In this document: one piece after another, positions 1 to 35,673 of the stretch
How the letters are laid out: each line of letters begins with the position of its first letter
Numbering within the stretch: position 1 is the stretch's first letter
DNA from: Nitrospirota bacterium
GTDB lineage: Bacteria > Nitrospirota > Nitrospiria > SBBL01 > JAADHI01
Length of the DNA stretch: 35,673 bases
NCBI GenBank assembly: GCA_029261155.1
Contig: JAJDBW010000020.1
Location: 1-35,673, forward strand
Direction of reading: 5' to 3'
Position numbers and translations under genes: made by a program
Notes under the pieces: generated by a model
Told to the model about the DNA's origin: nothing
What the model saw: only the letters and a program-made list of their open reading frames with translations
Database searches by the model: none

Positions 1-97
1 TTGAAGGGCTTCATTTCTATTGAAACCGCTTAAAGATTTTTGAAAGCGGTTTCAAAGAAATTTGTTTTAAGGGAAAGCACGTCAAGGAGAATCCAAG
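1..97 (+). promoter_or_regulatory. Leader element copy 1 (5' part cut off by the window edge)
   Basis: A perfect 11-bp stem (21-31 with 44-54) encloses a 12-base loop that ends in ATTTTTGA. Outer pairing of TTTCT (14-18) with AGAAA (56-60) extends it. The tail GAAATTTGTTTTAAGGG (57-73) and CACGTCAAGGAG (78-89) are almost identical to the tail before the small gene at 30847. The stem sequence differs completely from the other two copies (8798-8843 and 30767-30809), yet pairing is kept. The AGGAG serves as ribosome binding site for the gene at 98. It may be an attenuator or leader RNA, or a single-stranded promoter. Confidence 0.6.
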
Positions 98-316
98 ATG
101 ACCCCATCCCGCGCCCGGTTTATCGCTTCAAGTTTTGAGGAGGATAAAGGATTCAAGGTCGCCCCTTTTACGCGTCAGTTAAAAGTCATTGAGCATAGCG
201 GAAAACGATCCTTTTTTTTAAAGAAGAAGACTTTATTAGGACCGCCGGAGATCGAGTCGCTGATCGCTGTTTTTCAAATCAACAAAACAACACATAATAA
301 GGAGAATCAAAAATGA
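98..316 (+). CDS. Small conserved hypothetical protein, copy 1 (72 aa)
   Basis: I do not recognise a named family. The protein is clearly related to the 67-aa product at 30847-31050. Both start R-x-x-FIAS-x-F near residue 5, then have GFKV-x-P-x-T-x-QL around residues 18-28, V-x-x-x-x-GKR, and a run of F, E and K residues, so this is a small basic globular protein rather than a random ORF. The ATG has a good AGGAG 8 bases upstream. The stop overlaps the ATG of the DUF932 pseudogene (ATGA), so the two were translated together. It has no signal peptide or membrane segment. Its homologue is coupled to ssb in the same way, which hints at a role in DNA metabolism after transfer; that is inference. 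Confidence 0.75.
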   Translation: MTPSRARFIASSFEEDKGFKVAPFTRQLKVIEHSGKRSFFLKKKTLLGPPEIESLIAVFQINKTTHNKENQK

Positions 317-1160
317 GACATTCAAGACCCTATAGTTTCAGCACTTTACAAGTACTAGACGATGAAAAATTGCGGGCACTCTCCCCGTCTATCTTTGCGA
401 ATCAGGCCTCTAGCCATACCAGTGGCCGTTATGAATTTATCCCCACCTCGAAAGTCGTTACAGGACTGAGAAAAGAGGGATGGCTCCCGGTCTTGGCAAG
501 AGAAACAAAGGTCAGAAATCCAGAGAATAAAGGCTTTTGTAAACATATGATTCGATTCCGTCGCCAATACGAGATGAATCAAAATACAGGAATAATGAGC
601 GTCAATGATCTTGTGCCTGAAATCGTTGTTTTCAATGCCCACGATGCCACCTCTTCTTTTCAGCTACATGCCGGGGTATTTCGGTTTGTGTGTGAAAACG
701 GAATGATCGTTGCGGAGAGCACAATTGCAACCCAACGTATTCGGCATACCGGAAAAATGGTTGAAGAGGCCATCGAAGCCGCGTATCGAATTGTCGAAGA
801 AAGCCCCAAGATTTTTAATCAGATCGAAGAGTTTCGAGCGATTTCGTTAAATGGAGAAGAACAGGACACTTTATAGCCAAATCCGCCTTGACCCTTCGTT
901 GGCCTGAAGAAGACTGCCCTTTTTCACCCGCTCAAATTCTCGCAGCAAGAAGGCGAGCCGATCAAGGCCCCGACCTTTGGACCGTCTTTAATCGGATTCA
1001 GGAGAACTTATTAAGAGGCGGTATGAGAGGAAGAAGAATAAACGAATATGGCAGAACCCAACGGACGACATCAAGGGCGATCAAATCCGTTTCGGAGGAT
1101 CTGAGATTGAATAAAGCCCTTTGGACCCTTACGGAAAAGCTCGCCGCTTTGAAAGGGTAA
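313..1160 (+). pseudogene. DUF932 (phage/plasmid-like TIGR03299-type) gene, frameshifted
   Basis: Residues 1-187 (313-876) and the continuation at about 879-1160 together align end to end with the intact 281-aa protein at 8890-9735. Shared stretches include MRHSR, PSIFANQASS-x-TSGRYEFIPT, LPVLA-x-ETKVRNP, FQLHAG-x-FRFVC-x-NGM and, after the shift, the R-W-P-E and FSPAQI blocks. The frame breaks near 867-876: the upstream frame ends at TTATAG, while the next frame reads F-I-A-K-S-A-L-T-L-R-W, matching the intact copy. The total of 848 nt fits loss of one base from a 283-codon gene. No canonical -1 slippery heptamer is visible, so a plain mutation is favoured over programmed shifting. The N-terminal piece might still be made. 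A GGAG site precedes the ATG. The family's function is not established. Confidence 0.85.
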
Positions 1161-1168
1161 ATTTCGCG

Positions 1169-1205
1169 GGCTTGCCCTTGTCGCTTTTGTCGGCAGGGGC
1201 AAGCC
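1169..1205 (+). terminator. Strong hairpin after the DUF932 pseudogene
   Basis: Fifteen consecutive pairs (1169-1183 with 1191-1205) close a 7-base loop CTTTTGT. Two of the pairs are G-U if read as plus-strand RNA, which suggests the plus-strand transcript is the functional form. It lies 8 bases after the stop codon. No T-run follows, so it may be a factor-dependent end or an mRNA-protecting hairpin rather than a classical intrinsic terminator. Confidence 0.5.
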
Positions 1206-1335
1206 TGTTGAGGGTTTCGGTCCTCGCTGGATTTTTCGGAAAAAAAGTTTTAAAAAAAGTGAAGGGTAAAGGAAGATATGCGTTTCATGATTGAGGAACT
1301 TTATATAGAAAAAAATCTCAGCTTATCTTAAAACT

Positions 1336-1361
1336 CTTTACTTTTGGGTGAGTCCAAAAGT
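1336..1361. repeat. Short palindrome with a distant inverted match
   Basis: ACTTTTGG and CCAAAAGT pair around GTGAGT (1340-1361). The first 17 bases (1336-1352) match the reverse complement of 34314-34330 with one mismatch. It lies in the otherwise empty 1206-1397 stretch just before the IS4 element. It could be a piece of an insertion-sequence end or of a larger element boundary. Confidence 0.35.
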
Positions 1362-1397
1362 TATTGAATTGCAGTAGAACTTGCGAAAAGAAATATA

Positions 1398-1408
1398 GTG
1401 TCTGTCCC
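1398..1408 (+). repeat. Left target-site duplication of the IS4 element
   Basis: GTGTCTGTCCC is found immediately outside the left inverted repeat and again in the same orientation at 2966-2976. Eleven bases is within the usual IS4-family duplication size. Confidence 0.8.
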
Positions 1409-2965
1409 GAATGGCGCTAGTTTAAGCGGTCGCAACACGATACCTACTTCGGTGCAAAATCTCCTTCATTTCATGCCTCGGCGAGGTCAGCAACTGGTAA
1501 TTTTTGGGTCGTCGTTTAATGCATCGAGGTTCACTGCGCCCTGGGCGTTGTCTGATCGGTGTGTTGGTCATCGCGTCATACAGGTCACTGATTAGCCTGA
1601 AACGTTCTGTCTTCCTGACCTTCGCCTGATTTAAATGCGGTTCCCAGTTGCGAAGCGCCTGCAAACTACCTTTAAAACTGACCCTTCGAACCTCAACATC
1701 CGCTTCTTCTGCCGCCTCGTACATCAACCGCCGAACACAGTTGTAGGCGATAAAATGCATCAAGATTTCTTTTCGGATCATCTCCGGCGTTCGGCACCGC
1801 AGGATATCCATACCCATGGTCGTCTTGATATCGCGAAAAAACAGCTCGACATCCCACCGCTTGAAGTAAAGTTCGGCAAGCTCCTCAGCAGGATATCGTG
1901 CAGCATCAAGCAGGGTGGTGACGATGTAAAACCTCTGAGTTCTGAATCCCGGATATTTCACCGTGACTTTGGTTTGGCGCAATATCAGCTCTTTCGGAAG
2001 CTTCTCCCACGCGTCTGTCGAATACGACAGTTTGGCGTTATAAACGGGACGCTTCCAGGTGATCAGCAGGTCATCCGGTCCGAGCTTTTTGAGGCTGTTT
2101 GCCGCCCTGACCGGTGCTCTCCGAGCGAGGGTGATGACACTGTCAACGCCCCTCTTTTCCAAGTTTGCAATGTCAAAATAACTACAAAACCCTTTGTCTC
2201 CCAGGAAGATATCTCCTTGCTTGAACGTCTTCCACTGTTTACGGAATAGCGGCAGTTCGTGATTCTTCTTATTGCCGATTGCGTAACTGAGTAAGGCACC
2301 ACTTTCCAATGAAAAACAGGCGCAGATACGTGCCGTCGGAAATCCGCACCCCGGCTTCTGTGATGACGGCTGCGGCCAGATATCCTGATTCGGCGGCGTA
2401 TCCGGCATGCTGACTCCCGTGCCGTCGACAACAATGACTCGCCGGTCGTTCAATAAGCCGGCCTCCGGTATTTTCTCAAGCCGAGCTGCCGTATGCTCAA
2501 GGATTTCAGAGAGCATCCGTTCATCCAACTTCTTACGGGCCGTGCAATACGAAGCGGTCGAAGACGAAGGAACCTTGACTCCCTTGATGGAGGCATAAGA
2601 CTGAAGCTTGCGGATCACTTCCTTGCAGCCTCCGTCTGCATCCAGCACCTGACTGAAGAAGGCCCAGAAGGTGTTCTCCTTAGAGAACAGTCTTCTGCGA
2701 CTCATGGCCCCTATCTGCTCCGGCTTGAGCAGCGAGTAGGGGATAAACTTTTCAAAGACCGCACCGATTTGCTTGAAGGATTTTTGTCTCAGTAAAGCCA
2801 TTTTTTCTGCAAGCTTCTGCTGAGCTGAACGAGGCTTTCGACGCAGCGTCTGCAGATGAAATCCTGGGAGCATTAGTGTTATATTTCGCATAAGACATTA
2901 TGCCAATTTTCAACAATATTTTCAGGCATTTTCTCATGCAAAAAGACCTTAAACTAGCGCCATTC
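1409..2965 (-). mobile_element. Complete IS4-family insertion sequence, 1557 bp
   Basis: The ends are perfect 18-bp inverted repeats: 1409-1426 reads GAATGGCGCTAGTTTAAG and 2948-2965 is its exact reverse complement. An 11-bp direct repeat flanks both ends. One transposase gene on the minus strand fills the element. Intact ends, intact ORF and perfect duplication point to a recent, probably still mobile insertion. It lies downstream of the DUF932 pseudogene, at the edge of the scrambled 3-8 kb accessory region. Confidence 0.9.
1422..2891 (-). CDS. IS4-family DDE transposase (489 aa)
   Basis: This enzyme catalyses cut-and-paste movement of the surrounding element. The DDE residues can be placed: first Asp in VVVDGTG (about D156), second Asp in IFLGDKGFCSYFD (about D232), and the IS4 hallmark Y-x2-R-x3-E-x6-K at about Y342, R345, E349 and K356. 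An N-terminal helical part (residues 1-140) carries basic stretches typical of end binding. The length is within the family's range and no frameshift is seen. The ATG at 2891 is about 57 bases inside the right inverted repeat. Family membership is secure; whether the element is active is inferred from its intactness. Confidence 0.93.
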   Translation of the reverse strand: MRNITLMLPGFHLQTLRRKPRSAQQKLAEKMALLRQKSFKQIGAVFEKFIPYSLLKPEQIGAMSRRRLFSKENTFWAFFSQVLDADGGCKEVIRKLQSYASIKGVKVPSSSTASYCTARKKLDERMLSEILEHTAARLEKIPEAGLLNDRRVIVVDGTGVSMPDTPPNQDIWPQPSSQKPGCGFPTARICACFSLESGALLSYAIGNKKNHELPLFRKQWKTFKQGDIFLGDKGFCSYFDIANLEKRGVDSVITLARRAPVRAANSLKKLGPDDLLITWKRPVYNAKLSYSTDAWEKLPKELILRQTKVTVKYPGFRTQRFYIVTTLLDAARYPAEELAELYFKRWDVELFFRDIKTTMGMDILRCRTPEMIRKEILMHFIAYNCVRRLMYEAAEEADVEVRRVSFKGSLQALRNWEPHLNQAKVRKTERFRLISDLYDAMTNTPIRQRPGRSEPRCIKRRPKNYQLLTSPRHEMKEILHRSRYRVATA

Positions 2966-2976
2966 GTGTCTGTCCC
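2966..2976 (+). repeat. Right target-site duplication of the IS4 element
   Basis: This is the second GTGTCTGTCCC, directly after the right inverted repeat. Joining the flanks restores an uninterrupted A/T-rich target. Confidence 0.8.
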
Positions 2977-3129
2977 TATTATTGAGAAGATAACAAGAAA
3001 AGATTTTCAAGAGATAGAGAACCTATTACTAAATGCCACTCAAGCTTTTCTCTCCTTTTTCCTTCTTTGAAATTTCCCCGGTGGTCCCGGTTTTCTATCT
3101 TGAGGATTTAACCCATCTTATTTGGGGAT

Positions 3130-3226
3130 TTAACCCTGAATTTGAATCTCTTTCATCATGCCACTTTTCGGAAGATTCAGGCGATTGAAATGTGCCTCAT
3201 CGGGTGTCATTCGTTCAAGCTCCTGG
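3130..3226 (-). pseudogene. Remnant of an IS3/rve-type transposase C-terminus
   Basis: Read on the minus strand, 3226 to 3130 encodes QELERMTPDEAHFNRL followed by about 16 residues and a stop. The pattern H-Q-x-L-x-x-x-TPDE-x-x-F is typical of the last 30-40 residues of integrase-core transposases, just after the DDE domain. Nothing resembling the catalytic core is found upstream, where the ankyrin gene lies instead. It may be the tail of the same element whose orfA remnant is at 4184-4589. The assignment rests on a short stretch. The rest of 2977-3323 has no gene; GGATTTAACCC occurs twice (3104 and 3126). Confidence 0.45.
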
Positions 3227-3323
3227 TGTCGGAACACCTTACATTATAGTTAGGATAGGTCCAGATGCCTGCTGTTTCAACCGATTGCGGATTAACGGGT
3301 AATCTTTATGTAAGTTAGTATTA

Positions 3324-3965
3324 TTATTTTGCACCGTACCTTTCCAGAAGGGCAACGATATCATCATTACCCATCCCTAATGCAAAAGATAATGGCGTAA
3401 GACCGTTTTTCTCACCTTTATTCACATCAGCATTGGCGTTCAGAAGTAGTTTGACGAGCTCAAGATGACCCTTACTTGATGCCAAAAATAATGGCGTAAA
3501 ACCGTGTTTATCATCTTTATTCACATCAGCATTGGCGTTCAGAAGTAGTTTGACGACCCCAAGATGACCCTTCCATGATGCCATTAATAATGGCGTAGTT
3601 CCGTCTCTAGGGGCTTTGTTTACATCAGCATTGGCGTTCAGAAGTAATTTGACAACCTCAAGATGACTCTCCTGTGATGCCAAAAATAATGGCGTATAAC
3701 CGTTATTGCGTACTTTATTCACATCAGCATTGGCGTTCAGAAGTAGTTTGACAACCTCAAGATGACCCCCCTGTGATGCGTAAGCTAATGGCGTTGTTAT
3801 GTTACTTCCAATACCCATATTAACGTCAGCGCCCTTAGCAATCAGTTCTCTTACCTGCTGTAAGTCTCCATTAGCTGCCGCAATAGAGAGCCTGCGGCCC
3901 GATGTAGAACATGCTGCGCAGATAAAGGTTGTTATTATGGTTAATGTTATCAAATATGGTCTCAT
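3324..3965 (-). CDS. Ankyrin-repeat lipoprotein-like protein (213 aa)
   Basis: The N-terminus is a signal peptide with a possible lipobox ending at C19 (F-I-C-A-A-C). The -3 residue is Cys, which is unusual, so lipidation is uncertain. From about residue 28 to the end there are five to six ankyrin repeats of 33 residues, with the signature G-x-TPL-x-x-AS-x-x-GHLEVVKLLLNANADVNK. At DNA level the core of the repeat recurs every 99 bases (near 3421, 3520, 3619 and 3718) with very few changes, so the array expanded recently. Ankyrin proteins bind protein partners; none is evident here. The first 40 codons and upstream DNA are duplicated at the gene starting at 5846. Confidence 0.85.
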   Translation of the reverse strand: MRPYLITLTIITTFICAACSTSGRRLSIAAANGDLQQVRELIAKGADVNMGIGSNITTPLAYASQGGHLEVVKLLLNANADVNKVRNNGYTPLFLASQESHLEVVKLLLNANADVNKAPRDGTTPLLMASWKGHLGVVKLLLNANADVNKDDKHGFTPLFLASSKGHLELVKLLLNANADVNKGEKNGLTPLSFALGMGNDDIVALLERYGAK

Positions 3966-4069
3966 AATAATCCCCCCAGTATTAACAGTGAATAGAAGTC
4001 GAATATTCCACGAACAATCCGTATCAGATTGATGTCTGAAGTCCTCTCTTCTGGACGTTTTATCGGTAG
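3835..4069 (-). repeat. Duplicated 5' cassette, copy 1 (upstream region plus signal peptide)
   Basis: About 235 bp, running from codon 43 or so of the ankyrin gene through its start and upstream region to TTTTATCGGTAG, is repeated at 5716-5948 with high identity. The identity stops sharply at both edges. The copied unit holds the promoter region, start codon and exported N-terminus. Confidence 0.75.
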
Positions 4070-4183
4070 CGGAAATAAGAACGTGACCACTACCGCGTAT
4101 TTACAGAGCCTATAAATAATCCTGTGATACTGTCCATCTAAATCTTGTTAAAAGGTTATTAACCTGGCAATTAAAAAGAGCTA

Positions 4184-4589
4184 TTATGCCGCATAATCGA
4201 TTTTTGGATGTTGAAAATAGCTGCTCACTCTTGCTGGCAATTTTTGTAACTTCACCCTATGCGATTTGACCTTTTTGATGAGATGCTCTTGGCTCCTTGA
4301 AGGAGGTCGTGAATGGACTCCTGCTTTTAAGCGTATTGCCTCATTGAAAATCGTACTACTCGTCAACTGTCCGATCTTGGCATGCAGCACCTTGATGTCC
4401 GGTTCCGTCGTCTTTGCCTTCGGCGTGCCGCCAAACACATCGGCAGCCGAATTCTGTAACAGCTGTTTCCACTCCGAAATCTGATTCGGGTGAACGTCGA
4501 ACTGTTCCGCCAATTCCGCCAGTGTCTTATCGCCCTTGATCGCAGCCAAGGCTGAACCCAGGTGCGTGATTCCTTCTCGTCCTTTTCAT
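4184..4589 (-). pseudogene. Degraded IS3-family orfA (helix-turn-helix transposase subunit)
   Basis: The minus strand opens with MKRTRRNHAPGF (ATG at 4589), then shifts frame near 4550. In the next frame it reads AAIKGDKTLAELAEQFDVHP, continuing NQISEWKQ and AADVFGG, which is the standard IS3-type OrfA HTH. After LHAKIGQLT, where the coiled-coil region should continue, similarity is lost. The OrfB catalytic part is missing. At least one frameshift and a 3' truncation make it non-functional. Together with the possible tail at 3130-3226 it brackets the first ankyrin gene, as though that gene replaced the middle of the element. Confidence 0.75.
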
Positions 4590-4709
4590 GCGCTTGCTCC
4601 TCTGTTGGCCGTTCTCTGCACGGCACTGGTTGGGCAAGTTTATCACTTAACGGACTGTCCGAATTTCCAGCGCCACCTCTCTTTACACTGGGAACGGTTA
4701 GGAGGCAGG

Positions 4710-5846
4710 TTAATTTATGAGTGCGGTTATATCTTGTCGCTTAGTCTCAATTGACATTTCTTTTACTCTCCGCAGGACTTCATCCCTTTTCTCGAGAGCG
4801 ATTAATTTTTCGATAATCTCAAGCCCGATGCTTCCCTCTAAAAGAACCTCCATTATAAATGCAAGCTCCAGGGACGTGATTTTATCCTTAGTGGTTATTG
4901 AGGTTGTGCTTACACTATTATTCAAGAGCAAGTTTATTATCTCACGATCCCTATTGACAATACTGGCAACCAATGCACTGGTGCCTTCCACGTCCTGGAG
5001 CTCCAGATTTGCCCCACTTTTTATCAGTTCCTTAAGTACCTCGATTTCTCCTAGCCATGCCGCAAGAATTGCCGGGGTCTGGCCCAACGGAGATCGAGCA
5101 TTAACCTCCGCGCCATTTTTTATTAGTTCTAATGCTATTGATGGGGACCTTGCATGTAACGATTGGCTAATTCTGATTATGTCTCTTATGGAATTACTTT
5201 TACCCTCAGTTGACATTATAATAGGAAGTGCTATTTGCAATAATTTTTTGGGGTTCTCCCGATGTTTAAAAATTAGTTCTTTGGAAATTCCAAACCTGCT
5301 AAGTAATTCAAATGTTTCTTCAGATAATTTGGCCTCAAGGCTATACAATAATGGTGTCAGACCGGTTACAGTGTTTTTAATGTTTGGGTCTGCACCTTTG
5401 TCTAGCAACAGTGAAGCTATTTCCAGATAATCTGATCTAGATGCCACATGCAATGCTGTGAAACCTTTATTTGTGACGAGGTTTGGGTCTGCACCATTCT
5501 CCAATAGAATACGAACTATTTCGTTATGCCCTTTTGTTGCGGCGTTAAAAAGCGCTGAATACCCGCCGGAGCCAGCATTTACACCATGCCCTTCTTTCAA
5601 GAGTTTTTTAACTTCGTCCACTTGTCCTCTATATGCCGCAATTAATAAAGGAGGTTGCGGACGCGGACGACCTGCACAGGCGCCAAGGATAAGCGCAATA
5701 ACCAGGAAACCAACGTTAGCAAGCAGTTCTCTGACCTGCTGCAAGTCTCCATTCTTGGCCGCGTTAGTGAGCCTGCGGCCCGATGTAGAACTGGCAGCGC
5801 AGATAAAGGTTGTTATTATGGTTAACGTTTTCAAATATGGTCTCAT
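4710..5846 (-). CDS. Chimeric ankyrin-repeat lipoprotein with two signal peptides (378 aa)
   Basis: Residues 1-43 copy the N-terminus of the ankyrin gene at 3965 (MRPYL-x-TLTIITTFICAA), but the possible lipobox Cys is Ser. They join directly to a second, canonical lipoprotein signal peptide, VGFLVIALILGACAG, with C57 in an LGAC lipobox. After that come ankyrin repeats in two blocks (about residues 65-165 and 235-310) with the forms TALHVASRSDYLEIASLLLD and TPAILAAWLGEIEVLKELI. A helical spacer separates the blocks and a helical tail ends the protein. The start at 5846 is chosen because it matches the paralogue's start. The fusion is in frame, so an upstream cassette seems to have landed on a pre-existing lipoprotein gene. 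Export and lipidation at C57 are inferred. Confidence 0.8.
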   Translation of the reverse strand: MRPYLKTLTIITTFICAASSTSGRRLTNAAKNGDLQQVRELLANVGFLVIALILGACAGRPRPQPPLLIAAYRGQVDEVKKLLKEGHGVNAGSGGYSALFNAATKGHNEIVRILLENGADPNLVTNKGFTALHVASRSDYLEIASLLLDKGADPNIKNTVTGLTPLLYSLEAKLSEETFELLSRFGISKELIFKHRENPKKLLQIALPIIMSTEGKSNSIRDIIRISQSLHARSPSIALELIKNGAEVNARSPLGQTPAILAAWLGEIEVLKELIKSGANLELQDVEGTSALVASIVNRDREIINLLLNNSVSTTSITTKDKITSLELAFIMEVLLEGSIGLEIIEKLIALEKRDEVLRRVKEMSIETKRQDITALIN

Positions 5847-5948
5847 AATCCTCTCCCCAATTAACATTAAATAGAAGTTGAATAATACAAGAACAATCCG
5901 CATCTGATTGATGTCTGAAGTCCTCTCTTCTGGACGTTTTATCGGTAG
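5716..5948 (-). repeat. Duplicated 5' cassette, copy 2
   Basis: This is the partner of 3835-4069. It covers the first 40-odd codons of the chimeric gene and about 100 bases upstream, ending in the same TTTTATCGGTAG. Immediately beyond its outer edge lies an IS256 transposase remnant, so the outer junction is a recombination point. Confidence 0.75.
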
Positions 5949-6082
5949 ATGAATCGGCTTTTAAGTTGGTTTATCTCGGGATCATGAAGGCGTCTGAAAA
6001 ATAGACAATGCCGATTAAAAACTGGAAACCTGCACTCAACCGTTTTGCGATGGAGTTCAAAGAGCGCTTTCAAATGAATTAA
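5948..6082 (+). pseudogene. C-terminal remnant of an IS256-family transposase
   Basis: The plus-strand frame reads DESAFKLVYLGIMKASEK, a TAG, then TMPIKNWKPALNRFAMEFKE and about five more residues before a stop. This is the conserved end of Mutator/IS256 transposases, where the usual order is K-W-T-M-P-I-x-x-W-x-x-x-L-N-x-F. The TAG at 6002-6004 replaces the expected TGG (Trp). Everything upstream of about 5948 is lost at the junction with the duplicated ankyrin cassette. Confidence 0.75.
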
Positions 6083-6142
6083 CCATAAAAGCAGTTACAT
6101 AAAATGCTTTACAGGGTCGCACTGCCCTTTGGGCGGGTTTAT

Positions 6143-6964
6143 TTACTCACGCGGTGATAACTGTACGTCTTTTATTACGTATAATTGATCCATGTAGAGA
6201 TAATAGTCCTGTCCTGCGTTCACTTGATATTCAATGCCGTAACCAATTCTACCAATCCAACCCGCGCATGCACCAATGCACCCTATAAGTTGTAGAGATA
6301 ATTTCCCAGCGGGCCTTTGCCATATAAGTTCATCGTTATTGGAAATTTCTCCGATAGCTGTGAATTTTTGATAGTTATAAACAATGCCCCTAATTTCTGA
6401 TGTATTAAATATTTTTCCAACCAACCAGTCCATTACTTTATCTAATATAGGCTTGGATATTTCCAGATCTTTCGTTTGAATAGAATCACCTTCTATGGTT
6501 ATGTACCTGCCGTTAAGTTTCGGACAGGTAGTCTTGAATTTTGGCATAACATCTTTGAGCATAATACCCTTGAAGGCGTGGGGCGGTACAATTTCCGACA
6601 CATCGTATCCACAGAGATCCTCTTTCTTTCCTATTCCCTTCCAAATACCTTTAGTTACAACTCCTGTTTTCAAATTCATAAGATCACCTGACATGTAGTG
6701 AATGTCAAACCAAGCAGGGTCTTCTCTTGCTATGGTTGCTATATTTCCAGTATCTCCATAAATTTCTCCAACATCAATAACTATAAAGTTTGCTGCAGCA
6801 CCACCTATGCCAGTTTCTCGAAATAGATGAATTCGAGCATACTCGTTATTATTAGCCGCAGCAGTTTCATTGTTGACTATTAAATTTCTGCTCGAAGCAC
6901 AACCGCTTAATAGTGATGAGAAGAATAGGATTGAAAAAACACATAACTTTATTAAGTTTTTCAT
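6143..6964 (-). CDS. Hypothetical lipoprotein (273 aa)
   Basis: The signal peptide ends in a canonical lipobox, LLSGC, with C22 as the predicted lipidation site. The mature part begins with a low-complexity N/A stretch. It then has a beta-rich segment, ARIHLFRETG through FIVIDVGEIYGDTGN, which resembles DUF2846-type lipoproteins that open with Y-x-R-x-x-x-x-G and describe a short exported domain; this is a weak resemblance. Near residues 235-260 there is a Cys- and Gly-rich segment (IGCIGACAGWIGRIGYG) and the end carries Y-Y-L-Y-M-D. There is no clear operon partner; the gene stands between the IS256 remnant and the MITE-like element. Codon use is AT-rich relative to the transfer region, which suggests separate acquisition. 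Confidence 0.7.
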   Translation of the reverse strand: MKNLIKLCVFSILFFSSLLSGCASSRNLIVNNETAAANNNEYARIHLFRETGIGGAAANFIVIDVGEIYGDTGNIATIAREDPAWFDIHYMSGDLMNLKTGVVTKGIWKGIGKKEDLCGYDVSEIVPPHAFKGIMLKDVMPKFKTTCPKLNGRYITIEGDSIQTKDLEISKPILDKVMDWLVGKIFNTSEIRGIVYNYQKFTAIGEISNNDELIWQRPAGKLSLQLIGCIGACAGWIGRIGYGIEYQVNAGQDYYLYMDQLYVIKDVQLSPRE

Positions 6965-7189
6965 TTTTTCTGCCCTAAATAAATCTTTAGTTATTTACCA
7001 ATCGGACATCTCTAAAACCATCGGTAATATTTTGTGAAACAAGAGACTGTCTAGAAAACCGAGGTCAATTCATAACATGTAGTTTTAGTTTTTTTCAACC
7101 GTATCTTTTTCTTTAAATTGACTTATATATTTTCATATGACATACATGGAACCTCCTCATACTGCGAAACGCGGTGTAAGCTGCAAGTA

Positions 7190-7526
7190 GGGTTAAATCC
7201 CATAAAGGTACGTAAACCGCCACTTTTTGTTTTTCATGATTCTGTATTGCAGGACAAGAAATGACGTACCAATATATGAACCACTATCCGTAAGATTATG
7301 GCCTCACAGCATTAATAAAACAGCGCCATGCACCATTTCCTTCCTGAGATAACATTGCCAGTAATGTCTTTCCGCTGATCCGGTCGGAGTCTTAAAATCT
7401 GTCTCCCAAAACTAGTGGCATAAAATCAGGCGAGAATTGGGAGGGACAAATATTATATTAGTTCAGTATTACAACACGTTACAGGAAATCCTGTGGCGGA
7501 TTTGGTACCTTTATGGGATTTAACCC
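7190..7526. mobile_element. MITE-like inverted-repeat element, 337 bp, non-coding
   Basis: Perfect 22-bp inverted repeats (7190-7211 and 7505-7526, ends GGGTTAAATCCC) extend to about 34 bp with three mismatches (to 7223 and from 7493). The interior has no ORF of note. No clear target duplication is visible. The end motif GGATTTAACCC also occurs twice at 3104-3136, a possible relic of a related end. This accounts for most of the gene-free stretch 6965-7661; its flanks (6965-7189 and 7527-7661) show only AT-rich DNA. Confidence 0.65.
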
Positions 7527-7661
7527 GACATAGGAAAATAAAAAAGTCAAAAAGTTTGGATTCAACCAAAATTTTGCGAATTCCATTTGAAACCCTGCAC
7601 AGATTGGAACATATAAAAAACCAACCTTACGGGAAGAACTGAGCAAGTAAGACGGCCTTAC

Positions 7662-7913
7662 TTACCCCGTCGGTTTTTCAGCATTCGCCAATCGGTATAA
7701 ACGAGTAAGCTCGTCTTCTAAGCTATTGGTCAGTGGACCTATCCCTATTCTTTTATACCAATAGTTGGCGTTTTTAAAATCGCCCTCTACTCGATGCAAG
7801 TAGGCATGGATGAGGCAGGATAACTTATCGGTATAAGGCTGAACTTCCTTATGGGATTCATCCCAATGCCCATCGCGTGCGAGATCTAGTGCTTTGATAT
7901 AATCACACGGCAT
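7662..7913 (-). CDS. Small helical protein of the TPR-like type (83 aa)
   Basis: The order A-x-D-G-HWDE-H-K-E-V-x-x-x-x-x-x-L-x-x-x-IHAYLHRVEGDFKNANYWYKR is one I recall from a widespread family of small uncharacterised bacterial proteins that pair a tetratricopeptide-like helix hairpin with a W-Y-x-R motif. The function is unknown. The full family length is present: ATG, one TPR-like unit at residues 13-58 and a short helical tail. It has no export signal. Read in the minus direction it lies downstream of HU, separated by a strong hairpin, so it is probably transcribed on its own. Confidence 0.7.
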   Translation of the reverse strand: MPCDYIKALDLARDGHWDESHKEVQPYTDKLSCLIHAYLHRVEGDFKNANYWYKRIGIGPLTNSLEDELTRLYRLANAEKPTG

Positions 7914-8007
7914 ATCGCCTGTCCTTTGCTCCAGTGCTGCGTTACTTCAATGCTCGATACGAGATTTAAAATTCCACCTCACTCCCCTACCCGTCCCGAC
8001 CAAAACA

Positions 8008-8040
8008 GATTGCCCCCCTCAAAAAAACCGGGGGGCAATC
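8008..8040 (-). terminator. Terminator hairpin downstream of HU
   Basis: GATTGCCCCCC (8008-8018) pairs perfectly with GGGGGGCAATC (8030-8040) across an 11-base loop rich in A. In the minus direction it comes about 115 bases after the HU stop and is followed by a short T-rich stretch. In the plus direction it is followed by A-rich DNA. The rest of 7914-8154 has no gene. Confidence 0.6.
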
Positions 8041-8154
8041 AAAAAGAAACCGCCTGAAAAACAAAAGACCGTCCGGGCTTGCAGGGGACGTGACGGAGCT
8101 GGGCGAGGGCGCGCCGGCTGCGGGACCGGCTTCAACCTTTTTCAGGCCACCCTT

Positions 8155-8442
8155 CTATAAGGTTCCTTTCAAAGTACTCGAAGGTTTGAACTTAATCGAC
8201 TTTGAAGCCTTGATCTTGATTTCCTCACCCGTTTGAGGGTTACGGCCCTTCCTTGCGGCCCGCTTGGTCAGGCTAAAGGTGCCAAAGCCGGGAATCGCTT
8301 GCTTCCCTTCTTTCTTAACCGTCTTCCCAATCGTTGAAAACGCCTCAGTCAAAATGGTATCGACCGTTTTTTTTGTGACTTCTGTTTTCATGCTTTTAGA
8401 GGTGGCCTTTGAAATCTTTTCGATCAATTCAGCTTTCGTCAT
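8155..8442 (-). CDS. HU/IHF-family DNA-binding protein (95 aa)
   Basis: This nucleoid-type protein bends DNA as a dimer. It has the complete family layout: MTKAELIEKIS helix-turn-helix start, the dimer helices, then GFGTFSLTKRAARKGRNPQTG, which is the beta-arm signature, followed by EIKIKASKSIKFKPSSTLK. The start at 8442 is preferred because GGAGG lies about 11 bases upstream. The in-frame ATG at 8451 is only a few bases from that site, too close. Plasmid-borne HU genes often assist iteron origins or conjugation complexes; its presence near rep is compatible with that, but it is inference. Confidence 0.93.
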   Translation of the reverse strand: MTKAELIEKISKATSKSMKTEVTKKTVDTILTEAFSTIGKTVKKEGKQAIPGFGTFSLTKRAARKGRNPQTGEEIKIKASKSIKFKPSSTLKGTL

Positions 8443-8655
8443 GTGTCTCATTCCCTCCCCTGTTAATACCTCTCGAAAATTAATCAAGGGACTCTAGCCA
8501 AAGATCCCAATAAAGTCAAAACGATCTCCCCTACTTCTCTGCTGACCTTGTTCTTTTTATAACGCGGTGCTCGAAGTCATACCCTCCGCCCTAGTGGCTC
8601 CCCCTGAAGGGTATCTCGCCGGAGGGATCTCGACAGCCTATTAAATCCTGCACTG

Positions 8656-8889
8656 CCTCCTAAGAAGATCTAATGCCGAGGGTGGGCTGAATTTAGGAGG
8701 AAGCAGCCTTGGCGAGTGCCGTGCCTTTGATCAAGCCTTCAGTCACGTCCCCCGCAATGTCTGTCTATTCGTGTCATTCAGCCGTTCTTCGTTTCCTTTC
8801 CTTCCTCCCCCCGCAAGTTTTTGTGAACGGGGGGAGGAAGGAATTTGGTTTTAAGGCCATCCCCATCACAATCAAAGGAGGATAACATC
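8656..8889 (+). promoter_or_regulatory. Leader element copy 2, upstream of intact DUF932
   Basis: The most complete GC-rich copy. An upstream hairpin (CCTCCTAA 8656-8663 with TTAGGAGG 8693-8700) is followed by AAGCAG and a conserved block, TTCAGTCACG to TGTCTATTCG (about 8738-8770), shared with copy 3. Next comes a perfect 16-bp stem (8798-8813 with 8828-8843) around the loop CAAGTTTTTGTGAA, then a tail GAATTTGGTTTTAAGG and a strong AAAGGAGG site. The tail after the stem is T-rich, so it could also end transcription. The 8488-8655 stretch before it shows only a further GC-rich inverted repeat around 8580-8628. Confidence 0.65.
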
Positions 8890-9735
8890 ATGAGACATTC
8901 AAGGGCCTATGGTTTCGGAAAATTACAAGAACTAGATAACGATCAATTGCGGGGACGCTGCCCCTCTATCTTTGCGAATCAGGCCTCCAGTCGGACCAGC
9001 GGACGCTATGAATTTATCCCCACGGCCGCTGTCGTCACCGGATTCAAAAATCAAGGATGGTTGCCCGTCTTGGCAAAAGAAACAAAGGTTAGAAATCCGG
9101 ATCGTAAAGATTTCTGTAAACACATGATCCGATTCCGGCACCGCGATCACATGGACAAAAGCTTAGGAAATGTGGCCGTCAATGATCTGGTCCCTGAAAT
9201 CGTCCTGGTGAATGCCCATGACGGCACGTCCTCCTTTCAGCTTCACGCCGGGATATTCCGTTTTGTCTGTTCTAACGGAATGGTCGTTGCAGATAGCACG
9301 ATTCAAAATCATCGCATCCGGCACACCGGCCAGGTCGTCAATGACGCCATTAACGCCGTTTATGAAATCGTCGAAGACACCCCAAAGGTTTTTAATCAGA
9401 TTGAAAACTATCGAGCCATGACCCTTGCGCCCAAGGAGCAAGAAGTTTTTGCCGAGTCGGCTTTAATGCTCCGATGGCCTGAAGCGGACCGGCCTTTTTC
9501 ACCCGCTCAAATCCTTGCCTCCCGTAGACGAGACGATCATAAATCCGATCTTTGGACCGTATTCAATCGAATTCAGGAAAACCTGTTAAGGGGCGGCATG
9601 AGAGGCCGAAGGAAAAACGAACAGGGCCGGACCCAAAGGACGACCTCGCGGGCGATCCAATCCGTTTCGGAGGACCTGAGATTGAATAAAGCTTTATGGA
9701 CGCTGACCGAAAAGCTTGCCGCCTTAAAAGGATGA
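8890..9735 (+). CDS. DUF932 / phage-plasmid-like protein, intact (281 aa)
   Basis: Full-length version of the frameshifted gene at 313. The start at 8890 has AAAGGAGG at ideal distance and matches the paralogue's MRHSR. The core, PSIFANQASSRTSGRYEFIP through LPVLAKETKVRNP, FCKHMIRFR, DLVPEIVLVNAHDGTSSFQL and FRFVCSNGMVV, is the DUF932 region known from phages and conjugative plasmids. The C-terminal 90 residues are basic (GGMRGRRKNEQGRTQRTTSR) and probably touch nucleic acid. Molecular function is unestablished; the family is often seen beside ssb and other early-entry genes. It follows leader element copy 2. Confidence 0.88.
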   Translation: MRHSRAYGFGKLQELDNDQLRGRCPSIFANQASSRTSGRYEFIPTAAVVTGFKNQGWLPVLAKETKVRNPDRKDFCKHMIRFRHRDHMDKSLGNVAVNDLVPEIVLVNAHDGTSSFQLHAGIFRFVCSNGMVVADSTIQNHRIRHTGQVVNDAINAVYEIVEDTPKVFNQIENYRAMTLAPKEQEVFAESALMLRWPEADRPFSPAQILASRRRDDHKSDLWTVFNRIQENLLRGGMRGRRKNEQGRTQRTTSRAIQSVSEDLRLNKALWTLTEKLAALKG

Positions 9736-9787
9736 TTTAATCGGCGCTATTTACCAAAATAGAATAAATACAATGGAGGACCATAAA

Positions 9788-9835
9788 ATGAGATACCTTC
9801 GTCCTTTAGACGATCCTGTCCCCACCCAGGCCTAA
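9788..9835 (+). CDS. Tiny ORF, MRYLRPLDDPVPTQA (15 aa)
   Basis: It has its own TGGAGG site about 9 bases before the ATG, and starts GGAGGACCATAAAATGAGATA, similar to the 5' end of the DUF932 gene (GGAGGATAACATCATGAGACA). It stops after 15 codons, 58 bases before the DUF6573-like gene. It may be a truncated relic of a duplicated start, or a leader peptide; translation is unproven. Confidence 0.3.
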   Translation: MRYLRPLDDPVPTQA

Positions 9836-9893
9836 AACGTCGGCGGGTTTATATACTTTTGAAATCGATTAATTTAAACTCAAAAAGGACATC

Positions 9894-10292
9894 ATGGAAA
9901 TGACTTTTCAATTCGAAGACGATTATTGTGGAAACGGTATCCAAGCCAAGACCCGAAAACAAGCCATAGCCGACGGGCTGTTATTCGATACCACCGAAAT
10001 CGCAAAAAAAATGGGTATCCCCTACCCTGTTGCTCTCACCGCTTCTGTGTATCAAAAATATGTCCGTATTCCTGCTGGAAAACCTCAAAATGAAATCGGC
10101 TGGTCCTCGGGTATTGTTTACGTCCTCAGCGTGGCGATTCAATATAGCAGAGGATCCAGTGATTCAGTCCTTTTTTTCAAAATAAGTGGCCGTCGTCGTT
10201 ACAAGGATCCTCCCGTCGCGTTAAAAGCCGTATGTCTCCCGGGTGACGATGAAGAACCTGTCATCACCATCATGATGCCGAATGAAAATTAA
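9894..10292 (+). CDS. DUF6573-like plasmid protein (132 aa)
   Basis: The order TRKQAIADGLLFDTTEIAKK, then PYPVALTASVYQKYV, VLSVAIQYSRGSS, VLFFKISG, ALKAVCLPGDDEEPVITIMM matches a small family common on conjugative plasmids and phages, which I recall as DUF6573. Function is unknown. The AAGGA about 8 bases before the ATG is a suitable ribosome site; an in-frame ATG two codons later is a possible alternative. It follows the DUF932 gene in the same direction and is probably part of the same early or accessory operon. Confidence 0.75.
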   Translation: MEMTFQFEDDYCGNGIQAKTRKQAIADGLLFDTTEIAKKMGIPYPVALTASVYQKYVRIPAGKPQNEIGWSSGIVYVLSVAIQYSRGSSDSVLFFKISGRRRYKDPPVALKAVCLPGDDEEPVITIMMPNEN

Positions 10293-10344
10293 AAATCTTA
10301 GGGCCGACTTTGACAAGGTCGGCTGTTTCCAAGATGAAATAATA

Positions 10345-10585
10345 ATACTCTATAACTATAGACTCTATAGTTTTAATATGTTATAAGTATGCAACTATAG
10401 CACTTATAGCTATATATAATTATAGATATAGACCTATAGATAAGTATAGCTATAGGAGTTTAAAACTTTTAATGTCTATAGCATTATATTTATAGAATAT
10501 TAGGTTTATATATCTATGTAAATTTATAGATTAAAATTTCTATATGTCTATATTTATATAATTAGATATGTTTTGAACTATATAG
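10345..10585. promoter_or_regulatory. CTATAG-rich array, candidate centromere and parA operator
   Basis: About 240 bases of over 75% A+T. They contain at least five CTATAG hexamers (each a palindrome) and two copies of the 10-bp palindrome TATAGCTATA (near 10406 and 10445), as well as many ATAGA and TCTATA half-sites. The array ends at the ribosome site TATAGGAGC of parA. Small type Ib partition systems carry their centromere and autoregulatory operator just upstream of parA, bound by the ribbon-helix-helix partner. That setting is matched here; binding itself is inferred. Confidence 0.6.
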
Positions 10586-10596
10586 GAGCATAAATA

Positions 10597-11208
10597 ATGA
10601 GTTTTAAGCTTGTGAACATCTGGAATCCGAAAGGCGGTCAAGGTAAATCAATGATTGCCATTAATTTAGCGGCTGCCGCCGTTGAAATGGGTTTAAAACC
10701 GCTTGTGATATGCCAAGACCCGCAAGGGACTTCGAGAATGATATATGCTGGCGGGCGGCTACCCTTTGAAGTCATTTCAAGCATTCCGCAGGAAAAGCCC
10801 GATGCAAATTTGGTTTTAATCGACCATCAGGCCAGTGATTGGGAACTTCCGAAAGGCCGCATTGTGTTAATGCCAGTTAAGCCGGCTCGAACACAATATA
10901 AAACATATGTAGACGCGCGAAAATTGGCTGAGAAAGCAGGAAAACAAGTTATAACCGTTGTGACAGATGCCCAGCACCACAGAGCAGAAGAACGGGCAAC
11001 GGCCGAAAGATTAGTAGAAAAAGGCGCTATTGAAATTCCTTCAAGTGGTGTTTTTAGTCGTGCTGATGCTCAGTTAATGACAATTTTTGATCCTGAAATG
11101 AACAAAGCCTACAAGGTCAAAGACCGCCGTGGCGATTTTATGAAGATTTTAGGGGCTTTAATGGCCGAAGTTTTGGAGGAAGAGGGGAGGACGCAAAATG
11201 TCGCGTGA
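10597..11208 (+). CDS. parA: ParA-family partition ATPase, small type Ib (203 aa)
   Basis: Walker-type ATPase that moves plasmid copies apart by ATP-driven binding to nucleoid DNA. The deviant Walker A motif is visible near residue 11 (WNPKGGQGKS), with the signature lysine, followed by NLAAAAVEMG. A Walker A' type segment (CQDPQGTSR) and LVLIDHQAS, the likely Walker B strand, come next. There is no N-terminal HTH, so it is the short type whose partner, not ParA, binds the operator. The start follows TATAGGAGC. The last codons overlap the next gene by 11 bases, so the two are translated together. Confidence 0.9.
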   Translation: MSFKLVNIWNPKGGQGKSMIAINLAAAAVEMGLKPLVICQDPQGTSRMIYAGGRLPFEVISSIPQEKPDANLVLIDHQASDWELPKGRIVLMPVKPARTQYKTYVDARKLAEKAGKQVITVVTDAQHHRAEERATAERLVEKGAIEIPSSGVFSRADAQLMTIFDPEMNKAYKVKDRRGDFMKILGALMAEVLEEEGRTQNVA

Positions 11209-11479
11209 TAAAAGTGCCGACTGGATGGAGGAAGAAGAGATCCGAGCCGAAGAACTGGCCAAGACAGGAAAACCGCCAAATAATGACGCCCCGAAACTTG
11301 TGAGAAAGAAAGCCGCAGCACCCATAAGAGCCACTAAAGGGCTTTATATCCAGGAATCCTATGCAATGGCTTTTGATAGGGTCGTATTCGCACAGAAACA
11401 GGTCAAAGGAAAGAAAGCACCGGAGCTTGCAGAGGAAGCCATAGAGCTTTTATTGAAAAAATATGATATGAAGTTCTAG
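11198..11479 (+). CDS. Ribbon-helix-helix partition partner, ParG-like (93 aa)
   Basis: Residues 1-48 are charged and probably disordered. Residues 49-93 (KGLYIQESYAMAFDRVVFAQ then APELAEEAIELLLKKY) have the short strand plus two-helix pattern of ribbon-helix-helix DNA-binding dimers. A disordered arm plus RHH fold is the plan of ParG, which binds centromere and operator DNA and stimulates ParF/ParA. The gene overlaps the end of parA and is followed 30 bases later by rep. Family assignment rests on context and fold pattern, not on a strong sequence signature. Confidence 0.7.
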   Translation: MSRDKSADWMEEEEIRAEELAKTGKPPNNDAPKLVRKKAAAPIRATKGLYIQESYAMAFDRVVFAQKQVKGKKAPELAEEAIELLLKKYDMKF

Positions 11480-11509
11480 GAGTTTTCAGATTCTAAGGAA
11501 AATTGCATA

Positions 11510-12499
11510 ATGATTAAAAAAAATGAAGAAGAAACAAAATATCTTTCCGATGGTGCAGAGACCTGGAGCGACCTAGAAGCCGCCCACATTCAAGACCCGG
11601 AGCTTGCGGCGCGGATAAAGCGCATGAACAAGAATTACAGACAAGCCCCAAAAGGTGATAAACAACTTAATTTCTTTTCGCCGACGATATCGGATATATC
11701 AAATAAAGATGATTATAGTCTCATGGATATTGCTACATTTGGGCTCGGGAAAAAACCGCGCTTTGAGCCTATTAAATATGATTTGAACGGGGCGCTTATC
11801 ACCGTGCAGGGCGGTACTGAATGCGGCATGGCGACTATATTTGATTATGATGTTTTCCTTTTTGTCGTGTCCTATCTTGTCCGCGAAATGGAGCGAGTCA
11901 AGGAAGAAATAAAAAAAGGTCATGATGCGCGATTGCCTCCTCGCCAAATTAGACCGCCAGTATCAGAGCTTTTAAAGTTCTGCCGGCGGGATGATGGAGG
12001 AAAGAATTATAAGCAACTTGAGGCCACTTTAGAGCGTTTAAGCAGTACAAAAATTTCCATTAAAAAACATGGCGCTGGGAAGGGGCGGCGCGTTGGCATG
12101 TTTAGTTTGATAGGGGGTTTTAAAATCGCCACAGAAACCCGAACAGGTAACATTTCCGAGTTATCAATTGATATTCCGAACTGGGTTTATGATGGTGTTG
12201 TGAGGCCCGATAATCCCACTGTTTTGACACTTCATAATGATTATTTTTTACTTAATCAAGGCTATCACCGTTTTTTACACCGATTAGCGCGGAAAGCCGC
12301 CGGGAAGAGCGTGGCCACATACAGCATAGATACACTTTACGAGCGCAGCGGCAGTACAAGAGAATTTAGAAGTTTTAAAAGTGATTTGAAAAAAGCTATA
12401 GGCGTTTTGCAGGATGAACCATTACCAGATTATGAGGTGCGTTTCGAGAAAAATGGTAAAGCCGAAAATGTTATTTTTACCTATACCGGAGCGAATTAA
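11510..12499 (+). CDS. Plasmid replication initiator, RepA/RPA family (329 aa)
   Basis: This protein binds the iterons directly downstream and opens the origin. The segment MDIATFGLGKKPRFEPIKYD, ATIFDYDVFLFVVSYLV, a Pro-rich link, then LLKFCRRDDGGKNYKQLEATLERLSSTKI matches the RPA-type initiator layout (winged-helix protein, PF10134 as I recall it). A second basic region (SIKKHGAGKGRRVG) and YHRFLHRLARKAAGK follow, suitable for DNA contact. It starts after TAAGGAAA. Nine iterons begin 5 bases after the stop codon, which supports the call strongly. The frame runs through without interruption. Confidence 0.88.
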   Translation: MIKKNEEETKYLSDGAETWSDLEAAHIQDPELAARIKRMNKNYRQAPKGDKQLNFFSPTISDISNKDDYSLMDIATFGLGKKPRFEPIKYDLNGALITVQGGTECGMATIFDYDVFLFVVSYLVREMERVKEEIKKGHDARLPPRQIRPPVSELLKFCRRDDGGKNYKQLEATLERLSSTKISIKKHGAGKGRRVGMFSLIGGFKIATETRTGNISELSIDIPNWVYDGVVRPDNPTVLTLHNDYFLLNQGYHRFLHRLARKAAGKSVATYSIDTLYERSGSTREFRSFKSDLKKAIGVLQDEPLPDYEVRFEKNGKAENVIFTYTGAN

Positions 12500-12503
12500 G
12501 AAA

Positions 12504-12768
12504 CCGGACTTAGCGTGCAAAAGTGCGTTTTGTGGATATCACCGGACTTAGCGTGCAAAATATTCCTTGGGTATCTAAACCGGACTTAGCGTGCAAAGTG
12601 CCTTGTGAATACAACCGGACTTAGCGTGCAAAATAATCCTTGGGTACCTAAACCGGACTTAGCGTGCAAAGTGCCTTGTGAATACAACCGGGCATCGCGT
12701 GCAAAATACCGGGTTTTACGTGCAGAATACCGGGCTTGGCGTGCGAATTGCCGGGCTTGGCGTGCAAA
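12504..12768 (+). repeat. Nine iterons of the replication origin
   Basis: The 18-bp unit CCGGACTTAGCGTGCAAA occurs at 12504, 12542, 12580, 12615 and 12653, and in diverged form (CCGGG...CGTGCRAA) at 12688, 12709, 12730 and 12751. Start-to-start spacing is 38, 38, 35, 38, 35, then 21, 21, 21. In the first group the spacers are also conserved, so 12542-12614 and 12615-12687 form a 73-bp tandem duplication. The last four are packed at 21 bp, two helical turns. All lie on the same strand. Confidence 0.93.
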
Positions 12769-12864
12769 AATGTCCATAAGTTATTGAGAATTATTATCTT
12801 TTCAGCCCTAAAACGTTTTAAAACAATATAAAACATCTTTAAAACGGATTTTGGTTGTTGATAA
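12769..12864 (+). other. Candidate oriV opening region: phased TAAAAC repeats and DnaA box
   Basis: Right after the iterons the DNA becomes AT-rich. TAAAAC recurs at 12809, 12819, 12829 and 12840, a spacing of about 10 bp, one helical turn. This looks like the repeated AT-rich mers where an iteron origin melts. A TTATCAACA-type DnaA box (on the minus strand, 12856-12864) follows, one mismatch from TTATCCACA. TTATGGACA at 12771-12779 is a weaker match. Confidence 0.6.
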
Positions 12865-13400
12865 CCTTAAAATACTAATTACAAACAAAGAACACCTACC
12901 CTCCGATCGCGTTGCTCTCTCCGCCCCACGCTTCGCGTGGCCTTCAAAGGTTTTCGACACAAAGTCTCAATCTTAACTTTGATTTTAAAACCATAAACCC
13001 GAAAAGCAGGTCGCTACGCTCCCGCACCTAAAGAAAAAATTGCATGTTTTGGGCCGGAATTGGCCCTAGCGCCGTGTTTGAGGCCCTTTGGCAGGGGAGA
13101 GGGGCCAGAAAAGAAAAAAGACCGCTCCTGGGGCAAATAGGGCGCTTTCTAATTTTTTCCGAACCGGGTCCCTGTTTTTGAACCTCCCCAAAATAAAACG
13201 GCTTCAAATCGCCTCAGACCTTCAAAAAAAATTTCCCTAAAAGAATTAAAAAAATAAAAAAAGACAGCCTTGGCCGGCACCGGTCGGCCGTACGGGGGAT
13301 GTTTGATTCCAGCCGTTGCTTGTTGTATTGATCTTCGGTCTATGGCAGAATTCCGGCCTGTTTTGTGAGAATACTTGATTTCTAAATTTAGGATGTCTTT
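12865..13400. other. Gene-free stretch after the origin
   Basis: I see no credible gene in these 536 bases. They hold several GC-rich inverted repeats, including GGGCC-6-GGCCC (13051-13066), CCACGCTTCGCGTGG near 12925, a purine-rich A-stretch near 13220-13265, and GGCCGGCACCGGTCGGCC near 13272. These could be terminators, replication-control sites or copies of small repeats. No T-run clearly follows the hairpins. Confidence 0.4.
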
Positions 13401-13775
13401 GTGGGCCGAGCCAGGAAAAACAATGTACAACTGACTGTTTATATCTCTCCCAAAAGTAAGTGGATTTTGGAGCGTCTTAAAGAGGGGAGGACCCCCCCCG
13501 GCGATACTCCCGAAGCAACAAAAAACGTCAAAGATGGTTTTCAGCTTTCGGCAGAGACCGAACGCTTATTAGAAACCCTTCAAAGAGACTCGAAAGATCG
13601 AGGCGATAAAAAATCGAAAGGCTGGTTTATCGATCAAGCCCTTGATCACTATGTTTCCAAAGGCGGGGACAAATTATTTCGGCAGCTTGAAAAAGAGCAG
13701 AAAGAAACCGGGGGGAAAAAATCCAAAGGCTGGTTCGTAGAACAGGCCCTCCAAAAAAAATATAATAAAAAATAA
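13401..13775 (+). CDS. Basic protein with a tandem motif, possible RHH-type relaxosome accessory (124 aa)
   Basis: I do not recognise a named family. It starts at GTG (no ATG fits the frame). After a short basic start (GRARKNNVQLTVYISPKSKWILERLKEG), a unit is present twice: L-x-x-L-x-R/K-x-x-K-x-x-G-x-KKSKGWF-(I/V)-(D/E)-QAL, at about residues 56-84 and 92-119. The repeat ends in a helix, like the second half of ribbon-helix-helix proteins, so it may be two fused RHH-like units. The location between oriV and the candidate oriT/relaxase suggests a DNA-binding accessory of transfer, a MobC/TraY-like role; this is inferred from position. Confidence 0.6.
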   Translation: MGRARKNNVQLTVYISPKSKWILERLKEGRTPPGDTPEATKNVKDGFQLSAETERLLETLQRDSKDRGDKKSKGWFIDQALDHYVSKGGDKLFRQLEKEQKETGGKKSKGWFVEQALQKKYNKK

Positions 13776-14189
13776 CCCATCCTTCTTCAGAAACCCCCTA
13801 CACATCAAATAAGACAGAAAAGGCAATCGCCCCACGCCCTGGCGGGCCGCGTTCGCGGTGTTTGCTCATATTACAATTAATATTACACCTTGACCTTATG
13901 TATTCAAATGCTTATGCGCTTTTCATTGCCAGAGTTGTTGCGGGAACTCGTGGGTAAAAAGATGCCTTCGGCGTGCTTCGCACATCCTTTTCCCCGCCTC
14001 GCATGGCGATTTAGCTGATAAAGCGCGCTAAATTCCCCTGCGCTGCACTCGTTCCCACAACCCAAAAATGATCGGAGATCTTTGAAAATATTAAAGATTA
14101 TCTGTTTTTATTAGAACAAGATCTAAAATATTAGTACTGAGAAACGAGGTCAAAGGCAATGAGGTGATCTCTTTCTGAATACTGCGCAT

Positions 14190-14269
14190 GAAACGGGAAT
14201 AAATCTCTGTAATATATTGATATTATTGATAAAAATAACTTATCATTTCCGCAGGAATTGTTTATTTTT
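14190..14269 (+). repeat. 80-bp direct repeat, copy A
   Basis: It begins GAAACGG (14190-14196) and ends with a 27-bp stretch (14243-14269, containing CATTTCCGCAGGAATTG) that is identical in copy B. The middle 46 bases are diverged but align without gaps, about 28 of the first 53 positions matching. The offset between copies is exactly 227 bases at both ends. Confidence 0.7.
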
Positions 14270-14416
14270 GTTTTCAGTTGGGGCGTTTTATCTCTCATGT
14301 TTTCTTGAGGAGAGATTCCGGTCCTTATAATGTTATTAATAAGATCACTAATTTATCATATATAGCCATCTATATTTCTTATATCGATTTATTGTGTCCA
14401 TTTCTATTTTGGGCAC

Positions 14417-14496
14417 GAAACGGAGATAATGTTGCGTAAATAATTGAAACATAGGTTAAAATATGTGCTTCATTTCCGCAGGAATTGTTTATTTTT
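14417..14496 (+). repeat. 80-bp direct repeat, copy B
   Basis: It is the partner of 14190-14269, with GAAACGG at 14417-14423 and the identical 27-bp end at 14470-14496. Conserved ends with preserved length and a diverged middle suggest two protein-binding sites held at fixed spacing, or two related promoters. It lies 244 bases before the relaxase-like gene. Confidence 0.7.
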
Positions 14497-14740
14497 TCTG
14501 CACTTTTCTTCCTTATATTGGCTTTCCGAGGCGATTTCCAATTAAGTTTTTTATCGCGCTTTTCTCTTAAAATCCGAAGCCGGATGTGATGTGTTTCAGG
14601 GGGTCGATTCGTTAGAAGATGAATTTTATCGCCGACTTTATGGGGGTGGGGCGTAATCATTTTTGGACTATTCAGTATTCAAACGGGTATAAAATAAATA
14701 GTTAATAATTTAAATTATTAGTTGAAATAAGAAAATATAT

Positions 14741-15400
14741 ATGCTATACCCCTTCATCATGGATAAGAAAAAGGCCAATCCAAAGACAAAAAAACTCCTA
14801 AAACTCTCTGCCTCCGGCATCAAGATTCGGCTGCTTTCAGCCGATCGCGCCTTTTTGCGCGACCTTTCCCGTCTTCAAGTTTTGTCCGATAAACTCGCGA
14901 ACGAGAATCACTATAAGCATTTAAAAGGGGGGTCGGCCCGGCCTTTGGGGCGGCTTGAACAGGCGGGGTTGATACAGAAAAAGAAACTGTTTATTCCAGG
15001 GTGCGGCATGAGAAACCTGTATCAGTTTTCAAACCCAAAAATAGCGGCGGCCTGGGGCGGAAAATTGCCGGAGATCGGGGCGAAGCGCAATGCGCTTCAC
15101 GAATTGATCACCTCGGATCTTTATTATCAATCGGGGAGGCCGGAAGATTTTCGGCTGGCGAATCGCATGACCGAGGAAGAAATCACCACCTTTGGCGGAC
15201 ATCGGCCGGACGCTATTTTTACCGATTCAGAGACGGGGGAAGCCGTCGCCGTAGAAGCCGATAGTGGACACTATAGCCAACAACAAATCAGAACAAAGCT
15301 TTCAAAATGGCAGGGCCGCAAACAGGTTTGGGGTCAACCCCGATCTGTTTCCGCCCATGTACCGCAAGGGCCAGAGATCATACTTCATATTATCGAATAA
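14741..15400 (+). CDS. Replic_Relax / MOBC-like relaxase candidate (219 aa)
   Basis: The N-terminal half (about residues 30-100) looks like a winged helix: FLRDLSRLQVLSDKLAN, a positively charged turn, RPLGRLEQAGLIQ. The C-terminal half matches the order of the Replic_Relax family (PF13814): H-E-L-x-x-x-D-L-Y-Y near residue 124, then HRPDAIF, and AVAVEADSG followed by R-x-KLSKW. D of RPDAIF, E of VEAD and K of the last helix are candidate metal-site residues of a restriction-like nuclease fold. In MOBC relaxases such as CloDF13 MobC this fold, not an HUH domain, nicks oriT. The start may be 14741 or 14759. No HUH relaxase is seen elsewhere in the window, and the gene opens the transfer block. 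Confidence 0.7.
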   Translation: MLYPFIMDKKKANPKTKKLLKLSASGIKIRLLSADRAFLRDLSRLQVLSDKLANENHYKHLKGGSARPLGRLEQAGLIQKKKLFIPGCGMRNLYQFSNPKIAAAWGGKLPEIGAKRNALHELITSDLYYQSGRPEDFRLANRMTEEEITTFGGHRPDAIFTDSETGEAVAVEADSGHYSQQQIRTKLSKWQGRKQVWGQPRSVSAHVPQGPEIILHIIE

Positions 15401-15429
15401 TTTCTTTAAATAAGAAGAAAGGGGGCCTC

Positions 15430-16233
15430 TTGGATCTTAAAGAGAGAATCAAAAAAGCACGAGAGAAAGCGGGAAGCACATCGGATGAGTCTATCCCGAC
15501 AAGTCCTTTAGGTGTGGTCGCGGACAAAAGTGCGTTTATTATTCCGATTGATCAAATCGAAGTCAGGGATCAAGCCCGAAAAACCTTTAGTAACCTGGAG
15601 GAATTGGGCGACTCAATCCGCAGAGAGGGTCAGTTACAAGCCATCGTCGTCCGAAAATTACCCACAGGAAAATACCTGCTGATTGATGGTGAACGCCGTC
15701 TGAGGGCAATACGTGATGTTTTAAGATACAAAACCCTCCGCGCAAGTTTGCAGGAGGGTGAATTGGAGCCGCTGAAAATCCGGGTCACGCAACTGAGCGC
15801 CAACCAGCAAAGAGAGGGGTATCCGCCTTTAGAGCTTGCCAAAGAGCTTGCCGATTTAAAAAAAGACACCGGGTACAGCGATGAAAAGCTGGGTACTCTG
15901 ATCGGGGTCAGCGCCTCATGGGTCTGTAAGTATCGGAACCTTCACGCCGCAAGCCCGGAAATTAAAGCCAGAATCGCAAAAGGGTCCCTCACCCTCGCGT
16001 CATTTTTTAACAACAGAAAAATGATTCTTCAAAGTAGAGCCCGTGATGTTTTTATCCGTATTGAGAAACCCGAAGCCCTGCAAATCGCCAAATTGTTACA
16101 AGAAATTTGTGAAGCAAGCGATCGTTTGGCCCCGATCAAGATCACCAAAAAAGAGACAAAAGTAGAGCTTTCTAAAATCTTGAGCGACAGAACCACTGAA
16201 GTGTTGGCTTACCTGATGGATAAAAATTCATGA
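15430..16233 (+). CDS. ParB/Spo0J-family protein (267 aa)
   Basis: The family's N-terminal domain is evident: IPIDQIEVRDQARKTF, then L-x-x-SIRREGQLQAIVV and the GERRLRA CTP/phosphate-contact motif. After it comes a helix-turn-helix, KLGTLIGVSASWVCKYRNLH, with ALTLASFF-like spacer and a helical C-terminus. The start is TTG at 15430, which has AAGAAAGGGGGC just upstream; the longer frame from 15307 overlaps the relaxase gene and is not needed. Unlike usual partition operons, no parA is next to it. It lies among transfer genes, so it may aid segregation after transfer or regulate the tra region. A ParA-RHH pair already serves rep at 10.6 kb. Confidence 0.85.
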   Translation: MDLKERIKKAREKAGSTSDESIPTSPLGVVADKSAFIIPIDQIEVRDQARKTFSNLEELGDSIRREGQLQAIVVRKLPTGKYLLIDGERRLRAIRDVLRYKTLRASLQEGELEPLKIRVTQLSANQQREGYPPLELAKELADLKKDTGYSDEKLGTLIGVSASWVCKYRNLHAASPEIKARIAKGSLTLASFFNNRKMILQSRARDVFIRIEKPEALQIAKLLQEICEASDRLAPIKITKKETKVELSKILSDRTTEVLAYLMDKNS

Positions 16234-16883
16234 TGCCCGGTTCATTGTCTCCCGCCGAACGGGTGATTTTAGATCATCTTAAACGTCTGGGGTATGCCAC
16301 ACAAAGTCAGCTTGAATATTGGGGGAAATATAGTCAAACGGCGATGAGTCTTGCTTTGTCTTCTTTGTGCGCGAGGAAGTTTGTTCGGGTGGAGAAAAAA
16401 GTACGTCCCAATATTTGGAATCTGACTTGGGCGGGTGCGCGTGTGGTGGATAAGCCATTGCCTTGGAGTTTAAGAAAACCGTCGTGGTCCGTCATGGCCC
16501 ACATTGTTCGTCGCAATCAATGCGAAATGCTTTTGAGAGAGACCCACGCGGATTTTCGGTTTTTAGACAAACCCGCTTTATTTCGTATCGGTCTTAATCC
16601 CTCACATGGGGAACATGCGGGGGGTCAGGAGGGAAAGATCGTTTTTGTGCTTCTGGACGACTATCTCATGGGATCGAATCGTATTAGCACCACGCTTTCA
16701 AGGCGGCACCGTTTGAATGAAAAATACTGTGATTTCAAGAACACTGTGACATGGAGCATGATTTTCAAGCGGTTTATCGTCGCAAGCACCCATGAAAAAC
16801 AGATTGAACGACATGAGCGTTTTCTTCACCGTAAAGGGCTTCAAGCCGAATTGCTCTATGTGCCGCCCATTTGGGCTTATTAA
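16230..16883 (+). CDS. Winged-helix protein, Replic_Relax-like (217 aa)
   Basis: Its first 70 residues (LSPAERVILDHLKRLGYATQ, then LALSSLCARKFVRVEKK) form a winged-helix pattern of the type found in replication-relaxation proteins. The middle (HIVRRNQCEMLLRETH, ALFRIGLNPSHGEHAG, KIVFVLLDDYLMGSNRISTT) resembles the nuclease half of that family. The candidate metal-binding order is less clear than in the 14741 gene, since only D-D after the hydrophobic strand is evident. It may be an inactive paralogue that binds oriT or helps the relaxase. Its ATG overlaps the ParB stop (ATGATG), and the coupling protein follows 16 bases on, so all are one operon. Confidence 0.6.
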   Translation: MMPGSLSPAERVILDHLKRLGYATQSQLEYWGKYSQTAMSLALSSLCARKFVRVEKKVRPNIWNLTWAGARVVDKPLPWSLRKPSWSVMAHIVRRNQCEMLLRETHADFRFLDKPALFRIGLNPSHGEHAGGQEGKIVFVLLDDYLMGSNRISTTLSRRHRLNEKYCDFKNTVTWSMIFKRFIVASTHEKQIERHERFLHRKGLQAELLYVPPIWAY

Positions 16884-16899
16884 CAAAGGGAGACTTGAG

Positions 16900-18519
16900 A
16901 TGAAAGCCATGAAGGTGATGTTGATGCTGATTGTTTCAGTGCTTGTTCTGGATGCTTTTGTCGCCAAATATTTTTTCAATCTGTCTTGGACCTTGCCCGG
17001 AGTCAGCCTCGCGCTATTTATCGTTTCTTTGGTCTTCATTCGGCCTCGTAAAATGAAAAACTCTTCCGTTCAAGGCTGGGTCCTGGGCGAAGCCCTTGAG
17101 TTGAGTGACCCCAATCATCCCGTCCTGGTGAAAAACGCGATGATTAGCAAAAAGGCGCTGAACCTGGGCGTGATTGCTATGGGCGCACAAGGCACGGGAA
17201 AAACCGAGTCCGTCATTTTAGGGCAATCAAAAGCCATCAAGGGCTATTCACCCCATTCGGGTTTTGCCCTTTTTGACGGGAAGGGGGATATCGACACTTA
17301 TAAGAAATTTGTCGCCATGGGAGAGAAACCCGATTACTTTTTCTCCTCAGAGCTTCCCGGTTCAGATTCCATCAACCTGTTTGTCGGCGAAACATCGGAT
17401 GTGATTGACCGCTTAACCACCTTGTTGATCGGAGAAACCACGAGCACCACCTTTTATGCCGACGATCAACGGGCCGTGCTTGCACGGCTTTTGCCGCTCT
17501 TTTTGAACCTGAACCTGCCCGTGAACTTAAAAGACCTTTATGTGGGCCTCACGGTGCCTGCGGCGGGCCGGGACCTTTTAAAAGCCTCCCGGGCCCTGAA
17601 CCTCGATCCTTCTGTCATTCAGTTTGCTGAGGCTTGGTTTGATCTCCCGAGCAAAACCCGGATGAAGAATATCTCCGGCTTACTCAATCGCCTGATTGTT
17701 TTTATTACCGGGCCCCATGCGGATCGCCTTAATTGTTATGCGCCGGATATCGATTTTTCCCAAATGATTGAAAAAGGGCAGACCTTTTACGCCCATTTAC
17801 CCTTGACCGCCTTTTCCAGGGATGTCGCAATCGCCATTATCAATATGTTTGAAGTGGAAGCGCGAAAACGCCAACTGGCCGGAACGGAAGGGCTTGATGT
17901 TTATCCGCTCTTTTTTGATGATTGGAGCGGATTTTTTCATGAGGGCTTTGCGCCTTTTTCGGCGCGGTGCCGCTCCGCCGAAATGCCCTTGTCGTTTGGT
18001 TTTCAATCTAAAGCCCATCTGGATGCCGTCAGCCATACCTTTTTGAACGCCTTGGACGATACCGTGGCCACCAAGATCATTATGCGAACGCAAGGCGGCG
18101 CGACCGCTAAATATGTACAGCAGATGTTATGTGAATTTGAAACCCCGGAAATCACACAATCCGATTCCGTTGTGAGAGGCGAAACCCTGTCCATGCGGAA
18201 AGAATATCGTATCGATCCAAGACAACTGAGAGAGCTGAATCCGGGAGAAGCTTATATTTCAACCTTGCAGGAAGAGGAGGGTGAGACAAAAAATCCCCTT
18301 TGGAAGGTTCAGCTTCAGCGGCCGGATTTTACGGGCTGGCAGAAGATATTGTTGCCGTCCGCAAAGACACATGAGATGGGTCACGGATTGAACTTCTGGG
18401 AAAAATACATGGCCGGGGCCGATATGAAGAGTTTGGAAATCCGGATTAAAGAGGTATTGGAACAAGATAAAGGATTGAAAGAGGCGGGTTATACAGACGA
18501 GGAGGATCAACCATGCTGA
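16900..18519 (+). CDS. Type IV coupling protein, VirD4/TraD-type ATPase (539 aa)
   Basis: Inner-membrane ATPase that hands the relaxase-DNA complex to the secretion channel. Two N-terminal transmembrane segments (about residues 5-20 and 30-46) are followed by the Walker A motif GAQGTGKTES (about 95-104), FALFDGKGD, and a Walker B strand PLFFDDW at about 336-342. The start at 16900 has AAAGGGAGA just upstream; the frame's earlier ATGs overlap the previous gene and add no conserved residues. The length is near typical for VirD4. Its stop overlaps the next gene by 7 bases. Placement upstream of the pilin and VirB genes supports the role. Confidence 0.9.
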   Translation: MKAMKVMLMLIVSVLVLDAFVAKYFFNLSWTLPGVSLALFIVSLVFIRPRKMKNSSVQGWVLGEALELSDPNHPVLVKNAMISKKALNLGVIAMGAQGTGKTESVILGQSKAIKGYSPHSGFALFDGKGDIDTYKKFVAMGEKPDYFFSSELPGSDSINLFVGETSDVIDRLTTLLIGETTSTTFYADDQRAVLARLLPLFLNLNLPVNLKDLYVGLTVPAAGRDLLKASRALNLDPSVIQFAEAWFDLPSKTRMKNISGLLNRLIVFITGPHADRLNCYAPDIDFSQMIEKGQTFYAHLPLTAFSRDVAIAIINMFEVEARKRQLAGTEGLDVYPLFFDDWSGFFHEGFAPFSARCRSAEMPLSFGFQSKAHLDAVSHTFLNALDDTVATKIIMRTQGGATAKYVQQMLCEFETPEITQSDSVVRGETLSMRKEYRIDPRQLRELNPGEAYISTLQEEEGETKNPLWKVQLQRPDFTGWQKILLPSAKTHEMGHGLNFWEKYMAGADMKSLEIRIKEVLEQDKGLKEAGYTDEEDQPC

Positions 18520-18869
18520 CCTGGATACGATTCTGGCCGGTGTTTGTCGGGCCGGTTCTGCTTTTAAATGGTTTGGGTTTTTTACCCACCCTCTTTGAAG
18601 GGGGCCGATATTGGGGCGGAGGGCCGATACGTCAATGGATGTTAAATACCCTGCTCATTCCAATATTGAGTGTCAGTCAGACTGAGCAGATTGTGCAGTG
18701 GTTTAACGAAGCCAGCGTTCTTCAGGAATGCGTGATGTACAGCCTTTTGATTTTGAATCTGGACATCGTCTTGATGCCGGTATTTTTGGGCATTGGAACC
18801 GGCATTATGAAGGTCCTGAACTGGATTACGGTGAAGGATCTGGCATTAAAAAGACAAGCGGTCAGGTAG
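18513..18869 (+). CDS. Small membrane protein of the transfer operon (118 aa)
   Basis: No family recognised. It has two or three hydrophobic helices: residues 5-25 (IRFWPVFVGPVLLLNGLGF), a possible middle helix around 40-60, and 76-105 (MYSLLILNLDIVLMPVFLGI). A basic tail, VKDLALKRQAVR, probably faces the cytoplasm. It overlaps the coupling protein gene by 7 bases, so it is translated with it, and precedes the pilin. It may be a coupling-protein partner or an inner-membrane assembly factor; this is from position only. Confidence 0.75.
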   Translation: MLTWIRFWPVFVGPVLLLNGLGFLPTLFEGGRYWGGGPIRQWMLNTLLIPILSVSQTEQIVQWFNEASVLQECVMYSLLILNLDIVLMPVFLGIGTGIMKVLNWITVKDLALKRQAVR

Positions 18870-18897
18870 GCAAAATTTAACTTGATTATTTAAATAA

Positions 18898-18915
18898 ATC
18901 TTGGTATACCAAGAT
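18898..18915. promoter_or_regulatory. 18-bp perfect palindrome upstream of the pilin operon
   Basis: ATCTTGGTATACCAAGAT is a perfect palindrome in the 65-bp gap between 18869 and 18935, 20 bases before the pilin start and directly before the GGAGAG ribosome site. Its size and position suggest a dimeric repressor operator controlling pilus genes. No other copy was noticed in the window. Confidence 0.5.
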
Positions 18916-18934
18916 ATATAAAGGAGAGTATAAA

Positions 18935-19285
18935 ATGAAAAAATATATCTTCTCAATTATTTTTGCGGTTCAGATTTTATTGACGGCGGTGGCTGTGCCG
19001 ATTTCAATGCCAAGCCTGCAAGGGGAGGCCTATGCCCAGTTTCCCAGTTTTATGAGTGGCAGTGAATCCAAAATTGTAAGCACGGTGAACAAAAAGGGAA
19101 AAAGCACTCTAGGCATTCTGTCGCTTGTTGGCATTCTGGTCTGTGCCGGGTCCATCATCTTTGGATGCATTAAAATGGCGTCAAATAATGCACAAGGCGC
19201 AAAGGGCTATCTCATCGGGTCCGGGGCCGCGCTAATCATCATTGCGCTGGTTTATAGTGTGGTGGTCTTTTATGGAAAGCTTTAG
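18935..19285 (+). CDS. VirB2-like major pilin candidate (116 aa)
   Basis: The signal peptide ends in EAYA-QFPS (cleavage after about A34). The mature protein is about 80 residues with two hydrophobic helices, at about 58-80 (TLGILSLVGILVCAGSIIFG) and 92-112 (LIGSGAALIIIALVYSVVVF), and a short basic loop (KMASNNAQGAKG) between them. That is the VirB2/TraA pilin plan. GGAGAG stands 9 bases before the ATG. It is the first gene after the palindrome, followed by a second pilin-like gene and VirB3. Confidence 0.8.
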   Translation: MKKYIFSIIFAVQILLTAVAVPISMPSLQGEAYAQFPSFMSGSESKIVSTVNKKGKSTLGILSLVGILVCAGSIIFGCIKMASNNAQGAKGYLIGSGAALIIIALVYSVVVFYGKL

Positions 19286-19577
19286 CCGGAAGACATTGCC
19301 GGCGATTAAAACCTATCCCCTTTGGGTGGGTCTTCTTTTGCTTTCATCGAGTCCACCGGCCTGGGGAGGAGGCATTGAAGCCGCTCAAAAATCCCTCACG
19401 GTGCCGATCAGTCTTATTACCATTGTCGCGGCGGCGGCTGGGATTATTAAAGGCGCCATACAACTGCGTAAAGGTTTTGATTCCGAAGGCATTGCGACCA
19501 TCCAGGGATCCTGTATTTGTCTCTTCGTTGTGGCGGCTTTGTACTTGATTGTGAGTTTTGTCAGCGGGGGGTTTTAG
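19272..19577 (+). CDS. Second VirB2-like pilin candidate (101 aa)
   Basis: The ATG at 19272 lies inside the end of the first pilin gene (14 bases overlap); the upstream in-frame ATG at 19242 adds only overlap. A signal peptide of the type WVGLLLLSSSPPAWG ends near residue 32. Then come two hydrophobic helices (SLITIVAAAAGIIKGAIQL and CICLFVVAALYLIVSFV) with a polar loop. It has the same plan as the preceding gene but little sequence identity. Two pilin-like genes in tandem could be a major and minor subunit. The stop TAG overlaps the GTG start of the next gene by one base. Confidence 0.75.
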   Translation: MESFSRKTLPAIKTYPLWVGLLLLSSSPPAWGGGIEAAQKSLTVPISLITIVAAAAGIIKGAIQLRKGFDSEGIATIQGSCICLFVVAALYLIVSFVSGGF

Positions 19578-19849
19578 TGCCTGCCTTTAACAGCCGCTTC
19601 AAGCTTAAAAAAATCGGGCATGTCCCGGTCTATTCCTTTGCCGGGTTTTTTGGAATCCTGATCAGCGTGCCTTTAATCCTTGTCCTGCCTTCGCCATTAA
19701 AATTACTGCCGCTGGCCCTCTTTTTTTTCTGTTTGTTTGTGACCGTTTTTTATATCCGGGTCGGGGACGAACTGCCTTTTTTGCCTGTCAAACGGGCCAG
19801 CAAGCGGGAGAGAAACCGCGTCACGGCTGAAACCTGGACGGATGCCTAG
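19577..19849 (+). CDS. VirB3-like inner-membrane protein (90 aa)
   Basis: It starts at GTG 19577, directly at the previous stop. The protein has a short polar start (VPAFNSRFKLKKIGHVPVYS), two adjacent hydrophobic stretches (FAGFFGILISVPLILVL and LLPLALFFFCLFVTVFYI) and a charged tail. This matches VirB3/TraL in size and layout; the family has little conserved sequence. The neighbouring order of pilin, this gene and VirB4 is the normal VirB2-B3-B4 order, which is the main support. Confidence 0.8.
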   Translation: MPAFNSRFKLKKIGHVPVYSFAGFFGILISVPLILVLPSPLKLLPLALFFFCLFVTVFYIRVGDELPFLPVKRASKRERNRVTAETWTDA

Positions 19850-22228
19850 ATGCTGACCAAACGCAAACAATACCCCGATTTGTATACCTGGAGTCATGCG
19901 ATAGGGGAGACGATCCTTGCCCACCAGGACGGGGCCGTATCGGCCTATATTGGTTGGGCGGGGATCAATTTTGAGATGCGTCCGGCCCATGACCGCGACA
20001 TGGCGTCACTCAAGCTTCTTGCGGTACTGAACACCATTGAACCCGGCTATTGTGCCGAATTTCACCTCTGGCGTGATTGGGACGACAGATTGGCTGAAGA
20101 CTATCGGGACCGGGAAATGCCGCGCCCCAGCCCTTTAGCCAAAGCCACCCGGAACGCCCTGGCCGATCATCTGGCCAATTACGGCATGTCCAATGAGGTG
20201 GGCGTGGTGTTGTTAAAAGAGCCGCCGCGTTCAACCTTTGGCGGGGCAAAAAACTATATAAAACGGCTCAGCCGTTCGGCTAAGGAATTGCTGGAGGCGG
20301 CCCCCCGGTTTGCCTCAAAGTTACCGGGCGGAAGCATGAGACCTGTACAGCAGTATTATGACCGGATTCGGCAGAGCGGGGACCGCGCGCGATTTAATAA
20401 AGGGTACCGTTATCGGCATGACCCCAAGTATCTCCTGACGGAAGGGATCTTAACCGAAGCCCCATCGAATAAAGTTTCCGATCATGTTTTGATCGGCGGG
20501 GCGCACAGCAAGGTGCTCTATCTTTATTTTTACCCGGACAGCTTCGCCGGTTGGTTTTTGTTCTTATCGTCCTTAAGCATTCCGCTGCATGTTTCTTTTT
20601 CGATCAAACCGACCGACCGAAACGCCAGCATAAAAGAGGCCGAAGATCAAAGTCAGTTTGCGGAAGGCACCGCGAGTCAACGCGGGAGAGAAGAGCAAAA
20701 CACCAAGTTAGAGGATCTTTCCGACTTCAGAAACTACGTCGTTCGGAATAAACTGCCGGTGTTTCAAAACTGTTTTGTGATCCATTTACATGGTTCTCCC
20801 GAACAAAACCATGAGGCCGAAGTCCTGATTTCGGAACGCATTGAAGATGAAGAGGGCGGTCAAATCCGCTCACAAGAGACGATACAGCTTCCTTTCTGGC
20901 GGACAGGACAGCCGGGACAGGGCTATCGGAACCTGCTTTGGCGGGCCGATGAAGGGATGCAGGTCGCCAACATGCTGCCCGTGCAGGTCTTTGATCCGGG
21001 AGAAAAACACCCGGAGTCCTTGCGTCTAGGCGAACGCGGCCAACTCATCGGGTTTAACCGTTTGGCCGGGAAAATCGCACACAGCTTTACGGTGGCTAAA
21101 ACCGGGAGCGGTAAAGGCCAAGATAAAACCGTTACCATTGCCGAAAGTTTTCCAATGGGCATGGACTGGTGCATCGCCGAAATCGGATCGTGTTATAAGT
21201 GGACGGTCGAAGGTTTTGGCGGCACCTATACCCGGATCGATCCCAGAGAGACCGTCGTCAATCCTCTGCCGCTCTACAAGCTGGCCGATCACAAAGCGGA
21301 CCTACCCTTGCATCCCGATATCATTGGTCCGACCCTGGGGGCTTTGGGGTTTTTACTGATAGATGGGCGTTTGACTAATGGCAAACTGGAGCTGACCGTT
21401 CATGAAGAGGCGGCGGCGCAAACGGCACTCCAAATGCTTTATGTTGGCCTGAATCATCATTATGCCGCCCCCACACTCCCGGATCTTCATCGACAACTGG
21501 AAATTTTTGATGCACAGAGCAAGGAGCAAAAAGCGGCGGCGTCCTTGATGGAAAAGAATCTCTATTCTTTTCTCTCCACGACCGAAGGACAAATCTTTTC
21601 CCAACAAACCAATCTGGTATTGAGCGATCACATTACCGGGGTGGATTTAATCGATGTGGAAAAAGCCAGTCCGAAGCTTTTAAAATTCTATCTGATTTTT
21701 ATTGCCTTGCAGTTCGATCATTTTGCCTTTGCCAACCCCACACCGACCACCATCCTCTTGGACGAAATGCACAAATTCATGCGGGTGGCCCCGAAGGAAA
21801 TCGGGCGGCTGATTTCAGAGCTTGCCCGCATGGGCCGAAAAAATGCGGGCAACATCGATATGGTCACACAGGGCACGACGGAAATAGATGCCATTGAAAA
21901 AGAAGTGCTGAACTCCATGCACTTTGGCAGTCTCATGTACCGGAATGCGGAATGGGAGGAGATTGCCCAACGGGTGTCCATGCCGGAAGTTCCATTGGAC
22001 ATCTGGCGAAACTTTCCTGATCCCATAGATTTTAACTGGCGGCCTTCAATTCAATCCGTGGGTAAAAAATACCATAACCTTCATCTGACTTTTCCCGACC
22101 TTTTGCTGGATCTGGGAAACTCGGATGCAAACGATCTTGTGGTTAAAGACCGGATTGGGAAAACCACGAAAGATCCACTGGAACGTCTGCGGATCTTTCG
22201 ACACTATAAAGAGGGGAGAGCCATTTGA
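19850..22228 (+). CDS. VirB4/TraC-type conjugation ATPase (792 aa)
   Basis: Cytoplasmic-side hexameric ATPase powering pilus assembly and substrate transfer. The Walker A motif is AKTGSGKGQDKT at about residues 416-427 (with Gly after the lysine, where S/T is usual). The Walker B strand TTILLDEMHKFM lies at about 632-643, with LARMGRKNAG and TQGTTEIDAIE after it, as in the family. The N-terminal 340 residues make the VirB3-interacting and oligomerisation part. The size is normal. The ATG is immediately after the VirB3 stop. The last codons overlap the VirB5-like gene by four bases. This is the clearest marker of the type IV secretion operon. Confidence 0.93.
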   Translation: MLTKRKQYPDLYTWSHAIGETILAHQDGAVSAYIGWAGINFEMRPAHDRDMASLKLLAVLNTIEPGYCAEFHLWRDWDDRLAEDYRDREMPRPSPLAKATRNALADHLANYGMSNEVGVVLLKEPPRSTFGGAKNYIKRLSRSAKELLEAAPRFASKLPGGSMRPVQQYYDRIRQSGDRARFNKGYRYRHDPKYLLTEGILTEAPSNKVSDHVLIGGAHSKVLYLYFYPDSFAGWFLFLSSLSIPLHVSFSIKPTDRNASIKEAEDQSQFAEGTASQRGREEQNTKLEDLSDFRNYVVRNKLPVFQNCFVIHLHGSPEQNHEAEVLISERIEDEEGGQIRSQETIQLPFWRTGQPGQGYRNLLWRADEGMQVANMLPVQVFDPGEKHPESLRLGERGQLIGFNRLAGKIAHSFTVAKTGSGKGQDKTVTIAESFPMGMDWCIAEIGSCYKWTVEGFGGTYTRIDPRETVVNPLPLYKLADHKADLPLHPDIIGPTLGALGFLLIDGRLTNGKLELTVHEEAAAQTALQMLYVGLNHHYAAPTLPDLHRQLEIFDAQSKEQKAAASLMEKNLYSFLSTTEGQIFSQQTNLVLSDHITGVDLIDVEKASPKLLKFYLIFIALQFDHFAFANPTPTTILLDEMHKFMRVAPKEIGRLISELARMGRKNAGNIDMVTQGTTEIDAIEKEVLNSMHFGSLMYRNAEWEEIAQRVSMPEVPLDIWRNFPDPIDFNWRPSIQSVGKKYHNLHLTFPDLLLDLGNSDANDLVVKDRIGKTTKDPLERLRIFRHYKEGRAI

Positions 22229-22890
22229 AGAAGTTCAGTCTTTTAATCGGAATGCTGCTGTTGTTTTCTGTGGTGACGCCGCTTCCAAAGGCTTCAGCCC
22301 TAATGGTCACGGACGTCACCGCCAACAAAACCCTGTTGGCGGCTTACGCAAAGATGACGGCCATATTTACAAAATTATCCGCCATGTATACCGTGGGCAA
22401 AGCGCATCTGGAATCCGCCGTCGAGATGGAAAACATGATTTCGGATGCCCACTCGACCTATCAAACCCTTTCAAACTTAGACCTTAAAGAACTCGCGGAG
22501 GACTTTAAGTCGGGGGATGTGCTTGAAGGTGCCGGGTCTTTTGGCACCCTGGGCGCGATTCAGGATGAAGTGGACAGTAAGGTGTCCACGGGCGGATCGA
22601 CCGTCGACTTTGGGGTTTCGCAGAAAAACCGGATTCAGAATCTCCAAAGATTGGGAAAACTGAAAATGGCGTCGGTTGAAAACATGGGCAAGGCATCGAC
22701 GGATTTAAAAGAAAGGGACTCAAGCCAAATCACGGCGCAGTCCACGGCAACTCTTGCGATGCTGGCATCGATTGAGCAACGCGAAAAGGAACAAAAAGCC
22801 CTTGAAGCCGAGAAAGCTGAAAAAGCAGGTCAAAAAACAGAGTCACATATGGGTAGTATTTACGGTTTGATGGGGTCTGCAAAACAATGA
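22225..22890 (+). CDS. VirB5-like pilus-associated protein (221 aa)
   Basis: The TTG start overlaps the VirB4 stop (TTTGA) and has GAGGGGAG just upstream. A signal peptide, MKKFSLLIGMLLLFS to PKASA (about 25 residues), is followed by a long helical domain rich in A, K, E and Q, with two helix groups: 30-75 and 120-200. That is the VirB5/TrbJ three-helix plan, secreted to the periplasm and found at the pilus tip. Sequence similarity is weak in this family, so the call uses location and composition. The stop overlaps the next gene by four bases. Confidence 0.75.
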   Translation: MKKFSLLIGMLLLFSVVTPLPKASALMVTDVTANKTLLAAYAKMTAIFTKLSAMYTVGKAHLESAVEMENMISDAHSTYQTLSNLDLKELAEDFKSGDVLEGAGSFGTLGAIQDEVDSKVSTGGSTVDFGVSQKNRIQNLQRLGKLKMASVENMGKASTDLKERDSSQITAQSTATLAMLASIEQREKEQKALEAEKAEKAGQKTESHMGSIYGLMGSAKQ

Positions 22891-24182
22891 AGTTTCTGGA
22901 ATTACTCGTTGCATCATTAAATCCCTATGGGGTGTATCAATCCAGCCAAAACATGGCGACCAACGTCTTTTTGTTTTTAACCCCGTTTTTATTGGTCATT
23001 GCGGTTGCGATTCGGACCCTTGAAACGCAATTGGATACGGTCAGCGGTGTGGGAAAATGGGAAAAGGCGATCCGTGATTTTATCCTCTTCGGGTTTCTCA
23101 TCGGCTCCTATTTCGGGGTGATGACCCTTCTGAATCTTTTTATGAATGAAGTCTATCTGCTCACCAATGATTTTGGAAATTATCAAACCTTGTCAAAAAA
23201 ACTTGAAACTCTGATGGATATCAGTCTGGGGCTAAAACAAACCGATGCGGAGTGGCTCACCAAACTCAAAGGATTGGACACGACGCCGCATGGCCTGGTC
23301 ATTTTCCTGATCTACCGGGTTTCGAATATCTTTGTGGTGACGACTTATGTTTTTTTACAGGCCGCTCATGCGCTGAGCTATTCTTTTGCCCTGATTATGG
23401 GATTGATTGTCTTGCCGATGGCCATCACACAAAAATTAAATGTCTTAAAGGGCTGGGGGCTTGTGCTGGGTACGGCGTTTTTGTGGCCGATTGTGGAAAG
23501 TCTTTTTATGGGCCTTACGGGGGATATGTTTATTAAAGCCGTGCAAGCCATGCTGGATGAACAAGCGAAGCTGGGGCTGGGACTGGAAGACAAGGCGGAA
23601 ATCCGGGCTTTTTTTGCCACCGTTAATTTTGTGCTGGGCATGATAATGATTACAGCCCCCATCGTGACCGGCGCGGTGCTCGCAGGAGGCAATGCCATGT
23701 TCCCGATGGTAGCGCCATTTGCGGCAGGCTCTATGGCCCTTGCGGGGACTGCATTAGCAAGCGGACGGTCGATTATGCGCGGCGGCGGGGCCACTTTGAG
23801 CGCAGCGGGTGCGCTTGGAGGCATGATGGGTTTGACAAAGGGGGGTGCCGGATTGAGCGGTTCACTTCCCGGCGGAGGCTCCGGTCCTTCGTCTTACGGT
23901 GGCGGACCTCAATCCCGTGGCGGCGGTGGATCAAGTGGATCTTCGGGGGGTTCGTCCGGGGCGTCGTCGGGCGGCTCGTCGCGTGCTTCGTCCGGGCCCT
24001 TGCCGGGCGGGGCTTCGGGAACAACGGCGGCTCAGGCGATATCAGGCGGGGGAGAGGAAAGTCACCTCGGTCCGAAAAGCGAAGAAGCCAGAGAAGCGGA
24101 ACAGCGGGCGGCGGAGAAGAAACGAAAAAAGGGCAGAACCGGCCATTTTGTAAATTTAAATAGCAAAAAGAAGGCGACATAA
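22887..24182 (+). CDS. VirB6/TrbL-like polytopic membrane protein (431 aa)
   Basis: Six or so hydrophobic helices span residues 20-300 (for example VFLFLTPFLLVIAVAIRTL and ILFGFLIGSYFGVMTLLNLF). A central periplasmic loop is at about 90-135. The final hydrophobic stretch is followed by a Gly/Ser-rich region (about 310-390; GGGGSSGSSGGSSGASSGGS) and a basic tail. This is the channel component of type IV systems. The Gly/Ser tail is long and repetitive, a DNA segment that probably slips in replication. The start overlaps the VirB5 stop; a 12-base gap separates it from VirB8. Confidence 0.85.
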   Translation: MKFLELLVASLNPYGVYQSSQNMATNVFLFLTPFLLVIAVAIRTLETQLDTVSGVGKWEKAIRDFILFGFLIGSYFGVMTLLNLFMNEVYLLTNDFGNYQTLSKKLETLMDISLGLKQTDAEWLTKLKGLDTTPHGLVIFLIYRVSNIFVVTTYVFLQAAHALSYSFALIMGLIVLPMAITQKLNVLKGWGLVLGTAFLWPIVESLFMGLTGDMFIKAVQAMLDEQAKLGLGLEDKAEIRAFFATVNFVLGMIMITAPIVTGAVLAGGNAMFPMVAPFAAGSMALAGTALASGRSIMRGGGATLSAAGALGGMMGLTKGGAGLSGSLPGGGSGPSSYGGGPQSRGGGGSSGSSGGSSGASSGGSSRASSGPLPGGASGTTAAQAISGGGEESHLGPKSEEAREAEQRAAEKKRKKGRTGHFVNLNSKKKAT

Positions 24183-24194
24183 GGACTTTATTTT

Positions 24195-24923
24195 ATGAAT
24201 GTAATAGATGAAAATACTGTCAATTCTGATCTTTTGAAAGAAAAAGAGAATGAGGAAGCAGAAAAGAATGGGGAAGAGGTGTTTCCTGCATCCCCCCTTA
24301 AAAGCGAAAAAGCGGTTCGATCCGAAGACCAACGGCAGGCGGAGTCTTTCATTAAAAAGCTGCAAAGATTCGCTATTCTGGGATGGTTTCTTTTTTTTAT
24401 CGTCTTTGCGGTCCTGCTTGCGTCGTATTTTCTGGGCGTGGTTCTTCCCAAACCGCTCCTGGTCGTAGACAGTGAAGGCCGGGTCATGGGTCAGATTGAT
24501 TTTTTAGAACCCGTCAAACGTCTGGACGCAGAAATCATTACAGGGGGCATGCGCTTTTTAGATTTTTATCTTTCCTTGAACAGCGAGACCATTTTTGATG
24601 ATTATACGATTGCCACCGGCATGATGGGCCCTGATCTATTGGAAGAAAGTAAACGCCTGATTTCGGAGGATGGCTATCTTCAAAAAATCGCAATTGCGAA
24701 GTCCCGTTCACACATTGCATTTGATCAGGAGGAACATCCCCCTGAAATCATTAGCAGGGGTGAACAGGAAACCGCTGTGCGCTATCAGGGGGTTTTGACG
24801 ATGTTTCAAGAAAATAACGCCCCCGTTCAGAATCCCTTTAACATCACCCTGTTTATGAAGATTCATCCGAGTACATCGCTCAGGAGGTCCGGCATTGAAA
24901 TTACTGCCCTACACGATAATTAG
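24195..24923 (+). CDS. VirB8-like assembly factor (242 aa)
   Basis: Bitopic inner-membrane protein. A charged cytoplasmic part (residues 1-58) leads to one transmembrane helix at about 60-85 (ILGWFLFFIVFAVLLASYFL), then a periplasmic domain with FLEPVKRLDAEII, YTIATGMMGPDLLEESKR and the strands QETAVRYQGVLTMF and FNITLFMKIHP. The order matches VirB8/TraE, which links the core complex to the inner-membrane ring. The last 29 bases overlap the VirB9-like gene in another frame. Confidence 0.8.
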   Translation: MNVIDENTVNSDLLKEKENEEAEKNGEEVFPASPLKSEKAVRSEDQRQAESFIKKLQRFAILGWFLFFIVFAVLLASYFLGVVLPKPLLVVDSEGRVMGQIDFLEPVKRLDAEIITGGMRFLDFYLSLNSETIFDDYTIATGMMGPDLLEESKRLISEDGYLQKIAIAKSRSHIAFDQEEHPPEIISRGEQETAVRYQGVLTMFQENNAPVQNPFNITLFMKIHPSTSLRRSGIEITALHDN

Positions 24924-25812
24924 TTTACTGTTTTGTTTTGGATCGGTGTTGAAGGTCTCGGCCAAACCGCAGACCAAAAGGGTGACGCTCAAACGGGTGA
25001 CGCATTTGACCGTGGATATTCTGCCGGACATGGGCAGTCATTTCATCTTTCCGTTTGTGCTGGATGAAAATGACAGTACGATCCCCTTTACCAATGTTTC
25101 GACCAATAAACTGTTCAAGACCGAGCGGTCCAAAAACCGAAATACCTTTGTGGTCTCGATTGACGGGGATCAAGTGCCGGAAGAATATCGGGGGAGGGCG
25201 CTACCGCAATATTATGGCAACCTCTTTCTCGTGGCCGGGGATTACAACATTACTGTTGAGCTTCGGACCACCAACGACCTTGAGAAACATTTTACTGAAT
25301 ATATCTTTGAACTGGGCGATCTGGAAGAAGAACTCTTGCTTCAAAAAATGGTTCAAAACCGGCTGGCCCTGCTTGAAAAGGATTTTCAAAAACGTCTGGC
25401 TGAGATTGACGACCTTGCGGAAGACAAGGTGATTACAAAGCTTGGGGAACTGGCCGCACAGCCTCCGATCGTCAAAAACATCAAAGAAGAACAGGAACTT
25501 CAATCAGACGACGGACCGATTGTGCTGTATGTAGACCGGGCCTTGCAGTATGGGCGGTTTGTGTCCTATGTCTATCAGATTGAAAACCGGACAAACAAAG
25601 CCCTGAGTGTTACGGGCATTCAAGTGCTTCAGAACAATGAGGAAGGCGGCACCCCATCGCGTATTCACTCGGTGCAGGACATGCCCCCGCGTTTAATGGT
25701 GGACCAGATCTTTAACGGTGTGGTGTCGATGAATCGAAGGCATGTCGATCCTGAAAATCTCATCACACTGCGCATCACAACGAACAAGGGAGATGTGAAC
25801 GCGACATGGTAA
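24895..25812 (+). CDS. VirB9/TraK-like outer core protein (305 aa)
   Basis: The TTG start (24895) has CAGGAGG 7 bases upstream and overlaps VirB8 by 29 bases. A signal peptide runs to SAKPQ (about residue 23). Residues 30-130 are strand-rich (HLTVDILPDMGSHFIFPFVL, NTFVVSIDGD, YYGNLFLVAGDYNITVELR), a VirB9/TraK type N-terminal domain. After a helical linker (130-210), residues 212-300 form the second strand-rich part (LYVDRALQYGRFVSYVYQIE). It would form the outer-membrane core with VirB10. Family similarity is by layout and gene order. Confidence 0.8.
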   Translation: MKLLPYTIISLLFCFGSVLKVSAKPQTKRVTLKRVTHLTVDILPDMGSHFIFPFVLDENDSTIPFTNVSTNKLFKTERSKNRNTFVVSIDGDQVPEEYRGRALPQYYGNLFLVAGDYNITVELRTTNDLEKHFTEYIFELGDLEEELLLQKMVQNRLALLEKDFQKRLAEIDDLAEDKVITKLGELAAQPPIVKNIKEEQELQSDDGPIVLYVDRALQYGRFVSYVYQIENRTNKALSVTGIQVLQNNEEGGTPSRIHSVQDMPPRLMVDQIFNGVVSMNRRHVDPENLITLRITTNKGDVNATW

Positions 25813-26792
25813 GGCTGATGCTCATCCTTGTGCTGCTTTTCCCCGTCTCGAGTCATGCCTTGAGCAAGGCCGAATTGCACGAATTGAATAATATCTACCT
25901 TGAAAAACAAGCCGAGCGGGAACGAAATTTAAACACGAATGACCTGAACCGCCTGCTTCCAAAACCCGATGAAAAAACACCCTTAAAAAAAGAAGCCCCG
26001 CGTCCTGAAAAAACAGAAGTCCCTCAAGAGGACAGAAAAACAGAGACCCCAAAAACAAAGGAAGCGGACAAATATACAGCAGAAAAAGACAAGGAAGTGA
26101 ATCGGTCTCAAAACAAAGGCGAGCCGGTTCGTAAGGGACAGAACGGTGAGCCTTTAAAGGCAGGTTCCGTTCCCCCCCGGATCTTTGAAGAGGGAAAAGA
26201 CGGGATCTATATTGCCCCGCCCCGTATCGGCGGTTATGAGCCGCTTGTCGATGCGGTTGAACCCGACAAAAGGCGGGTGTTTGGAATCCGTATTGGCACT
26301 TGGATTCAAGCGGAACTCCGACGACCGGCGAGCAGTTCAGAGCCGGGATTAATCGAGATCTATACCACCGAGACGATTCGGGGCGATAGAAAGGCACTGC
26401 CTTCAGGCACCACCTTATTTGCCCAAAAAAACTATAACGCCGGCACGAAAAAACAGGATTTCCTCGTCGAAAAAGGCATCACACCGCAAGGAAAAGAATT
26501 TGAAATGAAGGGACTGGTGTTTGACCTGAATCAAGCAGCGGGGCTGATCGGCCATATCTCGGCGGATTCCCAGATGATTGTCGAACGATCCACCTCCAAA
26601 GGGGTGTTGGCCGCCGGGGGAGCCGTGGCTGAAAGTCTGGCTCAGAATTCTCTTGTGGGGGCGGCAGGCTCAGCGGCGGCAGAATCCTTGTTAGAGGACA
26701 GTTCCGGGGCCGTGGAACGTTCCAAGACCTTGAAACAAACCATTCTGTCCCAACCCCAAAAATTATTGATTCGGATTGAGGAGACCTTTTGA
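25806..26792 (+). CDS. VirB10/TrbI-like core complex protein (328 aa)
   Basis: Core protein bridging both membranes. After a hydrophobic start (MVRLMLILVLLFPVSSHA) comes a 100-residue Lys/Glu/Pro-rich flexible part, typical of the periplasmic stretch. The C-terminal domain (about 170-328) has the VirB10 pattern I-x-I-x-T-W-I-x-A-x-L, GLIEIYTTETI, LPSGTTLFAQ, KGLVFDL, and a Gly/Ala/Ser segment near 265-300 that may form the outer-membrane helix. Oddly, the N-terminus looks like a cleavable signal peptide rather than a cytoplasmic tail plus anchor. It overlaps VirB9 by 7 bases. Confidence 0.8.
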   Translation: MVRLMLILVLLFPVSSHALSKAELHELNNIYLEKQAERERNLNTNDLNRLLPKPDEKTPLKKEAPRPEKTEVPQEDRKTETPKTKEADKYTAEKDKEVNRSQNKGEPVRKGQNGEPLKAGSVPPRIFEEGKDGIYIAPPRIGGYEPLVDAVEPDKRRVFGIRIGTWIQAELRRPASSSEPGLIEIYTTETIRGDRKALPSGTTLFAQKNYNAGTKKQDFLVEKGITPQGKEFEMKGLVFDLNQAAGLIGHISADSQMIVERSTSKGVLAAGGAVAESLAQNSLVGAAGSAAAESLLEDSSGAVERSKTLKQTILSQPQKLLIRIEETF

Positions 26793-27367
26793 AAAAGAAA
26801 ACCCTTTTGATTCTTTTAGTGATTGTCATGATTCCGAGTGTTTCTTTTGCGCGGGATCGAAAGTGGAAGGCGGGTTTGATGATGGGGCCTTCTGTGATTT
26901 TGGTAGATGATCCGGCGGGGAGTACAGAAATAGAAACCTCTTTGAGCTTTCTAAATGGGATTGTAACCCTGCCAGCCAGACGAGACACCCGGATTTTTAT
27001 TCATCTTTTTTATGAAGATTTTAATCTGAATAATACAGGCAATAAGGTGTCTGGCAGTATCAAAAGCTTAGGGCTGAATACCTCTTACCAATGGCGGTAT
27101 CGGCATTCAAGATCATGGAAACCCTGGTTTGGGGTGGGTTTGGGGTTTTCGCAGGACGAATTTAAAAGCCGGGCTTTGTTGGATTCAGGGGGCTTCATTG
27201 TTCAGGATTTACCGGATCGAGAAGACAATGCAATCAATTTATTACTGAATGCCAGTACGCAATTAAAACAATGGTGGATGCTCGATTTTGGGGTACACGG
27301 TCAGATTGACATCCCCATCTCAGGAGACATCACGCGGTTTATGATTTTAGGAACGATTCTCTATTAA
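26789..27367 (+). CDS. Outer-membrane beta-barrel-like protein (192 aa)
   Basis: It begins with TTG (26789), overlapping the VirB10 stop, with GGAG 8 bases upstream. A signal peptide to SFA-RDRKW (about residue 21) precedes alternating strands: KAGLMMGPSVILV, TRIFIHLFYEDFNL, SLGLNTSYQWRYRHS, PWFGVGLGFSQ, MLDFGVHGQIDIP and a final aromatic strand ending in ILY. An aromatic C-terminal residue and this strand length fit an eight-strand barrel, of the OmpW/OmpX kind. Its place at the end of the transfer operon is unusual for VirB systems; it may help pore or surface assembly. Confidence 0.7.
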   Translation: MKKKTLLILLVIVMIPSVSFARDRKWKAGLMMGPSVILVDDPAGSTEIETSLSFLNGIVTLPARRDTRIFIHLFYEDFNLNNTGNKVSGSIKSLGLNTSYQWRYRHSRSWKPWFGVGLGFSQDEFKSRALLDSGGFIVQDLPDREDNAINLLLNASTQLKQWWMLDFGVHGQIDIPISGDITRFMILGTILY

Positions 27368-27395
27368 CCCTACTGTAAGCATTAAAGGATACCCA

Positions 27396-30338
27396 ATGTT
27401 TAGGAAAATAACCGGATTATTGATCGCGCTTTCAATCGGACTCGTTTCTTGCGCCGATAATGGGGGCGCACCGCAACGGCGCGCGGGGGCGGAAGTGGAA
27501 GGCTTTGCCGTCGATGCCCAAATCGTAACGGGGGAGGTCGTCGTCTATTCCTTTTTAAATGGGGTAAAAGGGGCGGGTTTGGGCAGCGCCTTAACGGATG
27601 ATCGCGGGTTCTACAGCATTCTCCTTCAAGCCCCGGATCAACCGATTCTTATTGAGATTGAAAACGGGTCTTATACAGAAGAGGCCAGCGGCAAAAGTGT
27701 GTTTATGAAGGCGGGTCAAGTCCTTCGGGCGCTGACCTTCTACGAATCGGGAATCCCTGTCAATTCAATGGTGACGCCCTTTACCCACTTGGCGGCGGGT
27801 TTGGCCGAATACCGCATCTCGCAAGGGACAGCGGTAGCAACGGCAATTACCGAGGCGAGCAGCGCGATCTCCGCGATGACCGGGATCGATATTTTAACGA
27901 CAGAGCCCCACAATATCACCGATCCGGGAAACGCCAGTACCATTATTACCGACGAGTTGGTGTATGGGTTTTGGGCGGCTGGCATTTCAAGCTGGACCGC
28001 CGAGGCCAGCGGGAAAAATGGGAATGACCCGCACGATATCTGGACCTCTATCGCTTTTTCGCAAGTCATGTATCGGGACATCCGGGAAGACGGACTGCTC
28101 GACGGAAAAGGGATCGATCCCGAGAGCCAGGCGGTCATTGAACTTGGATTCGGTTTGGTCCCGATCGGTCCCAATACTTATCGAACGGAATTGTCTCGTC
28201 ATATGCTGGCCATGGTGGGGCATGAAGCCAATCAATCGGGTATTCGCTTCGATCAAATTCTAAGCAAAGCGGAGGGATTGTCGAGTATGACGCACGCCAT
28301 TTTCGGGGAGACGCCACCTATCCCCTTGGACACGGAAGGGCCGCTTATCGTGCCCTCCGAGCCGGAAGGTCTGTTCCATAACGGGACCCTCGACTTTTCC
28401 GTGACCGTCAGCGATGCCGTCGGTTTGGGCTCGGTTCATTTCGATCTGGATGGAACGGGGATCGGCCAAGCCTTCGATCCGAATCATCCCTCGATTTTAA
28501 TCAACACCCTGCTGTATTCGGATGGTGCGCATCTCATCGGGGTGAGGGCCATCGATAACCTCGCGAATGAAAGCTATCGGCAATTGGCGATCCAATTCTC
28601 CAACAGTGGATCCAGCGTGAATGTCTTGTCTCCGCATTTCGTCAACAGTTCTCCTACGACCCTATCAGGCAGCTATATCGACAATGGGACAGGGGTGAAA
28701 TCTATTATGGTGCAAGGGGTCCCGGCGGATATCGATCAGGAAAATAAAACCTGGAGTGTCACAATTCCGATCATCCCGCCGAATCCCCAGCAAACCGCCG
28801 CCTTCGTGACAACGGTGCCCATCGATATCACTGATAATCTGGATATCGTCAAGAGCGAAAACGTCGTCTTGACGATGGATACGATTGCCCCGCTCTTTGA
28901 CCCGGCTCCAATTTATAGTAATGCAACATTTATTTCGGGGGGGCAGACGTTTACGCAAAAGCTTTCTTTTGCGGATAGTTCAGATATCCCGATCCGGATC
29001 GAGACGGATCATGTGTCCTTAAACGGCACGGCGGTTTTGGAAGGGCCGCTAAGAAATGCAGATATTCCCTATGTTGTACTTCATGTAGAAGATACAAATA
29101 TCAATGGGGTTTTTACGCCAGAGGATGAAATTACGGCTCAGATTCAGTATTCCTTAGATGGATCGATCTTATCGCCTTTGCATTCGCTGGGGCCGGTCAT
29201 TACCACAACCAATAATTTTCGCTTCATTGTGCCGCTTGTTTCCGAATTCCTGCATGCGGATTGGCATCAGGCGACACCGCTCCAAGAGCATAAAATCGAA
29301 GTCATCATTCGGGACCGGGCGGGGAATACCGCGAATTTCGATTTAGGGTTTTTTGTTGAATTCGCGCCGCCCGCGCCGGTAATCACCTCGAGGGCGATTA
29401 ATCCATTCAGTACGGCCTTTGCGAACCGGGCGCTGCTTTACGGTCAGGTGCTTCAGGTGAGCGAATATGCGATTACCAACCAATCGGATTTCGCCCTGCT
29501 TTTTTCTTTGAAGGATCTCTCGACGCACAGTGTGACGAATACCTTCGAGGACGCCATCCGCATTCATCAAGCGCAAAAGCTTCAGATAGAAAGCTGGCAG
29601 GCGCAATTTCGATTTAAAGTCTTAAATCCTCAGATCAATGGACAAGCTCAAAAAATTGAAAGTCCAAACGAACCCTGGTCTTCTATCTCCTCCTTATCGG
29701 TCAGTTTCGGCAATCAAAACACCCAAGTGATCTCGGTCCCGGCACCGATACAAGAGGGCGTCCACCCTTTATCTGCCGATCAACTGCCGTCTACGGTGAT
29801 GGGGTCATGGAATGCTTTTCATGTCTCCGGTGCCGATCTTTCCGATGTCAATTATTTTGGACCGCTTACAGGGAATGTCTTTATCGCTTCTTATGCTTAC
29901 GACAAACCCAAGGGGAACTATTTTCAAAGACGCGTGACGACCCTGTACCAATCCCTTGGCGGCCATCCATTCAACCAGATCAGCCAAGGACAAGAAAGCC
30001 AGACCTTTGCGACCGATCATTTTAAGGTCTTTAATACAGAGGGCGAGCGCAAGCTTTCCGTGAACGGTTTTTTCCGTCTCCCTTCAAAAGCCACTTATAC
30101 CATCGAAAAATTCATCACCACGCCCTCATTGAGCACCTACAACGATACGGAAGTCGGCAATGCGGCCGCCTTCGCGAGCTACACACCCAAAAAATATGAC
30201 AAAAGGATCGATTGGACCATTAACAATCAGCTTGAAGTCCAAGCCGTCCATGACACCGGCTTTGCACAAGCAGAAGACATGATCGCTTTGAATATTGTAG
30301 AAGGCTTAGGGATAAGCACCTACACCGTTTCACGCTGA
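27396..30338 (+). CDS. Large surface lipoprotein with Ig-like domains, end of the transfer operon (980 aa)
   Basis: The lipobox LVSC places the lipid anchor at C19. Residues 35-110 form a carboxypeptidase-regulatory-like strand domain (VEGFAVDAQIVTGEVVVYSF, DDRGFYSILLQAP). Residues 110-310 are helical (FTHLAAGLAEYRISQGTAVA). Residues 320-650 have Ig-like strands with markers such as LDFSVTVSDAVGLGSVHFDL, DLDGTGIGQAF, VNVLSP and DRAGN. The C-terminal third is strand-rich but not recognised. I infer a surface-displayed adhesin or mating-contact protein made with the conjugation machinery. RBS AAAGGA precedes the ATG; 28 bases separate it from the barrel gene. It is the largest gene in the window. 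Confidence 0.75.
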   Translation: MFRKITGLLIALSIGLVSCADNGGAPQRRAGAEVEGFAVDAQIVTGEVVVYSFLNGVKGAGLGSALTDDRGFYSILLQAPDQPILIEIENGSYTEEASGKSVFMKAGQVLRALTFYESGIPVNSMVTPFTHLAAGLAEYRISQGTAVATAITEASSAISAMTGIDILTTEPHNITDPGNASTIITDELVYGFWAAGISSWTAEASGKNGNDPHDIWTSIAFSQVMYRDIREDGLLDGKGIDPESQAVIELGFGLVPIGPNTYRTELSRHMLAMVGHEANQSGIRFDQILSKAEGLSSMTHAIFGETPPIPLDTEGPLIVPSEPEGLFHNGTLDFSVTVSDAVGLGSVHFDLDGTGIGQAFDPNHPSILINTLLYSDGAHLIGVRAIDNLANESYRQLAIQFSNSGSSVNVLSPHFVNSSPTTLSGSYIDNGTGVKSIMVQGVPADIDQENKTWSVTIPIIPPNPQQTAAFVTTVPIDITDNLDIVKSENVVLTMDTIAPLFDPAPIYSNATFISGGQTFTQKLSFADSSDIPIRIETDHVSLNGTAVLEGPLRNADIPYVVLHVEDTNINGVFTPEDEITAQIQYSLDGSILSPLHSLGPVITTTNNFRFIVPLVSEFLHADWHQATPLQEHKIEVIIRDRAGNTANFDLGFFVEFAPPAPVITSRAINPFSTAFANRALLYGQVLQVSEYAITNQSDFALLFSLKDLSTHSVTNTFEDAIRIHQAQKLQIESWQAQFRFKVLNPQINGQAQKIESPNEPWSSISSLSVSFGNQNTQVISVPAPIQEGVHPLSADQLPSTVMGSWNAFHVSGADLSDVNYFGPLTGNVFIASYAYDKPKGNYFQRRVTTLYQSLGGHPFNQISQGQESQTFATDHFKVFNTEGERKLSVNGFFRLPSKATYTIEKFITTPSLSTYNDTEVGNAAAFASYTPKKYDKRIDWTINNQLEVQAVHDTGFAQAEDMIALNIVEGLGISTYTVSR

Positions 30339-30364
30339 CTTAAAAAGTCTCTAGGTTAAATAAT

Positions 30365-30601
30365 ATGGACAATGTCAAATTAAAAAACGTCACCCTTCAA
30401 TTGCTCTCCCAAGATAGCCAGACGTCTTTTATTTTGACGGAGGAAGACGCCAATAAATTAGTCGAGCGGTTTTGCGGCAAATCCGCAGAGATCCTTAGCC
30501 TGGAAAACAAAGACAAGGATCGGCTTCATGGGAAGATTCACATCCGATTAAATCAGGTGGGGATTTTAGAGGAAGAGGATTTTCAGGGGACAACTTCTTA
30601 A
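30365..30601 (+). CDS. Small hypothetical protein (78 aa)
   Basis: No family recognised. It is an acidic, soluble protein with a strand-rich start (MDNVKLKNVTLQLLSQDSQT), a helix (EEDANKLVERFCG) and a charged end. It has no export signal. It follows the large lipoprotein by 26 bases in the same direction, so it may share that transcript. Just after it leader element copy 3 begins. Confidence 0.6.
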   Translation: MDNVKLKNVTLQLLSQDSQTSFILTEEDANKLVERFCGKSAEILSLENKDKDRLHGKIHIRLNQVGILEEEDFQGTTS

Positions 30602-30632
30602 AAACACGATCATCAAAAATCTTTAACTGAGA

Positions 30633-30846
30633 CCTACCCTTCGGGACAAGGTAGGCCGAATAAGAAGGAAGCAGGTCCCGCAGAGGCCGCGCCTTCTCAA
30701 GTTTCAGTCACGCCCCCTGCAAGCCCTGTCTATTCGATGTCATCCGGCCGGTTGAACTTCTTTTCATTTCTTTTTCCTCTGAGGCTTTTGTGACAGAGGG
30801 AAAAAGAAATTTGTTTTAAGGGAAACCACGTCAAGGAGCATCGGGA
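30633..30846 (+). promoter_or_regulatory. Leader element copy 3, upstream of small gene 2 and ssb
   Basis: It has the same order as copy 2: an upstream hairpin (CCTACC 30633-30638 with GGTAGG 30650-30655), GGAAGCAG, the conserved TTCAGTCACG to TGTCTATTCG block, then the main stem. The main stem 30767-30781 pairs with 30794-30809 with one bulge, around the loop AGGCTTTTGTGA. GAAATTTGTTTTAAGGG and CACGTCAAGGAG follow. The stem bases are unrelated to copies 1 and 2, but the loop end TTTTGTGA and the tail are conserved. Confidence 0.65.
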
Positions 30847-31050
30847 ATGCTAAGTCATCGCGTACATTTCATCGCATCCAGATTTTCCGATTTTCAGGGT
30901 TTCAAGGTTCGTCCTTATACCCATCAGCTATTAGTTGTCACGGCTGACGGGAAACGGACTCTGTTTTTCGAGGAAGTAGATTTCTGGAAATACACCGGGG
31001 ATCTCATGAGCAACATCATCAAAAGGAGGAATAAAAATGCAAACGTATAA
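30847..31050 (+). CDS. Small conserved hypothetical protein, copy 2 (67 aa)
   Basis: Homologue of the 72-aa protein at 98. It shares R-x-x-FIAS-x-F, GFKV-x-P-x-T, QL-x-V, GKR and the F-F-rich segment. AGGAG lies 8 bases before the ATG. Its last 14 bases overlap the ssb start in another frame. In the first copy the overlapping partner is DUF932, so the small gene appears as a translational coupler ahead of different early genes. Confidence 0.75.
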   Translation: MLSHRVHFIASRFSDFQGFKVRPYTHQLLVVTADGKRTLFFEEVDFWKYTGDLMSNIIKRRNKNANV

Positions 31051-31417
31051 CAAAGCCACCTTAATCGGTTTTTTAGGAAACGACCCGAAACTGCATGAAA
31101 CCGAAAAATCCAAGCTCGCCGCTTTTTCGCTGGCCACGACAGAACGGGACGCCGAAGGCAAAGAGATCGCCGAATGGCACGATGTGGTCACCTTCGGAAA
31201 GACTGCGGATTATGTCGGGGTATACTTTAAAAAGGGCGCTTTTGCCCTGGTCGAAGGCCGCATTAGATCACGAAAATGGATAGACAAGGACGGGAACAAC
31301 CGATCGACTAAAACCATCGTCGCAAGCCGGATCTTACATATGGAGCGGAAAGACGCCGAATCGATCATCGAGGCCGAGGCCTCCGCCGGAGAGATTCTTG
31401 AGGATGTTCCGTTCTAA
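31037..31417 (+). CDS. ssb: Single-stranded DNA-binding protein (126 aa)
   Basis: Covers single-stranded DNA during replication and after conjugative entry. OB-fold markers are present: NKATLIGFLGNDPKL, F-x-L-A-T-T, EWHDVVTFGKTADYVGVYFK then KGAFALVEGRIRSRKW and TIVASRILHM. The C-terminus ends in EILEDVPF, an SSB tip of the D-x-P-F kind that recruits partner proteins. At 126 residues it is short, with little linker, as is common for plasmid SSBs. AAAGGAGG precedes the ATG. Confidence 0.93.
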   Translation: MQTYNKATLIGFLGNDPKLHETEKSKLAAFSLATTERDAEGKEIAEWHDVVTFGKTADYVGVYFKKGAFALVEGRIRSRKWIDKDGNNRSTKTIVASRILHMERKDAESIIEAEASAGEILEDVPF

Positions 31418-31432
31418 GTGGGAAGGTGGGTC

Positions 31433-31473
31433 TTGCTCTCCCTCCCTGCACAATGGGGAGGGAGGGAGAGCAA
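31433..31473 (+). terminator. Hairpin after ssb
   Basis: TTGCTCTCCCTCCCT (31433-31447) pairs perfectly with 31459-31473 around an 11-base loop. It begins 15 bases after the ssb stop. A T-run is absent (TATATCTC follows). It probably ends the small gene/ssb transcript or protects its 3' end. Confidence 0.6.
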
Positions 31474-31500
31474 TATATCTCAAAGGAAAGGGTAGAATTT

Positions 31501-31527
31501 ATGCTTGTCAAATTTACCAAGGCTTGA
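31501..31527 (+). CDS. Eight-codon leader ORF before HigB
   Basis: ATG at 31501 has the best ribosome site here (AAAGGAAAGGG) and stops at 31525-31527, 4 bases before the toxin start. Its reading would allow translational coupling to the toxin gene, which itself has a poor ribosome site. Translation is not proven. Confidence 0.35.
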   Translation: MLVKFTKA

Positions 31528-31531
31528 TAGA

Positions 31532-31876
31532 ATGATGAACATTAGAGAAATCTCGTGGATTAAACAGGCTCGAAAGGACTTTTTAAAATTTCCTGAAGAG
31601 GTCCAGATCCAAATAAGAACGGCCCTTAATATCGCTTTGCAGGGAGAAAAAGCCGACATTGCTAAACCCTTGGCAATGTTCGGATCGGGCGTATTTGAGA
31701 TTGCCTTACAATATCGAAGCGATGCTTTTCGGGTGGTCTATGCACTGAAAATAGATCAAAACGTATGGGTGATTCATGCGTTTCAGAAGAAATCAAAAAA
31801 AGGCATTCAAACACCAAAGCCGGACCTTGATTTAATCAAGGCCCGGATAAAAGAATTAAGGAAAAAATTAAAATGA
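31532..31876 (+). CDS. higB: HigB/RelE-superfamily toxin, Gp49-like (114 aa)
   Basis: Ribosome-dependent mRNA-cleaving type toxin. The pattern ISWIKQARKDFLKFPEEVQIQI, GSGVFEIALQYRSDAFRVVY, and IHAFQKKSKKGIQTPKPDLD is that of phage-derived Gp49-like/HigB toxins. The basic and aromatic residues at FRVVYAL and FQKKSKKG are the likely active-site surface. The start may be 31532 or 31535. The gene overlaps its antitoxin by four bases. Toxin first, antitoxin second is the usual HigBA order. Confidence 0.88.
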   Translation: MMNIREISWIKQARKDFLKFPEEVQIQIRTALNIALQGEKADIAKPLAMFGSGVFEIALQYRSDAFRVVYALKIDQNVWVIHAFQKKSKKGIQTPKPDLDLIKARIKELRKKLK

Positions 31877-32163
31877 CAGAAGAAATCGAAATTGTTCGCG
31901 GCAGTGATAATGTTTTTCGAGATTTTGGAGATCCCAATGCCGACATTCTATTGGCCAAGGCGAATCTCGCCGCCGAGATCATCGGCGCACTCAACGAAAA
32001 AAAGTTGAAAGGGAAAAAAGCCGTTGCAATCTTAAAGATATCGGAAGGCGACATCTCGCGCATACGCAATGCCGATTTGAAACGATTTACGATTGACCGG
32101 CTTGTCGAAGTCTTAAACCGCCTTTCCTTACACGTAAAAATCAGCGTCACAAAAGCGGCTTAG
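31873..32163 (+). CDS. higA: HigA-family antitoxin, HTH (96 aa)
   Basis: It binds HigB and represses the operon. The start ATGA overlaps the toxin stop. After FGDPNADILLAKANLAAEII comes the helix-turn-helix KLKGKKAVAILKISEGDISRIRNAD, then FTIDRLVEVLNRLSLHVKISV. This layout is the XRE-type antitoxin that pairs with Gp49-like toxins. A complete, co-translated toxin-antitoxin unit next to ssb serves to stabilise the element. Confidence 0.88.
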   Translation: MTEEIEIVRGSDNVFRDFGDPNADILLAKANLAAEIIGALNEKKLKGKKAVAILKISEGDISRIRNADLKRFTIDRLVEVLNRLSLHVKISVTKAA

Positions 32164-32188
32164 AGATCAATAGAAAATAGAGGTAATC

Positions 32189-32380
32189 ATGGAAAAAATA
32201 AAATATATATGTTGGCAAGATGAAAATATGTGGCTGGGTTATCTAGAGGAATTTCCTGACTACATGACTCAAGGTGAAACCAAAAAAGAACTAAAGGATA
32301 ATTTGACAGACGTTTACAACGAATTGAATAGCGGAAATATTCCTTGTGTGAGAAAAGTTGAAGAACTGGAAGTTGCGTGA
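32189..32380 (+). CDS. hicB: HicB-like antitoxin (63 aa)
   Basis: A short HicB: KYICWQDENMWLGYLEEFPD, TQGETKKELKDNLTDVYNEL has the W-x-G-x-x-x-E-x-P and T-x-G-x-T-x-x-E-L motifs of the HicB ribonuclease-H-like domain. It ends without the usual C-terminal DNA-binding part, so it is the small form. AGAGGT precedes the ATG. The stop overlaps the GTG start of the toxin gene. Gene order B then A is one of the two known orders. Confidence 0.82.
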   Translation: MEKIKYICWQDENMWLGYLEEFPDYMTQGETKKELKDNLTDVYNELNSGNIPCVRKVEELEVA

Positions 32381-32553
32381 AAAGGCGAGACTTGATCAAG
32401 AAAATCGAGAAAATGGGATGTGTCCTTTTAAGGCATGGCGGAAATCATGATTGGTATCAAAATTCTGAAACAAAAATTTCTCAGCCCATTCCTCGACATA
32501 AAGAGATTAAGGACTACCTCGCAAGACACATCCTCAAAATGCTAGAAAAATAA
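32377..32553 (+). CDS. hicA: HicA-like mRNA interferase toxin (58 aa)
   Basis: A double-stranded-RNA-binding-fold toxin. The frame from GTG 32377 reads VKRRDLIKKIEKMGCVLLRH, then GGNHDWYQ, and SQPIPRHKEIKDYLARHIL. R-H-G-G-N-H-D is the classic HicA catalytic segment with its His (H24 here), and P-R-H-K-E-I is the conserved second motif. The 58-residue length is normal for HicA. It is short enough to be missed by length-filtered gene finding. It overlaps hicB by four bases (GTGA). Confidence 0.88.
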   Translation: MKRRDLIKKIEKMGCVLLRHGGNHDWYQNSETKISQPIPRHKEIKDYLARHILKMLEK

Positions 32554-32903
32554 TCATAAAAATAATCCTCGCCTCATGTTAACTTTTACGCGAAAGTTGG
32601 CAAGTCGGGGACAAGGAATTCTTCCCGTAACACTCACATAGGAATCTTCGCCAAACATCGACGGTTTCTTATGGCATTCCTCATGCTTGACTGGAAAAAC
32701 TGTTCGATGCCCGTTTAAAATATCTCCTTTTCTAATTTGAAATAAGGTCCTCTTTTTGACTTCTATTTATTTATCTGGCATACCTATGATTTTCGAACTA
32801 TAACTCCGCATAATACCAATATAATGGGTCTTATACAGAAAAATTTTTTATAAGAACAACTTAAGGCTACCTCGTCGGTCGACTTAACGGAACGGAGCAA
32901 GAA
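32554..32903. other. Gene-free stretch between hicA and the zinc-ribbon gene
   Basis: About 350 bases, AT-rich, without a credible ORF. A small palindrome, AACTTTTACGCGAAAGTT, lies near 32581-32598. Nothing else recognisable was seen; the promoter of the next gene should be near its right end. Confidence 0.4.
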
Positions 32904-34199
32904 ATGCAAAGTGATCAGCATCCAACAACGACTGCAGAAGAGTCAGAGAAAAAAGAAAACCAATTAGTAGAGTCACCTGAAGAATCATCAATTAAAGATA
33001 AAGTGAAAGAAAAATGCCCAGCGGGAATCCAAGTAGTAGTCGCATTTACATACTTATTGGCATTAGACACTATTATGGACGCTCTAATGTATGTCAACAG
33101 CTATGGAAATATTGTTTATCGCTTCGATTTTTTCCCGTTTTTGTTAGCCATCCTTGCAGTTTATTTAGCTGTCAACATATATAAAGGGAAAGATTGGGCA
33201 AGGTGGCTGATCACCATAGGCTACGTACTAGGTAGTATAAACATTTTAGGGGTGAAAGTATTGTTGGCTAAACCTGCCTTCGCCATAGTTTTCATACCGG
33301 TAATTCTATTTCTATCTCTCCTATATACGAAGAAAGCAAACTTATACTTTAAAGCGAACAGCCGCAGTATTTCCAAGCCTAATAATTTGGCACGAACTGA
33401 GAAACATAACACAGCGAATTATGATGTGAATGCTCGTGCAGAGGAAGCGTATAAATTCTTGCTTACCCAGAAGGGATATACATTAGAGAAAAAAGACAAC
33501 TGGGTAGTTAAGAAATTGAACGGGGTATTGGTTGCATCCTACTCTCTTGAGGAACTGCGGATTTATACAGGCAGAAAATATTCTTGGAAATTAAATGACT
33601 GTTTTACAGATAAAACAACTGATGAGTCAAAATATAATATTTGTATTCATTGTGGTGCGGAAGTGAATCGGGATTATAGGGCTTGCCCTACTTGCGGAGA
33701 GCATATTCTTTGCACCCATTGTAGTGCTAAATTGAAATTGGAAATCATGCCGGAGTATGGGGATGACGGTAACTATTTTATAAAAATTTGCCCAAATTGC
33801 CAAGATTATCGAGACCAACTTCTGATTGAAATGGATAATCCTAATGGAATTCTTTCTAAAGAAGAAGTATATCAAAAGCTACTGGCACCTAAGGGTTATA
33901 AAGTTTTGAAAAATTATGGGTGGCTCGTGAAAGAGCCGACTGACGAAGAGGTAATAATCAATTCTTTTGAGGAGCTAAAGGATTATACGGACCAGAAATG
34001 TGGCCTAAGGGTAAATGAAGGAGATAATCGTACCCTAACTGAGGAAAAATATAAGCTTTGTATTCATTGTGATACAAAACTAGAATTGGATTACCAAATA
34101 TGTAAAAAATGCGGGGCGGAGATATCTTGTACTTACTGTGGCGCTAATTTGAAACTTAATAATAAGCATTGCGTAAGATGTGGATTGGAAACTGTATGA
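32904..34199 (+). CDS. Membrane protein with duplicated zinc-ribbon module (431 aa)
   Basis: No named family recognised. The first 40 residues are charged. Four hydrophobic helices follow at about 43-65, 72-92, 97-118 and 122-142. The soluble remainder holds a module twice. Each module has a small domain (K-G-Y-x-x-x-K-x-x-x-W-x-V-K then S-x-E-E-L-x-x-Y-T) at about 180-225 and 315-365, and then a double zinc ribbon (CIHCG...CPTCG, CTHCS...CPNC in the first; CIHCD...CKKCG, CTYCG...CVRCG in the second). All ribbon Cys pairs are intact. The gene is AT-rich relative to the transfer operon and stands alone, so it looks like recent cargo. It could be a sensor or membrane scaffold; I claim no function. 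Confidence 0.75.
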   Translation: MQSDQHPTTTAEESEKKENQLVESPEESSIKDKVKEKCPAGIQVVVAFTYLLALDTIMDALMYVNSYGNIVYRFDFFPFLLAILAVYLAVNIYKGKDWARWLITIGYVLGSINILGVKVLLAKPAFAIVFIPVILFLSLLYTKKANLYFKANSRSISKPNNLARTEKHNTANYDVNARAEEAYKFLLTQKGYTLEKKDNWVVKKLNGVLVASYSLEELRIYTGRKYSWKLNDCFTDKTTDESKYNICIHCGAEVNRDYRACPTCGEHILCTHCSAKLKLEIMPEYGDDGNYFIKICPNCQDYRDQLLIEMDNPNGILSKEEVYQKLLAPKGYKVLKNYGWLVKEPTDEEVIINSFEELKDYTDQKCGLRVNEGDNRTLTEEKYKLCIHCDTKLELDYQICKKCGAEISCTYCGANLKLNNKHCVRCGLETV

Positions 34200-34646
34200 T
34201 TTTGAGCCAGTTACCCAGCAAATATATTCACAATTGGGATGAATAGATTCGGGGAAGTATTCACCGAGGGCAACCAATATGAAGGTTTCTAGTCGAATTT
34301 AGTGATCCTAAGGCTCACCCAAAAGTGAAGAATCTAAGATGGCGCCCTTGCCCTCAATGTCTTCCCGTATTTGAGATTTTTTCATCTTTTTAAAACATGC
34401 AGGGTTTCCAGTGCAATTCGTTATTTATATTGAGGTGATCTGTCTTTCAAATGTGCCAGACGAGTCTCAAAACTTGCTAACCATTACAAAAAAATTAGCA
34501 AATGAAGGCAAAGGAGCTCATCCCGACGTTCTAATATGGTCCGATATGATTGAGTTATTATCATCAGGATTCTTCTATATTTTTTGGCTTATTAGCTAAC
34601 ACATTGAGATACTTGACATTAATAAGCAAGGCGATAGACTTAGCCC
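34200..34646. other. Gene-poor stretch before the GGDEF gene
   Basis: AT-rich DNA. A GTG-started 62-codon frame (34411-34599) exists, but has no clear ribosome site or recognisable motif, so I do not call it. TTGACA at 34613-34618 could be a -35 box for the GGDEF gene, with no good -10. The inverted partner of the 1336-1352 motif lies at 34314-34330. Confidence 0.4.
34314..34330. repeat. Inverted partner of the 1336-1352 motif
   Basis: CTCACCCAAAAGTGAAG is the reverse complement of 1336-1352 with one mismatch. Together the two enclose about 33 kb, nearly all of the element-like DNA. The match is short and could be chance or two relic insertion-sequence ends. Confidence 0.3.
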
Positions 34647-35673
34647 ATGGTCAAGGTCTTCATTATCGGTGCCGGGAAGGGCGGAAAAGCCGTACTGAGC
34701 CGACTCATCCAATTTAACTGGATCGAAATTGTAGGCGTCGCGGATCCTAACCCCGAAGCACCGGCCATTGCCATGGCCAGAGAATCGAATATCCCGACCT
34801 TTCTAGAAGACCCTTTTCCCATTCTCCAAAATCTCTCGGTTGACCTGGTTTTCGATCTCACCGGGAATCCGATCATCGAGACAAAACTCCTCAACTTTGC
34901 GGATACTCATTTTGATGTGGCCACGGGGGAGGTCGCCCGGATTTTGTGGGATGTCATCCAGGAACTCGATGATAAAGAGTCTAAGCTCATCAAACAGCTT
35001 GGAGAACACCAGATCCTTCTCGATATCAGCCTCATGCTCTCCACCTCAGAAACGCCTGACCAAATCTTTGAGGCGATTGTTGCCGGGGCCATCCGCATTA
35101 CCGGCATGCCGGCCGGTTCCCTTTCGGTTTACAACAAAGAAAAACAACAGCTCTTCCTCGTAGCGACAAAAGGATTATCATCCGAGTTTTACAAAAACGC
35201 CGTCTATCCGATCCGGCCCGGGGGTCTGACCGAACAGATCCTTTCTGGAAACGAACCGGTCCTGGTCCCGGATATTAACGATTTTCCCGCCTATAGCAAT
35301 CCAATTATCTTGAAAGAAGGGATCCGTTCGCTCATTGCCATCCCCCTCGTTTCGGAAATGGGCCCGGTAGGCATTTTATACGTCGACGATTTCGAGCCCA
35401 GGGATTTCGCCTCCCCTTCTCTCCTGGAAAGCCTTCGGATGCTGTCGGCGCAAGCCGTTATCGCCATTCAAAAACAGCAGGCCTTCGAAAAAATAAAAGA
35501 GTTATCCATCCGCGATCCGCTCACCGGGCTTTACAATCGGCATTATCTCGACAAGGTCATGGTCTCGGAAATCGGCAGGGCCTCCCGTTTAAAAAGCGCG
35601 CTCTCGATCATTATGATCGATGTCGATTATTTTAAACACATAAACGATAAATTTGGCCACCTCGTTGGCGACC
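34647..35673 (+). CDS. Rossmann-GAF-GGDEF protein, partial (runs off the window)
   Basis: Open from ATG 34647 to the end, 342 codons. Residues 1-120 look like a dinucleotide-binding Rossmann domain (VFIIGAGKGGKAVLSRLI then EIVGVADPNPEAPAIAMA). A GAF domain follows at about 140-285 (DISLMLSTSETPDQIFEAIV to GILYVDDFEPRDF). The diguanylate cyclase domain begins with SIRDPLTGLYNRHYLD and IDVDYFKHINDKFGH, and is cut before the GGDEF active-site loop. It would make cyclic di-GMP in response to a ligand. Rossmann fusion to GAF-GGDEF is unusual. Base composition and a long regulatory gene fit chromosomal DNA rather than the element. Confidence 0.85.
   Translation, partial: MVKVFIIGAGKGGKAVLSRLIQFNWIEIVGVADPNPEAPAIAMARESNIPTFLEDPFPILQNLSVDLVFDLTGNPIIETKLLNFADTHFDVATGEVARILWDVIQELDDKESKLIKQLGEHQILLDISLMLSTSETPDQIFEAIVAGAIRITGMPAGSLSVYNKEKQQLFLVATKGLSSEFYKNAVYPIRPGGLTEQILSGNEPVLVPDINDFPAYSNPIILKEGIRSLIAIPLVSEMGPVGILYVDDFEPRDFASPSLLESLRMLSAQAVIAIQKQQAFEKIKELSIRDPLTGLYNRHYLDKVMVSEIGRASRLKSALSIIMIDVDYFKHINDKFGHLVGD

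Follow-up and report, generated by a model that had tools for sequence, protein, structure and literature searches.

The window analysed here, a stretch of 35,673 nt, derives from a plasmid of an uncultured Nitrospirota bacterium and carries a type IV secretion system (T4SS) locus, all genes of which lie on the + strand. The VirB genes occupy positions 18935-30338, and the conserved module was found to begin 5' of them, at 14741, and to span about 16 kb overall. The original prediction had listed an operon of B2-B2'-B3-B4-B5-B6-B8-B9-B10 followed by a barrel and a lipoprotein, and each of these open reading frames is present where it was placed; the prediction did not include the upstream part of the module (14741-18869) or the signal peptide of VirB10.

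The module starts with a Replic_Relax-like protein (14741..15400), in which a winged helix is combined with a PD-(D/E)xK-like motif, EADSGHY, read by eye as a nuclease motif. It shares 40-81% identity with its counterparts in three relatives. Against PF13814 it scored E 0.0015 (19.1 bits), under the gathering cut-off of 25.3, and its profile matches the equivalent proteins of Myxococcus and Thermus; PF13814 members above the cut-off are present on both of the Myxococcus plasmids discussed below. This gene is followed by one for a ParB-like DNA-binding protein (15307..16233; ParB_N, E 9e-12), which is kept in all relatives and probably starts at about 15424, downstream of the annotated 15307. 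The winged-helix protein encoded next (16230..16883) is 41-62% identical in relatives and falls in no curated family; it is possible that it represents a second Replic_Relax-like protein. A T4SS coupling protein, a VirD4/TraD-like ATPase (16909..18519), matched DotL/IcmO in a profile search of the PDB (E 2e-5) and the Myxococcus coupling proteins (hhalign 90-95%). A small membrane protein is encoded 3' of it (18513..18869; 35-59% identity in three relatives).

The VirB genes begin with two VirB2-like pilin candidates. The first (18935..19285) has a signal peptide and hydrophobic stretches, with weak homologues at the same position in three relatives, and the second (B2', 19272..19577) is without a counterpart in Tenderia. 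The prediction of two pilin-like genes thus holds for the Nitrospirota copies and not beyond them, Tenderia having one. A VirB3-like protein (19577..19849; 35-58% identity in relatives) precedes VirB4. Because the relatives begin there, ATG 19272 and TTG 19577 are probably the starts of B2' and B3. The VirB4/TraC-type ATPase (19850..22228) is 48-91% identical in relatives and scored 67 bits with the TraC-F-type model, which has a curated cut-off of 567. For the VirB5-like protein (22225..22890), R388 VirB5 was the top hhalign match among about 50 references (36% probability), and the VirB6-like polytopic membrane protein (22887..24182), named from its alignment, matched Myxococcus VirB6 (hhalign 66%). 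The VirB8-like protein (24195..24923) was recognised by profile search against the Myxococcus VirB8 proteins (E 4e-8 and 5e-7). The VirB9/TraK-like protein (24895..25812) has a signal peptide and was named from its position and because it weakly resembles VirB9 of Myxococcus and TraK of F, and a VirB10-like C-terminal domain (25806..26792; TrbI, 33.2 bits, cut-off 35) lies behind a further signal peptide. The operon ends with a predicted 8-stranded outer-membrane barrel of 192 aa (26789..27367), with a DDPAGST motif and a C-terminal aromatic residue, and a 980-aa outer-membrane lipoprotein (27396..30338), with the lipobox LVSC and an Ig-like region.

Since single-protein support from Pfam and NCBIfam is weak, the VirB names rest mainly on position. 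We compared profiles of the operon proteins with about 50 reference and decoy proteins using hhalign, and the positionally expected partner was recovered for B4, B5, B6, B8 and the coupling protein, and weakly for B9 and B10, which makes the naming credible. The set that generally defines a T4SS, namely a VirB4 ATPase, VirB6, VirB8-10 and a coupling protein, is present, with support that is weak for each gene and consistent by position and profile. PDB profile searches with B4, B8, B9, B10, the lipoprotein and the barrel returned no meaningful matches. Rfam and tRNA scans gave no matches either, and promoter and terminator scans stayed at chance level.

The 16-kb block, lipoprotein included, is colinear on three further replicons, giving four loci, and one of these replicons is the complete plasmid of a gammaproteobacterium, Tenderia, with a length of 107 kb. 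The module has a fifth copy, divided between contigs. In the VirB4 tree, the VirB4s of these systems group in a single clade (100/100), whose long stem sets them apart from those of F, R388, R64, pCF10 and Bacteroides, so that the distinct class proposed in the original prediction is reasonable. The Tenderia copy is nested amid the Nitrospirota copies (99/98), implying transfer between phyla. No confirmed relatives came from scans of viral contigs, for which VirB4 was used both as one sequence and as an alignment, and the lipoprotein as an alignment.

A distant version of the system is found on two Myxococcus plasmids, pYRE and MxC21-1, as judged by sequence similarity, so that the module resides on replicons of two phyla and has a distant counterpart in a third. 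Both plasmids carry homologous VirB4 (E 3e-14 and 1e-8), VirB8 (5e-7 and 4e-8) and giant lipoprotein (2e-31 and 1e-39) genes, together with VirB6, VirB10, coupling protein, Replic_Relax and barrel-like genes, and like the window they have no VirB11. Unlike in the window, their VirB10 is fused to a Ser/Thr kinase, their lipoprotein measures about 1600 aa as against 980 aa, and their barrel lies 3' of the lipoprotein, whereas in the window the barrel comes first. The paper describing pYRE does not mention conjugation (PMC11237760).

We compared the locus with known mating-pair formation types. It resembles MPF_F (F plasmid Tra) in its TraC-type VirB4, the lack of VirB11 and, weakly, a TraK-like VirB9. 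However, it has the Vir gene order, a signal-peptide VirB10 and no TraI relaxase, its TraC score lies below the curated cut-off, and in place of TraN, the large outer-membrane protein that stabilises F mating pairs, it has the lipoprotein and barrel. Neither Pfam/NCBIfam scans of the operon proteins nor hhalign against F proteins detected TraU, TraW, TrbC, TraN, TraF or TraH, and the gene content rules out a plain MPF_F identity. A separate F-type operon was seen in a genome of the same genus. With MPF_T (R388, Agrobacterium VirB) the locus shares the order B2-B3-B4-B5-B6-B8-B9-B10, which the window and its relatives both display as predicted, and a B5 resembling that of R388; it differs in lacking VirB11, VirB7 and VirB1 and in a VirB4 that is not close to TrwK. 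MPF_B of Bacteroidota has no VirB11, a VirB2-B10 order and outer-membrane proteins at the operon end, which in pBF9343 include an OmpA-family gene. VirB4, B8, B9 and the barrel of the window showed no specific match to pBF9343 proteins, and hhalign gave no significant match to MPF_B TraG, TraK, TraM or TraN, for which the references are single-sequence and weak; PF12508 (TraM) weakly matched Myxococcus VirB10. An MPF_B assignment through the operon-end proteins is thus not supported by the comparison with pBF9343.

The predicted absences were borne out. T2SSE searches located no VirB11-family ATPase in the window, on contigs C12 and C13 or on the three complete plasmids (Tenderia, M. stipitatus and MxC21-1), and so the gene is not simply encoded elsewhere in all relatives. 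Absence of VirB11 by itself is not new, being known from F, Gram-positive systems and ComB (PMC12857230). The 980-aa protein is the sole lipobox open reading frame on the + strand at 16.7-30.7 kb, leaving no VirB7, and no SLT domain of a VirB1 occurs on C12, C13, the Tenderia plasmid or pYRE; MxC21-1 has one. VirB10 carries a signal peptide, read by eye, in the window copy and all four homologues, which have neither a cytosolic tail nor an inner-membrane anchor.

The barrel assignment remains a prediction, drawn from a sub-threshold Pfam match (OMP_b-brl, E 0.02) and strand statistics; the protein has 8-9 strand-like segments and is 28-65% identical in relatives. The lipoprotein has a conserved N-terminal domain, an Ig-like region, a hypervariable stretch at 661-880 and a conserved C-terminus. 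Four close copies have the lipoboxes LVSC|A, VSGC|Q, LISC|G and LVAC|G, in none of which Asp follows at +2, as is expected of outer-membrane lipoproteins. AlphaFold2 models from single sequences of barrel and lipoprotein were unusable (pLDDT 30 and 32). The pair is retained in 4/4 operons readable to their end and, in reversed order, on both Myxococcus plasmids. Among 98 relatives the barrel occurs only in genomes holding the T4SS (3/3 inside the operon), and barrel and full-length lipoprotein are found in relatives only alongside it. The N-terminal domain of the lipoprotein is more widely spread, occurring also in chromosomal proteins without a T4SS, which counts against our favoured reading; specificity for the T4SS was accordingly rejected for this domain and kept for the full-length protein. 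On Burkholderia plasmids, related N-terminal domains are encoded in the neighbourhood of type IV pilus genes.

As for the surface module of the original prediction, a contact role is what we infer from guilt by association with the T4SS genes and from three features of the lipoprotein, namely its lipobox, its Ig-like domains and its hypervariable patch; variability between conserved ends is as would be expected of a recipient-binding tip. In a different system, cells need an adhesin that is encoded within the conjugation operon if they are to mate efficiently (PMC8092201). It is rather unlikely that the pair instead forms parts of the outer-membrane core, replacing VirB7 and building a pore ring. 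A VirB7 lipoprotein is indeed missing, a VirB10 without an inner-membrane anchor means that the core must be built differently, and conservation of the pair matches that of VirB9 and VirB10 (lipoprotein identity among loci, 34-55%, is similar to theirs or higher), but the lipoprotein, with its Ig-like domains and a length between 980 and about 1600 aa, far exceeds known VirB7 proteins in size, and its hypervariable patch is more fitting for a surface that makes contact than for a subunit of a ring. Outer-membrane lipoproteins can also function in surface exclusion, as F TraT does. This precedent and the Burkholderia pilus neighbourhoods would suit a pair that acts in exclusion, at the surface or on entry, or in adhesion more generally, as in biofilms, and only shares the operon; we regard this as quite improbable, since the pair stays near VirB10 in three phyla although neighbouring genes are rearranged.

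We consider it probable that the locus encodes a plasmid-borne conjugative T4SS of a divergent lineage with its own surface-contact module. It has a TraC-type VirB4, neither VirB11 nor VirB7, and a terminal barrel and lipoprotein. The Replic_Relax-like and ParB-like proteins would prepare plasmid DNA, which the coupling protein would hand to a VirB4-powered inner-membrane channel, and VirB9 and the signal-peptide VirB10 would form the outer-membrane core. Pilus work shared by VirB11 elsewhere might be done by VirB4, as in F. Tethered to the outer membrane and paired there with the small barrel, the lipoprotein may project its Ig-like domains and the 661-880 patch outward and bind the recipient, the task that TraN or PilV performs elsewhere.

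Two further findings count against this reading. On a second plasmid (contig C13) VirB4 is frameshifted close to its start, and the relaxase models PF03432, PF08751 and PF03389 had no match on the Tenderia plasmid or contigs C12 and C13, nor did PF08751 and PF03389 on the Myxococcus plasmids. These three models thus detected no MOB-class relaxase within the operon or close to it, and the system counts as putatively transfer-competent. This would agree with a T4SS that no longer moves its own plasmid, being a relic or serving other cargo (proteins, or integrative elements with their own relaxase), as would the RHH-coupling protein-MOBF module that stands apart, with no VirB genes, in two genomes, G000 (C45) and G003 (C16). 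Several lineages keep their core genes open and the conserved residues in place, and every lineage retains a coupling protein of its own as well as a Replic_Relax-like protein, which makes such a loss of function unlikely. It may be suggested, quite tentatively, that the plasmids of Nitrospirota, Gammaproteobacteria and Myxococcota share a further mating-pair lineage devoid of a classical relaxase, in which Replic_Relax-like winged-helix/nuclease proteins beside the coupling protein start transfer and the barrel-lipoprotein pair with its variable tip selects recipients. The system provides a test of a Gram-negative T4SS without VirB11, a VirB10 inner-membrane anchor and perhaps a known relaxase, and the pair is a new candidate for recipient choice by conjugative plasmids. 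MOB-suite, as given by PLSDB, reports no MPF type for Tenderia, pYRE and MxC21-1; plasmid typing labels such plasmids 'mobilizable' or 'non-mobilizable', and gene transfer in whole phyla may thus be undercounted.

The original prediction placed a VirB-type operon at 18935-30338, and its genes were found there as described. Its limits held only in part, since BLASTP against relatives revealed a larger conserved, colinear block spanning 14741-30338. In order, this encodes a Replic_Relax-like protein, a ParB-like protein, a winged-helix protein, a coupling protein, a 118-aa membrane protein, VirB2 to VirB10, a barrel and a lipoprotein. The names VirB2-VirB10 are mostly positional, because only VirB10 (TrbI) and VirB4 (TraC-F-type) were recognisable when searched as single sequences, each scoring under its curated cut-off.

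The block lies on a 35,673-bp contig of a Nitrospirota MAG, comprising the entire window, which is plasmid-like as judged by a ParA gene (10597-11208), a replication initiator (11510-12499; PF10134, E 2e-59) and iteron-like repeats (12501-12769). A terminal overlap was looked for and none was found, hence the contig ends give no evidence of circularity. Elsewhere, two adjacent genes encode ankyrin-repeat-like proteins (3324-5903); one of the two contains a 99-bp tandem repeat array and has an N-terminus resembling a lipobox. A paralogous pair (313-876 and 8845-9735) is a DUF932-like candidate by eye; DUF932 proteins are annotated on several compared plasmids.

A further contig of this MAG (C13) carries the block too, as do a contig from another genus of the family (G003) and a complete plasmid, circular and 106.9 kb long, of the gammaproteobacterium Ca. 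Tenderia electrophaga. In a fifth copy (OFTM211) a contig end falls inside VirB10, and a lipoprotein fragment beginning at another contig end matches the missing piece. Of the 396 Nitrospirota genomes searched, only three had this VirB4, and all three belong to the family of the window's MAG. The VirB4 on C13 has a frameshift close to its N-terminus (decay or assembly error), and another genome of the same genus (G001:C30) carries a typical F-type (MPF_F-like) transfer operon. All five VirB4s group in a single clade (100/100), whose stem measures 1.7 changes per site; its deeper placement is uncertain, and the long branches call for caution. The Tenderia VirB4 is nested within those of Nitrospirota (99/98), which suggests that the module moved across phyla.

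The barrel and lipoprotein were both present in all four copies readable to the end. Among 98 related genomes the barrel occurred only in the two with a complete T4SS, each time inside the operon. The full-length lipoprotein, too, was found only in genomes with the T4SS, but other lipoproteins share its N-terminal domain (about residues 20-400). Two of these, of 371 aa (L034:17800-18915 and L037:17800-18915), are encoded next to type IV pilus genes on a plasmid in Burkholderia contaminans and next to a TcpQ-domain gene in Paraburkholderia. The lipobox is conserved, and identity among Nitrospirota copies is 58-64% over residues 21-660, only 29-38% over 661-880, with indels in most pairs, and 42-58% over 881-980. 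The barrel carries a signal peptide and, in the Nitrospirota copies, ends in an aromatic residue. It contains 8-9 strand-like segments, compared with 4-5 for shuffled sequences, a difference that is only moderately significant. Gene content, colinearity, the lack of VirB11 and the co-occurrence of the pair with the T4SS are direct observations. We infer that the T4SS would transfer DNA, with the pair exposed at the surface and binding the recipient; the two proteins may instead be part of the core complex, or may serve in exclusion.

A plasmid search with the Tenderia lipoprotein led to a third phylum, in the form of two Myxococcus plasmids (pYRE and MxC21-1). Profiles built from the window families matched both for VirB4 (E 3e-14 and 1e-8), VirB8 (5e-7 and 4e-8) and the lipoprotein (2e-31 and 1e-39), and one each for VirB6 (1.5e-6) and Replic_Relax (8e-6); F and R388 proteins gave no comparable match. 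With hhalign against about 50 references, the positionally expected Myxococcus protein ranked first for VirB4, VirB6, VirB8, VirB10 and the coupling protein, the matches being weak for VirB10 (10.6% probability) and VirB9. On both plasmids an outer-membrane-like protein is encoded 3' of the lipoprotein; that of M. stipitatus has the DPAGS motif in common and is the top match of the barrel profile (61% probability). The lipoprotein reading frame of MxC21-1 is broken into two. VirB10 on both plasmids forms the C-terminus of a gene with an N-terminal Ser/Thr protein kinase (L035:12462-14903, L036:17415-19790). In MxC21-1 a DUF2381 protein precedes this gene, at the VirB9 position, and myxobacterial DUF2381-kinase pairs may therefore derive from VirB9-VirB10.

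The predicted lack of VirB11 was borne out, no ATPase of this family being encoded on the window, C13, or the complete Tenderia, M. stipitatus and MxC21-1 plasmids, and no VirB7-like small lipoprotein lies within the operon. The MAG chromosomes encode several T2SSE ATPases; most have the size of PilB/GspE and some are 360-390 aa long, and one of them may be borrowed by the T4SS. In the VirB10 homologues, cleavable-looking signal peptides replace the cytosolic tail and membrane anchor, a variation that a term search of a review (PMC12857230) did not bring up. According to the same review, F, Gram-positive systems and ComB function without VirB11. The pLS20 conjugation operon encodes an adhesin needed for efficient mating (PMC8092201). 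Each oddity alone has precedent; what appear to be new are their combination, the three-phylum spread and the invisibility to plasmid typing, as MOB-suite in PLSDB gives the Tenderia, pYRE and MxC21-1 plasmids no MPF type. Searches of an open-access library yielded no description of the combined system.

Three relaxase models gave no match on the plasmids, and when 38 more proteins of the Tenderia plasmid were scanned with Pfam, no relaxase was among the 25 of 43 families listed; the PLSDB entry for this plasmid reads MOBP. Two other contigs, one of the window's MAG (G000:C45) and one of the genome from the other genus (G003:C16), encode consecutively an RHH protein, a coupling protein and a MOBF relaxase without VirB genes, the latter set adjoining a tyrosine recombinase. 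These mobilisable elements could use the plasmid T4SS. Thermus and Allomeiothermus plasmids (L038, L039, L040) carry VirB2-VirB3-TraC-type VirB4 operons, with no relaxase in the MOB-suite listing. Directly upstream of the L039 operon, the opposite strand encodes a pair of replication-relaxation proteins, and L038 is matched by the Replic_Relax profile as well; the association of Replic_Relax with T4SS may be general.
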